NCBI GenBank assembly: GCA_029557535.1
Contig: JAKQII010000283.1
Span: forward strand, 1 to 47,180
Length of the DNA stretch: 47,180 nt
Source of the DNA: Acidobacteriota bacterium
GTDB taxonomy: Bacteria > Acidobacteriota > Blastocatellia > Pyrinomonadales > Pyrinomonadaceae
Direction: 5' to 3'
Below, one piece after another: positions 1 through 47,180 of this stretch (positions within the stretch are counted from its first letter, which is position 1; every line of letters starts with the position of its first letter). The position numbers were made by a program, and so were the translations under genes. A model generated the notes under the pieces. That model had not been told where the DNA came from. It worked only from the letters and a program-made list of their open reading frames with translations, and did no database searches.

Positions 1-97
1 CTTACGGTCGCGATTGATCAAACCTCAACCTCAGGACGAGATCTTGAAGAACGGTCATTTTCGCGTATTTAGCGTGTTTCGCGGGAGATAAATCCAA

Positions 98-1612
98 TTG
101 CGCAAGCCCGGTTTATTCCGAAGTCGAAGGATTACGACAAATCCAAAATCCAAAATCCAAAGTCCAAAATTGCCTGTGGATTTCCGTCGGATCTCTCAAC
201 TTTTGAGCGCCAAGGACCTGCGGAGCGGGTTGCTCGGACTGGCCGTCGTCGTCGGCGGTTTGGGCTGGGCGCTGTTTACGATCTGGGCGCACAACTCGGG
301 AAATCCTCAACTTGCCGGAATCGCCGCCGGCGTCTCGCTCGTCTTTGTTCTCTTGATCCTGATCTTCGTCGTGCCGCCGCTCGCGCGGAACGCCAGCGCC
401 GAAGCGTCGCAATTGAATCTCCCGTTTGAATTCACCGTCGGCGGCGCGCTGATCCTCGGACTCATGGTCGTCGTCGGCTTCGCCGCCTGGAACACCGGCA
501 ACAACCTTCTCTTCCTTGTATTGTCGTTTCTCGCGGCATCGGTCGTAGTCGCCTTCTTCGCCGGCAATGCGTGCTTGAAGAAGCTCGACGTCAAGATGCG
601 GTTCCCGGAATCGATCTTTGCCGGCGAGCCGACACCGATCATCGTCAGCCTTCACAACCGCAAATGGCTGTTCCCCACGCTCTCGGTCGTGACCGAGGTC
701 CGCGGACGCGACCGCGAGCGTTCGGCGCTGCTCGACGAAGTCAGGCAGATCATTCCCGAGAAATGGGCTGAAAAACTGACACGACCGCCGATCGTTAAGC
801 ACACACTCGATTATTTCGTCTTCGTTCCGAGGCGCGGCGACGTCGAAAACAAGGCCGAGCACGTCTTCGATCGCCGTGGCCGGCTGACGATCCGCGATTT
901 CGAACTCTCGACCCGTTTTCCGTTCGGCTTCTTCCGTCACCGCCGGCGGCTTTCGGCGCAGGCTGCGGAGATCTTCGTTTTTCCAAAGATCGTGTCGCTC
1001 GACGAGGAACTCGATGAATTCCCGCTCGAGGTCGGAAAGCTCGTCGCCAACAAGCGCGGCACGGGACAGGACCTTCTTGCGCTTCGCGATTATCAGCCGA
1101 TGGACGACATGCGCCGTGTCGATTGGAAAGCCACGGCCCGTGCACGACGTCTGATCGTCCGCGAATTTTCGGCGGAAGACGACAAGCGCGTTACCGTCGT
1201 TCTCGACACAAGACTCCCCAAACCGTTGAAGCCAAAGAGTTTGCGCCAGCGGCTCGAGGACGAACGAAAAGGTGCGGAACTTTCGGCCGAAGATGTGCGT
1301 TTTGAGACTGGAGTCAGTCGGACCGCATCGCTGCTTTCGTTCTTCACTGAGGAGCAGGCCGAGATCAGACTTGTGATCGACGGCGAAAGCACCGAATACG
1401 GCATCGGGCGCGAACATCTGCACGAGTGTTTGCGTCGGCTCGCAACGGCCCAATCGAGTTTCGTCGAGAAGTTTGAAAACAAGAGATTCGAGGAAACGCT
1501 CGCGGAGATCGCGGACGAGCGCGACAAGAGCCACACATTCGTCGTGACAACGGTCGGCCCGTCCGGGTTTTCGCCCGAGACCAATCAACTCGTCAACCTT
1601 TTCAACTTTTGA
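98..1612 (+). CDS. DUF58 domain membrane protein
   Basis: Member of the DUF58 family, membrane proteins usually encoded beside MoxR-type AAA ATPases and thought to act in assembly or maturation of envelope complexes. The N-terminal third has hydrophobic segments near residues 44-64, 73-93, 113-135 and 138-155. A soluble domain follows, and the family hallmark lies near residues 335-365 (RDYQPMDDMRRVDWKATAR). No MoxR gene is visible because the window begins just upstream. The start is uncertain. TTG at 98 has a GGGAGA about 9 bases upstream, but the first 24 codons run through a period-7 repeat that looks intergenic. In-frame TTG codons at 170 and 203 are alternatives that start closer to the conserved region. 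Family assignment is secure, precise role unknown. Confidence 0.85.
   Translation: MRKPGLFRSRRITTNPKSKIQSPKLPVDFRRISQLLSAKDLRSGLLGLAVVVGGLGWALFTIWAHNSGNPQLAGIAAGVSLVFVLLILIFVVPPLARNASAEASQLNLPFEFTVGGALILGLMVVVGFAAWNTGNNLLFLVLSFLAASVVVAFFAGNACLKKLDVKMRFPESIFAGEPTPIIVSLHNRKWLFPTLSVVTEVRGRDRERSALLDEVRQIIPEKWAEKLTRPPIVKHTLDYFVFVPRRGDVENKAEHVFDRRGRLTIRDFELSTRFPFGFFRHRRRLSAQAAEIFVFPKIVSLDEELDEFPLEVGKLVANKRGTGQDLLALRDYQPMDDMRRVDWKATARARRLIVREFSAEDDKRVTVVLDTRLPKPLKPKSLRQRLEDERKGAELSAEDVRFETGVSRTASLLSFFTEEQAEIRLVIDGESTEYGIGREHLHECLRRLATAQSSFVEKFENKRFEETLAEIADERDKSHTFVVTTVGPSGFSPETNQLVNLFNF
139..171. repeat. Period-7 tandem repeat (AAAATCC)n
   Basis: Four to five imperfect copies of AAAATCC in a row (AAATCC, AAAATCC, AAAATCC, AAAGTCC, AAAATT). 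It falls inside the proposed 5' end of the DUF58 gene, where it encodes a low-complexity Pro/Lys/Ser stretch. Such short heptamers are typically intergenic, so the repeat argues for a downstream start of that gene. Confidence 0.6.
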
Positions 1613-1694
1613 GTTCGGCAAAACCTGTCCATGGCGGTAACATTCTTGTCACAACCGGCCCGGACGCGGTGTTTTCCCGTTTGAAGCACGATTG

Positions 1695-2276
1695 ATGCTC
1701 GAGATGAACAAAGGCGCGGAAATCTTTATGGACGCGATGTCCGAGAACACGGCGGCGGCAGCTCAGACAGAAAAAATCGTTTTTGATGAAGCTTTCATGC
1801 TTCACCACCGAACTGTCTTTCGGGCGGCCCGGTCCGTGGTGCGCGATTCCGGCCTGGCCGAAGACGTTACCCAAGAGGTCTTTCTCCGCCTTCATCGTCA
1901 TATCGACTCGATCGACAACCTTGAAATGCTTCGGCCGTGGCTGATTCGCGTCGCGTTGAATCTGGCGAAGAACACGCTCCGCACTAAATTCAGGGCGAAC
2001 ACGCGTGAAGAAAACTACGTCAAAGATACGGATGACGGCGGAACCTTTTCGGTCGAGAGCGACTTTGAGCAGCGCGAGGCGGTGAACGAAGTGAACCGGG
2101 CGCTGAACAAGATAAAGGAACCGCTCCGAAGCTGCCTGATCCTGAGGCAACAAGGTTTGTCTTACCGCGAAATTGCCGAGAGCCTGTCGCTCAATGAAAC
2201 GAGCATCGGACAGTTTGTCGCGCGCGGACGAAAGGAGTTCGTCCGCCTTTACGGCAAGATCGGGAGGGACGGATAA
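1695..2276 (+). CDS. ECF-type RNA polymerase sigma factor
   Basis: Extracytoplasmic-function sigma-70 factor that redirects RNA polymerase, probably in response to envelope stress. Region 2 covers roughly residues 30-95 (core binding and -10 recognition, including the stretch LIRVALNLAKNTLR). Region 4 covers roughly 130-183, with the helix-turn-helix GLSYREIAESLSLNETSIGQ. The length of about 193 residues is normal for the family. The start is taken at ATG 1695; ATG 1704 and ATG 1728 are alternatives, and none has a strong Shine-Dalgarno. The next gene, an anti-sigma factor, begins two bases after the stop codon, the usual sigma/anti-sigma pairing. The subgroup cannot be named from reading alone. 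Confidence 0.93.
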   Translation: MLEMNKGAEIFMDAMSENTAAAAQTEKIVFDEAFMLHHRTVFRAARSVVRDSGLAEDVTQEVFLRLHRHIDSIDNLEMLRPWLIRVALNLAKNTLRTKFRANTREENYVKDTDDGGTFSVESDFEQREAVNEVNRALNKIKEPLRSCLILRQQGLSYREIAESLSLNETSIGQFVARGRKEFVRLYGKIGRDG

Positions 2277-2277
2277 C

Positions 2278-3120
2278 ATGGAAAAGTGTATTGACGAAGG
2301 TACTCTGCAGGCCTTCCTGGACAATGAGCTTGATTCCGAATTCGCGGGCCGCGTGGCGCGTCACGTCACCGGCTGCGAATCGTGCGCTGAACTGTTGGCG
2401 GTCGTCGAGGAAGAGACGGCGCTCGTCTTCGGCGCGCTCGAACCGGAGATCAACACGCTTGTCCCGACTCAGAGATTGTGGAGCCGGATCAGCGAAACGA
2501 TCCGTGACGACCGTCCGGGCATCTGGCAGCGCCTGATCGGTCCGGTCAACGCAATGTTCGCCCGGATGTCGATGCCGGCGATCGCCGCCTTTGCCAGCGT
2601 CGTCGTCGTTGCCGGAAGTTTTGTTGTCCTTTCGACGGCTGACGCCGGACGCGAGGACCTGACGGTCGCGTCGAGCGTTCGACAGAGGACAATGACGATC
2701 ATGACTCTGCCCAAACCTGTTGAGGCGGCGGCCCCGACCGAAGTAGCCGCCGACGAGCCCGAAGACGCGATTCGTCCGGTTCATGCAAATTACGAGCGGA
2801 CGGCCGCTCCGCGGACGCCGCGCCCGGTTGTTGCCGGTTCGCGTTTTGTCCGCGGCGAAGAAACTTACGTCAAGACGATCGCGCAGCTTGAAAAGACTGT
2901 CGACGCGAACAAGGATTCGCTGTTGAGCCCGTCGGCGCGTTATTCCTATGAGAAGAACCTCGCGGTTGTCAACGATTCGATCGAACGCATGCGTCGCGAA
3001 GTGCGCAACAACCCGAAGAGCGACGCCGCACGACAGATCCTGTTCAATTCTTACAAGGACAAGATCGATCTGTTGAATTCGCTGAACGAACGAGGAGAGT
3101 TGATGGCGAGCCTTCGCTGA
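2278..3120 (+). CDS. Zinc-finger (ZAS) anti-sigma factor, single-pass membrane protein
   Basis: Probable partner that sequesters the upstream ECF sigma factor at the membrane. The N-terminus carries a zf-HC2/ZAS motif, H29-x3-C33-x2-C36, with Cys4 nearby. A hydrophobic segment lies at about residues 100-120, followed by a Pro/Ala-rich linker and a charged, probably helical periplasmic C-terminus (about 195-280). I chose ATG 2278 over longer in-frame starts because GGGAGGG sits about 8-14 bases upstream, the zinc motif begins directly after it, and it follows the sigma stop codon by one base. Translational coupling with the sigma factor is therefore likely. The ligand or stress sensed is unknown. 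Confidence 0.88.
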   Translation: MEKCIDEGTLQAFLDNELDSEFAGRVARHVTGCESCAELLAVVEEETALVFGALEPEINTLVPTQRLWSRISETIRDDRPGIWQRLIGPVNAMFARMSMPAIAAFASVVVVAGSFVVLSTADAGREDLTVASSVRQRTMTIMTLPKPVEAAAPTEVAADEPEDAIRPVHANYERTAAPRTPRPVVAGSRFVRGEETYVKTIAQLEKTVDANKDSLLSPSARYSYEKNLAVVNDSIERMRREVRNNPKSDAARQILFNSYKDKIDLLNSLNERGELMASLR

Positions 3121-3133
3121 TAACTGAATAGAA

Positions 3134-4189
3134 ATGGTCCTAACGCGCTCGAGCCATTTGAGAATCCTCGTCATCGTCGTCCTCGCCGGTGTATCTGCGT
3201 TCGCCCAGACCCCAAGAACTCCGGCGCCGACGACCACCACAACTCCGAAACCGAAGCCCGCGCCCGTCGTCCTGACTGTTGAGGCGCCGGTCGCGATCCG
3301 CTTGCGCAACGGAGATTCGACGGAAAAATCAGTTGAGGTTGAAAGAAGATCGACCGTCTCGCTTTGCGTGACCAGCGGCGACGTCCGTGTCAACGGCTGG
3401 GACCGGGCGGAGGTCCGAGCGCTCGTCGATGGCGGAAGTCTTGAATTCCGTGTCGCCGAACGCGATCCGAAGACCGAAAAACCGAGTTGGATCTTCGTGG
3501 TCGGAAACGCGCCGGTTCGGGCAGGCGTGAAGAATGCCGGCGTCAAAAGCGACGAGTGCCTGTCGGGTGATCTTGTCGAACTCGACATTCCGCGGGACGC
3601 GGCAATCACGCTCAGGGGAAGTCCGTCGGACACGCGGGTCGAGTCGGTCCTCAAGGCAAAGATCGAGAACATCAGCGGCAATATCGTTGTCAGGAACGTC
3701 ACCAACGGGGTATTCGCGACGACCTACGAGGGCGGGATCATGGTCGAGCGGTCGCGGGGGCCGATGACACTGACGAGCGCTTCGGGCGGGATCGTCGCAT
3801 TCGACGTCGGTCAGAGCGAAACCGGGGATGTTTTCAAGGCCCGTACGAACGGCGGCGCGGTGACGCTGCAGTCGCTTGAGTTCCGACAGGTCGAAGCGAG
3901 TTCGATCACGGGCGGGGTCGTATATCGGGGCAAACTGCTTGCCGGAGGACAATACAGTTTCGGATCGCAGAACGGCAGAGTGGTGCTCGCAGTGCCGGCC
4001 AACACCGTTTGTCGCGTAAACGCCTGGAACGGGCTCGGCGGATTCGTTTCGGACGTCCCTTTGCAGAACGCGGTCAAGAACGGCCAGAGCACCTTGGGAC
4101 GTCTCGGAAACGACGACAACGGCTGCTCGCTGTCGCTCAAGACAACGACCGGACAGCTCCGGATCTCCGTCGGGACGAGCGATAAATAA
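3134..4189 (+). CDS. Secreted DUF4097-like beta-strand repeat protein
   Basis: Predicted exported protein of about 351 residues. A signal peptide is evident (basic start, hydrophobic run at about 10-22, cleavage near Ala-Phe-Ala-Gln at 22-25), followed by a Pro/Thr-rich linker. The rest is an alternating beta-strand pattern with repeated Gly/Val/Ser strands of the DUF4097/adhesin type (for example SGDVRVNGWDRAEVRAL and ENISGNIVVRNVTNG). It lies 13 bases after the anti-sigma gene and before a terminator, so it probably shares the sigma/anti-sigma transcript. This makes it a candidate envelope component under that sigma factor. No catalytic motif is seen. Similar N-terminal strands occur in the VWFA protein further downstream. 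Confidence 0.7.
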   Translation: MVLTRSSHLRILVIVVLAGVSAFAQTPRTPAPTTTTTPKPKPAPVVLTVEAPVAIRLRNGDSTEKSVEVERRSTVSLCVTSGDVRVNGWDRAEVRALVDGGSLEFRVAERDPKTEKPSWIFVVGNAPVRAGVKNAGVKSDECLSGDLVELDIPRDAAITLRGSPSDTRVESVLKAKIENISGNIVVRNVTNGVFATTYEGGIMVERSRGPMTLTSASGGIVAFDVGQSETGDVFKARTNGGAVTLQSLEFRQVEASSITGGVVYRGKLLAGGQYSFGSQNGRVVLAVPANTVCRVNAWNGLGGFVSDVPLQNAVKNGQSTLGRLGNDDNGCSLSLKTTTGQLRISVGTSDK

Positions 4190-4210
4190 TCGGGCGAATT
4201 TAGCGAATTC

Positions 4211-4247
4211 AAGGGCGCTGGACGACATCGGTCCCGCGCCCTTTTCA
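4211..4247 (+). terminator. Rho-independent terminator
   Basis: Perfect 8-base inverted repeat, AAGGGCGC at 4211-4218 and GCGCCCTT at 4236-4243, with a 17-base loop. It runs into a short T-tract and lies 22 bases after the end of the sigma-operon's last gene. Confidence 0.7.
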
Positions 4248-4303
4248 TCTCCGGCAGAAGTTGGACCGAAATCCAAACAAATGGACTCCGGCGGACGTAA
4301 AAC

Positions 4304-4333
4304 TTGCAATCAAACTCTGAAAACGGGTAGAGT
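4304..4333 (+). promoter_or_regulatory. Possible sigma-70-like promoter for kinase gene
   Basis: TTGCAA at 4304-4309 and TAGAGT at 4328-4333 are separated by 18 bases. They lie between the terminator and the kinase start and would give a very short leader. Each box matches consensus at only four of six positions, so this is a weak candidate. Confidence 0.2.
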
Positions 4334-4347
4334 TTCGAGAAAGCAAA

Positions 4348-6612
4348 ATGAGTTCTTCGAGCCTGATTGGGCAAATAATCGACGGCAAATATAAGATCGA
4401 ACGCCAGCTCGGAAAGGGCGGAATGGGAGCCGTTTATCTTGCCACGCACGTCGGCACGGAACGTCCCGTCGCCGTCAAAGTCATCGTTCAGCAACTGATG
4501 GAACGGCCCGAGTTCGTCGAGCGCTTTAGGCGTGAGGCACGAGCCGCCGGCCGTCTGCGCCACCCGAACGTCGTTGACGTCACCGACTTCGGTATCGCAA
4601 ATGTCGACAGATCCGAAACCGCTTATCTCGTCATGGAATACCTCGACGGCTGCACGCTCGGCGAAATCCTCGAAGAAGAGAAACAACTGCCGCTCTCCTG
4701 GTCGCTGGACATCATCCAGCAGGTGTGTTCCGCGATCCACGAAGCTCACGCCCAGGGAATCATCCATCGAGACCTGAAACCCGACAATATCTGGCTCGAA
4801 CCCAATCAACGGGGCGGCTATACGGTGAAGGTCCTCGACTTCGGGATCGCGAAGCTCGAAGAACAGAATATCGATCCGAACGGTGGCGAAGACATTCATA
4901 CTTCAGGGTTCCCGACGATCGAGGCTGGCGCGAAGGGAACCGTCGCCGAGGGCCGGGCCACGATCGTTGAGGCGTCGCCGATGACGATCGCACCCGATTC
5001 CGGAACCGTGAACTTTCGGCCGGAAGCCGGAACCGTGGTCGGGCCCGACGAAGCGGGAACCGCGATAATATCGGCGGCCGGACCGGATTCCGAAGATCAG
5101 ACGGCGTTGTTCCATTCGGATGCAACGAAACTGGTCGAAAAACCGGACACCGGCAATCCGGACACGAAAGCGCCGATCTCGGGGACGGTCGAGTTGACGC
5201 GGGTCGGCGCGGTTCTTGGGACGCCGCTTTACATGTCGCCCGAGCAGTGCCGCGGTGAGCGTCTCTCGGCGCGTTCGGACATTTACTCGCTCGGAGTGAT
5301 CACTTACCAGATGCTGTCGGGACGGACCCCGTTCGAGGGTGACTTCACTACTGTCATGGCCGCGCACCGCGAGATCGATCCGCCGAAACTCGAGGCGAAA
5401 AAGATACCGCGTCGCGTAAAACAGGTCGTCCACGCCGCGCTCGCCAAGAACCTCGAGGATCGACCGCAGGACGCTCTGGCTTTCGCGGCCCGGCTTGAGG
5501 CCAGTTCGGACGGAATCGGCGCCCTGCTGATCCGGGCGATGACGATATTCAGCGAACGGCTTCCGACGTTTCTCGCGATCGGGTTCCTGGTTTCGATACC
5601 GGCGATGATCGTGTCGTTCGCCCGCGGCGGGCTGAACTTCGCCGCCGGCAACGAGTGGATCGGCCAGGGCCCGAGGACAATGGTGCTGATGGGTGGATCT
5701 CAGCTGATCGCGTTTTTCGTTCAGGTCTTCACGGCGGCGATTCTGGTCGGTATGATCACTTGGGTCATCGCACAGGTGCTCGCGGTCCCGCTTCGTCCGA
5801 TCAATCTCCGGACCGCGTTCGCGAAGGTAAGGCAGCGGTGGAAGCCGCTGCTGGCGACTGTCACGGCGAGCACGTTCGTGGCGCTGTTGGGATGGGTGGT
5901 GGCGACGATCCCGGCCGGCATCGTCGGAACTCTGGTCGGGGCACCGACCTACGCGGCGCTTGGCACGTCGGCCGCGTTCATCGTCGGCGGCGCGGCCGCC
6001 GGTTTGACCTGGCTTGTCATTGGCGTCGCGATCTCGGGCGCGCTCGGACTCGTCGCGCCGGCGATCATGATGGAGGGAATCAAGGGGCGCGCGGCGTTTC
6101 GTCGTTCGTTACAACTGACGCGGCGGTCGAAGCGAACGGTTTTTGCCGCCGCGTTGCTGAATTATGTCGTGCCGGTCCTGATCGGAGCGTTGATCGGAGT
6201 CGCGATCTCCGGGATCTTCAACAAAATGGATCCGGCGACGCCCTCGGATGTCGGAAATAAGGAGTCCGTTCAGGCGGGAAAAGAGGGAGACGGACTGAAC
6301 ATCAAGGTCTCAGGCCCGAACGAAGTCGGTCCGAAGATCGACATCAATGATCCCGAACGAAAGGAAAAGATGATGCGGAGGTCGGTCACAACCGGCATAT
6401 TCGAATTCCTCTGGGCGCCACTGACGGCCCTCATTTCGACGTTTACGGCGATGATCACGGCGCTGATATACTTCAAGACGCGGCAGGCCGGCGGCGAGTC
6501 GATGCAGGATCTTCTCGAACGGTTTGAGGACAGCGAGCAGCCGCAGACGAAATGGCAGCGGCGGGTTCAGAATCGGCTGATCCAGTCCGGCCGCATCACG
6601 AGCAAACCATGA
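4348..6612 (+). CDS. Membrane Ser/Thr protein kinase with long activation-loop insert
   Basis: Hanks-type Ser/Thr kinase of 754 residues, probably a signalling protein of the inner membrane. Visible motifs are the glycine loop GKGGMG (about 20-25), Lys44 in AVKV, the catalytic loop IHRDLKPDN (His140, Asp142), DFG at 164-166, and GTPLYMSPEQ starting at Gly291. The DFG-to-GTP distance is about 125 residues against roughly 20-30 in most kinases. The extra segment is rich in Gly, Thr, Pro and acidic residues and looks disordered. After the kinase domain come about six to eight hydrophobic segments (residues about 400-620 and 690-715), a polytopic domain rather than the common single helix with PASTA repeats. 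The start ATG 4348 has GAGAAAG upstream. Its stop overlaps the VWFA gene start. Confidence 0.92.
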   Translation: MSSSSLIGQIIDGKYKIERQLGKGGMGAVYLATHVGTERPVAVKVIVQQLMERPEFVERFRREARAAGRLRHPNVVDVTDFGIANVDRSETAYLVMEYLDGCTLGEILEEEKQLPLSWSLDIIQQVCSAIHEAHAQGIIHRDLKPDNIWLEPNQRGGYTVKVLDFGIAKLEEQNIDPNGGEDIHTSGFPTIEAGAKGTVAEGRATIVEASPMTIAPDSGTVNFRPEAGTVVGPDEAGTAIISAAGPDSEDQTALFHSDATKLVEKPDTGNPDTKAPISGTVELTRVGAVLGTPLYMSPEQCRGERLSARSDIYSLGVITYQMLSGRTPFEGDFTTVMAAHREIDPPKLEAKKIPRRVKQVVHAALAKNLEDRPQDALAFAARLEASSDGIGALLIRAMTIFSERLPTFLAIGFLVSIPAMIVSFARGGLNFAAGNEWIGQGPRTMVLMGGSQLIAFFVQVFTAAILVGMITWVIAQVLAVPLRPINLRTAFAKVRQRWKPLLATVTASTFVALLGWVVATIPAGIVGTLVGAPTYAALGTSAAFIVGGAAAGLTWLVIGVAISGALGLVAPAIMMEGIKGRAAFRRSLQLTRRSKRTVFAAALLNYVVPVLIGALIGVAISGIFNKMDPATPSDVGNKESVQAGKEGDGLNIKVSGPNEVGPKIDINDPERKEKMMRRSVTTGIFEFLWAPLTALISTFTAMITALIYFKTRQAGGESMQDLLERFEDSEQPQTKWQRRVQNRLIQSGRITSKP

Positions 6613-8324
6613 CGCGCGCTTTTTCGAGATCTTTGGCGGCTATCGCCTCGTTCATTTTTCTTGCGGCCGTCGGCGCAAACGCTCAGGAATTCAAGAAAAC
6701 ACTCACGCTTTCGACCGCATCGACGGTGGAGATCGTCAATCACTTCGGAAAGATCGACGTCCGCGCGACGACCGGCGACGAAGAACCATTCGTCCGCGCC
6801 GTTTCAAATGACGGGGCGGCTCCGCGCGAGATTCCGGAAACGAATACAAAGGGGAAGTTGCGCTTCGAGGTGCAGCCGGCGAATCCGCGAAAACGGATCG
6901 ACGTTACGCTGGCGATCCCCGAACGCGCGTCGCTCGTACTGACGACCAGCGCCGGAGAAATCCGCATTTCGGGCAATTTCGCGACCGTTAAGGCCTCGAC
7001 CGAGACCGGGACGATCGCGACCGACATTCCGCTCGAAAACGTCTCGTACAGCTTTTGGTGGACGGCATCGCGACCGCGATATTTAAGTGACGCACCGCTC
7101 GCCGAGGTCAAGGAAAAGTCGGCCGGAAGGTTCGTCATTGCGGGCACGCTCGCCGTCAAAAGCAAGAAGCCGACAAATGATGAAGATCCGGCAAAGACGC
7201 CCGATCCCGTAAATCTTGATTTCACGACTTCCCGCGGGATCGTACTCGTGAACGTCAATCCGAACGAAGTTCCATCCGATCTTCGCGAACGTCCGTTGAC
7301 GAACGCGGCGAAGGCGATCATCCGCAGCGGCGACGGTCTTCTGATGGAGGCGATCCGGCGCGCCAGTCCGAAGTATTTCGGCGAATACGCGGCGACGCTT
7401 CCGCCGCTCAAACTCGAGCCGCGGTTCTCGACGTCGCCCGACAAGCCGACCGGTCCCAATGCGGAACTGAAACGCGTGATCGCCCGCGTTTCGGATCTCA
7501 ACAACCGTGCGGTTACGGATCTCAGAAAGGAGGACTTCGAGCTCCTGGAGGCCGGCGACGTCCGCGAGATCGTTTCGGTCGTGCCGACAACGGCACCGTT
7601 CAATCTCGTGTTATTGCTCGACGTTTCCGGAAGCGTCGAGAATTACGTCGATTTCATCCGAAAGGCGGCCCGCGCGTTCATCACGACCGCCAGCCCGACC
7701 GACAAGATCGCGATCATCATCTTCAACGAAGACGTCAAACAGCTTTCGACATTGACCTCGGATAAGGGAAAGCTGAGCGAATCGTTGGACACTTTCGACG
7801 CCGGAGGCGGAACTTCTTATTACGATTCCGTCGCGTATGTCCTCGCCGACACGCTCAGGCCGCTGCGGGGCGAACGCAGCGCGATCGTCGTTCTGACCGA
7901 CGGGGACGACAATCACTCGTTCCTGCCGTTCGACGCTCTCATCGGGTCGATCCAGGAGAGCGGCGCGCTGATTTATCCGCTTTACGTGCCGTCTTCACTG
8001 ATCGCGGCATCTCGCGGACAGGAGATCAACCGGCCGATCGACGAGGTGCGAAACCGCTACATGGGCCTGACGACGAAGGCCGAGGGAGAGGGCGAGCGCC
8101 TCGCGCAGGTCTCGGGCGGAGTTTATTATCCGATCTCGCAGCTCGGCGAGATACAGAAAGCATACGACGACATCGTCATGCAGCTCAGAACCGCCTATTC
8201 GATCACGTTTCGCTCGGCCATTTACGATCCGGGCAGTTCGCGCGGTACCTCGCCCCGCGTCAAGCTCAAGGTCAAACGCGAAAACGCCTTCGTCAGGCTC
8301 GGAACCGTCGTCGCGGTTGAGTAA
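6609..8324 (+). CDS. Secreted VWFA-domain protein
   Basis: Predicted exported protein of about 571 residues. ATG 6609 overlaps the kinase stop (ATGA) and is followed at once by a signal peptide (hydrophobic run, Ala-Asn-Ala-Gln cleavage region near residue 26), so I prefer it over a longer start at 6552. The N-terminal part has DUF4097-like beta strands (about 27-180). The C-terminal half is a von Willebrand factor A domain of the VWFA-related type common in Acidobacteriota. It has a MIDAS motif DVSGS beginning at Asp338 and TDGDD further on, which together should bind a divalent metal and a protein ligand. Coupling to the kinase suggests one signalling or envelope unit. The ligand is unknown. 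Confidence 0.85.
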   Translation: MTRAFSRSLAAIASFIFLAAVGANAQEFKKTLTLSTASTVEIVNHFGKIDVRATTGDEEPFVRAVSNDGAAPREIPETNTKGKLRFEVQPANPRKRIDVTLAIPERASLVLTTSAGEIRISGNFATVKASTETGTIATDIPLENVSYSFWWTASRPRYLSDAPLAEVKEKSAGRFVIAGTLAVKSKKPTNDEDPAKTPDPVNLDFTTSRGIVLVNVNPNEVPSDLRERPLTNAAKAIIRSGDGLLMEAIRRASPKYFGEYAATLPPLKLEPRFSTSPDKPTGPNAELKRVIARVSDLNNRAVTDLRKEDFELLEAGDVREIVSVVPTTAPFNLVLLLDVSGSVENYVDFIRKAARAFITTASPTDKIAIIIFNEDVKQLSTLTSDKGKLSESLDTFDAGGGTSYYDSVAYVLADTLRPLRGERSAIVVLTDGDDNHSFLPFDALIGSIQESGALIYPLYVPSSLIAASRGQEINRPIDEVRNRYMGLTTKAEGEGERLAQVSGGVYYPISQLGEIQKAYDDIVMQLRTAYSITFRSAIYDPGSSRGTSPRVKLKVKRENAFVRLGTVVAVE

Positions 8325-8381
8325 ACCAGTTGATGTCGAACGGAATCAAACGTGGAAAGTTTGAGATTCTCCGGAGGAAAT

Positions 8382-9029
8382 ATGAAACGAACCATTCTCG
8401 CGATTCTTCTCGGACTGTTCGCATCGGCGTTTGCTCTCGGGCAGAAGGTGCCCGATCAGCCCGCGAAACTGACGTCCGACGACTATGCGAGCCTGCTTTC
8501 CAAACTCAAGGGCGGCGATACCTCGATCTCGTTCAAGGATCTTCGCATCGCATTTTCGGCGACCAAGGGATACTCGTTCAGCGGGCCTGACCGCGAGGCG
8601 CGCAACAAGTTCTACAAACCCTTTGGCGAAAAAAACTACAAGGACGCGTTGAAAGAGGCGGAGAAGTACCTTGATTCGGTTTACGTTGACGCCAACGCGC
8701 ATTTCGTCGCCCATGTTTCGGCAAAGGAGCTGAAGGACGAAAAGAAAGCCGATTTTCACAAAACGGTGCTCATCGGCCTGATTGATTCGATTCGGGACGG
8801 TAACGACGGGCTGACCGCCAAGACACCCTTTATGGTGATTTCGATCGACGAGGAATACACGTTGATGCGATTTCTCGGGCTCCGGCACAGTTCGCAAAGC
8901 CTGCAGCATAGCGACGGTCATACGTATGACGTCTTCGACGCGGTCGATGCCGAAACGAACCAGGCGCGGAAGGTCTATTTCAACATCGACATCGTTTGGG
9001 ACGCCGAGACCAAGTTGTTCAGCAAGTAA
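8382..9029 (+). CDS. Secreted DUF4919-like protein
   Basis: Exported protein of about 215 residues. The start at ATG 8382 is fixed by a strong GGAGGA at 8373-8378 and an immediately following signal peptide (ILAILLGLFASAFALG); an in-frame start 30 bases upstream lacks this. The mature part has a helical first half with the motif FKDLRIAFSATKGYS. Its second half reads as beta strands ending in a Tyr-Phe-Asn-Ile-Asp-Ile pattern, resembling the uncharacterised DUF4919 family. No enzyme motif is visible. It sits 57 bases after the VWFA gene and directly before xseA. Confidence 0.65.
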   Translation: MKRTILAILLGLFASAFALGQKVPDQPAKLTSDDYASLLSKLKGGDTSISFKDLRIAFSATKGYSFSGPDREARNKFYKPFGEKNYKDALKEAEKYLDSVYVDANAHFVAHVSAKELKDEKKADFHKTVLIGLIDSIRDGNDGLTAKTPFMVISIDEEYTLMRFLGLRHSSQSLQHSDGHTYDVFDAVDAETNQARKVYFNIDIVWDAETKLFSK

Positions 9030-10421
9030 TTGAGCTCAGAACTTTTAAGATCTCTCTTCGATGAGGAAGAACGACGCCCGCTGACGATCTCGGAGCTTAA
9101 CGCCGACATCCGCGGTGCGCTCGAGCGACGGTTCTCGTCCGTCTGGATCGAAGGCGAGATCGTAAACTTCATCTCGGCCGCTTCGGGTCACTGGTATTTC
9201 ACGCTCCACGACGATTCGTCGCAGATCAAGGCCGCGTGTTTTCGCGGGACGAACTACAGGATCAGGTTCAAGCCGTTTGACGGACTTCAGGTTCGGGTTC
9301 GCGGCCGCGTCACCGTTTACGAGCCGAAAGGCGAATATCAGATCTCGGTCGATTCACTGGAGCCGGTCGGCGAAGGCGCGCTCAAGATCGCGTTCGAACA
9401 GATCCGTGCAAAACTCTCCGGCGAAGGGCTTTTCGACCAGAAACTGAAACGACCGCTGCCTTTTCTGCCGCGCCGCGTCGGCGTCGTCACGAGTCCGAAC
9501 GGCGCCGCTTTCCACGATATTTTCAACGTGCTGACTCGCCGCACGAGATCCGTCAGCATCGTCCTGATCCCCGCGCGTGTCCAGGGCGAGTTCGCCGCCG
9601 AAGAGGTTCGCCGCGGGATCGAGCTCGCAAATCGTTTCAACGTCAATGCCGACGAGAATCAGAAGATCGACGTGCTGATCGTCGGTCGCGGCGGCGGCTC
9701 GCGCGAAGATCTTTGGGCGTTCAATGAAGAGCATTTGGCGCGTGCGATCCGGGCGTCTGCGATTCCGATCATTTCGGCCGTCGGACATGAGATCGATTGG
9801 TCTATTTCGGATCTGATCGCCGACCGGCGCGCGCCGACGCCGTCAGCCGCCGCCGAGATAGTCGCGGAATCCGAGGCCGCCATCCTCGAGACCATCAATC
9901 ACCACGCCCGATCGATGCACGGGTCCATCGGGCGCCGGCTGCTTGAATCGAAAGCGGTGCTGCAGGATCTCGCGCTGTCGCCTGTTTTTAGCGAATTCCC
10001 TCAGCGCGTCCGTGACGACCGTCGGTTCGTAGACGTACTTGCGACCGAACTTCGTGAATTTGTACTCTCGAGGTTTCGCACCGTGTCAAATAGGTTCGAT
10101 GCGGCGCGCCAGCGACTTTCGCCGGTGCGTCTGGCGTCGCGGACGGCGGAACAGAAAACGCGTCTCGCGGTGCTCGAAACACGACAATCGGCCGCGATTC
10201 GGTCACTGATTGAATCGCGAATGAAGTTCCTGAACGTAGGATCGGCCAAACTGGACGCGCTTTCGCCTTTGAAAGTGCTCGGCCGCGGTTATGCGATAGC
10301 CAAGGACGCGTCCGGTGTGGTCGTTCGCTCGGTTGACGACGTCTTACCGGGCGACAACGTGCAAATCCGTCTCTCGGATGGCAAACTGAATACTCGTGTT
10401 GAATCCGCGGAAAAAAACTGA
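9030..10421 (+). CDS. xseA: Exodeoxyribonuclease VII large subunit
   Basis: Large subunit of exonuclease VII, which with XseB degrades single-stranded DNA into oligonucleotides in the cytoplasm. The N-terminal OB-fold is at about residues 14-110 (LTISELNADIRGALE, VWIEGEIVNF, GHWYFTLHD). The catalytic region follows, with the family signature PRRVGVVTSPNGAAFHDI near 147-165 and VGRGGGSREDLWAFNEE near 218-236. Length 463 is close to normal. The start is TTG 9030, directly after the preceding stop; no ATG lies upstream of the conserved N-terminus. No xseB was found in the window; the next gene, overlapping by one base, is a membrane protein. Confidence 0.95.
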   Translation: MSSELLRSLFDEEERRPLTISELNADIRGALERRFSSVWIEGEIVNFISAASGHWYFTLHDDSSQIKAACFRGTNYRIRFKPFDGLQVRVRGRVTVYEPKGEYQISVDSLEPVGEGALKIAFEQIRAKLSGEGLFDQKLKRPLPFLPRRVGVVTSPNGAAFHDIFNVLTRRTRSVSIVLIPARVQGEFAAEEVRRGIELANRFNVNADENQKIDVLIVGRGGGSREDLWAFNEEHLARAIRASAIPIISAVGHEIDWSISDLIADRRAPTPSAAAEIVAESEAAILETINHHARSMHGSIGRRLLESKAVLQDLALSPVFSEFPQRVRDDRRFVDVLATELREFVLSRFRTVSNRFDAARQRLSPVRLASRTAEQKTRLAVLETRQSAAIRSLIESRMKFLNVGSAKLDALSPLKVLGRGYAIAKDASGVVVRSVDDVLPGDNVQIRLSDGKLNTRVESAEKN

Positions 10422-11194
10422 TGTCTGAATTTACTGTCGATCTTGAAGAACGCGACGATGAGGTGACGACGGTCGAGACATCGTTGCCCGAAACTGCATT
10501 CGACGCGCCGCCCGCGAAACGCGGAGGGTCGTGGCTGAAACGGCTCGGTATTGCGTTCCTGATCATCGCCGTGCTCGCGTCGGCCGGCGGCATTTGGTAC
10601 TGGCAGCGGCTGAAGTCGACGCCGCAGTATTCGCTCGCGTTGCTCGTCGATGCCGCCCGGCGTGACGATCAGGCGTCGATGGACCGACTTGTCGACACGG
10701 ATTCGGTCGTCGATTCGTTCCTTCCGCAGGTGATCGAAAAGGCGGTCGAGTTGTACGGCAAGGGCGTTCCGCCGCAGACGATCACGGCTTTGACCTCGAT
10801 CGCGGATCAATTCAAACCCTCGATCAAGCGTCGGGCGCGCGAAGAGATTCCGCGGGTGATCCGCGAGAAGACCGACAAGTTCGAACGCATTCCGTATTGG
10901 GCGATCGCGGTCGGAGCGGGCTGGTTCCTCGATATCACGATCGAAGGTGAGACGGCTATCGTGACAAGCAAGATCGAGAACCGCCCGTTTGAATTGACAA
11001 TGAAAAAGAACGGCGACGTTTGGCGCGTGGTCGGGATCAAGGACGAAGTCGTTGCCAAACGAATCGCTGAAACGGTCGGCCAGGAGATGATCCGGCTCGC
11101 GTCGAAGGACGGGCTGAAAAAAGCGGCGGAAAAACTCGATCTGGGGAATGTTGATGAGATTCGGAAAAAGATCGAGGGGCTGATCTTTAAGTGA
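10421..11194 (+). CDS. DUF2939-like single-pass membrane protein
   Basis: Protein of 257 residues beginning with an acidic cytoplasmic segment, then a transmembrane helix at about 43-63 (LGIAFLIIAVLASAGGIWYW). An extracytoplasmic domain starts with a pattern typical of DUF2939 (TPQYSLALLVDAARRDDQAS, then an Asp-rich turn). Function is unknown. The start codon overlaps the xseA stop (TGATG), so it is translationally coupled to xseA. It is the last + strand gene before a convergent regulator gene. Confidence 0.6.
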   Translation: MSEFTVDLEERDDEVTTVETSLPETAFDAPPAKRGGSWLKRLGIAFLIIAVLASAGGIWYWQRLKSTPQYSLALLVDAARRDDQASMDRLVDTDSVVDSFLPQVIEKAVELYGKGVPPQTITALTSIADQFKPSIKRRAREEIPRVIREKTDKFERIPYWAIAVGAGWFLDITIEGETAIVTSKIENRPFELTMKKNGDVWRVVGIKDEVVAKRIAETVGQEMIRLASKDGLKKAAEKLDLGNVDEIRKKIEGLIFK

Positions 11195-11244
11195 GATTAC
11201 CGGTCCGTAAGGTCGGGCGGGCCGCGGCGAGCGTGGCAATTCGG

Positions 11245-11949
11245 CTAGCGAGTAACCTCAAGCAATCCTAGCTGATATGCCTTGATCACAAGATTAAGTC
11301 GGTCGTCGACACCCAATTTACCGTAAATCGAACTCAAATGGCATCGGACGGTCGGTTCGCTGATCATCATTGACTTGGCGATCTCCTTGTTCTTCAAGCC
11401 TTCACCGATAAGCTCCAGCACCTCCATTTCGCGCTTGGTCAAGAACTCAACTTGGGATTCGGGATCGTATCCTTTTGGTCTTCGCTCCACGGTTCCATTC
11501 TTCTGACGCGTCCGCTTCACCAAACGGTCAAGCAACGCCTGATTGAGCCATGTCTCGCCTGCACACGTTTTTCGAATCGCATCGATGAGCAGATTCGGAC
11601 TTTGCTCCTCATGCACGATACCGACGGCCCCGAGTTCGAGGGCCGTGGTTTGCAGTTCGAGTTTGTCGCCAGAGACCGTGACGAGTACCGGGAGACCCGG
11701 AAAGTTTTCGGCAAGTTTCGCGATTACTTCGACGCCGTCCTCGCTGTTGAGGTAAACAACCGCGACATCCGGAGAGATTTCGGCATCTCGTTCGTCGAAT
11801 CTTGAATCCAATGAACGAATGGCGCCAACGCGGCAGTCGCCTGACGCTTCGATCAGAAGCTTGAAGCCTTGTTGAACGATTTGATGGTTCGCGATGAGCA
11901 AAACGCAGATCGTATCCTTGCTCTCGCGACCGTTGCGGGATTGAGACAT
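11245..11949 (-). CDS. LuxR-type regulator with degenerate receiver domain
   Basis: NarL/LuxR-family transcription factor of about 234 residues: receiver-like domain (about 12-130), then a GerE helix-turn-helix at about 165-230 (LTKREMEVLELIGEGLKNKE and on through TVRCHLSSIYGKLGV). The start is set at 11949 because AGGAG stands 7 bases before it; two ATGs further upstream (11967, 11985) lack one. The receiver looks unable to take phosphate. The first acidic pocket reads Ala20-Asn21-His22, the expected phospho-Asp is Tyr66 (PDVAVVYLN), and the usual Lys is replaced by an acidic residue. DNA binding is expected to be controlled by something other than phosphotransfer. It is convergent with the xseA group and divergent from a second regulator. 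Confidence 0.88.
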   Translation of the reverse strand: MSQSRNGRESKDTICVLLIANHQIVQQGFKLLIEASGDCRVGAIRSLDSRFDERDAEISPDVAVVYLNSEDGVEVIAKLAENFPGLPVLVTVSGDKLELQTTALELGAVGIVHEEQSPNLLIDAIRKTCAGETWLNQALLDRLVKRTRQKNGTVERRPKGYDPESQVEFLTKREMEVLELIGEGLKNKEIAKSMMISEPTVRCHLSSIYGKLGVDDRLNLVIKAYQLGLLEVTR

Positions 11950-12740
11950 ATAAGAACTCCTATTCATTGACGCATTTGCGATCATTGATTTGCGGGAACG
12001 GAGGGCAGTTGTTCGTCAAAAACAAAACGTGGCGACTGAGGGATCATTGGCCAAAGCATGAAGGGAGAACCGGCGAGGAGAAGCCTCATAGTCTTCGACT
12101 GAGTATTGAGGAATCGAAAGAGGATGCCATCCGCCGGAATAGCTGACCAATCAATTGGATCAGCAGCGTTGACCCGAACGACCGACGCGGATTGGAGAAA
12201 CGTGCAACGCCAGTTGATCAACCGCCGAAACACGATTGGTATGTTTGCGATCCCGATACAGTCTTATTGTCCATGACCAATGGCATCAACCGATACGGTG
12301 TTCGCCCCAAAACCTCCCATAGTATTGCACAGATTCGCTATTTGCACACTATACAAATGTCGTACATGCATCAATTTCATCTCCTCCATTCGTTTTGTAA
12401 ATTATAGCGACTTATCCGATGTATGTGTCAATTCTCGGCGGTAAAGTACTGTTGATACAGAAAATTAGAAATCCCCCAACGCGTAGGTTGTTACGACCGG
12501 AACATTTGCGTGGGGAGTTGGAAGGTTTAGCAGGTCCCCCGCACTTGAAAATGCCTGGGGTACCGAAATTCTACGGCAGTTTATGTATGAAATCGGAAAA
12601 CCGAAACCAGGCAGTTCGGTTATTGTTGTACTTGAACGACTCGAACCCTTCTCGATCGGAAGCCTCAAGACAATTACTGATTTTCCATATATTGCCGTAG
12701 GTGAATGGCACACGTGTACCGTGGCCTCCCCTAAAGCGAT
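11950..12740. other. Long intergenic region between two divergent regulators
   Basis: About 790 bases with no convincing gene. Base composition is more AT-rich than the surroundings, especially 12300-12480. Open frames exist on both strands (for example 12419-12700 + and 11982-12233 -), but they lack ribosome sites and recognisable families. TTGCAC occurs twice, at 12325-12330 and 12342-12347, with TATACA at 12350-12355, which could be part of a promoter. The region probably holds the control sites of both regulators. Confidence 0.4.
12325..12355 (+). promoter_or_regulatory. Candidate promoter/repeat TTGCAC...TTGCAC...TATACA
   Basis: A directly repeated TTGCACA spaced 17 bases apart, followed by TATACA. 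It could be a -35/-10 pair with a long (19-base) spacer, or an operator repeat. It lies almost 400 bases before the + strand regulator, so the assignment is weak. Confidence 0.2.
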
Positions 12741-13463
12741 ATGTCAACTTCGATAATAAAGATTCTACTAATTGGTGAATTCTCCATTTTCAGAAATGCG
12801 CTGCGTATGCTTCTCGAAACCGATAAGCGACTAAAGGTCATCGGTGAAGCGGATAACGTGGAAGATGCGCGTACAATCGAATCGGTTGAAAGCCCCGACT
12901 TGACGATTGCGGATCTTCCGGAATTGCAGGCCCGCGAGGTCCTTCCATCATTATGCGCCTTGAATACCCCGGTCTTAGTTTTGATGGGGAAGCGCGATAT
13001 TGAGATCTACAAGCAATGCTTGCAGTTCGGACTTAGTGGACTGGTACTCAAAGAAGAACGCGCAGAGGTTCTGTTCAAGTCGATCTACAAGATCAATGAA
13101 GGCGAACTTTGGTTCGATCGTTCGGTGATGGGCGAGACAATTCGTCATCTGATCGGCGAAAGTCAGACGCTCCGGGAAAACAATCGGCAGAACATTGTTG
13201 TGGGTCTCACGGATCGGGAGAAGGAGGTGATCAAGCACCTTTGTCTCGGTCTGAAGACCAAGGATATCGCGAACGCACTGTACATAACAGAGAACACCGT
13301 TCGCCACCATTTGACCTCTGTCTTCAATAAGTTGGAGATCAAGGGTCGGCTCGAATTGGTGATCTATGCGTTCAAGAACGGACTCGCCGCGATGCCGAAC
13401 GGCATCGGATCGAGAAATGGAATCAACAGTTCTCGGGAAATTTCGAGGGCATTAAGCGTCTAA
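12741..13463 (+). CDS. LuxR-family response regulator
   Basis: NarL/LuxR-type regulator of 240 residues. The receiver-like N-terminus (about 6-125) keeps a candidate phospho-Asp at residue 58 (SPDLTIADLPEL) and a Lys in GLVLKEE. It has only one acid in the first pocket (Gly12-Glu13-Phe14 instead of an acidic pair). The C-terminal helix-turn-helix is clear at about 155-220 (LTDREKEVIKHLCLG, then TENTVRHHLTSVFNKLEI). It is the last gene before the polysaccharide locus and points toward it, so it is a candidate regulator of that locus. It is paralogous to the divergent regulator at 11245-11949. No sensor kinase is adjacent. Confidence 0.88.
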   Translation: MSTSIIKILLIGEFSIFRNALRMLLETDKRLKVIGEADNVEDARTIESVESPDLTIADLPELQAREVLPSLCALNTPVLVLMGKRDIEIYKQCLQFGLSGLVLKEERAEVLFKSIYKINEGELWFDRSVMGETIRHLIGESQTLRENNRQNIVVGLTDREKEVIKHLCLGLKTKDIANALYITENTVRHHLTSVFNKLEIKGRLELVIYAFKNGLAAMPNGIGSRNGINSSREISRALSV

Positions 13464-13689
13464 TAAGGAAAGTTTGTTCGCCAGAGGTGCTCGCGACCAA
13501 CTGGCGACCGTCGGGCGTATGGCGGAATTTCGCTGTTCCGTGGATTTGCAGATAAGCGCCGAAGCCGGTAGCGGAACCCCGCACATCGATCGGCCCGACG
13601 AAGTTACAATCAGGAACTGCCTGTATACAGGTTTCCCGAAAGGGTTTTGATGTCCGGTTTGAGGAACATCGAGGTCGAAGTGTGAACTC
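13464..13689. other. Possible structured leader upstream of polysaccharide locus
   Basis: Gene-free stretch of 226 bases with several inverted repeats. CGTCGGGC (13509-13516) pairs with GCCCGACG (13593-13600). GCGG-AACC-CCGC forms a small hairpin inside it. Near 13618-13631 there is the perfect palindrome CCTGTATACAGG, followed by CCC-GAAA-GGG and TTTT. It could be a folded RNA leader or a regulator site, and I could not match it to a known riboswitch class. Confidence 0.3.
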
Positions 13690-13983
13690 ATGAATGATGC
13701 GAAACGTGTGGAAAAGGAACAGCGGAAGAATATTCGTCGCAAACGAAAGAAGAATGCGCTTGTAATGTGTCACGACGGCAGGGAGTATTGGACGACTCAA
13801 ACCGAATTTTGGCAATGGGTCCGGGGGAATGTCGTGGTCAAGGTCAGCGACGGCCCGCTCCGAGGCATGTTCGTCCACCGCAATGAGGAATACAACGTGT
13901 TGGTTGGCGGGACGGTTCTCAATCTCCGCTGTCCCAATCATTTGCGCGAAGTAGTGGAGTCGCGCCGGAAGACAGGCGGGTAG
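13690..13983 (+). CDS. Small basic hypothetical protein
   Basis: Protein of 97 residues, not recognised. The first 23 residues are very basic and helical (MNDAKRVEKEQRKNIRRKRK). The rest reads as short beta strands (ALVMCHDGREYW, NVVVKVSDGPLRGMFVH, YNVLVGGTVLNLRCPN), which could form a small barrel. No signal peptide or membrane segment is seen. It lies 44 bases before the export-porin gene in the same direction and may be transcribed with it. It could be a nucleic-acid-binding or regulatory protein, but that is speculation. Confidence 0.55.
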   Translation: MNDAKRVEKEQRKNIRRKRKKNALVMCHDGREYWTTQTEFWQWVRGNVVVKVSDGPLRGMFVHRNEEYNVLVGGTVLNLRCPNHLREVVESRRKTGG

Positions 13984-14027
13984 CGGACCGACATCAAAAC
14001 CGTGCCGGCCGCGGAGGATTTTTCGAG

Positions 14028-14990
14028 ATGAAATTCAAGATTGCAGTCGCTTGGTGCACGCTTTTGGTTTGCTTTCTCAGCGCCGGCGCACAGACGTCAG
14101 GTTCGAATCCTGAGGCAGGCAATTACCAAATCGGACCCGGCGACGTCATCGACATCACGGTCAGCAAGAACCCGGAATTGTCGCGTACCGCGATCCGGGT
14201 AGACAACCGCGGAGCGATCCGGCTGCCGATGCTTGAGGATGACGTGATCGCCGTATGCCAGACGGAAAAGGAACTTGCCGACGCGATTCGAGAGAAATAC
14301 CGGAAGTTCCTTGTTGAGCCGTTCGTTCTGGTCGCGGTGCGCGAGTTCAACTCGAGTACGGTGGCGGTCATCGGTGCGGTAAATTCGCCGGGCAGGTTTC
14401 AGTTCCATCGACAAATACGGCTCGTCGAGTTATTGACATTCGTCAACGGTCCCAGTGCGGCCGCCGGAGAGTCTGCCGAGATCATCCGTGATTCAAGGCG
14501 TCCTCGATGCGAGGGCGGCCGTTTCATTCGGCCTGACGATGGCGTCGAGGACTTGATCAGCGTCGAACTCGCAAGCGCCTTTCGAAACGGCTCCGGCGAC
14601 AATCCGGTGATCCTTGCCGGCGACATTATCCACATTCCCGAAGCGACGGTCCGGAATGCGTATATAGTTGGCAACATCAGGTCAAGCCAGACCATCAACC
14701 TGCGCGAACCGACGACCCTTACCCAGGCCATTGCGATGGCGGGTGGGATCACGTCGGGCGCCCAGCTTGACAAGGTGCTGATCCGGCGCCAGGTGGCAGG
14801 AACGCTGAACCGCCAGGAGATTCTGGTCAACGTGAACGAGATCAACAAGCGGCAGCGTGACGACGTTGCGATTCAGCCGAACGATATTATCGAAATTCCG
14901 GGACCGAAGGGCGTCAAGAAAGTGCTCGATAGCATTTTGAGGACCCTCGTGCCGACTCTGACCCAGTTGCCGGTTCGTGTGATTCCGTAA
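14028..14990 (+). CDS. Polysaccharide export outer-membrane protein (Wza/SLBB family)
   Basis: Outer-membrane polysaccharide export (OPX) protein, which forms or contributes to the channel through which capsule or exopolysaccharide leaves the cell. A signal peptide covers about residues 1-22 (cleavage near Ser-Ala-Gly-Ala-Gln). The Poly_export domain follows at about 30-115 (YQIGPGDVIDITVSKNPELS), then two SLBB-like domains at about 117-195 (VAVIGAVNSPGRFQF) and 205-290 (YIVGNIRSSQTINLREPTT). Length 320 is near normal. No canonical lipobox cysteine sits at the expected cleavage point, so lipidation as in E. coli Wza is doubtful. GGAGG lies about 12 bases before ATG 14028. The next gene, its usual partner, begins 3 bases after the stop. 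Confidence 0.92.
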   Translation: MKFKIAVAWCTLLVCFLSAGAQTSGSNPEAGNYQIGPGDVIDITVSKNPELSRTAIRVDNRGAIRLPMLEDDVIAVCQTEKELADAIREKYRKFLVEPFVLVAVREFNSSTVAVIGAVNSPGRFQFHRQIRLVELLTFVNGPSAAAGESAEIIRDSRRPRCEGGRFIRPDDGVEDLISVELASAFRNGSGDNPVILAGDIIHIPEATVRNAYIVGNIRSSQTINLREPTTLTQAIAMAGGITSGAQLDKVLIRRQVAGTLNRQEILVNVNEINKRQRDDVAIQPNDIIEIPGPKGVKKVLDSILRTLVPTLTQLPVRVIP

Positions 14991-14993
14991 GAC

Positions 14994-17435
14994 ATGCAAG
15001 ACAATTCTGCGTTAACAAGAAGATCCACTGATTCGGACCAGAACGTCCTCAAAGTCTCCGATCTTGATCTCGGATATCCGGATTCGGCCTATTACGGGGC
15101 AGAAACGGAGCCGTCCGATCGTCGACAGTTCTTTTCCGTGCTCGCGGTGCTGAGGAAATACTCGTTGCTGATAATAGGAGTGACCTTGTTCACGACGGCG
15201 GCAGCACTGGTTTACGAGGCGCAGCAGCCTGATTACTACGCCGCGGCGGTCCGTATTCAGGTCAACAACGAGATGAATCCGGCTGTTGGCGCCGTCTCCC
15301 AAGGATCGATGATCCTGAACCCGGGCAACGATCCCGCCTACTTTGCAACGCAATTGCAGATTCTTGAGGGTCCCGGACTTTTACGGCGCGTCGCCAGTCG
15401 GCTTGGCCTTAAGGACGATCCTGATTTTCTGCGGCCAAAGGTCTTGGCGCGGAATTCGGTCTGGCAAAACGTGCTTCGGATGTTCGGTTTGGGTACTCGG
15501 ACCGCGTCACAGCCGGAATCGAGCACCGATCCGGCGCGCAGCGACAAGGGCCTGTTGGATACGAAACGGTATGACGAGACCGACGGCAACGCGGAGGAAC
15601 TGGCGCCTTTCGTCGGTGCCATCAAGCGCGATCTCGATGTCAATCCGGTCCGGGATAACCGGACCTCGACGAAGGAAACGCGTTTGATCGAAGTTCGTTT
15701 CACACATTATGATCCGAACGTCGCGGCGCGCGTCGTCAACACGATCGCCGAAACGTACGTCATACAGAATCTCGAGCAAAAGATCCAAACCAACGCGTCG
15801 GTCGGCGACTTTCTTCAAAAACGGGTCGCTGAACTACAGTCCCAGATCCGAATCGGTGAGGAAAACCTCATCAATTACTCGAAAAACAATCAGATCCTAT
15901 CGCTCGATTCCAACCAAAACACTGTTGTGCAGCGGCTTTCCGACCTGAACGCCAAGCTCAGCCAGGCTGAAAGCGACCGGATTTCAGCGGAGGCCGCACT
16001 GATTGCAGCAAAGCAAAACCCGACGGGTGATCTCAGTGCGGGTCAAGATACCCGGACGTCCGGCCTTGAGTCTCAACTGACGACGCTTCGGCAACAGCTC
16101 GAACAGCTGAAAGTTGAATATACGGACGAATGGCCGGCGGTAAAGCAGGTAAAGCGGCAGATCGAAACGATCGAAAATGAGCTCAAGAACAGTCGTCAGC
16201 GAAGCACTTCGACCAAACTCGCTGATCTTGAGCAGAAGTTCCGCGAGGCGTCATCCCGGGAACGTGAACTGCGAACGTCGTTCGATTCCCAGCGCAAAGC
16301 CGTGCTCAACCAGAACGAGGCGGCGATCAACTATCGAATCATCCAGCAGGAGATCGACACGAACAAGTCGCTTCTCGACGGGTTGCTTCAGCGGTCGCGC
16401 GAGAACGGCGTCATTCTGAGCGGTACGCCGAACAACGTCAGCCTGGTCGACAAGGCCCTCGCGCCGTCGTCGCCAGAAGGCCCGCGCAGGTCGCGGGGAA
16501 TTCTGCTTGCGTTCCTGGCGTCTTTGTTTGGATCCGTCGTGATCGCGTTCGCCCTGAATTGGCTCGACGACACGGTCTCCGTTTACGACGATTTTGAAAT
16601 GCTCACCGGCGTTCCCGTGATCGGGCTGATTCCGGGTTCGGCCGGCGGGATCGGCGCCAAACTTCTTGGAACGCGGTACCGGAATCGTCGGCGAAACAAA
16701 CGCGGCAAATTCGATTACTCTTCTGTGAATATCGACGTCCCGGTCGTTGTCGACGCTTATCATCAGCTTCGGACTTCGGTGCTGCTCTCGACGCCGGGCG
16801 GTGCCCCGAAAACGTTGCTGGTCACCTCGGGACAGTCGTTTGAGGGCAAAACGGTCACGTCTCTTAATCTCGCACGGAGTCTTTCGGAATTGGGCGGCCG
16901 GGTATTGCTTATCGACGCCGATCTAAGATCGCCCAAACTGCATCTGATCAATGAACTCGGCAACAAGTCGGGGTTGAGCACGCTGCTGACTTCGCGCGAG
17001 ATCGATGGGTCTGTCATCGAGTCCGCGATTCACAGAAATGTGGGCGAGAATCTGGATATCCTGACGGCCGGACCCAAGGTTCCGAACCCGGCGAACTTTT
17101 TCGCGTCTCAGGAGATGCAGAAACTTCTCGTCGAGCTCGGGGCGATCTATTCGTTTATCGTGATCGACTCGCCGCCGGCACTTTACTTTGCCGACAGTGT
17201 CGTGCTGGCGACGTATGTTGACGCCGTGGTTCTTGTGGCACGGGCGAATTTCAGTTCGCGAGAGCACTTGATGGGTGCTAAGAAGCGGATACAGGAAGTG
17301 CGCGGGAACACCATCGGGATAGTCGTCAACGACGTTCCGATCGGAAATTACAAGTATTACGACGCGGGTTACTACCGCCAACTTGAAGAGGGCGAAGAGC
17401 TGAATCCGGCCGAAGGAATGCTCAAACTCGATTGA
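14994..17435 (+). CDS. Polysaccharide co-polymerase fused to tyrosine autokinase (Wzc-like)
   Basis: Inner-membrane polysaccharide co-polymerase with a cytoplasmic BY-kinase domain, controlling chain length and export together with the OPX protein. It has a Wzz domain near residues 45-130 with the first membrane helix at about 56-76. A long coiled-coil, GNVR-containing periplasmic region spans about 225-490, and the second helix is at about 505-525. The kinase domain has a Walker A motif GQSFEGKT (613-620, Lys619), Walker A' LLIDADLRSP and Walker B FIVIDSPP. The C-terminus has a tyrosine cluster (YKYYDAGYY), the normal autophosphorylation site. Length 813 is slightly longer than typical because of the periplasmic part. 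The Walker A sequence differs from the usual PGEGKS form but keeps the essential residues. Confidence 0.93.
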   Translation: MQDNSALTRRSTDSDQNVLKVSDLDLGYPDSAYYGAETEPSDRRQFFSVLAVLRKYSLLIIGVTLFTTAAALVYEAQQPDYYAAAVRIQVNNEMNPAVGAVSQGSMILNPGNDPAYFATQLQILEGPGLLRRVASRLGLKDDPDFLRPKVLARNSVWQNVLRMFGLGTRTASQPESSTDPARSDKGLLDTKRYDETDGNAEELAPFVGAIKRDLDVNPVRDNRTSTKETRLIEVRFTHYDPNVAARVVNTIAETYVIQNLEQKIQTNASVGDFLQKRVAELQSQIRIGEENLINYSKNNQILSLDSNQNTVVQRLSDLNAKLSQAESDRISAEAALIAAKQNPTGDLSAGQDTRTSGLESQLTTLRQQLEQLKVEYTDEWPAVKQVKRQIETIENELKNSRQRSTSTKLADLEQKFREASSRERELRTSFDSQRKAVLNQNEAAINYRIIQQEIDTNKSLLDGLLQRSRENGVILSGTPNNVSLVDKALAPSSPEGPRRSRGILLAFLASLFGSVVIAFALNWLDDTVSVYDDFEMLTGVPVIGLIPGSAGGIGAKLLGTRYRNRRRNKRGKFDYSSVNIDVPVVVDAYHQLRTSVLLSTPGGAPKTLLVTSGQSFEGKTVTSLNLARSLSELGGRVLLIDADLRSPKLHLINELGNKSGLSTLLTSREIDGSVIESAIHRNVGENLDILTAGPKVPNPANFFASQEMQKLLVELGAIYSFIVIDSPPALYFADSVVLATYVDAVVLVARANFSSREHLMGAKKRIQEVRGNTIGIVVNDVPIGNYKYYDAGYYRQLEEGEELNPAEGMLKLD

Positions 17436-17470
17436 CCACGGCCACATCCGTCGCTCAACTTCCAATCAAC

Positions 17471-18550
17471 ATGAAATTTCGATCCGAATGCCTGAAACGG
17501 ACGCCTGCCGGCGCGCGTGACGGTAATTGTCTGATCATCGGCGAGGTTGCTCAGTCGCACGACGGGAGCCTCGGCATGGCCCACGCATTTGTCGACGCAA
17601 TAGCCGCCGCCGGTGCCGACGCGATTAAGTTCCAAACCCATATCGCGGCCGAGGAGAGTACGCGACACGAGCCGTGGCGCGTGAAATTCAGCCGCCAGGA
17701 CGAAACCCGTTACGACTATTGGAAGCGAATGGAGTTTACGCCCGAACAGTGGGCCGGACTGAAGCGGCATGCCGACGAAGCGGGCCTTTTGTTCATGAGC
17801 AGCCCGTTTTCGGAACCGGCTGTTGATCTCTTGAGGTCGATCGGCATGCGGGTCTGGAAAGTGGCCTCCGGCGAAGTCGGCAATACGCCGATGCTCCGCC
17901 GGATAACGGAAAGGAACGATCCCGTCATTATCTCATCCGGACTGAGCGACTGGGCCGAATTGGATTCCGCCGTCGAACTGGTCAGTCGGAGAGGGAATCC
18001 GTTGGCGGTAGTCCAGTGCACGTCGGCGTATCCGTGTCCGCCGGATCGAGTCGGTTTGAATCTTCTCGGTGAGATCAACCGGCGTTACGGACTGCCCGCC
18101 GGACTTTCCGACCATTCGGGAAGGATCTTCGCGGGACTTGCGGCGGCCACGCTCGGCGCGGAAGTGATCGAAGTGCATGTCGCACTGAGCAAGGAAATGT
18201 TCGGTCCGGACGTGGCATCGTCGTTGACTTCCGAAGAACTAGGGAAATTGGTTCTCGGTGTGCGTGAAATCGAATCGATCCTCGCGTGCCCGGTCGACAA
18301 GTCGGCCCTGGCCGCTGACGCCTCCGAACTGCGAAAGCTCTTTACGAAGAGCATCGTTGCCGGAACGGACCTCGGCAAGGGCACGATCCTTGAATCGAAA
18401 CATCTGAAGCTGAAGAAACCTGGGACCGGACTGCCGCCGTCGTACTTGGCGGAACTTATCGGTCTGGAACTGGCCCGAGACCTCGTCGCGGACGAGCCGC
18501 TCTCAATGGAAGACATCGTCGACACATCCGGTTCTGCGAGGAAATGGTGA
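17471..18550 (+). CDS. neuB: NeuB-family nonulosonic acid synthase
   Basis: Condenses phosphoenolpyruvate with an N-acetylhexosamine (N-acetylmannosamine or a relative) to give a sialic-acid-type nine-carbon sugar acid. The TIM-barrel part covers about residues 18-260, with IIGEVAQSHDGSLGMA, DAIKFQTH, KVASGEV and QCTSAYPCPP. A C-terminal SAF (antifreeze-like) domain follows at about 290-355 (RKLFTKSIVAGTDLGKGT). ATG 17471 is used; TTG 17432, overlapping the previous stop, would add 13 residues, and neither has a clear ribosome site. The exact substrate (ManNAc, 2,4-diacetamido or pseudaminic precursor) cannot be read from sequence. The adjacent hydrolysing epimerase favours the neuraminate or legionaminate branch. 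Confidence 0.88.
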   Translation: MKFRSECLKRTPAGARDGNCLIIGEVAQSHDGSLGMAHAFVDAIAAAGADAIKFQTHIAAEESTRHEPWRVKFSRQDETRYDYWKRMEFTPEQWAGLKRHADEAGLLFMSSPFSEPAVDLLRSIGMRVWKVASGEVGNTPMLRRITERNDPVIISSGLSDWAELDSAVELVSRRGNPLAVVQCTSAYPCPPDRVGLNLLGEINRRYGLPAGLSDHSGRIFAGLAAATLGAEVIEVHVALSKEMFGPDVASSLTSEELGKLVLGVREIESILACPVDKSALAADASELRKLFTKSIVAGTDLGKGTILESKHLKLKKPGTGLPPSYLAELIGLELARDLVADEPLSMEDIVDTSGSARKW

Positions 18551-18599
18551 GGTGTCCCGCGTCGGGAATTGGCGCGGGATCAATCAACCAACTGTGAAT

Positions 18600-19754
18600 A
18601 TGCGGAGAAAAATCTGCGTCGTTGTGACGGCGCGGCCAAGCTACAGTCGGGTTAAGACGGCACTGAGGGCGATCATGGACAACCCGGATCTCGAACTTCA
18701 GCTAGTCGTCGCGGCCTCGGCACTTCTCGATCGTTACGGTACCGCGGTCAACTACATCGAGCGCGACGGTTTTCCGATCGCCGCCCGCGTCTACATGGTC
18801 CTTGAGGGCGAAAATCCGGCATCGATGGCGAAAACCACCGGTCTTGGGATGCTCGAACTGGCGACCGTGTTCGACAATCTCAAGCCGGATATAGTGGTCA
18901 CTGTCGCCGATCGGTTCGAGACGCTGGCGACCGCGGTCGCTGCGTCGTACATGAACATTCCGGTCGCCCACATTCAAGGTGGCGAGGTTACCGGTTCGAT
19001 CGACGAGAAGGTCCGGCATGCCGTAACGAAGCTTGCCGATATTCACCTCGTGGCCACCGAGGAGGCGGCCAGGAGGGTGACGATGATGGGAGAGGAAGCG
19101 CGAAAGGTCTACGTGACCGGCTGTCCGTCTATCGACCTCGCCGCCGACCTCGGCAACGATCCCTACCTCGACTTCAATCCGTTCGAACGATACGGCGGCG
19201 TCGGCGAACTCCACGCGCTGACGAACGGCTACGTCGTCGTGATGCAGCATCCGGTCACGACGGAACACGAAAAAGCGCGGCAGCACGTTCTTGAAACGCT
19301 GGAAGCGATTCATCGCATCGACATGCCGACGCTCTGGTTCTGGCCCAACGTCGACGCCGGCTCGGACGGCACTTCGAACGGAATTCGGTCGTACCGTGAA
19401 AAGCACAAACCGCGGAACATCCACTTCTTCAAGAATATGGAGCCTTCGGATTTTCTGCGGCTCCTGTACAGTTCCAAGTGTCTGGTCGGGAATTCAAGTG
19501 TGGGCATCCGCGAATGTTCGTTTCTCGGGGTTCCGGTCGTCAACATCGGAACGCGCCAGGCGGGACGCGAACGCGGTGAGAATGTGATCGACGTCGGCTA
19601 TTGGGCGGCGGAGATCGAGGACGCGATCAGGCAGCATCTCGGCAACGGCCGCTATCCGCGCCTTCCGCTCTACGGAAACGGCGACGCCGGCAAACGGATT
19701 TCCGAGGTTCTCGCGACGGCGCCGCTCGAGATCGAAAAACGATTGACGTACTGA
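18600..19754 (+). CDS. neuC: UDP-GlcNAc 2-epimerase (hydrolysing), NeuC/LegG type
   Basis: Converts a UDP-N-acetylhexosamine to free ManNAc (or the GDP-bacillosamine equivalent) for the NeuB reaction. The GT-B-like epimerase fold is evident from VVVTARPSYSRVKTAL, DIVVTVADRFETLATA, HIQGGEVTGSIDEKVRH, VTGCPSIDLA, MQHPVTTEHEKA and GNSSVGIRECSFLGVPVVNI. The last of these is the nucleotide-binding end of the active site. Length is about 384 residues from ATG 18600, matching NeuC. A GTG at 18552 would add 16 residues without family similarity or proper ribosome site. It overlaps the next gene by one base (TGATG). The choice between NeuC and LegG needs a phylogeny. No dehydratase/aminotransferase pair of the legionaminate route lies alongside. 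Confidence 0.85.
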   Translation: MRRKICVVVTARPSYSRVKTALRAIMDNPDLELQLVVAASALLDRYGTAVNYIERDGFPIAARVYMVLEGENPASMAKTTGLGMLELATVFDNLKPDIVVTVADRFETLATAVAASYMNIPVAHIQGGEVTGSIDEKVRHAVTKLADIHLVATEEAARRVTMMGEEARKVYVTGCPSIDLAADLGNDPYLDFNPFERYGGVGELHALTNGYVVVMQHPVTTEHEKARQHVLETLEAIHRIDMPTLWFWPNVDAGSDGTSNGIRSYREKHKPRNIHFFKNMEPSDFLRLLYSSKCLVGNSSVGIRECSFLGVPVVNIGTRQAGRERGENVIDVGYWAAEIEDAIRQHLGNGRYPRLPLYGNGDAGKRISEVLATAPLEIEKRLTY

Positions 19755-20458
19755 TGATGAACGTCCTCGGCATCATTCCCGCCCGCGGCGGATCAAAAGG
19801 CGTTCCCCGAAAGAACATCCGGCCGCTTCTTGGGAAGCCGTTGCTGGCATACACGGTGGAGTGCGCCCTCAAGTCAACGCGACTGTCGTGCGTCGTGCTC
19901 AGCACCGACGATAAAGAGATCGCCGCGATCGGACGCGGACTCGGAGCGGACGTCCCGTTTCTCAGGCCGGCGGAACTTGCCGACGACGCGGCTCCGACGT
20001 ATCCGGTCGTGATGCATGCAGTGCAGTATCTGGAGGAACACGGGCGATCATTCGACGCCGTTTGTCTGCTTCAGCCGACAAATCCTCTGCGGCAACCGGC
20101 GGACATCGATGCCTGCATCGAACTGTTGGAAAACACGGGGGCGGATTCCGTCATCAGCGTTCTCCCGGTTCCACATCAGTACAACCCGCGGTGGGTCTAT
20201 CTCAGGAACGGCGAGGGCGACCTGGTGCTGAGCACCGGGGAAAGCGCGCCGATCGCGAGACGGCAGGACCTCCCCGCAGCATTTCACCGGGACGGCTCGG
20301 TGTACGTCACGCGGACGGAAGCACTTCGACGCGACGGCAATCTCTACGGAACGCATGTCCGCGGGTATCTCATCGATCGTGAACGGTCGGTCAATATCGA
20401 TACCCCGGAAGACTGGGACATGGCGGAGCGGGCGATGAGCAGCGCAATCGGTAAATGA
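19754..20458 (+). CDS. neuA: CMP-nonulosonic acid cytidylyltransferase
   Basis: Activates the nonulosonic acid with CTP to the CMP-sugar donor used by glycosyltransferases. About 234 residues. The nucleotide-binding signature IPARGGSKGVPRKN is at residues 8-21, followed by LGKPLLAYTVECAL, STDDKEIA, LLQPTNPLR and, near the end, VNIDTPEDWDMAE. These are normal for the family. ATG 19754 overlaps the preceding stop and ATG 19757 is the next codon, so either may be used. A longer open frame reaching upstream to 19601 overlaps the epimerase and is not real. The stop overlaps the start of the FkbH-PCP-TE gene, placing sugar activation and acyl loading in one coupled transcript. Confidence 0.9.
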   Translation: MMNVLGIIPARGGSKGVPRKNIRPLLGKPLLAYTVECALKSTRLSCVVLSTDDKEIAAIGRGLGADVPFLRPAELADDAAPTYPVVMHAVQYLEEHGRSFDAVCLLQPTNPLRQPADIDACIELLENTGADSVISVLPVPHQYNPRWVYLRNGEGDLVLSTGESAPIARRQDLPAAFHRDGSVYVTRTEALRRDGNLYGTHVRGYLIDRERSVNIDTPEDWDMAERAMSSAIGK

Positions 20459-23433
20459 ACGAACTGAGGGCCAGACAAGGTCGGCGCGTGGTCGTGGCCG
20501 CCAACTTCACGGCCGAATCGATCGTGTCGGCGATGGAGGCGCTGTCTCGACGGTGGTCGTTGGGATTTGAGGTCAATTCGGCGCCGTACAATCAGCTTTT
20601 CCGGCAACTGATGGACCCGAAAAGTGCGATCGCGGTGAATGATTCGGCCGCGAACGTCTTCTTTGTGCGGATCGAGGACCTCGTCGAGTCGCGGTCGATG
20701 ATGCCGCTGGAGTTGCTGAAGCAATTAAGTAAACTGGCGCAGAACGCGGACGATCTGGTTGGTGCCTTCGGAAATGCCTCGGCGTTTCAGGTTGGGAACT
20801 TCGTGTTTGTCTGCCCGTTGTCAGCCGGGAGTGCTACGGTGCCCGAACTTCGGGTTGGGCTTACCGCCGTTCGGGATGAATTCATAGAGAGACTGACAGG
20901 CCAGCCGAATCTTTTCGTCTTCGATTGCGACGGGACCGCATCGCGCTTCGGCCTTGAAGTCGTCGACGACGACGCCCGCAATCGACTGGGGCATGTTCCG
21001 TTTAGCGAAGAGTACAACACGGCGCTGGCGGTCGATGCGCTTCGCCGCGTCGATTCGTTAGTTCGCAAGCCGTTCAAGGTTCTGGTCCTCGATTGCGACA
21101 ACACTCTCTGGGACGGGATCGTCGGCGAGCAGGGCGTCGGCGGAATTTCTTTGTCCGAAGGCCGGCGATTTCTTCAGTCGTTTGCCGTCGACCTGTCTGC
21201 ACGCGGCGTCGTTGTCTGCCTGAACAGCCGGAACAACAAAGAGGACGTTTGGGAGGTTTTCGATCAGCGGAAAGACATGATCCTGCGGCGCGAGAATATC
21301 GTTGCATCGAGGATCAACTGGCTGCCGAAGTCCGAGAATTTGCGATCGCTCGCGGCCGAACTTGAACTCGGACTCGATTCATTTGTATTCGTCGACGATG
21401 ATCCGGCCGTTTGCGCCGAGGTCCGAAGCAATTGTCCCGAGGTCCTCACAGTTCATCTGCCCGAGTCGAGCATTGATCTGCCGCGTCTGTTTGAACATCT
21501 CTGGGTTTTTGACAGGTTGAAAGTGACCGACGAAGACCGCAACCGGACGCGCTCGTATCAGGATCAGGCGAAACGGCGCGAATTGAAGCGAAGTTCGACG
21601 GGCGTGGCCGACTACCTTCGAAGTCTGGATCTCCGCTGTGAGATCGAGGAAATCCGCGTCGAGGATATTCCGCGGGTTTCGCAGTTGACGTTGAGGACGA
21701 ATCAGTTCAACGCGACAACGCGCCGGATGAGCGAAAGCGATGTCCGCGAACGGATGTCAAGCAAGATTCTCGGACTTCTGACAGTGCGCGTCAGCGATCG
21801 GTTCGGCGATTACGGTCTTGTCGGGGTCGCCGGCTACCGGACGGAAAAGCACGATTTGACGACGGACATGTTTCTCCTCAGTTGCCGGGTTCTGGGACGC
21901 GGCGTCGAACATCAGGTCGTGCGTGCGCTCGGGGCCCGGGCGATGGCCGCAGGATTGGACACGGTTTCGATCGAATTCTGCCCCACTGCGAAGAACACGC
22001 CGGTTTTGAACTTCCTTCAACAGATAGGTGAACCGTCCGATCACAGATCGGAGGGCAGTTCGGGATTTCATCTTCCGACGGAAATCGCGTGCGGGCTCCA
22101 ACCGACCGACGACGCTCCGCCGGTCGCAGGCGATTCCGCCGGCGATGCCCTCAATTCCGCGGTACGGGACGACGGATTCAGGCAACCGGAATACGTTGAA
22201 CTAGCCGGCGAATTTTCTTCGGGCCTGGATTTATCGGCGTTGTTCGTGAGCGATATTGATCCTGTCATAACGCCGGAACTCGATTCGGCGGAGGAACTTA
22301 CAAAGACCGAATCGCAACTGAAGGAGATCTTTGAGAGGGCTCTGAGGAAACGCGGGATTAGGCGATCGGACAGTTTCTTCGATATTGGCGGTACGTCGTT
22401 TCTTGCCGTAACGGTATTTGTCGAGATCGAACGGACATTTGGAGTGTCGCTGCCGCTCTCGGTTCTGATCGACTCCTCGAGCATCGAGAAACTCGCTTGC
22501 CTGATCGACGGCCCGGCCCCGAATTACGATTACAAGTACCTCGTACCGCTTCGTGCCGACGGAAGCAAGCCACCTCTGTTTTGTTTTCATGCCGCGGGCG
22601 GGAATGTGCTGAACTACATCGAGCTCGCGAACGAACTCGGCGACGACCAACCGGTTTACGGTCTCCAAATGCGGGGGGTTACCGACAAATCGGAGACCGC
22701 CCACGACGATGTCGGCGAGATGGCGAGGGAGTACCTCCGCGAGATACGTTCGCTTCAGCCTAACGGACCGTACCGGCTATGCGGGGCGTCATTTGGCGGT
22801 CTTGTCGCCTACGAAGCAGCGCGGCATCTACGAAAGGCCGGCGAGACCGTCTCGATGCTGGCGCTGATCGATACGTACGCGCCGGGATACGGCACCGAAA
22901 GATCTGACCCGGCTGTTTTTCAACGCCTGAAGCGACTGTTGGGCAAATTGAAGTTCAACATTTTCTACGTTCGCGAACTCCCGACCAACCGGAAACGGAT
23001 CGCGTATGTCGCCGGCCGGATGAAGGGCCAGGTGACGAAGGCCCGGCGGCGTCTGATCTGGCGCGCGAACAAGATCGCGATCGACTACAACAAGGCGACC
23101 GGGAAGGAGCTACCGAACGATATGCTGCGGAACGTCAAGGCGATCAAGCACGCTGAACGAAACTACCGGCCATCGCCGTTCGACGGCCGGATTATCCTTT
23201 TCCGTGCGCTTTTCCGACCCGAGAACATCGAATTTGACCATTACCTTGGGTGGCGCGAGCACACTGAATCTGAATTTGTCATCGAGGACGTCCGTGGCAA
23301 CCACAATACCGCGATCGCGTATCCTTTTGTCGCTGAATTCGCTTCGAAGTTCAAAGTTCATCTCGACGCTCCGGCGGACGGCAGCGAGGCGAATTCCGGC
23401 GCCGGTCCGGCGTCGATGGCGGCCGCGGTTTGA
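20455..23433 (+). CDS. FkbH-like glyceryl loader fused to carrier protein and thioesterase
   Basis: Three-part protein of 992 residues. Residues 1 to about 560 are FkbH-like: an N-terminal region, a HAD-IIIC phosphatase core with LDCDNTLW (Asp213, Asp215), CLNSRNNKED and FVFVDDDPAVC, then a GNAT-like segment (VRVSDRFGDYGLVGVAGY). FkbH proteins take the glyceryl group of 1,3-bisphosphoglycerate, dephosphorylate it and load it onto a carrier protein. A peptidyl/acyl carrier domain is at about 610-680 with the phosphopantetheine site GGTSF (Ser648). A type I thioesterase follows from about 695 to the end (FCFHAAGGN, nucleophile Ser779 in GASFGG, a late GNH as likely catalytic His). No ketosynthase, condensation or adenylation domain is present. 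ATG 20455 overlaps the neuA stop. Family assignments are firm; the product is inferred. Confidence 0.9.
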   Translation: MNELRARQGRRVVVAANFTAESIVSAMEALSRRWSLGFEVNSAPYNQLFRQLMDPKSAIAVNDSAANVFFVRIEDLVESRSMMPLELLKQLSKLAQNADDLVGAFGNASAFQVGNFVFVCPLSAGSATVPELRVGLTAVRDEFIERLTGQPNLFVFDCDGTASRFGLEVVDDDARNRLGHVPFSEEYNTALAVDALRRVDSLVRKPFKVLVLDCDNTLWDGIVGEQGVGGISLSEGRRFLQSFAVDLSARGVVVCLNSRNNKEDVWEVFDQRKDMILRRENIVASRINWLPKSENLRSLAAELELGLDSFVFVDDDPAVCAEVRSNCPEVLTVHLPESSIDLPRLFEHLWVFDRLKVTDEDRNRTRSYQDQAKRRELKRSSTGVADYLRSLDLRCEIEEIRVEDIPRVSQLTLRTNQFNATTRRMSESDVRERMSSKILGLLTVRVSDRFGDYGLVGVAGYRTEKHDLTTDMFLLSCRVLGRGVEHQVVRALGARAMAAGLDTVSIEFCPTAKNTPVLNFLQQIGEPSDHRSEGSSGFHLPTEIACGLQPTDDAPPVAGDSAGDALNSAVRDDGFRQPEYVELAGEFSSGLDLSALFVSDIDPVITPELDSAEELTKTESQLKEIFERALRKRGIRRSDSFFDIGGTSFLAVTVFVEIERTFGVSLPLSVLIDSSSIEKLACLIDGPAPNYDYKYLVPLRADGSKPPLFCFHAAGGNVLNYIELANELGDDQPVYGLQMRGVTDKSETAHDDVGEMAREYLREIRSLQPNGPYRLCGASFGGLVAYEAARHLRKAGETVSMLALIDTYAPGYGTERSDPAVFQRLKRLLGKLKFNIFYVRELPTNRKRIAYVAGRMKGQVTKARRRLIWRANKIAIDYNKATGKELPNDMLRNVKAIKHAERNYRPSPFDGRIILFRALFRPENIEFDHYLGWREHTESEFVIEDVRGNHNTAIAYPFVAEFASKFKVHLDAPADGSEANSGAGPASMAAAV

Positions 23434-23456
23434 GACCGTTTCGGAATAACTCAAGA

Positions 23457-26252
23457 ATGTTGCATCCGATCAACAGCAGCACGATCCAAGTGGCGTCCCA
23501 GGGTCAGAAGTCCGCGGCGGCCGAACGTCCGGTCGCGTCATTCGCCGAGATCTTTCGCGCGACCGCGCGCCGTTGTCCGGACTCGGTCGCGGTCATGGCG
23601 GGCGGAATTGCGACCACGTATGCTGAGCTGGATCGTCTGTCGGGAGCCGTCTGCAGCGGTTTGCGGCGATCAGGAGTCGGTCTGAATGACATCGTTGCGG
23701 TTTACGCGCACCGGTCATGCGAAATGTTCGCGCTGATCCTCGGAGTGCTCAAGGCCGGCGCTGCGTTTCTGCCTCTGGCCACGGATTATCCGCTCGAACG
23801 GATCGAATTCATGTTGGCGGATTCGAAGGTCAGGATAATGCTGACCCAGGACTCGCTCCTCGGCGGCTTCACGAATTTCGACGGCGCGATAGAAACTTAC
23901 GAAGATCTGACCAAGAACGCCTGTCGGGACGAGACCGACGAACCGGCATCGCCGCCGTCACCCGACGACCTGGCGTATGTCATTTACACGTCGGGATCGA
24001 CGGGAAAACCGAAGGGAGTCATGATCACGAATGGCAATCTGATCAATTACGCCGAGACCCTGCCGGTCGCGCTCGGCTTGGGGTCGTCGGACCGCTACCT
24101 CCATACGGCATCGATCTCATTCTCGTCATCGGTCCGCCAGATGATGCTGCCGTTCGCAAAGGGATCGACCGTCGTCATCGCCACAACCGAGACGATCGGG
24201 GATCCGCCCCGTCTTCTGGAGCTGATCGAGTCGGAGGGCGTCACGGTTATCGATTTCGTGCCGTCGTATTGGCGGGCCGTACTCGCGTCCGTTGACCTAA
24301 TGTCCGACACCGACCGCGCAGGCGTGCGTGACAATGCGCTCCGATTGCTGCTCTCGGCGAGTGAGCCGCTGCCGGTGTCGGTCGCCCGCGCGATCGTCCG
24401 GACATTCTCGGAAAACGCTCGGCTGATCAATATGTACGGCCAAACCGAAACGACGGGCATTGTCACGACCGGCGTGGTCAACGCAGCGGAGCTCGGCGAA
24501 ACGGGCCTGACGCCGATCGGGCGGCCGATTCCCGGCGCCGCCGCGCATGTACTTGACGGGAAAATGCAACCTGTTCCGGAGGGCGAGTTCGGCGAGCTCT
24601 GGATCGGCGGACCCGGAGTCGGACGAGGCTATCTCAATCAGGAGAAGATGTCGTCCGAACTTTTCGTCCCTGATCAGTTCGGAAAGGAAGGCGGTGGAAA
24701 GCTTTACCGCACCGGCGATCGCGCGCGGATCCGGCCCGACGGAACGATCGAATTTGCCGGCCGCTCGGACAATCAGGTCAAGATCAGGGGCTTCCGGGTC
24801 GAGCTCGGCGAGATCGAGTCAACAATCATGACTTTTCCGGGAGTCGCCGAAGCCGCGGTAGTTTCCCGCGAACAAAAGGACAGAGAATTGGGCATCATGG
24901 CCTACGTGCGGGGCGCCGATGGACGGGGCATCGACGTCGCGGCTCTCAGAAAGTTCATGCGCGATAAGCTTCCGGAGTATATGATCCCGGCGGATTTTGT
25001 CGCGCTCGAACAGTTTCCGCGGACCCCGAACGGCAAGCTCGACAGAAAGGCGTTCCCGGATCCTCCGACGATCGGTTCCGGTGACCGCTCGAAGACAACT
25101 GCCGGCACGGCGACCGAATCCGAGTTGCTTGCGATCTGGACGCGGGTCCTGGGCAAGACCAGTATCGCGATCCATGACAGCTTTTTTGACGTCGGCGGAA
25201 ACTCGCTACTCGCGATCTCGATGTGCGCCGAGGTCGAAAAGGCATTTCGAAAGAGCATCCCGATCGCGACGCTTTTCGGCGCGGCGACGATTCACGAATT
25301 GGCGAAGGTGATCGACGAACGGGATTGGTCCCCGCCCGAATCCTCGATCGTTCCGATTCGGCCTGATGGCACGCACACGCCGCTCTTTTGCGTGCATGCC
25401 GGCGGCGGAAACGTTTTGTTTTACAGCGATCTTGCGCGTCATCTCGCCGAATCGATCCCGATTTTTGGGATTCGCGTGATGCGTCTCGGCGGACGCCAGG
25501 TCGGTCACGCGACGATCGAAGAGATGGCCGAACATTATGTTTCGGAGATGCGCGGGGTACAGCCGCACGGTCCGTACCTGATATGCGGCCATTCGCTCGG
25601 CGGGACGATCGCGCTTGAAATGTCGCGACAACTCGCGGCGATTGGCGAGACGGTCAAAATTCTGGCGATGGTCGACACCTGGGGCCCGGGATACCCTCAG
25701 GCCTTGCCGAACATGACGGCGGGCCGGATGAAGTTCTACGAGATCGGCCACCGTTTCGCGAAACACTGGGACCGCTTTGCGGGGCTCGGTGCGCGCGGAA
25801 AGGCCTCGTATCTGTTCGGGATCGGCGGAAAGGTCGTCTCTCGCGCACGCCGTCGTCTGTTCTACAAACGCCAGGCGGCAGTTCGTCGGTTTTATCGGCT
25901 TTTCGAAAAGCCGATTCCCAAGGAATACATACAGATCGAGGATCAGATACACAAGGCCGCCTGCAAGTACGTTCCCGGAGAGTACGCGGGTCGGGTCGAG
26001 TTCTTCAGGGCGGAGTTTCAGCCAAAGGGCATCGTCCGCGACGATTTTCTGGGCTGGCAGGATTTGCTGACAGGCAGCATGGAGTTTCACGACGTTCCCG
26101 GAGACCACATCACGCTGATCAAGGAACCGAACGTCGAATTGATCGGGCGGGAACTCGGCAAGTTGATCCTGAATGAGGCGCAGGCGACCGGGACCGTATC
26201 GGGCCACACGGAACTTGTAGCCAAACATGGCGCCGTCGGACGAACTGAATGA
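23457..26252 (+). CDS. NRPS-like adenylation-PCP-thioesterase protein
   Basis: About 931 residues: adenylation domain (about 25-540), carrier domain (about 550-615, Ser583 in VGGNSLL) and thioesterase (about 635-915, Ser713 in GHSLGG, late GDH). Adenylation motifs present are YTSGSTGKPKGVMI, MYGQTETTG, YRTGDRARIRPDG, the hinge GRSDNQVKIRGFRVELG, and Lys527 in PNGKLDRKAFP. There is no condensation domain. By hand alignment to GrsA the specificity residues (235, 236, 239, 278, 299, 301, 322, 330, 331) are S, S, R, D, L, A, M, G, I. The Asp that normally binds the alpha-amino group is missing, so the substrate may not be an ordinary alpha-amino acid. ATG 23457 is preferred over TTG 23430, which overlaps the previous stop. 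The stop overlaps the phosphopantetheinyl transferase start. Confidence 0.9.
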   Translation: MLHPINSSTIQVASQGQKSAAAERPVASFAEIFRATARRCPDSVAVMAGGIATTYAELDRLSGAVCSGLRRSGVGLNDIVAVYAHRSCEMFALILGVLKAGAAFLPLATDYPLERIEFMLADSKVRIMLTQDSLLGGFTNFDGAIETYEDLTKNACRDETDEPASPPSPDDLAYVIYTSGSTGKPKGVMITNGNLINYAETLPVALGLGSSDRYLHTASISFSSSVRQMMLPFAKGSTVVIATTETIGDPPRLLELIESEGVTVIDFVPSYWRAVLASVDLMSDTDRAGVRDNALRLLLSASEPLPVSVARAIVRTFSENARLINMYGQTETTGIVTTGVVNAAELGETGLTPIGRPIPGAAAHVLDGKMQPVPEGEFGELWIGGPGVGRGYLNQEKMSSELFVPDQFGKEGGGKLYRTGDRARIRPDGTIEFAGRSDNQVKIRGFRVELGEIESTIMTFPGVAEAAVVSREQKDRELGIMAYVRGADGRGIDVAALRKFMRDKLPEYMIPADFVALEQFPRTPNGKLDRKAFPDPPTIGSGDRSKTTAGTATESELLAIWTRVLGKTSIAIHDSFFDVGGNSLLAISMCAEVEKAFRKSIPIATLFGAATIHELAKVIDERDWSPPESSIVPIRPDGTHTPLFCVHAGGGNVLFYSDLARHLAESIPIFGIRVMRLGGRQVGHATIEEMAEHYVSEMRGVQPHGPYLICGHSLGGTIALEMSRQLAAIGETVKILAMVDTWGPGYPQALPNMTAGRMKFYEIGHRFAKHWDRFAGLGARGKASYLFGIGGKVVSRARRRLFYKRQAAVRRFYRLFEKPIPKEYIQIEDQIHKAACKYVPGEYAGRVEFFRAEFQPKGIVRDDFLGWQDLLTGSMEFHDVPGDHITLIKEPNVELIGRELGKLILNEAQATGTVSGHTELVAKHGAVGRTE

Positions 26253-27010
26253 GCGTGCTGAACGAAATCGTAACTCGGATCTGGCCCGCCAACTTGAGTC
26301 GCGGGAAGACGGACCTGCGATCGATTGAAGAAAATTCGGAATCGGTCGATGTTTGGTCGTTTTTTGCGGAATCGAGTCCGGAACGGATCGCCGGGTTCTT
26401 GCCCGACCTTGCCGAGGACGAGAGGGAACGGTCCGCGCGCTTCGTTTTCGACGAGGACCGCAATCGATTCATCTACTGTCGCTGGGCATTGCGATCGATC
26501 CTCTCCAAGTATATGGGCGCGGTGCCGGGAAAACTCAGGTTCAGCGTCAACGAGTTCGGGAAGCCGTTCCTCAACGGGAACGCAAACGGCCTGGAGTTCA
26601 GCCTATCGCATTCGCGCGATGCCGCGCTCATCGCGGTGACTCGCGGACGGAGGGTCGGCGTCGACATTGAATACGTCGATCCGAAAACGGATGTCACGGC
26701 CCTCGCCGGCTCGGTTTTTTCAAAATCCGAGCTTGATGGAATTGGTCGACCGGCCTTGGAGTCAAATTTGGGATCTTTTTTTTCGGCTTGGACAAGGAAA
26801 GAGTCCTTGCTCAAGGCCATTGGAATGGGCTTCTCCGCGCCGGCCGGAGTGCTGCGTGAATTGAACGAACTCCCAAAAGAAGGCACCGTTTTTTTCGATA
26901 TGGCTTTAGATGGCCGGCGGTGTGAATGGGTGACGGCGTCGTTAATTGCTCCGGAAGGGTTCGTTGCGGCACTGAGCTTCGAGAACAACTTCAATGGCTT
27001 CGGTTACTAA
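26249..27010 (+). CDS. Sfp-type 4'-phosphopantetheinyl transferase
   Basis: Attaches the phosphopantetheine arm from coenzyme A to the conserved serine of carrier domains, here most likely Ser648 and Ser583 of the two preceding proteins. Both Sfp signatures are present: VGVDIE with Asp139 and WTRKESLLKAIG with Trp181, Lys184 and Glu185. SLSHSRD-type and ARFVFDEDRNRF-type motifs lie upstream. Length 253 is slightly above the 220-240 typical for the family because of a short N-terminal extension. The ATG overlaps the preceding stop (ATGA). A dedicated transferase directly in the operon shows that the carrier domains are meant to be active. An 88-base gap follows, ending this coupled block. Confidence 0.94.
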   Translation: MSVLNEIVTRIWPANLSRGKTDLRSIEENSESVDVWSFFAESSPERIAGFLPDLAEDERERSARFVFDEDRNRFIYCRWALRSILSKYMGAVPGKLRFSVNEFGKPFLNGNANGLEFSLSHSRDAALIAVTRGRRVGVDIEYVDPKTDVTALAGSVFSKSELDGIGRPALESNLGSFFSAWTRKESLLKAIGMGFSAPAGVLRELNELPKEGTVFFDMALDGRRCEWVTASLIAPEGFVAALSFENNFNGFGY

Positions 27011-27098
27011 TGATTTGAGGAGACGGAATTGGTTCACGGTTGAGGGGGTGGTTCCCCAGAGTGTCCCGTTGGGCGTGAATCACGGCATATAACTTTCG

Positions 27099-27827
27099 AT
27101 GAAATACTACGAAATCGCCCGACGCAGTTTGGAGCCGGTACTGCCACCACTTTATGCAAGAGTACGTAGGGACGTTCTGTCAGAACTCCGCGACCTGTCC
27201 GGACCCACCTTGATCCTCGACGTTGGAGGACGTAAATCACCGTACACGATTGGCGTCCCGGCAAGGGTTCACATACTCGATCTTCCCAGGGAAAGCGAAA
27301 TTCAAAACGAACTCAACCTTGGGCTGAACGATCAGGTTGTCGGTCAAATCCAGCGTCGGCGCAGCAACATTGAAAAGGTGATACTGGGCAACATGACCCG
27401 ATCAGGATTACCGTCGAATGCATACGATATCGTTGTCTCCGTCGAGGTCCTCGAGCATGTTGAACGCGACGAGCTGTTTATTGACGAAGTCTGCCGCGTG
27501 CTGAAACCCGGCGGCGTATTCATAATGACAACGCCCAACGGCGACTTTATCGAGAACCGCAATCCTGATCACAAGCGTCACTACAAACTTCGGGAATTGG
27601 CGATCCTCTTGGACAAGTTCTTCGAACGCTCGGAACTCGAATACGCAATCGCTGGCGGCTACTTTCGGAAGGCCGGACTTCGTCCGTGGGCCGTGCGGAG
27701 GCCGATTCAAACCCTTGCCAGTATCTTTGGAAACGTCGTCAACTCGATCCAGTCGGCGAGTACTGACGTGGCGACGAAAGCCATCGGGACACACCACTTG
27801 ATAGCAAAGGCGTACAAGCGGGTTTGA
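27099..27827 (+). CDS. Class I SAM-dependent methyltransferase
   Basis: Protein of 242 residues with a Rossmann methyltransferase core. Motif I is LILDVGGRKSPY (about 41-52), then YDIVVSVEVLEHVERDEL (motif II region) and VCRVLKPGGVFIMTTPNG (motif III region). It probably methylates a sugar, a sugar carboxylate or the chain terminus during polysaccharide synthesis; the substrate cannot be told. A terminal methyl cap is a known length signal in ABC-exported O-antigens, and the exporter genes lie downstream. The 88-base gap in front is the largest in this part of the locus, so an internal promoter is possible. Confidence 0.85.
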   Translation: MKYYEIARRSLEPVLPPLYARVRRDVLSELRDLSGPTLILDVGGRKSPYTIGVPARVHILDLPRESEIQNELNLGLNDQVVGQIQRRRSNIEKVILGNMTRSGLPSNAYDIVVSVEVLEHVERDELFIDEVCRVLKPGGVFIMTTPNGDFIENRNPDHKRHYKLRELAILLDKFFERSELEYAIAGGYFRKAGLRPWAVRRPIQTLASIFGNVVNSIQSASTDVATKAIGTHHLIAKAYKRV

Positions 27828-27875
27828 GTCATTGCTCTGAAGGGAATTTGCTGTTGAGATAGTCTTGTATTCCGT

Positions 27876-29672
27876 ATGTGTGGAATTGCCGGAACAATAG
27901 GTGGCCGATCGCGGTCGGACGACGTCGGGCGGATGATCGAAATCCTCGGTCATCGCGGTCCCGACGGTGACGGGATCTACACGGATCCTGACGGCAAAGC
28001 CGTGCTCGGACACCGCCGTCTGAGCATCATCGATACCAGCGACGCGGGCCGGCAGCCAATGGCGAGCGCCGACGGTCGGTACGTGATCACGTACAACGGC
28101 GAGGTTTACAACTATCTGGAACTGCGCCGCGAACTTGAAAGCTCTTACCGCTTCACGACCCGGACCGATACCGAGGTCGTGCTGGCGGCGTATGAACGCT
28201 GGGGAGAAGACTGTCTCGACCGATTCGTCGGGATGTTCTCGTTCGTCATCTGGGACGAGATCGAGAAGGTCGCCTTCGCGGCCCGCGACCGGTTCGGAGT
28301 GAAGCCGTTTTATTATTCCGTGCGCGGTGACGGGACGTTTGTGTTCGCCAGCGAGATCAAGGCGATCCACGCCGCCGGAGTACCGAAACTCATCAATGAT
28401 GCGATTTGGGCGACGTTCTTGACTTACGGCGTTCTTGACCACAGCGATAAATGCTTTTGGCAAGATATTGCATCACTGCCCGGCGGCCATTGCTTGCTTT
28501 GGAAGAACGGCACATTGACGGTTCGGAAATGGTACGAAATTTTCGAAAAGACAGGGATCGACTTCGACACTCGCCCCGATCGTGAAGTTTCCGAAGAATA
28601 CTTGGCGTTGATGCGCAACAGCGTCGGTATTCGCTTTCGGTCCGATGTTCCGGTTGGAATCAATCTCAGCGGCGGCGTCGATTCCTCTGCCTTGCTTGCA
28701 ATCGTTGATCAGATTCATTCCAATGACCAGAATGTTAACGCCTTCACTTTTGTGACTGGGGCTAAAGACTACGACGAATTGCCGTGGGTTGAGGCAATGC
28801 TCAAGGAAACTGGACACCCCTTGATCGTGAGCACATTAAGCTCTGTTGAAGTGCCCAGTCTCGCAGAGCAAGTTCAGTTTCATCAGGATGAACCGTTCGG
28901 GGGGCTGCCGACGCTGGCATACGCAAAACTATTCTCAACCGCCCGGAACTACGGTTCGATCGTACTCTTGGATGGCAATGGAATGGATGAGCAATGGGGC
29001 GGTTACGATTATTACTTTTCGAATCCGAATTGCAACGAGCCGGGCTTGGTCCAAGGAACAACGGAATCGCCGACTCGACCGAACTGCCTCATTCCGGAAT
29101 TTCGCAAATTGGCGACGGCGGTTGAGTTTCCCAGCGTTTACCCCGAGAAATTACGAAACCTTCAGATTCGGGACGCATTCCAGACAAAGATCCCAAGGGC
29201 GCTTCGGTATAACGATCGAATCTCTATGATGTCGTCAGTCGAGTTGCGTGAGCCGTTCATTGATCACCGTCTCTTTGAGTTGGCATTGCGTCAGGCTCCC
29301 AATCGAAAAACAAACGGAAAGCAGGGAAAGGTGATGTTACGCAAGCTAGTGCAAGAACTTGTACCACGAACGATATCGACCGCTCCAAAACGTGCGCTTC
29401 AAACTCCGCAGCGCGAATGGCTGCGCGGCGAGCTCAGGGATTGGGCCCATTCGATGGTGTTGGGCGCGATCGCATCGTTTGGCGGCTCATGGCTTTCAGT
29501 TCCGATGGTGAAATCTGCGTGGGAAGATTTCGTCATGGGCCGAGGCGACAACAGTTTCTTTGTCTGGCAGTGGATCAGTTTGGGCCTGTTGACGACGTCG
29601 GTCTCGAACCTCGGTCACAGAAACGAAACTCATCAGAACGCCACGCAACGCGAATCGTCGGCGATTCAATGA
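27876..29672 (+). CDS. Asparagine-synthase-like glutamine amidotransferase
   Basis: Two-domain enzyme of 598 residues. The class II glutaminase domain begins with the catalytic Cys2 (MCGIAG) and includes HRGPDGDG and TYNGEVYNY. The synthetase domain has the pyrophosphate loop NLSGGVDSSALLA. It should use glutamine, ATP and a carboxylate to make an amide. Within polysaccharide loci such proteins often amidate uronic or nonulosonic acids rather than aspartate; that is the likely role here but is inferred. Base composition changes inside the gene: about 28380-29400 is visibly AT-richer than both ends, suggesting recombination. The gene is 48 bases after the methyltransferase and 7 bases before the ABC permease. 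A second family member lies at 42454-44331. Confidence 0.9.
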   Translation: MCGIAGTIGGRSRSDDVGRMIEILGHRGPDGDGIYTDPDGKAVLGHRRLSIIDTSDAGRQPMASADGRYVITYNGEVYNYLELRRELESSYRFTTRTDTEVVLAAYERWGEDCLDRFVGMFSFVIWDEIEKVAFAARDRFGVKPFYYSVRGDGTFVFASEIKAIHAAGVPKLINDAIWATFLTYGVLDHSDKCFWQDIASLPGGHCLLWKNGTLTVRKWYEIFEKTGIDFDTRPDREVSEEYLALMRNSVGIRFRSDVPVGINLSGGVDSSALLAIVDQIHSNDQNVNAFTFVTGAKDYDELPWVEAMLKETGHPLIVSTLSSVEVPSLAEQVQFHQDEPFGGLPTLAYAKLFSTARNYGSIVLLDGNGMDEQWGGYDYYFSNPNCNEPGLVQGTTESPTRPNCLIPEFRKLATAVEFPSVYPEKLRNLQIRDAFQTKIPRALRYNDRISMMSSVELREPFIDHRLFELALRQAPNRKTNGKQGKVMLRKLVQELVPRTISTAPKRALQTPQREWLRGELRDWAHSMVLGAIASFGGSWLSVPMVKSAWEDFVMGRGDNSFFVWQWISLGLLTTSVSNLGHRNETHQNATQRESSAIQ

Positions 29673-29679
29673 TTAATCG

Positions 29680-30612
29680 ATGAATATGTTTGGAAGTAGC
29701 TCAGAATCAGTAACCGATCGACTTTCGGCCGAAACCGGCGATGGGTCGGGTCCGCCCTGCACGAACGGCGCCGACGGGGATTGGACACTCGTCATCCGGC
29801 CGCGGAACGGCTTGTTCGATTTACACCTGACCGATCTTTGGAGATACCGCGATCTGGTGTCGTTGTTTGTCAGGAGGGATTTCGTGTCCCTTTACAAGCA
29901 GACCGTTCTCGGACCGCTCTGGTTCATAATTCAGCCGCTACTCACGACGATTACGTTTACGGTCATTTTCGGCAATGTCGCGCAGCTTTCGACCGACGGC
30001 CTCCCGAAGATTCTCTTTTACCTTTCAGGAATCACGGCTTGGAATTACTTTTCGGACTGTCTGCTCAAAACGTCCGAGACGTTTTCTGGAAATGCCCATC
30101 TTTTTGGAAAGGTCTACTTTCCGCGACTCGCGGTTCCGGTTTCGGTGGTCTTATCCAACCTCATCAAATTCGGAATTCAACTACTGCTGTTCCTTTGTTT
30201 CTACTTGTATTTTCTTTTCGCAGGCGCCCCGATCCACCCGACACCTGCGATTCTTTTGGTTGTGCCGTTGGTTATTCTTATGGCTGCACTGGGGTTGGGA
30301 AGCGGCATAATAGTCTCATCGCTCACGACGCGGTACCGTGATCTGCGGTTCTTGGTTCAGTTCGGAACTCAACTGCTCATGTATTCGACGCCCGTGATCA
30401 TCCCACTTTCCAAACTGCCCGAACAATACCGATGGATCATGCTCATGAACCCCATGACGCCGGTCATCGAGACCTTCAGGTACGCGTTTCTGGGGACCGG
30501 GACATTCAGTTGGGAACACCTTCTCATCTCCACCGCGGCAACGCTCCTGATTCTTGTGGCGGGTGTTCTGCTGTTCAATCACGTCGAGAAGACGTTCATG
30601 GACACGGTCTGA
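29680..30612 (+). CDS. O-antigen/capsule ABC transporter permease (Wzm-like)
   Basis: ABC-2 type permease of 310 residues that moves undecaprenyl-linked polysaccharide across the inner membrane together with the next gene product. A hydrophilic N-terminus of about 60 residues ends in LWRYRDLVSLFVRRDFVSLY, the usual amphipathic helix before the first membrane span. About six hydrophobic segments follow (starting with LGPLWFIIQPLLTTITFTVI), and the family pattern LMNPMTPVIETFRYAFLG is near 265-285. The start is ATG 29680. The gene is followed after 21 bases by the ATPase gene. Confidence 0.92.
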   Translation: MNMFGSSSESVTDRLSAETGDGSGPPCTNGADGDWTLVIRPRNGLFDLHLTDLWRYRDLVSLFVRRDFVSLYKQTVLGPLWFIIQPLLTTITFTVIFGNVAQLSTDGLPKILFYLSGITAWNYFSDCLLKTSETFSGNAHLFGKVYFPRLAVPVSVVLSNLIKFGIQLLLFLCFYLYFLFAGAPIHPTPAILLVVPLVILMAALGLGSGIIVSSLTTRYRDLRFLVQFGTQLLMYSTPVIIPLSKLPEQYRWIMLMNPMTPVIETFRYAFLGTGTFSWEHLLISTAATLLILVAGVLLFNHVEKTFMDTV

Positions 30613-30633
30613 AAGTTCATCTACGAACCGAGT

Positions 30634-31941
30634 ATGTCAAATTCCGTAATTCAAATCGATGATATTTCAAAGCGCTATCGTCTCGGCGTTATTGGCGGTC
30701 GTAGGCTCGTCGATGACGTCAATCGCGCGTGGGCCAAATTGCGGGGAAGGCCCGACCCGCTTTCAAAGGTTGGATCCGGCGAAAACATGGCTGCCGGGGT
30801 TCCGGGTGATGAACTTTGGGCGTTGAGAAACGTTTCTCTGAAGATCGAGCAGGGCGAGGCGCTTGGCATTATCGGCAGAAATGGGGCCGGAAAGAGCACC
30901 CTTTTAAAAATACTTTCGCGGATCACTGCACCGACGAGTGGAGAAATTCGCCTTAAAGGGCGAATTGCAAGTCTCTTGGAAGTCGGCACTGGCTTCCACC
31001 CCGAACTTACAGGAAGGGAGAACGTGTTCCTTAACGGAGCGATTCTCGGGATGACAAAGGATGAAATTCGCAAGAGGTTCGATGAAATTGTGACTTTTTC
31101 CGATGTCGAGCGATTTATCGACACTCCGGTAAAACGCTATAGCAGCGGGATGAAGGTGAGACTCGCGTTCGCGGTCGCCGCGCATCTCGAGGCCGAAATA
31201 CTGATTGTCGACGAGGTCCTCGCCGTCGGTGACGCGGAATTTCAAAAGAAATGTCTCGGCAAAATGGGTGACGTGACCTCTCAGGGCCGGACAGTTCTTT
31301 TCGTCAGCCACAATATGGCGGCCGTTCAGGCATTGTGCCAGACAGCCGTTTTCTTGGAAGGCGGTCGGTTGACAGAGACGGGTGAACCGTCGGCGATAGT
31401 TTCCAAATATCTTTCCAGTTCGGTGACCCGAGAGCAGTTTCGGGAGTGGGAAGAGCCCGAGGCGGCGCCGGGGAATGATGTGTTGAGGGTCAGTCGTTTG
31501 TCCGTTTCCTCCGAAGACGACCCGGAAAGCAGATTGATCACCATGCGTTCTTCGGTCAACGTGGAAACTGGTTTCTGGTCCCTGAGCGGGGGCAGGATGT
31601 GTCATTTGACGTTTCATTTGCTCAACGAGCAGGGAATAATCGTCCTGACAACCGCGTCGACGCCGCGGAAATATGCTCCGGGAGAGTACGTCGCGAAGTT
31701 TCGAATCCCGGGCGGCCTTTTGAATTCCGGTGTTTACAGCTTGAAGCTTCTGATCGTCGAAAATGGCCGTCCCACGTTCAAGGGCCCGGGCATCGCCTCG
31801 TTCAGCGTCGTCGATATTTCGCCAAATTCTAATAGCGGACTGCGGCGTGAGCCGGGCGTGATTCAACCCGAACTCGTTTGGGAAGTGAGACAAGCGGGCG
31901 ATGGCAGAACAGCTTCAAAACGTGTTGAAGCCCAGATATGA
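30634..31941 (+). CDS. O-antigen/capsule ABC transporter ATPase with C-terminal domain (Wzt-like)
   Basis: ATPase partner of the preceding permease. The nucleotide-binding domain has Walker A GRNGAGKST (Lys87), signature RYSSGMKVRLAFAVA, Walker B ILIVDEVLAVGD, and a His switch in FVSHNMAAVQ. Beyond residue about 255 there is an additional beta-rich domain (LTFHLLNEQGIIVLTTAS and so on) of the Wzt C-terminal type. In O8/O9a-like systems this domain recognises a chemical cap on the non-reducing end of the chain. Length 435 fits such extended Wzt proteins. The presence of this domain suggests that the exported glycan is terminally modified. The stop overlaps the first beta-propeller gene (ATGA). 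Confidence 0.93.
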   Translation: MSNSVIQIDDISKRYRLGVIGGRRLVDDVNRAWAKLRGRPDPLSKVGSGENMAAGVPGDELWALRNVSLKIEQGEALGIIGRNGAGKSTLLKILSRITAPTSGEIRLKGRIASLLEVGTGFHPELTGRENVFLNGAILGMTKDEIRKRFDEIVTFSDVERFIDTPVKRYSSGMKVRLAFAVAAHLEAEILIVDEVLAVGDAEFQKKCLGKMGDVTSQGRTVLFVSHNMAAVQALCQTAVFLEGGRLTETGEPSAIVSKYLSSSVTREQFREWEEPEAAPGNDVLRVSRLSVSSEDDPESRLITMRSSVNVETGFWSLSGGRMCHLTFHLLNEQGIIVLTTASTPRKYAPGEYVAKFRIPGGLLNSGVYSLKLLIVENGRPTFKGPGIASFSVVDISPNSNSGLRREPGVIQPELVWEVRQAGDGRTASKRVEAQI

Positions 31942-32900
31942 TGCGTTGGTCCAAACTTGGCAAGGTTTTTGATCCAACCGAATTCAAAGGTCCCCGGTGG
32001 ATGAGCGAGTTTGCCCAAGCCCCGTCGGTGCTGGAGTTTGACGACACACTTCGCGTCTACTTCGCCTGCCGGCCGCCGGCAGATTCGTCGGGCCAGTACG
32101 TCAGCTTTCTCGGCTCTGCCACGGTCAGGAAGGACGACCTGAGAAAGGTAGTCGGTGTTTCGGAAACTCCTGTGTTGACGCTCGGCGAACGCGGCACATT
32201 CGACGAGTTCGGCACTTACCCGGTATCGGTCATTCGGTACGGCGACGAAATCCGGGCGTATTACGGCGGTTGGACTCGCTGCGAATCTGTACCTTTCAAT
32301 GTCGCGATCGGCCTCGCGGTCAGCACGGACGGCGGTGAGACGTTCAGAAAAGTCGGAACCGGTCCTGTGTTGTCGTATTCGGTCAACGAGCCTTTTATCA
32401 TCAGTGGACCCAAAATAAGACGGTTCCAGGACAAGTGGTTTCTGTTCTACATCGCTGGCGAGCGTTGGCTGCGGGGGCCGGACGGGCGGCCCGAACCGGT
32501 CTACAGAATTCGACTGGCAACTTCGGATGACGGAATCGATTGGACGAAGTTGGACCGAGATCTGATCAAACGCAAGATCGAACCGTACGAATGCCAGGCG
32601 AGTCCCGACGTCTTTTATTTGAACGGAAAATACCATATGTATTTCTGCTATCGGTACTCAATTGATTATCGAAACGCAGTGCGGGGTTATCGGATCGGCT
32701 ATGCCTCGTCAACCGATCTTCTGAATTGGGAACGCGACGATTCGAAGGCCGGTATTGACGTTTCCGAATCCGGTTGGGATTCCGAAATGCTCAGTTATCC
32801 TCACGTATTCAGCATTGACGGCCAGGTTTACATGTATTACCTGGGAAATCAGGTCGGAAGGTACGGATTCGGACTGGCGCGTCTGGAGGGCACGCTCTGA
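31938..32900 (+). CDS. Five-bladed beta-propeller protein, GH43/GH32-like, copy 1
   Basis: Protein of 320 residues from the furanosidase-type (GH43/GH32/GH68/GH130-like) beta-propeller superfamily. Repeated blade patterns are visible: SEFAQAPSVLEFDDTLRVYF, DEFGTYPVSVIRYGDEIRAY, NEPFIISGPKIRRFQDKWFL, ECQASPDVFYLNGKYHMYFC, and WDSEMLSYPHVFSIDGQVYM. Acidic residues recur at the blade starts as in glycosidases of this fold. There is no signal peptide, so it should be cytoplasmic, which is odd for a degrading enzyme. Its place between exporter and sugar-modification genes suggests a biosynthetic or glycan-editing task. Whether it transfers, hydrolyses or phosphorolyses sugars is unknown. It overlaps both neighbours and may also begin at ATG 31941. 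Confidence 0.75.
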   Translation: MMRWSKLGKVFDPTEFKGPRWMSEFAQAPSVLEFDDTLRVYFACRPPADSSGQYVSFLGSATVRKDDLRKVVGVSETPVLTLGERGTFDEFGTYPVSVIRYGDEIRAYYGGWTRCESVPFNVAIGLAVSTDGGETFRKVGTGPVLSYSVNEPFIISGPKIRRFQDKWFLFYIAGERWLRGPDGRPEPVYRIRLATSDDGIDWTKLDRDLIKRKIEPYECQASPDVFYLNGKYHMYFCYRYSIDYRNAVRGYRIGYASSTDLLNWERDDSKAGIDVSESGWDSEMLSYPHVFSIDGQVYMYYLGNQVGRYGFGLARLEGTL

Positions 32901-33853
32901 TGAGGTGGGAGAAACTCGGGATCATCTTTAAGCCTTCGGATCACAATCTACCGTACGGCTGCACCGAGTTCGCGCAATCTCCTCAGGCTTTGGTCCTACG
33001 TGATCGCGTTCGGGTGTATTTCTCAACTCGGTCTCGGGACGAGCACGGGAAATTCTTGAGCCATATCGCGTTCGTCGATTTTGAACCGGATTTATCCCGG
33101 ATAATCGACGTGTCTCGCGAGCCTGTGATCGATCTTGGGGAACTCGGTTGCTTTGACGAACACGGCATCTTCCCGATGAACGTAGTACGATACGGCGACC
33201 ATGTTTACGGCTTTACTTGCGGCTGGAGCCGGCGCGTCTCGGTTTCAGTCGAAACCTCCATCGGACTCGCGGTAAGCAGCGATGACGGAGTGACCTTTCA
33301 GAAGATCGGTAACGGTCCGATTCTCTCGTCGTCCGTCGAGGAACCCTTTCTGGTTGGTGATCCGTTTGTCAGGATCTACGGAAGCGAATGGCATATGTGG
33401 TACATCCACGGCACCAAATGGCTTGCGAATGACGATGGGTCGCCGGCTGAACGCGTTTACAAGATAGCTCACGCGACTTCGACGGACGGACGGCGTTGGA
33501 AACGTTCGGGGCGTCGACTGATAAGCGACTCGCTCAACGCCGATGAGTGTCAGGCGCTCCCAACCGTTGTCGAATTTCGAGGCCGATTCCATATGTACTT
33601 CTGTTATCGCGAGGCCATCGACTTCCGTGCGAACCGAAGCCGCGGATACAGGCTCGGGTACGCGTACTCGGACGACCTGGTCAACTGGACTCGGGACGAT
33701 GCGAACGCGGGTATTTCCAGAATTGATGAAGGATGGGACTCGGAGATGATGTGTTACCCGCATTTGGTAGGTTTGGACGATGATCTTTACCTGCTCTACA
33801 ACGGAAACCAGTTCGGTCGCTTGGGATTTGGAGCGGCGAGGCTCGTTTCGTGA
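32900..33853 (+). CDS. Five-bladed beta-propeller protein, GH43/GH32-like, copy 2
   Basis: Paralogue of the preceding gene, 317 residues, overlapping it by one base (TGATG). The same blade motifs occur in the same order: TEFAQSPQALVLRDRVRVYF, DEHGIFPMNVVRYGDHVYGF, EEPFLVGDPFVRIYGSEWHM, DECQALPTVVEFRGRFHMYF and WDSEMMCYPHLVGLDDDLYL. A recent tandem duplication would show near-identical DNA. These two have clearly diverged, so both are probably kept for distinct substrates or as a heteromeric pair. No signal peptide. Function is unknown beyond the superfamily. Confidence 0.75.
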   Translation: MRWEKLGIIFKPSDHNLPYGCTEFAQSPQALVLRDRVRVYFSTRSRDEHGKFLSHIAFVDFEPDLSRIIDVSREPVIDLGELGCFDEHGIFPMNVVRYGDHVYGFTCGWSRRVSVSVETSIGLAVSSDDGVTFQKIGNGPILSSSVEEPFLVGDPFVRIYGSEWHMWYIHGTKWLANDDGSPAERVYKIAHATSTDGRRWKRSGRRLISDSLNADECQALPTVVEFRGRFHMYFCYREAIDFRANRSRGYRLGYAYSDDLVNWTRDDANAGISRIDEGWDSEMMCYPHLVGLDDDLYLLYNGNQFGRLGFGAARLVS

Positions 33854-33863
33854 CGGCTTGATA

Positions 33864-34559
33864 ATGAAACTGGCGATCATGCAGCCTTATTTCATGCCCT
33901 ACATTGGGTACTGGCAGCTAATGAATGCCGTTGACGAATTCGTCGTCTACGATAACGTCAAATACACGAAGAAGGGTTGGATCAACCGAAACCGATTGTT
34001 GATGAATGAGGTTGACCTTACGTTGACTATCCATTTGCAGGGGGGTTCCGATTTTTTACCGATCAACGAACGGTTCATCGCGCAAGACTTTGATGCTGAT
34101 CGACTATTGCGCAAGATCGATGAGTGCTACCGTAAGGCTCCTTTCTACAAAGAAGTTCTTCCGTTGGTTAGGGATGCACTATGCTCGACGAATCGTAATT
34201 TGTTCGAATATGTTTTGCGTTCGATCCGTCTTACGGCCGGTTTTCTGGGCATCGACACGAAACTGATCGTTTCGTCTTCGATCGGCATCGACCACGGACT
34301 TCGCGGAAAGGAAAAGGTTATCGAGATCTGCCGACATTTGGGGGCGGTCACCTATGTGAACGCGATCGGCGGCCAGTCGCTTTACGACCGGTCGGAATTC
34401 GCCGGCTACGGGATCGACTTGAGGTTCTTGGCCACGAGACCAATCGTCTATCGGCAGTTTTCCCAGAAGTTCCTTCCAAGTCTGTCGATAATCGACGTTC
34501 TCATGTTCAATTCGGTCGAATCCACCCGTTCCATGCTCGAAGAATTCGATCTCGTTTAG
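33864..34559 (+). CDS. WbqC-like family protein
   Basis: Protein of 231 residues matching the WbqC-like family, found in O-antigen and capsule gene clusters. The hallmark N-terminus is clear: MKLAIMQPYFMPYIGYWQL, then DNVKYTKKGWINRNRLL. Further on come VNAIGGQSLYDRSEF and a Phe-Leu-Pro-Ser-Leu-Ser-Ile-Ile-Asp stretch near the end. ATG 33864 is selected because the conserved family start coincides with it; a longer frame from 33780 overlaps the previous gene. The biochemical role of the family is not settled as far as I know. Its position before an acyltransferase-like and an aminotransferase gene suggests work on an amino-sugar acyl group. The base composition is a little AT-richer than that of the neighbours. 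Confidence 0.85.
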   Translation: MKLAIMQPYFMPYIGYWQLMNAVDEFVVYDNVKYTKKGWINRNRLLMNEVDLTLTIHLQGGSDFLPINERFIAQDFDADRLLRKIDECYRKAPFYKEVLPLVRDALCSTNRNLFEYVLRSIRLTAGFLGIDTKLIVSSSIGIDHGLRGKEKVIEICRHLGAVTYVNAIGGQSLYDRSEFAGYGIDLRFLATRPIVYRQFSQKFLPSLSIIDVLMFNSVESTRSMLEEFDLV

Positions 34560-34579
34560 CGAGCTGTCTACTTCAACGA

Positions 34580-35254
34580 ATGGCAAGCGTTTTGATATTT
34601 GGAATCAGAGAGGCCTCGAGATTGGCGTGCGGCTATTTGCGTCGCGATACGGGCCACCGTGTGGTCGCATATACCGTCACGAACGAGTTCATGCCGAAAG
34701 ACACAATGCTTGACGGTATTCCCGTCGTCCCATTCGAATCGATCGGTGAGCGCTATTCGCCGCTCGATCATTCGTTCATCGTGCCGATGTCCTACAGGGA
34801 TCACAATAGGCTCCGGGCCCGGATCTACCAATCGGTCAAGGTCTTGGGTTATCCGCTGATCAGTTATGTCAGCCCCCGCGCGACCGTATTCCCAGGTGTG
34901 GCAATCGGCGAGAATACGATGATTCTTGAAGGGTGCGTCATCTCGCCGCAATGCCGGATCGGCAACAACGTCATGGCGCAGGCGGGTTGTGTCGTCGCGC
35001 ACGACGCGGATATCGGCGACCATGCATTCCTCGCTCCGGGAGTGGTGATCTCCGGTCTGGTCAGGATCGAGCCGTACGTTTTCGTCGGTTCGGGTTCGGT
35101 CATCCGGGACCAGTTGACGCTCGGAGAGGGATCGTTCATAGCGATGGGCAGTGTCGTTCGCGAAGACACGTTGCCGTGGGTCAACTACGATGGGGCTCCC
35201 GCGCGGCCGTGGTCGCGCGGCGGTGAATGCGAGGATTCGCATCAAGCGAAATGA
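34580..35254 (+). CDS. NeuD-like hexapeptide-repeat acyltransferase
   Basis: Protein of 224 residues with an N-terminal nucleotide-sugar-binding-like part (VLIFGIREASRLACGYL, about 1-90) and a C-terminal left-handed beta-helix built of hexapeptide repeats. Repeats include ATVFPGVAIGENTMILEGCV, CRIGNNVMAQAGCVVAHDAD and IGDHAFLAPGVVISG. This is the architecture of NeuD, PglD and related sugar N- or O-acetyltransferases that use acetyl-CoA. It may acetylate the nonulosonic acid or the amino sugar made by the next gene. It could also accept an acyl group from a carrier protein, which is speculative. Spaced 20 bases after the WbqC-like gene and about 30 bases before the aminotransferase. Confidence 0.8.
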   Translation: MASVLIFGIREASRLACGYLRRDTGHRVVAYTVTNEFMPKDTMLDGIPVVPFESIGERYSPLDHSFIVPMSYRDHNRLRARIYQSVKVLGYPLISYVSPRATVFPGVAIGENTMILEGCVISPQCRIGNNVMAQAGCVVAHDADIGDHAFLAPGVVISGLVRIEPYVFVGSGSVIRDQLTLGEGSFIAMGSVVREDTLPWVNYDGAPARPWSRGGECEDSHQAK

Positions 35255-35289
35255 TTTACGATTGAGATCCTGGTTAAGGAATGGGGAAA

Positions 35290-36588
35290 ATGACACGAAT
35301 ATCAGTGCGTCGATTCGATTCAACGACGTTTTCGATCAAGCGTTCATTCAAAGAATGGCGGGAATTGGCGATATTTGGCGGACGGCCGGCCATGGCGGAA
35401 GCTTTGCACGTTGGACGTCCGAATGTCGGGAACCGCGCGCGGTTCCTTCAGTTGGCCGACCGCATCTTGGAGACGAGGTTTCTGACGAATAACGGTCCGA
35501 TGGTTAGCGAATTCGAGGAACGGATAGCAAGTTACGTTGGTGTTCGCCACTGCATTGCGATGTGCAACGGAACCGTCGCGCTCGAGATTGCGATCCGCGC
35601 GGCCGGATTGACGGGTGAAGTTATCGTTCCCGCTTTTACCTTCGTCGCAACGGCCCACGCTCTCCAATGGCAAGAGATTACTCCGGTCTTCTGTGACATC
35701 GATCCGCGCACGCACAACCTTGATCCGCGTCATGTCGAAAGACTGATCACTCCAAAAACCACGGGTATTGTCGGCGTGCACCTTTGGGGGCGATCCTGTG
35801 ATACCGAAGCGCTGGAAGAAATCGCGAAACGTCGCGGACTGAAACTGATCTTCGACGCCGCGCACGCTTTCGGATGCAGTAATTCGGGTCAAATGATCGG
35901 TAGATTCGGGCTCGCAGAGGTATTCAGTTTCCATGCAACGAAGATCCTCAATACGTTCGAGGGCGGTGCGGTACTTACGAATGACGACCAACTGGCAGAA
36001 ACGATCCGATTGATGAAGAACTTCGGCTTCGCCGGCTTTGACAATGTAGTCCATGTCGGAACGAACGGGAAGATGTCGGAAGTGAACGCGGCAATGGGAC
36101 TGATAAATCTGGACAGCTTTGATGATTTCGTTGCCGCCAGCCGTCGCAATTACGACGCATACCGGCAGCGACTCGAAACACTGCCCGGAATGTCACTGCT
36201 TAAGTACGACGAAGGTGAGAACTCAAACTATCACTACATAGTGGTTGAGGTCGATCAGTCAAAGGCCGGGCTCGGACGTGATGAACTGGTGGAAATTCTT
36301 CAGGCCGAGAATGTTCTGGCGCGTCGCTATTTCTATCCCGGTTGTCATCGTATGGAACCGTATCGCTCTTATTATCCGAACGCCGGAGTACTTTTGCCGG
36401 AGACCGAAAAGCTGGCACAACGAGTGCTGCTGTTGCCGAACGGAACTTCAGTTTCCCCGAAGCAGATTGATGTCGTCTGTTCGATTCTGAATACTGCAAT
36501 CCGAAATGCACCGTCCTTGAGACGTGCGCTCGCCGCGCGCCGGAAGAACCGCGCGAAGGCGTCGGCGGTCGAGGCAGTGAGCCAGTGA
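35290..36588 (+). CDS. DegT/DnrJ/EryC1/StrS sugar aminotransferase
   Basis: PLP-dependent aminotransferase that installs an amino group on a nucleotide-linked 4-keto sugar. Clear family motifs: FLTNNGPMVSEFEERIASYV, CNGTVALEIAIRAAGL, VPAFTFVATAHALQW, GVHLWGRSCDTEALEEIA, DAAHAFGCS, and the PLP lysine in SFHATKILNTFEGG (Lys218 counted from ATG 35290). The wording closely resembles, from memory, enzymes making dTDP-4-amino-4,6-dideoxyglucose (DesI/VioA type). The exact product is therefore a reasoned guess. The start is ATG 35290, with AAGGA nine bases upstream; ATG 35281 is only three codons earlier. No glucose-1-phosphate thymidylyltransferase or 4,6-dehydratase gene occurs in the window, so the keto sugar must be supplied from elsewhere. 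Confidence 0.9.
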   Translation: MTRISVRRFDSTTFSIKRSFKEWRELAIFGGRPAMAEALHVGRPNVGNRARFLQLADRILETRFLTNNGPMVSEFEERIASYVGVRHCIAMCNGTVALEIAIRAAGLTGEVIVPAFTFVATAHALQWQEITPVFCDIDPRTHNLDPRHVERLITPKTTGIVGVHLWGRSCDTEALEEIAKRRGLKLIFDAAHAFGCSNSGQMIGRFGLAEVFSFHATKILNTFEGGAVLTNDDQLAETIRLMKNFGFAGFDNVVHVGTNGKMSEVNAAMGLINLDSFDDFVAASRRNYDAYRQRLETLPGMSLLKYDEGENSNYHYIVVEVDQSKAGLGRDELVEILQAENVLARRYFYPGCHRMEPYRSYYPNAGVLLPETEKLAQRVLLLPNGTSVSPKQIDVVCSILNTAIRNAPSLRRALAARRKNRAKASAVEAVSQ

Positions 36589-37433
36589 AGCAATTGGATA
36601 TGGTCAATCGCACTGCAAATAACGGCGTAGGCGGGGTTATCAATGGCGTCGGCGCTCGGATCGTCCGCCTTCGGCGTGAACGAATGTACAATCGATTCGC
36701 AAAGACGGAAAGTCTGTTGCTTGAAACGGCGCGCTCCGCTTCAGGTAATGTCGGCCCTTGTGACGAACTGCCGCTGATCAGCGTTACCATCGCAACATAC
36801 AATCGGAGCGACTTGCTGACAAAACGGACACTGCCTTCAATTTTCGGTCAGACATATCCCAATCTCGAGATTATCATCGTGGGCGACGGATGCACCGATC
36901 GTACCGCTGAAATGATCACGGAAATCGGTGATTCTCGGGTACGCTTTGTGAATTTGCCTGAACGCGGAAAGTACCCGTCCGACCAAAGAAAACGTTGGAT
37001 GGTGGCCGGCGTTCCTCCTATCAATGAAGCATTGAGGCTGGCTCGGGGCACTTGGATCGCACATATCGATGACGACGATATCTTTGAACCCGAGCATATT
37101 GAAACAATGCTCCGTTTCGCTCGTGAAGGACTGTACGAATTCGTTTACAGCAAAATGAGCAAGCAAACCGGCACCGATTCCTGGGAGATCATCGGCTCGG
37201 CCCCCGACGGTTGTTGGCACGTACCGCATTCCAATGCGTTCTTTCGCTCCTATCTCAAGCTGTTCAAATTTGATCTGAATTCTTGGCGGTACGAGCTCAC
37301 GGCGGACCACCAAGTCTGGGAACGGATGTCGAGATGCGGTGTAAGGGTCGGGTTTCTCGATAGAACGACGACTCAGTCGCCGCTCAGACCCGGCGCCACG
37401 AGCCACAAATGGATGGCGGAGGACCGTGTCTGA
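36585..37433 (+). CDS. Family 2 glycosyltransferase
   Basis: GT-A fold transferase of about 282 residues. After a 65-residue N-terminal extension comes the core: ISVTIATYNRSDLLTKRTLP, ITEIGDSRVRFVNLPERG, and the metal-binding DDDD of WIAHIDDDDIFEPEHIETML. It should transfer a sugar from a nucleotide donor to the growing polysaccharide, donor unknown. The start GTG 36585 overlaps the aminotransferase stop; ATG 36600 is an alternative. The protein ends soon after the domain, and an unusual 300-base gap follows. Confidence 0.82.
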   Translation: MKQLDMVNRTANNGVGGVINGVGARIVRLRRERMYNRFAKTESLLLETARSASGNVGPCDELPLISVTIATYNRSDLLTKRTLPSIFGQTYPNLEIIIVGDGCTDRTAEMITEIGDSRVRFVNLPERGKYPSDQRKRWMVAGVPPINEALRLARGTWIAHIDDDDIFEPEHIETMLRFAREGLYEFVYSKMSKQTGTDSWEIIGSAPDGCWHVPHSNAFFRSYLKLFKFDLNSWRYELTADHQVWERMSRCGVRVGFLDRTTTQSPLRPGATSHKWMAEDRV

Positions 37434-37740
37434 AAACCTGGCTGCGGACGGCCTCTCGATAGCGGTTTCGCGGTCTGTGCTTGCAGAAAACCAAATCCTG
37501 CGATTCCCTGTTCGAGGTGGAAAAAACAAACGACGGAAAAGATGAGGTGGTTTTTCACGCGGGCAACGTGCACGGTTTTGCCGGGATCGCGATCACTTGC
37601 CATCTGATAAGAAAGCGCTCCCTGTGCATTAAGAATCGCCGTTTTGCTTCAATTGATTGGAAAATCACGCCTGACGGCGTCGTCCAAAGTCGAATTGAAT
37701 CTTGATATTTGGAGGGCACAGTAACCGACTAATTGAACCG
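37434..37740. other. Gene-poor gap inside the polysaccharide locus
   Basis: About 300 bases between the glycosyltransferase and a methyltransferase, unusual in a locus where most genes touch or overlap. An open frame at 37481-37705 (+) could encode 74 residues, but it has a poor start context and no recognisable family. I see no terminator-like hairpin. From here rightwards the DNA becomes noticeably AT-richer, so the gap may mark a junction of blocks with different origin. Confidence 0.35.
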
Positions 37741-38631
37741 ATGAAGAATGCAACGAAACCAAACATCAAAGATGAGCATATGTTGGGTAAAGTCGCTCCA
37801 ACTGCCAAATCAGAGGTCGCATGCGGCGTTGATAGGGGTGAAGTGGTGAGTAATCACGAAGCCACCCCCCACAACATGTCGTTGGAGACGTTTTTGGAGG
37901 AGGTGCAACGCTTCGGCGGCAACCGCCTGACCGAAAGTCTACATACGTCGCCGATTCTGCCACTAATTTACGATGCCGTTGTTGCCGCACGTTCTCGTGA
38001 AGGGGTTCGGGTCTTGAATGTTTTTGCTTCGAACGACAAATCCGGATTCCGCGAGTCGGTATACATGCCATTCTTCAACAATGTTGACTATGTGACCGTT
38101 GATTTTTGGAACGACCGTTTCATATTCGATGGGCAAGAACTTGCGGATACATATTCGCTGCCGCTGGATACCGGGACATTTGACATTGTCATAACCACAA
38201 AAATTATTCTCGAACATGTTTCGGAGCCGTTGGCGACCATCTCTGAATTCTCGCGAATCCTGAAACCGGGTGGCGAACTTTTCTTGATAGTTCCGTTCGC
38301 GATGTCAATTCATCAACCGCCGCATGACTATTTTCGGTTTACCGAACACGGAATAAGGTACTTGTTGAACAAAGCGGGGCTTGAGGTTGTGTATCTTCGA
38401 CCTACTCACAGTGCGTTCATCACTGCGATCGATGCCCTGACGCATTCTAATTTCTTTGAAGTTCTGCCCAAGTCGCTTTCGGGGTATTCGAAGAAGTATT
38501 GGAAGAGATGGATGATTCCATTGGCGATGCGTCTTGATCGCAAGATCGCTGATACCGGCAAATTGTGCCGGCATTATGTTTGTCGCGCGAAAAAGCCGGT
38601 TGATGGCGATTTCGACGCGAGTGACTTGTGA
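37741..38631 (+). CDS. SAM-dependent methyltransferase-like protein
   Basis: About 296 residues from ATG 37741; a non-ATG start at 37702 would add 13 residues. The second half of a class I methyltransferase core is clear: FDIVITTKIILEHVSEPLAT, FSRILKPGGELFLIVPFAMS, and HDYFRFTEHGIRYLLNKAGL, the normal YRYT/FRFT region. The glycine-rich motif I is atypical (VRVLNVFASNDKSG), with the usual acidic and Gly residues poorly kept, so S-adenosylmethionine binding may be altered. It probably modifies a sugar or lipid-linked intermediate. GC is about 45-50 %, below the locus average. Confidence 0.75.
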   Translation: MKNATKPNIKDEHMLGKVAPTAKSEVACGVDRGEVVSNHEATPHNMSLETFLEEVQRFGGNRLTESLHTSPILPLIYDAVVAARSREGVRVLNVFASNDKSGFRESVYMPFFNNVDYVTVDFWNDRFIFDGQELADTYSLPLDTGTFDIVITTKIILEHVSEPLATISEFSRILKPGGELFLIVPFAMSIHQPPHDYFRFTEHGIRYLLNKAGLEVVYLRPTHSAFITAIDALTHSNFFEVLPKSLSGYSKKYWKRWMIPLAMRLDRKIADTGKLCRHYVCRAKKPVDGDFDASDL

Positions 38632-38641
38632 GGCGTTAACC

Positions 38642-40075
38642 GTGACTTCAAAAAGAAAAGTTCTTATTTTAGTTCCGTACAAAGCCCGTGACCTCGAAAG
38701 TCACGCTCTTGTCGGTTATTACCTTGTGCGAAAATTCGGGCACGAAGTTGTTTTCACCAACGGCTATGGATTCGAAAAGAAGATCCTGACGCATTCTCCG
38801 GATGTTGTCGTTATGGACCACCTCGCGTGGAACTTCAAAGTCGAACAGGCCCGGCTTGCGAAGAGTCTCGGAATGAAAGTTGTGATTCTGCCGACCGAAG
38901 GTCTGTTCCAAGACGAGGAAGGTGCGGTGCGCCGGGCCGGCACGCTCCACAATGGATCCAACCTACCTGATAAGTACCTGACCTGGGGAGATTTTCCAAG
39001 AAGGGCTTTACTTAATCGACAGCTAATGACGGAGGATCAGGTGGTCACGGTGGGGTGCCCGCGTTTTGATTTCTATAAACCGCCGTTTACCAAATTATTC
39101 AGAGATCGATCCGCTGTTTTGGCTCAGCTGGGATTCGCGGATCCGAGTGCCCCTATGATCCTTTGGGCAACTAATACCTCCTATGCGTCACGGAGTCCCA
39201 GAAAGATGTTGAGGCGGCAAATGCGGAACGCAAAGAAACCAATTGATGAAGTGAAGAATCATATTTCGGATCACATGGTTCAATTTGCAGAACATTCAAG
39301 GCTGGTCGAGGAACTCGCAAAAAGAAATCCGGGCTGGAACTTCATAATCAAAGTCCACCCGGCTGAATGGGTAAATCCGTACTTCGACATTTCCGAGCGA
39401 ATTTCGAATATAAAGGTCGCCTACAATATGCCCGTGAGAGAATTCCTTTACCACACCGATGTCCTGCTGCAACGCAATTGTACTACTGCGACTGAAGCGT
39501 GGATTCTAGGTAAGCCCACAATCAACTTGGAGGTCGGTAACTACCTTCGTCCGGTGAGAGAGGAGTATTCGTCGGGCACAACACGGGTTACGGACCTTGC
39601 TTCCGCCGAGTCGGCGATCATCAAGTTCTTGAGTGGGGCTTCAATCGAATCAAATCAATTGAAAATTCGCGACGAGTTTATTCGGGATTTCTACTTTGAA
39701 ACGGACGGGAAGTCTGCAGAACGGGCGGCTTCCGCGATAAGTGGAATCGTTGCCGCTTCGGAATTCAGTGATGAGAAGGTTCTTGCAAAGGATCGACTTG
39801 TATCCGAGAAACGGAAGAAGATCGCTGATGATGAAGACGCAAGTTTGTTTAACCGCTTGAAAGACCTTTTGGGCGTTAGGCGCTCACAATCACTGAGGTT
39901 TTGGAAGAATTGGTTTCGATTCGAGGCGAGGGATAACTTGGGTTTATTCGTCGCGGAACCGGAGATTTCCTCGGAAATGGTTGATGAGATCTTCGATCAA
40001 CTGGATAAACTGAACCTGGGTGATAACAGTGATCGTCACCTTTGGATGAACAATTTGGGCGACAACGATGCTTGA
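38642..40075 (+). CDS. Surface carbohydrate biosynthesis protein, GT-B-like
   Basis: About 477 residues. GTG 38642 was chosen because the preceding TGAGG (38629-38633) gives a ribosome site at 8 bases, and the conserved start (KRKVLILVPYKARDLESHAL) follows directly; a frame reaching back to 38534 overlaps the previous gene. The sequence fits the uncharacterised surface carbohydrate biosynthesis family with a two-lobed GT-B fold: PDVVVMDHLAWNFKVEQARL, VVTVGCPRFDFYKPP, WNFIIKVHPAEW, and a C-terminal Thr-Ala-Thr-Glu-Ala-Trp motif before GKPTINLEVGN. It is probably a transferase similar to poly(glycerol phosphate) or Kdo transferases. The substrate is unknown. AT-richer than the early part of the locus. 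The stop overlaps the next start. Confidence 0.78.
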   Translation: MTSKRKVLILVPYKARDLESHALVGYYLVRKFGHEVVFTNGYGFEKKILTHSPDVVVMDHLAWNFKVEQARLAKSLGMKVVILPTEGLFQDEEGAVRRAGTLHNGSNLPDKYLTWGDFPRRALLNRQLMTEDQVVTVGCPRFDFYKPPFTKLFRDRSAVLAQLGFADPSAPMILWATNTSYASRSPRKMLRRQMRNAKKPIDEVKNHISDHMVQFAEHSRLVEELAKRNPGWNFIIKVHPAEWVNPYFDISERISNIKVAYNMPVREFLYHTDVLLQRNCTTATEAWILGKPTINLEVGNYLRPVREEYSSGTTRVTDLASAESAIIKFLSGASIESNQLKIRDEFIRDFYFETDGKSAERAASAISGIVAASEFSDEKVLAKDRLVSEKRKKIADDEDASLFNRLKDLLGVRRSQSLRFWKNWFRFEARDNLGLFVAEPEISSEMVDEIFDQLDKLNLGDNSDRHLWMNNLGDNDA

Positions 40076-40922
40076 AAGAATCAAATCCAAAATCAAACAC
40101 AACGAGTTCGTTTGGAGGTATCTGACCAATTTTGGTCCGACCGTTGGGTATAAGCTGCAATCACAAGTTCTCAACCTGGAAGAACGCCGGATTGTAGACG
40201 CGCTCAAAAATGACGGAATTGCACGGACTACGGTTCGGGAATTGTTTGAAGACATCTCGAGTTTTGAGGCGCTTGTTCGAGAGACAGAACGCGTGAAAGC
40301 GATGAGAGCGGAGGACATAGCTACGGCCAGGGGCAAGGCGAACCGGCCTGATTGCCGGCAAGGAAAAAGCTTCAAGCTCAGCCTACTTGGTCCAAAGCCG
40401 ATCTTTGACCCTCAGAGTCCATTCTCGAAATTTGCGCTTCATCCCGCGATTGTGCGTATCGTCGAAGCGTATCTGGGAATGTATGCCCGTTTACAATATT
40501 TCAACATATGGATTAATTTTGCTGTTGACCATCCGGCAAGAAGTTCACAACTGTGGCACCGGGATCGCGACGACATTCATATCGTGAAAGGGTTTCTATA
40601 CTTGTCGGATGTGGAGGCCTCTTCCGGACCGCTGACCTACGCACGGCACTCACAAAGAAGAGGGCCCCAGAATCTTAACCCGGCGGCGATTGTCGAGAAT
40701 GGGGTCTTGAGAACAACAAACCAACAGATGATGGAAGTCCTTCCCGCGGGAGACGTAATTGAGGCGGTCGGTCCGATTGGAACGTTGGTTTTTGCGGACA
40801 CGCACGGTTATCACAAAGGCGGACATGTCAGGGAAGGCGAGAGGCTGTTGTTTACCTTCATGTTTACGTCGCCAAACGCGGATCTTCCAAAACTGATGAC
40901 CGGTTTGAGTGATGTGTGCTGA
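40068..40922 (+). CDS. Phytanoyl-CoA dioxygenase (PhyH)-like protein
   Basis: Protein of 284 residues with features of the non-haem Fe(II)/2-oxoglutarate dioxygenase family PhyH. The HxD metal pair is in WHRDRDD (His164, Asp166), a distal His follows in THGYHKGG (His246 or His249), and an Arg lies a few residues after it in GERLLFTFMF. Such enzymes hydroxylate carbon atoms of small molecules. In a polysaccharide locus the likely target is a sugar or an acyl substituent, for instance the group loaded by the A-PCP-TE protein, but this is inference. ATG 40068 overlaps the previous stop codon by 8 bases. GC is below the average of the window. Confidence 0.8.
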   Translation: MLERIKSKIKHNEFVWRYLTNFGPTVGYKLQSQVLNLEERRIVDALKNDGIARTTVRELFEDISSFEALVRETERVKAMRAEDIATARGKANRPDCRQGKSFKLSLLGPKPIFDPQSPFSKFALHPAIVRIVEAYLGMYARLQYFNIWINFAVDHPARSSQLWHRDRDDIHIVKGFLYLSDVEASSGPLTYARHSQRRGPQNLNPAAIVENGVLRTTNQQMMEVLPAGDVIEAVGPIGTLVFADTHGYHKGGHVREGERLLFTFMFTSPNADLPKLMTGLSDVC

Positions 40923-42453
40923 CGTGCCTGCCGGGATCTTGGCACGAACTGAGGTATTCGATCCCGACGATCCGATTGATGAGAGCCAAAGGTGTTCGCA
41001 AAAAGACATGAGTTTAGACCTTCATAAGGGACAGGTTGACGGCCTTCAGGGAAACAGAGAAAAGGTTCTGATCCTCACATCGTCGTTGTTAACCGATCGA
41101 ATGTTGGTCTTCACCGATTTCTTCGACGTACTTCGAAGCGACATCGAAATTGAAGTCTGGTCTCAGTCCTACAACAACCCACGTCACAAAGAGATCTGGA
41201 ATTCTCAACAGGTCAGACTTATGCCGTTTCCGGAAATAAACCCGCTTCCGGAATTTCCTCACAACTACGCTCGCCGACTCAACGAGTTTGTTTGGGATCA
41301 TACCCTGCAGCCACCTAGTCGCGTGAGTCTGATGCAACACCGACGTCAGCACATGGGACTGGATCTTAAGCTCCTAAAGCTGATTTCCCGGGGTTTCGCC
41401 GGCCTCCGACTTGAGCGTTCACTTGAGAAAGTTGTTGAAAAGCTGATGCTCTCCTACGACCGATGTCCAGATGCCAAAGAGCAATTAACACGGAGCAGAC
41501 CCTCGGCAGTTGTCGTGACCGGTCCGTTCCAATTCAAGCAACCTGCGATCGCCGCAGTAGCCAAGAACCTTGGAATCCCGGTATTAGCGTTGATTCCATC
41601 TTGGGACAATGTCTCGACGAAAAACCGGTTCGTCTTTAATTACGATGGTTACATTGTCTGGAACGCCCGCTTGCGCGATGAACTCCATCACTTTTATCCA
41701 GAAACGAGAGACAAGCCTATCTATGTAGTTGGCGCGCCCCAATTCGATGTGTTCTACAATCAGGATTTTCATCAAACCCGGGAGGTGTTTTGTTCAACAA
41801 TAGGTATTGATCCGAAGTTGCCGATTGTTCTTTACGCGCTGGGATCGCCCAACTTCTTGGTCGAGCATCACGGTGCCCTTAATCTCGCTAAACAAATCAG
41901 CCGCGGTGAATTAGGCGATATCCAAATGGTTGTCCGGCCACATCCCCTTCACAATGAAGGGGAGATGGAACGGCTTTTTCATGGCTTCGGTCCGAGGGTA
42001 GTTGTTCAAAGAACAGCCGAGCCGGGAGATCGTGCTCTTGGCAGAACGCAAGATGGCGACCAGATAGTGGACTGGGTCAATACATTTCGGCATGCCGATA
42101 TCGTAATTAATCTTTGTTCGACTGTGAGTATCGATGCAGCGTTATTTGATCGCCCGATAATCAATCTGGATTTTGATCCACAGCCAGGGCAGCCCGACCA
42201 ACGGTTAATTCACGATATCAACCACAATTGGACGCACTTCAGTCCAGTCGCAGAATCCGGCGGCGTATTATTGGTTCGCGATTATGACGAGATGGTTGCC
42301 GCCATCGAGACTTATCTACGGCAACCCGAATTACACAGGGAGCAGCGACGATTTATCGCTCAATTGGTTTGTGAACACCTTGATGGGAAATGCGGCGAAC
42401 GGATGGCCGAAGCGATTATTGACTTTGTCGTGAGCGTGAGAGAAAAGAACTAA
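40909..42453 (+). CDS. GT-B-like polysaccharide biosynthesis transferase, copy 1
   Basis: Protein of up to 514 residues. The frame opens at 40909 overlapping the PhyH stop; ATG 41008 is another candidate and sits closer to the conserved beginning REKVLILTSSLLTDRMLV. The C-terminal half has the recurring pattern LALIPSWDNVSTKNRF, VVGAPQFDVFYN, MVVRPHPLHNEG, then HADIVINLCSTVSIDAALFD and RPIINLDFD. This is typical of CDP-glycerol-glycerophosphotransferase-like GT-B proteins. The gene at 44334-45839 is a paralogue with the same motifs. Probably a glycosyl- or polyolphosphate transferase; donor unknown. Confidence 0.75.
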   Translation: MMCADVPAGILARTEVFDPDDPIDESQRCSQKDMSLDLHKGQVDGLQGNREKVLILTSSLLTDRMLVFTDFFDVLRSDIEIEVWSQSYNNPRHKEIWNSQQVRLMPFPEINPLPEFPHNYARRLNEFVWDHTLQPPSRVSLMQHRRQHMGLDLKLLKLISRGFAGLRLERSLEKVVEKLMLSYDRCPDAKEQLTRSRPSAVVVTGPFQFKQPAIAAVAKNLGIPVLALIPSWDNVSTKNRFVFNYDGYIVWNARLRDELHHFYPETRDKPIYVVGAPQFDVFYNQDFHQTREVFCSTIGIDPKLPIVLYALGSPNFLVEHHGALNLAKQISRGELGDIQMVVRPHPLHNEGEMERLFHGFGPRVVVQRTAEPGDRALGRTQDGDQIVDWVNTFRHADIVINLCSTVSIDAALFDRPIINLDFDPQPGQPDQRLIHDINHNWTHFSPVAESGGVLLVRDYDEMVAAIETYLRQPELHREQRRFIAQLVCEHLDGKCGERMAEAIIDFVVSVREKN

Positions 42454-44331
42454 ATGTGCGGTATTGCGGGCATATTCAATCAACAAGACGGCAGGGCATC
42501 GCTCGACGTCGCGGAACAGATGGGGCTGGTTATGACCCATCGCGGACCGGACAATTTCGGAACGGCGCGTCGCGACGACATCGCCATGTCGCATAACCGT
42601 CTGAGTCTGCTCGATCTGTCGGACGCCGCCAATCAGCCGTTTCGGAACGACCGTTATCTGCTTAGCTACAACGGAGAGATCTATAACTTCAAATCGCTGC
42701 GGAAGAAGTTGGAGGAGACCCGCGGCGTTGAGTTCAAAACGACCTCTGATACCGAAGTCCTCTTTCATTCGCTTATCGAGTTCGGCATCGACGACACGCT
42801 CGCCGAGATCAACGGCATGTTTGCGTTCGCATTCTATGATGCGCACGAGAAGCGCGTCTTTCTTGCTCGGGACAGGATGGGGATCAAGCCTCTCTATTAT
42901 TTTCAAACTGCTGGTAGCCTCTATTGGGCCTCAGAGGTCAAAGCGCTGGCCCGGTCGCTCGGTTTGACGCCCGATCCAATCCGGACGCTTCACGCAGCAA
43001 CGAACACTGCGGAAAAATCCGTCGTCCATACGCTTTTCAAAGGCGTATTTTCGGTCAATCCGGGCTGCTACGTTACGCTCGGGACGAGCGGTCCATTGCG
43101 GACGACGACCTACTACGACGTCGTCGACGAATTCGATCAGGACCAGTATCGTGAATTGAACGGCCTCAGTTCGGGGCAGGTCGTTTCCGAGTTTGACGGG
43201 CTTTTTAGCGACAGCGTCGAGCGAATGCTCGTCAGCGACGCGCCGATCGGGGCATTCGTCAGCGGCGGGATCGATTCGAGCATGATCTCGGCCGTCGCCG
43301 CCGGCTTCAACGCCGACATCAAGCTGTTCACGGCCAACATCATCGGCAGATATTCTGAGTTCGGGGACGTCGAAACATTGTCGCGGCATCTCCACAAGGA
43401 GGTCTTCGACTACAGGTTCGAGCCGGAAATGATGCTTCGTGACTGGGCCAACGTGACCTATTACTACGATTGTCCGATCGTCATTCACGTCAATGCGATC
43501 CCGTTTTCGAACGTCGCCCAGTTGGCGCGCGACACAGGGGTCAAGGCGGTGCTGACCGGTGAAGGTGCTGACGAACTCTTCCTTGGCTATCCGCCGCTGT
43601 TGACGCGGAGATACGTAGCGATGGCAACCGCGCCGGTCAGAGCGATCAAGTCGATCTACTCGGTATCGCCGAAGCTGAAGGAGTTTCTGTTCCCGGAAAG
43701 TGACGGCAAACCGATTTCGCTTGTCGGAAAATTGGTTCAGGGTTTTGAGTTGCAGGAGATGGAGGAACGGGCCGAAAGCGCGCTCTCCTTCCTCGGAAAC
43801 AAAGAGCGGCGTGAGCAAATGATGACGCTGACGATGATCCGTGAACATCTCGTAACTTTGCTTCACCGCAACGATCGCATGGGGATGATGGCCTCGATCG
43901 AGGCGCGCTTTCCGTTTCTGGATGAGAAGCTGGTCAAATTCGCGATAAACTTGCCGGCCCGTTTCAAGATCGCGCGGACATTTCGTTTTCACAATTATAA
44001 GCATCCGTTTCTGACGGACAAATGGATCGTCAGGAAGACCGCCGAAAAGTATCTGCCGGACGCCTTGGTAAATAAACGGAAGAATGGATTTCCGATGTAC
44101 GGACACAAGTTCATCCGGATCGGGGACGGGTTCTTCGCCAACGGCTGGATCGCGGACAGCCTTGGGCTCGACGCGGGCGCTCAGGAGCGACTGATAAGAA
44201 CCCAGGATCCCTATTTTGTCGCGAAATTGGCGTCGGTCGAGATCTTCGGACGGCTTTTTTCGCTGGGACAGACGGTCGAGCAGGTATCGGGCCACGTACT
44301 CGAACATGCAAGCGTAGTCGGAGTTGATTGA
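42454..44331 (+). CDS. Asparagine-synthase-like glutamine amidotransferase, second copy
   Basis: Class II glutamine amidotransferase of 625 residues: N-terminal nucleophile Cys2 (MCGIAGIFNQQDG), HRGPDNFG, SYNGEIYNF. The synthetase domain has FVSGGIDSSMISAV as the ATP pyrophosphatase loop and TGEGADELFLGY. It starts directly after the preceding stop codon without a spacer. Compared with the first copy (27876-29672) it shares only family motifs, so the two are not a recent duplication and probably act on different carboxylates. Composition returns to high GC here after the AT-richer block. Amidation of a sugar acid is the most plausible role; asparagine synthesis itself cannot be excluded. Confidence 0.9.
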   Translation: MCGIAGIFNQQDGRASLDVAEQMGLVMTHRGPDNFGTARRDDIAMSHNRLSLLDLSDAANQPFRNDRYLLSYNGEIYNFKSLRKKLEETRGVEFKTTSDTEVLFHSLIEFGIDDTLAEINGMFAFAFYDAHEKRVFLARDRMGIKPLYYFQTAGSLYWASEVKALARSLGLTPDPIRTLHAATNTAEKSVVHTLFKGVFSVNPGCYVTLGTSGPLRTTTYYDVVDEFDQDQYRELNGLSSGQVVSEFDGLFSDSVERMLVSDAPIGAFVSGGIDSSMISAVAAGFNADIKLFTANIIGRYSEFGDVETLSRHLHKEVFDYRFEPEMMLRDWANVTYYYDCPIVIHVNAIPFSNVAQLARDTGVKAVLTGEGADELFLGYPPLLTRRYVAMATAPVRAIKSIYSVSPKLKEFLFPESDGKPISLVGKLVQGFELQEMEERAESALSFLGNKERREQMMTLTMIREHLVTLLHRNDRMGMMASIEARFPFLDEKLVKFAINLPARFKIARTFRFHNYKHPFLTDKWIVRKTAEKYLPDALVNKRKNGFPMYGHKFIRIGDGFFANGWIADSLGLDAGAQERLIRTQDPYFVAKLASVEIFGRLFSLGQTVEQVSGHVLEHASVVGVD

Positions 44332-44333
44332 TT

Positions 44334-45839
44334 ATGTCGAACTCACTTTCACTGAATCGGAGACGGATAGTCGCCAAGGCCGTGCGGCAGGTTGTTTCAA
44401 GCGAATCCGCTCAACCGCAAAATCAAACGGCCGATCGACGGCGATCGATTGTCGCACTGATCCCACGCGGCGAGGTGATCCGGAATTTCGTTTACAGCGG
44501 TACGTTTGGCGCGCTCTCCGCCGATGCCGACTTGAACTTGCTGACGATTGAGGCGAATCGGGAGATCGACGCTGCGTTGCGCGAACAATTCGGGACGACA
44601 TTCCCTCTCGTCGAGAATCCCGAGCGCTGGGTCGTCCGATTTCAACGGGAGATCCTCGATCTTTCGCACAACCGCTGGGTCTGGTCGCGGGCGGCCCAGG
44701 AGCGCCATCGACTGCGGGATGCCGAGGCAGTCACGATCGCCGAGAAATCAAAGCGGTTCGTCAAGAAATCGCTCGCTTTGCCGTTCGCGAACAGGGCCGG
44801 ACTCGATTTTCTGGGGAGCTTGGAACGAACGTCCAGCCGTCTGTTTCGCCCGGACCGGCACTATGAAGAACTGTACCGTGAACTCAAGCCGACCCTGGTC
44901 TTCAACGGTTCGCATGTCCACAGCCGGAACGCGATCCAGGCGGTGCAGGCGGCGCAATGGATGGGAATTCCCACGGCGACGTTCATTTTCAGTTGGGACA
45001 ATCTGACCTCCCAAGGGCGGATAACCTTGCCGTACGATCATTTTCTGGTGTGGAATCAATCGCTGAAGCGGCAATTGCTCGAGATGTATGACTGGATCCG
45101 GGAAGATCAGGTCTTTGTCACCGGAACACCGCAGTTCGATTTCCATTTTGATCCAAAGTACTACTTGGATCGCCACGAATACTGCCGTTCCGTCGGGGCT
45201 GACCCGGCACGACCGATCGTCCTTTACACGACCGGAATGGCCAATCATATGCCGGGCGAACCCGAGATCGTCGAGCAGATCGCGGATATGCTGAATAAAC
45301 GGAGCGGGGACGCGCGCCCGCAGTTGCTCGTGAGGGTGTACGGCAAGGACCGGACGGGACGGTTCGACGAACTGAAGGGCCGCCGTCGTGACATTCTGTT
45401 CCCGGACGTTTCGTGGGAATCGTCATGGCTGACACCGAAACCCGAAGATTCGCCGGCGTTGGTCAACGCGCTCCGGCACTGCTCGCTTGGGATCAATGTC
45501 GCATCGACGGTTTCGCTCGAACTCTGTATGTTCAACAGGCCGGTGATCAATGTCGGGTACAATCCGGAAAGCGTCCCGACCGAAGTCTTATCGTACGCCG
45601 ATTACTACGAATTCGATCACTACCGTCCGATCGTCGAAAGCGGCGCAGTCAGCGTGGCGCACGATCCCGAGGAGATGCGCCGCCTGATAAACGAGGCTCT
45701 GGACGCGCCGGACGCCCGCCTGTGCGAGCGCACGAAATTGATCCGGAAGATGTTCGGTTCGACGCTCGACGGCCGTTCGCACTTACGAGTAGCGGAGGTC
45801 CTGCTTGAGCTTGCGGACCGTGAGGTGCGACAGGACTGA
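44334..45839 (+). CDS. GT-B-like polysaccharide biosynthesis transferase, copy 2
   Basis: Paralogue of the protein at 40909-42453, about 501 residues from ATG 44334, two bases after the amidotransferase stop; TTG 44328 is a possible earlier start. Shared motifs: PTATFIFSWDNLTSQGRI, VTGTPQFDFHFDPK, VLYTTGMANHMPG, and the C-terminal INVASTVSLELCMFN followed by RPVINVGYN. The first 50 residues are basic and poorly conserved. This gene uses G/C-ending codons like the start of the locus, whereas copy 1 is AT-richer, so the two copies had different histories. Probably transfers a glycosyl or phosphoglycosyl unit. Confidence 0.75.
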   Translation: MSNSLSLNRRRIVAKAVRQVVSSESAQPQNQTADRRRSIVALIPRGEVIRNFVYSGTFGALSADADLNLLTIEANREIDAALREQFGTTFPLVENPERWVVRFQREILDLSHNRWVWSRAAQERHRLRDAEAVTIAEKSKRFVKKSLALPFANRAGLDFLGSLERTSSRLFRPDRHYEELYRELKPTLVFNGSHVHSRNAIQAVQAAQWMGIPTATFIFSWDNLTSQGRITLPYDHFLVWNQSLKRQLLEMYDWIREDQVFVTGTPQFDFHFDPKYYLDRHEYCRSVGADPARPIVLYTTGMANHMPGEPEIVEQIADMLNKRSGDARPQLLVRVYGKDRTGRFDELKGRRRDILFPDVSWESSWLTPKPEDSPALVNALRHCSLGINVASTVSLELCMFNRPVINVGYNPESVPTEVLSYADYYEFDHYRPIVESGAVSVAHDPEEMRRLINEALDAPDARLCERTKLIRKMFGSTLDGRSHLRVAEVLLELADREVRQD

Positions 45840-46798
45840 TGGCCGACCTGACCCATACAATCTCGATCGTGACGCCGACGTATTTGAGGCCTGCCGAGGT
45901 CATCGGATTGCTGGACAACCTCGCCGGTCAGACCCTTCTTCCGACCGAGGTGATTCTCGTTGACGGGGCGTGCGAAGGCGAGTCGGAATCCGAGGAAGCG
46001 GTTGCCCGGGTCATCGCCGACTACCCGTTCCGGATCAACTATCTACGGAAGTCGGGCGGCACGGCGATCCAGCGGAACTTTGGTATCGACGCCGCAAATT
46101 CAGATTTGATCGCGTTCATCGATGACGACGTTCGGCTCGAATCGGATTTTCTTGAGGTAATCGCCGCGCGGTTTGCCGAAGACAAGACGTGCGAAATCGG
46201 CGGGATCGTCGGATACCGGACCAACGAGCACTTCAAGCTGAACGAGTCGGAACGTTGGCGCTGGTACAAGAGGCTGGGTCTCCTTCGGGTTTTCGAGCCC
46301 GGAAGGTACGATTTTGAAACCGGTTATCCGATCAATGCGAGCATGCAGGAACCGTTCTCGGGCACCCGACCTGTCGATTTCATGACGACGGCTTGCGCGG
46401 TCTGGCGGCGGGAAGTCTTTGAGTCGGGACTTCGCTTCCATGAATTCTTCAGGGATTATGGTGTTCTTGAGGATGCCCACCTCTCGCTGCAAGCCGCCAG
46501 GAATTGGAAACTCCTGCAATGCGGCGACGCGAAGTGCATCGAACTGCGTTCGCCGGTCGGTCGGATCGGTCGTCGCAAGATCGGATACAAGTCGGTGGTA
46601 AATTACTATTTTGTATTCTCCGAAATAGCCGGTCCGCTGTCGCTTGCCAGAAAGTTCAGGTTCTGGAGATATCAGGCATTCGAGTTCTTTCGGATTTCAA
46701 CATCGGCGATTCGGCGGAGAAACTGGGGCGACGTTCTCGATCTTCGCGGCAGGATCGATGGAGTTCTAAGGGTGGTGCGAGGACTGGATGAGCTCTAA
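45839..46798 (+). CDS. Family 2 glycosyltransferase
   Basis: GT-A fold transferase of 319 residues. Near the N-terminus it has ISIVTPTYLRPAEVIGLLDN, EVILVDGACEGES and AIQRNFGIDAANSDLIAFID, ending in the metal-binding DDDV. The acceptor-side motif EDAHLSLQA lies near residue 208. The C-terminal 80 residues are rich in Arg and aromatic residues and may lie on the membrane surface. The start overlaps the previous stop (TGATG). The substrate is unknown. Confidence 0.88.
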   Translation: MADLTHTISIVTPTYLRPAEVIGLLDNLAGQTLLPTEVILVDGACEGESESEEAVARVIADYPFRINYLRKSGGTAIQRNFGIDAANSDLIAFIDDDVRLESDFLEVIAARFAEDKTCEIGGIVGYRTNEHFKLNESERWRWYKRLGLLRVFEPGRYDFETGYPINASMQEPFSGTRPVDFMTTACAVWRREVFESGLRFHEFFRDYGVLEDAHLSLQAARNWKLLQCGDAKCIELRSPVGRIGRRKIGYKSVVNYYFVFSEIAGPLSLARKFRFWRYQAFEFFRISTSAIRRRNWGDVLDLRGRIDGVLRVVRGLDEL

Positions 46799-46874
46799 TG
46801 ACCGGGAAACCGACTGATTCAATTTTACAACGATCGGCAAATCAAGGTCAGGCCAACGAACAAACTATACCGAA

Positions 46875-47180
46875 ATGGGCAAAGTTGACACCGTCGTAAA
46901 AGAAAGGCTTCGGGTGCAAACCGAATACGAACGCAGAAAGACGGCGATTCAAGACGACCTTTATGCGCCGTGGCAGCCCGGAGAGATGCTGATGACATCA
47001 GAACGCAAAAGAATCGCGGCGTCGATGTTGAAGCGCATGGGGAAATTCCCTGACACGGGCGAAAGGTGTCTTGAAGTCGGCTACGGGAAACTGGGATGGC
47101 TTCCGGATCTATTGGCTTGGGGATTGCGTGAATGCGACTTGTACGGCATCGAACTTGATTCCGAACGAGCCAGACACGCC
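46875..47180 (+). CDS. SAM-dependent methyltransferase, cut by window end
   Basis: Partial gene with an open frame of 102 codons running off the right edge. After a charged helical start (DTVVKERLRVQTEYERRKTA) comes a class I methyltransferase motif I, CLEVGYGKLGWLPDLLAWG, followed by LYGIELDSERARH, where the acidic residue at the end of strand 2 would bind the ribose. The 76-base gap after the previous gene holds nothing recognisable. It shows that the locus continues past the window. Confidence 0.75.
   Translation, partial: MGKVDTVVKERLRVQTEYERRKTAIQDDLYAPWQPGEMLMTSERKRIAASMLKRMGKFPDTGERCLEVGYGKLGWLPDLLAWGLRECDLYGIELDSERARHA

Follow-up and report, generated by a model that had tools for sequence, protein, structure and literature searches.

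FkbH- and NRPS-type carrier proteins in a variable place of an acidobacterial nonulosonic-acid polysaccharide locus: a putative glycan-acylation cartridge

What is a carrier-protein assembly line doing inside a polysaccharide locus? Proteins of the NRPS and FkbH types are nearly always interpreted as parts of natural-product pathways, yet in a 47,180-nucleotide stretch of DNA from an Acidobacteriota bacterium (contig JAKQII010000283.1 of assembly GCA_029557535.1; hereafter the window), three open frames in line lie between nonulosonic-acid and export genes. The initial annotation had assigned them as FkbH-PCP-TE, A-PCP-TE and a phosphopantetheinyl transferase (PPTase), and Pfam and NCBIfam profiles bear out this domain make-up.

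Architecture of the trio and its locus

The three genes and their domains are as follows.
20455..23433, + strand: FkbH-PCP-TE protein, 992 aa (ORF list, Pfam, NCBIfam and active-site residues)
21076..22032, + strand: FkbH domain, residues 208-526, motif LDCDNTLW; TIGR01686, 310.5 bits against a cut-off of 146.65
22315..22497, + strand: carrier protein domain 1, residues 621-681, Ser648; PF00550, 42.4 bits
22570..23319, + strand: thioesterase domain 1, residues 706-955, Ser779/Asp806/His950; PF00975, 98.3 bits
23430..26252, + strand: A-PCP-TE protein, 940 aa, from a TTG start, or ATG at 23457 (Pfam, NCBIfam)
23553..25037, + strand: adenylation domain, residues 42-536, Ser replacing Asp235; PF00501, PF13193; TIGR01733, 397.8 bits against 317.4
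25122..25310, + strand: carrier protein domain 2, residues 565-627; PF00550, 48.4 bits
25380..26135, + strand: thioesterase domain 2, residues 651-902; PF00975, 100.6 bits
26249..27010, + strand: Sfp-type 4'-phosphopantetheinyl transferase, 253 aa; PF01648 and PF22624 above cut-off

These had been described as three overlapping genes. Overlaps of 4 bases (ATGA) do exist between neuA and gene 1 and between genes 2 and 3, but genes 2 and 1 overlap only if translation begins at the TTG at 23430; the ATG at 23457 would leave a short gap. Promoter and terminator scans gave counts no better than shuffles (5 versus 6.5 and 25 versus 21.8).

Catalytic residues are intact throughout. The FkbH motif holds the HAD signature with both Asp residues (DxDxT), and D213, C214, D215, T217 and W219 are invariant in four relatives (family sequences). 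Protein 1 retains the carrier Ser648 and the full thioesterase triad, and protein 2 keeps its carrier Ser and its thioesterase Ser, Asp and His. The adenylation domain comprises an AMP-binding part (residues 42-402) and a C-terminal part (461-536), with LgrA as the top PDB match of the protein. Its specificity code, mapped by hand onto what we take to be the PheA positions, reads SSRSLSMGIK; because Ser replaces Asp at position 235, the acid that it activates is probably not an alpha-amino acid. Asp stands at this position in 9 of 10 A domains of related cartridges, and Ser in the first A domain of G062. The PPTase scores above cut-off with PF22624 (AASDHPPT_N, 35.5 versus 27) and PF01648 (ACPS, 47.7 versus 25) and attained no named equivalog in the NCBIfam scan; besides it, a genome search found one further member of the PPTase superfamily, 158 aa long.

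A domain scan found no condensation (C) or ketosynthase (KS) domain within the trio. Across the whole genome assembly (98.11% complete, 404 contigs, of which the window is one), the condensation profile PF00668 and the type-I polyketide synthase marker PF16197 gave 0 matches each, while each was positive in 4 of 14 controls. As the initial annotation had argued, chain elongation is beyond this module.

The surrounding genes are those of a polysaccharide locus.
14028..17435, + strand: Wza-like outer-membrane exporter (14028-14990) and Wzc-like chain-length/kinase protein (14994-17435); PF02563, PF02706, PF13614
17432..18550, + strand: NeuB-type nonulosonate synthase; PF03102; TIGR03569, 291.9 bits, under the cut-off of 399.65
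18552..19754, + strand: NeuC-type hydrolysing UDP-GlcNAc 2-epimerase; TIGR03568, 385.7 bits, over the cut-off of 235.9
19757..20458, + strand: NeuA/PseF-type cytidylyltransferase; PF02348; TIGR03584, 189.7 bits, just under 205.7
27099..27827, + strand: SAM methyltransferase MT1; PF08241; kept in many related loci
27876..29672, + strand: asparagine-synthase-like amidotransferase AsnB1, downstream edge of the variable place; PF00733, PF13537
29680..30612, + strand: ABC-2 type exporter permease; PF01061
30634..31941, + strand: ABC exporter ATPase with C-terminal extension, 435 aa; PF00005
40068..40922, + strand: PhyH-like Fe(II)/2-oxoglutarate dioxygenase, shared core; PF05721; HxD, H and R residues
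38534..46798, + strand: glycosyltransferase-like genes at 38534, 40909, 44328 and 45839; NF046086, PF00535

NeuC over its cut-off, with NeuB and NeuA recognized by Pfam, marks a sialic or nonulosonic acid locus; on the N-acetylneuraminate-specific side, TIGR03569 and TIGR03584 (PseF) both fall below their cut-offs. The mechanical neuA frame runs from 19601, and homologues align from the Met at 19757. Exporter genes do follow the trio, as had been noted, but with two genes, the methyltransferase and the asparagine-synthase-like gene, in between. Among the glycosyltransferase-like genes, NF046086 scores 255.3 bits for 38534, over its cut-off, and weakly for 40909 and 44328, while 45839 is recognized by PF00535.

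Two nearby enzymes were considered as partners of the trio and set aside. MT1 as a methylator of a glyceryl group was rejected; since it is also present in four cartridge-free loci (both G081 loci, G488 and G016), it may act on the shared core. The PhyH-like dioxygenase likewise occurs in G488 and G016, where the place is empty, and was rejected as a cartridge part. Its HxD, H and R residues are invariant in 9 sequences and its profile matches phytanoyl-CoA dioxygenases; PF05721 reaches 27.6 bits in the G003 homologue (cut-off 22) and 16.7, below cut-off, in the window copy.

A variable place between neuA and AsnB1

Full-length FkbH-PCP-TE is encoded in 4 of 145 relatives, the window's genome counted. 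G085 and G001 have it in the corresponding locus; in G081 it lies about 46 kb from neuA on the same contig, outside the neuA-AsnB1 place. None of these other three carriers has an adjacent A-PCP-TE gene. No PPTase lies near FkbH-PCP-TE in G085 or G001, and G081 has one on the same contig. Among the loci examined, the exact trio was found nowhere beyond the window, and the same holds for A-PCP-TE with a PPTase. We therefore reject the trio as a conserved unit; the search for the trio and its neighbours instead showed FkbH-PCP-TE recurring in polysaccharide loci.

AsnB1 occurs in 18 of 119 family genomes, at 19 places; with G001, whose place is cut by a contig end, we compared 20 places in 19 genomes. 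PCP-TE genes fill 10 of the 20 (G000, G001, G003, G011, G019, G062, G085, G452, G483 and G506, one side being hidden by a contig end in G011 and G019). Seven places have no cartridge, one holds two other genes (G024) and two were not classed. As 7 of 20 loci do without it, the cartridge is dispensable. The occupants seen are FkbH-PCP-TE alone, F-C*-A-PCP-TE, A-PCP-C-A-PCP-TE and C-PCP-TE, the last adjoining a gene of the Acyl_transf_3 sugar-acyltransferase type. The G003 and G452 cartridges open with Formyl_trans_N/C domains followed by A-PCP and would handle one residue only; for G483 and G506 the architecture was deduced from colinear BLAST alignment with the window, and from gene order and length equal to those of G452, not from Pfam. 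The module had been described as self-contained, a view that does not survive this comparison: relatives fill the place with other NRPS types, some with condensation domains. Outside the family, NeuC was found in 15 genomes, 13 of which were examined, some on short contigs; G304 alone was positive, and 0 of the other 12 had an FkbH, A or PCP-TE homologue beside neuC. One of these 12, G393, encodes a 975-aa protein with a C-type motif and no match to A, FkbH or PCP-TE.

Whatever loader precedes them, the PCP-TE parts of these loci form one clade (14 of 14; support 99/99, and 100% in 200 bootstraps), distinct from 18 further NRPS thioesterase rows of relatives in a tree that excludes the G304 thioesterase. 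A single clade of FkbH-loaded thioesterases was rejected (AU test run after the tree was seen, p 3.4e-15). Because the FkbH-loaded PCP-TEs are not one clade, these phylogenies indicate that loaders have been exchanged on a retained PCP-TE. The G085 protein illustrates this: its PCP-TE is 61-63% identical to those of congeneric formyl-NRPSs and 52% to the window's, and no local alignment was found upstream of residue 582. The FkbH domains gave two pictures. A quick tree of 94 rows placed the G081 FkbH apart from the other three, and a careful tree of 27 rows joined all four (96/88), so we dropped the idea of two recruitments and kept one. Group labels in the 94-row FkbH tree are by length only, and L117, L118 and L119, the same contigs as G085, G001 and G081, were left out of the trees.

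Lone FkbH-PCP-TE proteins also occur in other phyla. A scan of named genomes for FkbH gave at least 588 stretches in 471 relatives, the best 80 of which comprise 37 lone FkbH-PCP-TE loci and 43 other FkbH loci. Among these best 80, an exporter or glycosyltransferase homologue lies near 25 of the 37 lone loci, neighbours being found by BLAST to window proteins, which misses distant genes, and ATPase matches such as L122 and L131 possibly being unrelated ABC proteins. In the same 80, a homologous GT2-type gene lies within 3 ORFs in 20 of 37 lone loci, and short motifs, by which C, KS and A domains were scored, found C in 2 of 37 and KS in 0 of 37, versus 25 of 43 and 4 of 43 in the other FkbH loci. 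The thioesterase nucleophile is Cys in 33 of 34 lone FkbH-PCP-TE proteins outside the family, among the matches listed; L178_998, labelled lone FkbH by its length, is actually an A-PCP-TE protein, kept in the thioesterase tree and left out of this count.

Membership in a polysaccharide locus rather than a secondary-metabolite pathway, as first proposed, is borne out by the recurrence in the G085 and G001 locus and on the neuA contig of G081, the lack of chain-extending domains in the genome and the 25 lone loci with exporter or glycosyltransferase neighbours. FkbH-PCP-TE does not show absence from all relatives' polysaccharide loci combined with a complete metabolite pathway.

Where the acyl groups may go

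We consider it probable, if by no means secure, that the trio serves a nonulosonic-acid polysaccharide locus of capsule type as its acyl-loading cartridge and places glyceryl and a second acid on the glycan. The PPTase would arm both carrier domains. FkbH would take glyceryl from 1,3-bisphosphoglycerate and remove the phosphate to give glyceryl-S-PCP, while the A domain would adenylate a second small acid, probably non-alpha-amino, and load it on the second carrier. Each thioesterase would then accept its acyl group on Ser and hand it on to a glycan sugar, at a hydroxyl or an amino position, in the cytoplasm and ahead of ABC-dependent export through Wza. PCP-TE would be a constant dock fitted to the locus's own acceptor, and the exchangeable loader (FkbH, A, formyl-C*-A, A-PCP-C-A or C) would set which group is added. 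More tentatively, with belief and doubt nearly in balance, we propose that capsule chemistry is varied by swapping one- or two-unit loaders before a retained PCP-TE whose thioesterase is a glycan acyltransferase, and that other phyla arrived independently at this principle with Cys-thioesterase FkbH-PCP-TE proteins paired with a glycosyltransferase. No acylated glycan is known to us from these bacteria.

The thioesterase domains could hydrolyse instead. A fold search with thioesterase 1 returned AB3403, an epimerising/cyclising NRPS thioesterase, NocB, EntF, fatty acid synthase thioesterases and the Pks13 thioesterase (Z 24.1, rmsd 2.2, 192 residues) as nearest chains, the Pks13 match tied with or under cyclising and hydrolytic ones. 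We rejected the search as a discriminator of transfer from release, the nearest folds mixing both kinds; the top NCBIfam match over the domain, NF040607 (86.2 bits), is far under its cut-off. If the thioesterases release their cargo, the product might be a small soluble or secreted compound, either the free acids or an ester or dimer joining glyceryl to the second acid, as made by A-T-TE furanone and quinone enzymes, whose A domain activates aryl pyruvates and whose TE condenses two of these, with the glycan genes mere neighbours. NRPS thioesterases are mostly release domains, near folds include cyclising ones, and A-PCP-TE without a C domain is an architecture known from small aryl metabolites. 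We nevertheless judge this unlikely: in 10 of the 20 related loci the PCP-TE genes are flanked by neuA and AsnB1 within an export locus that is conserved, their thioesterases form a locus-specific clade, and the G085 and G001 cartridges bring no separate transporter, regulator or tailoring set. FkbH-PCP-TE occurs without A-PCP-TE, so a joint product of both cannot be general. Free hydroxy acids might also feed another enzyme, such as AsnB1, that activates them with ATP and couples them to an amine. In the resolved loci AsnB1 is the neighbour of the variable place, and it retains a glutaminase start (MCG) and an SGGVDSS motif, but it is also present at the 7 of 20 places that lack a cartridge, so its substrate likely belongs to the shared core, and hydrolysing an acid already loaded on a carrier would waste a thioester; this route seems quite improbable.

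Alternatively, the cartridge's group might end the polymer, so that the acylated residue is a cap or anchor recognized by the C-terminal region of the ABC ATPase, not a repeated decoration. Capping is known for chains that leave through ABC exporters, and the extension does vary, G085 aligning over residues 3-271 only and G062 over 4-426. It does not track the cartridge, however: the window and G085 share FkbH-PCP-TE and not the extension, the window and G062 share the extension and not the cartridge, and the exporter is kept in cartridge-free loci. On this three-way comparison we rejected tracking of cartridge type by the ATPase, and a capping role appears rather unlikely. That the trio is an assembly artefact or decaying remnant is barely credible; the window is one contig of many and its FkbH and thioesterase branches are long in the trees, but three long frames are open with intact catalytic motifs, and two independent relatives have FkbH-PCP-TE in an identical gene order.

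Here, then, a carrier assembly line whose products are single units, and whose terminal PCP-TE is conserved, is an exchangeable part of a polysaccharide locus, and genome miners may tally such loci as metabolite clusters. If the glycan is acylated, these genes would open genetic access to the many acyl (N- and O-linked), aminoacyl and glyceryl substituents that bacterial nonulosonic acids carry, for most of which we know of no attachment enzyme. Acylation would also suggest how surface coats come to differ, as they might in defence against phages, and would provide nature's own series of loader exchanges on a common dock, as NRPS engineers attempt.

Relation to known acylation and loading systems

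In the open literature, subscription papers being outside the scope, we found no published account of FkbH or NRPS loaders in a nonulosonic-acid polysaccharide locus; where NRPS genes were paired with capsular polysaccharide or nonulosonic acid, the accessible text described separate gene clusters. In Vibrio cholerae O1 tetronate transfer and Dlt D-alanylation, an adenylating enzyme and a carrier supply acyl or aminoacyl groups to a surface glycan. Unlike the trio, both use separate small proteins and separate acyltransferases, and the DltA model TIGR01734 scores the A protein at 256.5 against a cut-off of 559.85. XrtA/PEP-CTERM loci similarly combine an acyl-AMP ligase and an asparagine-synthase-like gene in a polysaccharide locus, but scores are far under the cut-offs (TIGR03098, 230.3 versus 592.35; TIGR03108, 340.1 versus 816.9). 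The G003 and G452 cartridges begin with the F-A-PCP order of linear gramicidin-type NRPSs and differ in their single residue followed by TE and in their polysaccharide setting, while the window's A-PCP-TE, unlike those NRPSs, has no formyl domain.

Campylobacter jejuni Cj1299-Cj1304 presumably encode an ACP, a methyltransferase and an FkbH-like phosphatase. Flagellin pseudaminic acid of C. jejuni, a nonulosonic acid, carries a 2,3-di-O-methylglyceroyl group tied to Cj1295; the acyl group is of glyceryl type and the locus one for nonulosonic acids. That glycan is on protein, not in a capsule, and the accessible text mentions no FkbH, PCP or TE (PMC3068675). Mycobacterial Pks13 hands its acyl chain to trehalose, and its type-I thioesterase is fused to a carrier, like thioesterase 1, but it is a polyketide synthase acting on mycolic acid, and other thioesterases match equally well or better (PMC7503588). 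FK520, the tetronates and suomilide share the FkbH domain and the carrier protein with the window's protein 1. FkbH turns 1,3-bisphosphoglycerate into glyceryl-ACP (PMC7489565) and, for suomilide, loads glycerate on an NRPS PCP (PMC13122637), at times with O-methylation. There the unit enters a KS- or C-built chain, whereas the window's genome has neither and the thioesterase comes right after the carrier.

The trio and its polysaccharide locus

The three-gene arrangement described in the initial annotation was confirmed, with open frames in line and domain models above their cut-offs:

20455-23433, plus strand, FkbH-PCP-TE gene (FkbH model, 310.5 bits; cut-off 146.65)
23430-26252, plus strand, A-PCP-TE gene (A-domain model, 397.8 bits; cut-off 317.4)
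26249-27010, plus strand, Sfp-type PPTase gene (two PPTase models, both above Pfam cut-offs)

A residue check found the carrier serine and TE triad in both FkbH-PCP-TE and A-PCP-TE. Four bases are shared between neuA and FkbH-PCP-TE, and four between A-PCP-TE and the PPTase gene; the overlap between FkbH-PCP-TE and A-PCP-TE holds only with a TTG start. On the 5′ side of the trio are LuxR-type regulators together with Wza, Wzc, NeuB, NeuC and a gene of NeuA/PseF type; on the 3′ side are MT1, a methyltransferase gene, and AsnB1, which is asparagine-synthase-like, along with an ABC-2 exporter, sugar enzymes, a dioxygenase resembling PhyH, and glycosyltransferases.

We searched the assembly that contains the window (404 contigs; completeness 98.11%) alongside 14 control genomes. 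Neither the condensation family nor the type-I PKS family had a match in the assembly, each matching in 4 of the 14 controls, so the trio's PCPs have no elongating partner within this genome, in agreement with the earlier claim of a module unable to build chains. The PPTase superfamily had two matches, the window's gene and a 158-aa frame that is AcpS-like by its length; the former is the natural one for arming the trio's PCPs.

Ten positions hand-mapped onto PheA positions gave the window's A domain the code SSRSLSMGIK, in which Ser replaces Asp235, the residue that holds the amino group in A domains. Asp occupies this position in 9 of 10 A domains of related cartridges (the carrier-protein genes between neuA and AsnB1), with Ser in the first A domain of relative G062, and the window's SSRS-SMGI code recurs in two of the family's other starter modules, one of which carries an inserted FkbM-type methyltransferase. 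By its code, the window's domain has a hydroxy acid or another non-amino acid as candidate substrate class. At scanned locus L208 (1873-4644), the starter A domain shares the window's SSRS-SMGI code, and an insert of FkbM-type methyltransferase separates its A core from the PCP. For FkbH enzymes, formation of glyceryl-carrier protein from 1,3-bisphosphoglycerate has been proposed (PMC7489565), on NRPS carriers as well (PMC13122637).

Loader exchange between neuA and AsnB1

Tracking AsnB1 across the family located it in 18 of 119 genomes, at 19 places; G001 brought the total to 20. Each place was scored from neuA to AsnB1, or from AsnB1 to the contig end. PCP-TE genes occupy 10 of the 20, the window's among them; the other nine are:

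G085 and G001: FkbH-PCP-TE alone
G003: PCP-TE proteins of 1474 and 1885 aa
G452, G483 and G506: PCP-TE proteins of 1462, 1526 and 1463 aa, respectively
G062: PCP-TE protein of 1969 aa
G011: 3114, 855 and 382 aa, PPTase, 1870 aa (one side hidden by contig end)
G019: 3094, 850 and 389 aa, PPTase (one side hidden by contig end)

Seven places hold no PCP-TE gene (two G081 loci, G488, G016, G017, G509 and G030), one (G024) holds two other genes, a methyltransferase and a polysaccharide-deacetylase-type gene, and two were not scorable for PCP-TE (G489, with a PPTase visible, and G507). G085 and G001 share the order NeuB-NeuC-NeuA-MT1-FkbH-PCP-TE-AsnB1, with no A-PCP-TE or PPTase in between, and in G081 the contig that holds the place also carries FkbH-PCP-TE, 46 kb away. 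Occupants differ within genera: in g9 the place holds FkbH-PCP-TE in G085, formyl-NRPSs in G452, G483 and G506 and a large NRPS set in G011, and is empty in G488; in g1 it holds the trio in the window, FkbH-PCP-TE by itself in G001 and two formyl-NRPSs in G003. Among the loci examined the exact trio occurs once, in the window, and relatives carry other cartridges, so a reading of the trio as a self-contained conserved unit was not borne out.

Pfam scans of the protein from G452 and of the two from G003 gave a formyltransferase followed by a degenerate condensation domain, which is partial in G003 and below the Pfam cut-off in G452, then A, PCP and TE; the 1885-aa G003 protein has, in addition, a methyltransferase-like insert. 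The G062 protein is A-PCP-C-A-PCP-TE, and G011 and G019 each have C-PCP-TE adjoining an Acyl_transf_3 protein, a family with sugar O-acyltransferases among its members. Several cartridges are thus one- or two-residue machines ending in a TE; those of G011 and G019 are larger.

A tree built from 86 PCP-TE sequences set all 14 from place loci apart by a single branch (support 99/99, present in 100% of 200 bootstrap trees), a grouping needing one change versus 13.3 in shuffles, and 18 TEs from other NRPSs of relatives fell outside it. FkbH-loaded TEs did not group together, the three g9 formyl-NRPS TEs being placed among them; forcing the FkbH-loaded TEs into one group, chosen after the first tree was seen, cost 66 log units (AU p 3.4e-15). 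Identity of the G085 PCP-TE is 61-63% with its counterparts in G452, G483 and G506 and 52% with the window's, and the G085-G452 alignment starts only at G085 residue 582. The FkbH domains came out as a single clade (96/88) in a careful tree of 27 rows, though a quick tree of 94 rows placed G081 apart. Judged by sequence comparison, the PCP-TE is retained and the loader ahead of it replaced. The TE of the window's A-PCP-TE groups with TEs of G003, G011 and G062 (98/95), and the protein shares 44% identity with one formyl-NRPS of G003; its simplest history would be that the formyl and degenerate condensation parts were lost. As far as our literature searches show, an exchangeable cartridge with a locus-bound PCP-TE is new.

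We assign MT1, AsnB1 and the PhyH-like enzyme to a shared core, because they also occur in loci with an empty place. The PhyH-like dioxygenase (40068-40922), which matched no NCBIfam family, has invariant HxD, H and R and is kept in the core of related loci; at scanned loci L140 and L144 a homologue lies immediately ahead of FkbH-PCP-TE. The exporter ATPase (30634-31941) varies in its C-terminal part among related loci, the G085 alignment ending at residue 271, and this variation does not match cartridge type. Two tandem proteins (31938-33853), whose GH130/GH43/GH32-like matches are weak and fall short of the Pfam cut-offs, precede a WbqC-family gene; their counterparts are absent from the syntenic G085 stretch. 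The window's locus has two asparagine-synthase-like amidotransferases (27876-29672 and 42454-44331), the second with its closest match seen in G011 (64%). In G081, a further, divergent pair of NeuB-like and NeuA-like genes within the polysaccharide region (L110, 15021-17765) suggests two nonulosonic acids there.

FkbH-PCP-TE beyond the family

Among the best 80 of 471 in a named-genome scan, we found 37 lone FkbH-PCP-TE genes (880-1110 aa; for example L142, 9905-12883, and L122, 9953-13009), three on the contigs of G085, G001 and G081. One ~340-aa protein family lies within three ORFs in 20 of these 37 loci, directly downstream in 17, and its three tested members are GT2-type glycosyltransferases. 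Exporter homologues lie near 16 of the 37, an exporter or glycosyltransferase near 25, and a PPTase within three ORFs in 6. The C motif occurs near 2 (L142 and L151) versus 25 of the 43 other FkbH loci in these 80, and KS near none versus 4 of 43. The TE nucleophile is Cys (GGMCAGG type) in 33 of the 34 outside the family and Ser in the 14 TEs of the family's loci; the lone proteins at L121-L174, from Cyanobacteria, Planctomycetes, Proteobacteria and Myxococcota, are mostly of the Cys type. Cys-TE FkbH-PCP-TE with a GT2-type gene looks like a distinct, seemingly unstudied acyl-transfer pair.

Free-standing FkbH proteins of the window's family adjoin a DltB-like MBOAT gene in both loci scanned (TIGR04091 scores 184 and 191 bits, short of its cut-off, 375). 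L045 (8763-14537) and L042 (9218-13934) each encode FkbH (~645 aa), a ~370-aa protein without a family and the MBOAT, to which L045 adds an SDR and a MaoC-like gene of 143 aa; genes of similar length are present in G019 and G061. This set is probably another glycerate-derived surface acylation cassette. Such context arguments suggest that FkbH products often end on glycans.

Proposed acyl transfer and its alternatives

In the best reading, the acyl group would pass from PCP to the TE serine and on to a putative acceptor sugar of the polysaccharide locus, and we infer that the cartridge acylates the glycan with carrier-bound acids. Of the original proposal, this core is supported, with exchangeable cartridges in place of a self-contained conserved trio. 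Against it, the cartridge is dispensable (7 of 20 places lack it), is confined, within the NeuC loci examined in the phylum, to the window's family and G304, and takes the form of the exact trio once. It is possible that the trio makes a free metabolite, that the acylated residue is a chain cap, or that the TEs are hydrolytic and supply acids. The AlphaFold model of the first TE (pLDDT 84.8) matches AB3403, an epimerising/cyclising NRPS TE, a FAS TE and the Pks13 TE about equally, so the predicted fold leaves transfer undecided.

Such acylation has precedents: Pks13 delivers an acyl chain to trehalose (PMC7503588), as proposed here for transfer onto a sugar by the window's TE, and Campylobacter jejuni pseudaminic acid bears di-O-methylglyceroyl (PMC3068675), a glyceroyl-type group on a nonulosonic acid.

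Follow-up and report, generated by a model that had tools for sequence, protein, structure and literature searches.

An adenylation domain without the amino-group-binding aspartate in a nonulosonic acid operon: a conserved pocket class with a plausible non-amino-acid substrate

Introduction

What does an adenylation (A) domain of a nonribosomal peptide synthetase (NRPS) activate when it lacks the aspartate that binds the substrate's amino group, and what is such a domain doing in a polysaccharide operon? Both questions arise from an A-PCP-thioesterase (A-PCP-TE) gene in the 47,180-nucleotide stretch of Acidobacteriota DNA analyzed here, which we call the window. An earlier note, made from the sequence alone, had described the missing residue, given a hand-aligned specificity code and argued that the substrate is probably not a standard alpha-amino acid. 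Here we place the domain in its family, in its operon and among related clusters, and ask which acid it might load and onto what.

Results

The A-PCP-TE open reading frame begins with TTG at 23430, with an ATG alternative at 23457 from which residues are counted, as in the earlier note (Table 1). Its A domain is an NRPS adenylation domain, with a TIGR01733 score of 397.8 bits (curated cut-off, 317.4), core motifs A3 to A10 and the A10 lysine; on sequence inspection, these core motifs, the lysine and the PCP and TE serines are all intact. An AlphaFold2 model of the domain, built from an 18-sequence alignment, has a mean pLDDT of 88.6 and a pTM of 0.88, and its Foldseek matches are NRPS A domains, 1AMU among them.

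Table 1. Features of the A-PCP-TE gene and the surrounding cluster (positions in the window)
Feature	Position	Strand	Evidence
Polysaccharide export protein and Wzc-type co-polymerase/kinase	14028..17435	+	Profile matches
NeuB-family nonulosonic acid synthase	17432..18550	+	PF03102, 217.4 bits
NeuC-type UDP-GlcNAc 2-epimerase	18552..19754	+	TIGR03568, 385.7 bits (cut-off 235.9)
CMP-nonulosonate cytidylyltransferase, PseF-like	19754..20458	+	TIGR03584, 190.6 bits (below cut-off, 205.7)
FkbH-PCP-thioesterase, presumed glyceryl loading	20455..23433	+	TIGR01686, 310.5 bits (cut-off 146.65)
A-PCP-thioesterase protein, 940 aa	23430..26252	+	Pfam AMP-binding, AMP-binding_C, PP-binding, Thioesterase; TIGR01733
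A domain, FSSS/SSRD family	23541..25061	+	
FSSSVRQ motif: Ser223 (codon 24123), Ser224 (24126) and Arg227 (24135) = D235, A236 and W239 of GrsA	24120..24140	+	
Asp266 (codon 24252) = T278 position of GrsA, family-invariant	24252..24254	+	
GQTE, A5 motif with Gln replacing Pro	24438..24449	+	
Lys527 (codon 25035) = K517 of GrsA, A10 lysine	25035..25037	+	
PCP phosphopantetheine serine in GGNSL	25203..25205	+	
Type I thioesterase domain; Ser (25593) of GHSLGG and His (26106) present	25365..26210	+	
4'-Phosphopantetheinyl transferase (PPTase), HetI-like	26249..27010	+	Profile matches
SAM methyltransferase MT1, conserved in cluster	27099..27827	+	
AsnB-type amidotransferase, borders variable slot	27876..29672	+	
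ABC-2 polysaccharide exporter permease and ATPase	29680..31941	+	

Residues 231 to 241 of 1AMU (SISFDASVWEM) align without a gap to SISFSSSVRQM in the window, which places Ser223, Ser224 and Arg227 at the positions of Asp235, Ala236 and Trp239. This alignment bore out the claim that FSSS stands where FDxS is expected and that Asp235 is gone. The proposed ten-residue code (S, S, R, D, L, A, M, G, I plus Lys527, with Leu299, Ala301, Met326, Gly334 and Ile335 as the remaining residues) is correct at every residue counted from the ATG at 23457, as is the equation of Arg227 with Trp239 and of Asp266 with Thr278 of GrsA. The sequence alignment offers no alternative acidic residue at position 235, and the AlphaFold2 fold matches 1AMU. 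A feature that the earlier note had passed over is the replacement of Pro by Gln in the A5 motif, GPTE becoming GQTE. The window domain therefore departs from the canonical alpha-amino-acid type in having both Ser at 235 and Gln in place of the A5 Pro.

We then examined how far this pocket extends beyond the window. The best five matches in 97 related genomes, aside from the window itself, all read FSS[SA]xRQ, and a pocket-region scan of the GTDB species set yielded 63 loci, from which, together with the window, 149 A or A-like domains were extracted. The code [S/T/A][S/G/L]RD was found in 61 of the 149, from approximately 60 genomes of several phyla, and took the exact form SSRD(L/V)AMGI in 54 of these 61. 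Hosts of the 63 loci include cyanobacteria, Acidobacteriota, Gemmatimonadota, Planctomycetota, Mesorhizobium, Microvirga, mycobacteria, Streptomyces, Micromonospora and Fulvivirga, among others. The A5 Gln is present in every family member (61/61) and in none of the 88 other domains of the same loci, 62 of which have Asp at the 235 position; that 61 domains share the code while most of their neighbors keep Asp takes the SSRD code beyond chance. Judged by these sequences, loss of Asp235 is a conserved trait of an uncharacterised pocket class, rather than a local oddity. A text search of the open-licence literature did not find code strings such as SSRDLAMGI, so no characterised family member can be named.

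The 61 domains formed an exact split both in a full-domain tree (40 of 60 FastTree bootstraps) and in a tree of the pocket region (30 of 40). In a tree of the domain without its pocket the split was lost, the best approximation being off by 41 taxa (0 of 30 bootstraps). In the interim tree of an incomplete IQ-TREE run, ten FAAL-like domains fell within the 61-domain group, so full-length monophyly counts as moderate evidence only. A pocket that forms one clade within domains that otherwise do not is most simply read as having moved as a unit, and it seems to have been exchanged between synthetases in this way. The window domain belongs to this family by its code, SSRD(L/V)AMGI, its GQTE motif and the position of its pocket in the one clade.

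Arg227 and Asp266 co-occur invariantly in the family. It is possible that Asp266 binds a displaced amino group, as the earlier note had suggested; by analogy, it may instead position Arg227 for a polar or acidic side chain. Glu and Gln codes contain a Lys/Gln239-Asp278 pair, and the Arg239/Asp278 pair resembles it, so a second polar group on the substrate is possible.

Several other arrangements were observed among the loci. An FkbM methyltransferase lies inside the FSSS A domain of L016/L020 (one gene) and L017/L027 (one gene), with TauD directly upstream; in L020, a PPTase and a Wzy_C polymerase are encoded nearby. An FSSS-like A domain sits in a gene annotated only as an FkbM methyltransferase in L100 (Streptomyces sp. 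NBC_01724 plasmid, 288352-312708), in a cluster with a carbamoyltransferase, a P450, a Zn hydrolase and TauD. A second type of A domain without Asp235, read as MGRH(I/V)GGTV, occurs near the FSSS module in cyanobacteria (L028:1231-4119 and L032:18328-20439); in L028 it occurs together with PCP-TE.

To narrow the substrate, we compared the window domain with known domain types. At position 235, alpha-hydroxy-acid A domains carry a small aliphatic residue, the keto-acid domain StsA carries Ile (with Met for the A5 Pro), and McyG, which activates L-Phe, carries Val; the beta-amino domains VinN, IdnL1, CmiS6 and HitB retain the Asp and combine it with a loop shortened by one residue and with bulky residues at 236/301; and aryl-acid domains of the DhbE type have an A5 motif of the QQVxFMAEGL type (PMC11253843). 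The window domain has a loop of normal length (14 residues, as in 57 of the 60 other family members), Ser/Ala at 236/301 and the A5 motif NMYGQTETT, and thus resembles neither the VinN nor the DhbE type. Set against keto- and hydroxy-acid domains, its Ser at 235 is small but polar, and its A5 Pro is lost to Gln, not Met. With beta-amino and aryl features absent, the candidates left are alpha-hydroxy acids, alpha-keto acids and, as McyG uses L-Phe without Asp235, unusually bound alpha-amino acids. The earlier proposal that the substrate is not a standard alpha-amino acid is plausible in light of the family-wide loss of Asp235, of which it is the most economical reading, but the beta-amino and aryl options offered with it are disfavored; in particular, the published beta-amino domains VinN, IdnL1, CmiS6 and HitB retain Asp235 (PMC11253843).

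Neighboring and fused enzymes bear on the same point. The window protein contains no alpha-keto reductase, and ten relatives carry a C-terminal Ldh_2 (lactate/malate dehydrogenase) domain on the same module (L025, L038, L041, L043, L054-L056, L061, L063 and L069, assigned by Pfam for L054 and by BLAST for the other nine). Ldh_2 is possibly an unusual alpha-keto reductase acting on the carrier-bound acid. An FMN-dependent hydroxyacid dehydrogenase adjoins L074. Fifteen members have a TauD hydroxylase as neighbor, lying immediately upstream in 13 loci and otherwise adjacent in the remaining 2. The TauD neighbors and the FkbM insertions (L020/L027) would also suit an amino acid such as Asp. A PDB search with a TauD neighbor returned only an Arabidopsis clavaminate-synthase-like protein and an undescribed TauD-like entry, with no substrate hint. 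One candidate, the 2-methoxypropionyl group of the M. gastri lipooligosaccharide, was dropped: the member there belongs to a PKS-NRPS cluster that includes a Rieske-like protein, and the idea found no support in the M. kansasii paper.

In the window, the genes for the CMP transferase, FkbH-PCP-TE, A-PCP-TE and PPTase overlap by 4 bases at each junction. This run directly follows NeuB-NeuC and is surrounded by polysaccharide export, Wzc, ABC-2 exporter and glycosyltransferase genes. The upstream neighbor has the HAD motif DCDNT, a PCP serine (GGTS) and a TE serine, and so combines an FkbH domain with a carrier, as FkbH-type glyceryl loading requires. Farther along, a second asparagine-synthase-like amidotransferase lies at 42454-44331, and three genes (38600-40075, 40909-42453 and 44328-45839) match BFO_1060/surface carbohydrate glycosyltransferase models, two of the matches scoring well under the cut-off.

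Orthologues of FkbH-PCP-TE lie in syntenic clusters of G001 (same genus) and G139 (same family), which are without A-PCP-TE and PPTase. The gene order there is Poly_export-Wzc-NeuB-NeuC-CMP transferase-MT-FkbH-PCP-TE-AsnB, and neither the SSRD pocket nor a window-type PPTase was found elsewhere in these two genomes. In seven more genomes, NeuB and carrier-TE matches are 5-7 kb apart. Between the CMP transferase and AsnB, the slot holds FkbH-PCP-TE alone in L095 and L096, formyltransferase-A-PCP-TE in L102, L105 and L107 (full Pfam annotation) and L103, L104 and L108 (alike by BLAST), and A-PCP-C-A-PCP-TE in L106. No carrier-TE protein is encoded there in L110, L113, L120 and L121, and in L111 and L115-L118 the slot has no genes or small genes only; most of the small genes found where the slot is otherwise empty encode methyltransferases, a glycosyltransferase, a deacetylase or a dehydrogenase. 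The AsnB gene beside the slot is conserved in the related clusters. Ten clusters thus use different carrier-thioesterases at one position, and we infer that this is an exchangeable acyl-loading slot decorating the nonulosonic acid, for example with glyceroyl. The slot proteins of L102-L108, with codes that we take to be those for Ala (such as DLFNNALTY) and Gln-like (such as DAWQLGLID), are predicted formyl-aminoacyl donors. Going by these predictions, none of the acyl groups delivered from the slot would carry a free amine (they would be formylated, hydroxy or acyl-capped), and a non-amino acid as the substrate of the SSRD domain would fit this pattern.

Standalone A-PCP-TE proteins with this pocket are likewise encoded within other polysaccharide loci (L026, L030, L034, L052, L059 and L068); L074 and L076 are not clearly in such loci. 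Neighbors of the standalone members include glycosyltransferases, Wzx, Wzy and sugar transferases, in cyanobacteria, one planctomycete and one chloroflexus.

Discussion

We see an even chance that A-PCP-TE is an acyl-loading and transfer unit for the nonulosonate, that FkbH-PCP-TE plays the same part with glyceroyl, and that the slot they occupy is exchangeable. What we observe are the sequence traits, the conservation of the family, the intact motifs, the gene overlaps and the variation of the slot; from these we infer a substrate class, an acceptor and a transfer role for the thioesterases, as follows. The PPTase would prime both carriers. The A domain would adenylate a small polar carboxylic acid whose alpha position carries no recognised amino group, with an alpha-hydroxy or alpha-keto acid as the likeliest candidate (Arg227/Asp266 perhaps holding a second polar group), and load it onto the fused PCP, while FkbH would load glyceroyl from 1,3-bisphosphoglycerate onto the PCP of the neighboring protein. 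Each TE would then pass its own acyl group to the product of NeuB, NeuC and the CMP transferase, the acceptor being most simply an amino group of the nonulosonic acid or of its CMP or polymer form.

For the substrate, we favor an alpha-hydroxy or alpha-keto acid with some confidence. It could instead be an alpha-amino acid, either ordinary or beta-modified (for instance Asp, Glu or something related), its amine held by backbone carbonyls and Ser223/Asp266 and its aminoacyl group going onto the polysaccharide. McyG is a precedent for this, the Arg/Asp pair resembles Glu/Gln codes, and TauD hydroxylases stand beside 15 members, some of them in FAAL-led cyanobacterial clusters resembling beta-hydroxyaspartate siderophore systems. 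However, Asp235 and the A5 Pro are invariantly lost together in SSRD domains, ten loci have the fused lactate/malate-type dehydrogenase, and the slot neighbors would deliver hydroxyacyl or N-formylated acyl groups; an amino acid is therefore possible but doubtful. A substrate of some other kind altogether is unlikely. A beta-amino or aryl acid in particular is improbable: aryl-acid domains without Asp235 do exist, but their A5 motif differs from that of the window domain, and beta-amino domains keep the Asp in a differently shaped pocket. That the domain is degenerate and inactive is hardly credible, as its unusual code is the only sign of decay, while the catalytic motifs are intact from the A domain to the TE and the code is conserved across phyla.

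A different objection concerns the transfer step. Type I thioesterases usually hydrolyze or cyclize, releasing products, and the relatives in L020 and L022 are short assembly lines, so that A-PCP-TE and FkbH-PCP-TE might make a small free metabolite, their location in a polysaccharide cluster being incidental. We consider this rather unlikely: the 4-base overlaps tie the carrier-TE genes to the CMP-nonulosonate gene, one slot receives different carrier-TE proteins in ten clusters, and standalone A-PCP-TE relatives recur in other polysaccharide loci.

The proposed acylation of the nonulosonic acid leads to a broader and more tentative proposal, namely that NRPS- and FkbH-type carrier modules such as FkbH-PCP-TE, SSRD-coded A-PCP-TE and formyltransferase-A-PCP-TE are exchangeable N-acylation enzymes of bacterial sialic-acid-like sugars and that SSRD domains form a separate, widespread class with one non-amino-acid substrate. 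If true, the variety of acyl groups on nonulosonic acids (glyceroyl, formyl-aminoacyl and hydroxyacyl) would be written by assembly-line enzymes. The SSRD domains define a class of A domains that share a single conserved, non-canonical pocket across several phyla. The locus supplies concrete candidates for the genes behind N-glyceroyl and other N-acyl decorations of nonulosonic acids, and the same cluster with a different or empty slot offers a simple comparison for acyl decoration.

Comparison with known systems

In StsA, EnSyn A1 and engineered TycA, Asp235 is replaced as in the window domain, and StsA has also lost the Pro of A5 GPTE, to Met there and to Gln here (PMC11253843). Keto- and hydroxy-acid domains have Ala, Gly or Ile at 235 where the window domain has Ser, and the Arg239/Asp278 pair is a feature of the window; unlike alpha-keto/alpha-hydroxy-acid NRPS systems, the window protein has no internal ketoreductase. 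Some FSSS domains sit in FAAL/TauD/NRPS layouts similar to those of cyanochelin-type TauD-NRPS clusters (PMC12628792), but the beta-OH-Asp A codes of those clusters are not known to be SSRD, and no A-domain code matching SSRD was found in the open-licence cyanochelin literature.

DltA/DltC and AlmE/AlmF likewise use an A-domain enzyme and a carrier to charge an acyl group for a surface glycopolymer, but they keep the Asp, use D-Ala or Gly and have a separate carrier and a membrane or other acyltransferase. The window protein joins A, PCP and TE in one chain and has a different pocket, and acylation of the polymer or its sugar precursor is predicted from gene context. With known FkbH glyceryl loading of carriers, the upstream neighbor shares the FkbH domain and the PCP; it differs in its TE fusion and its setting in a nonulosonate polysaccharide operon.

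The proposed product class is the same as that of Pse5Am7Gra, made by Tannerella forsythia, and of di-O-methylglyceroyl-Pse in Campylobacter (PMC3068675). In Tannerella, an AsnB-type protein was proposed for the Am (acetamidino) group, and the gene responsible for Gra was described as elusive in papers of 2018-2019 (PMC6120980, PMC6388019). An AsnB-type protein thus figures both in the Tannerella proposal and here. Whereas no Gra gene was identified in Tannerella, the window has FkbH-PCP-TE and AsnB together, and a carrier-thioesterase route to the glyceroyl group can be proposed for it.
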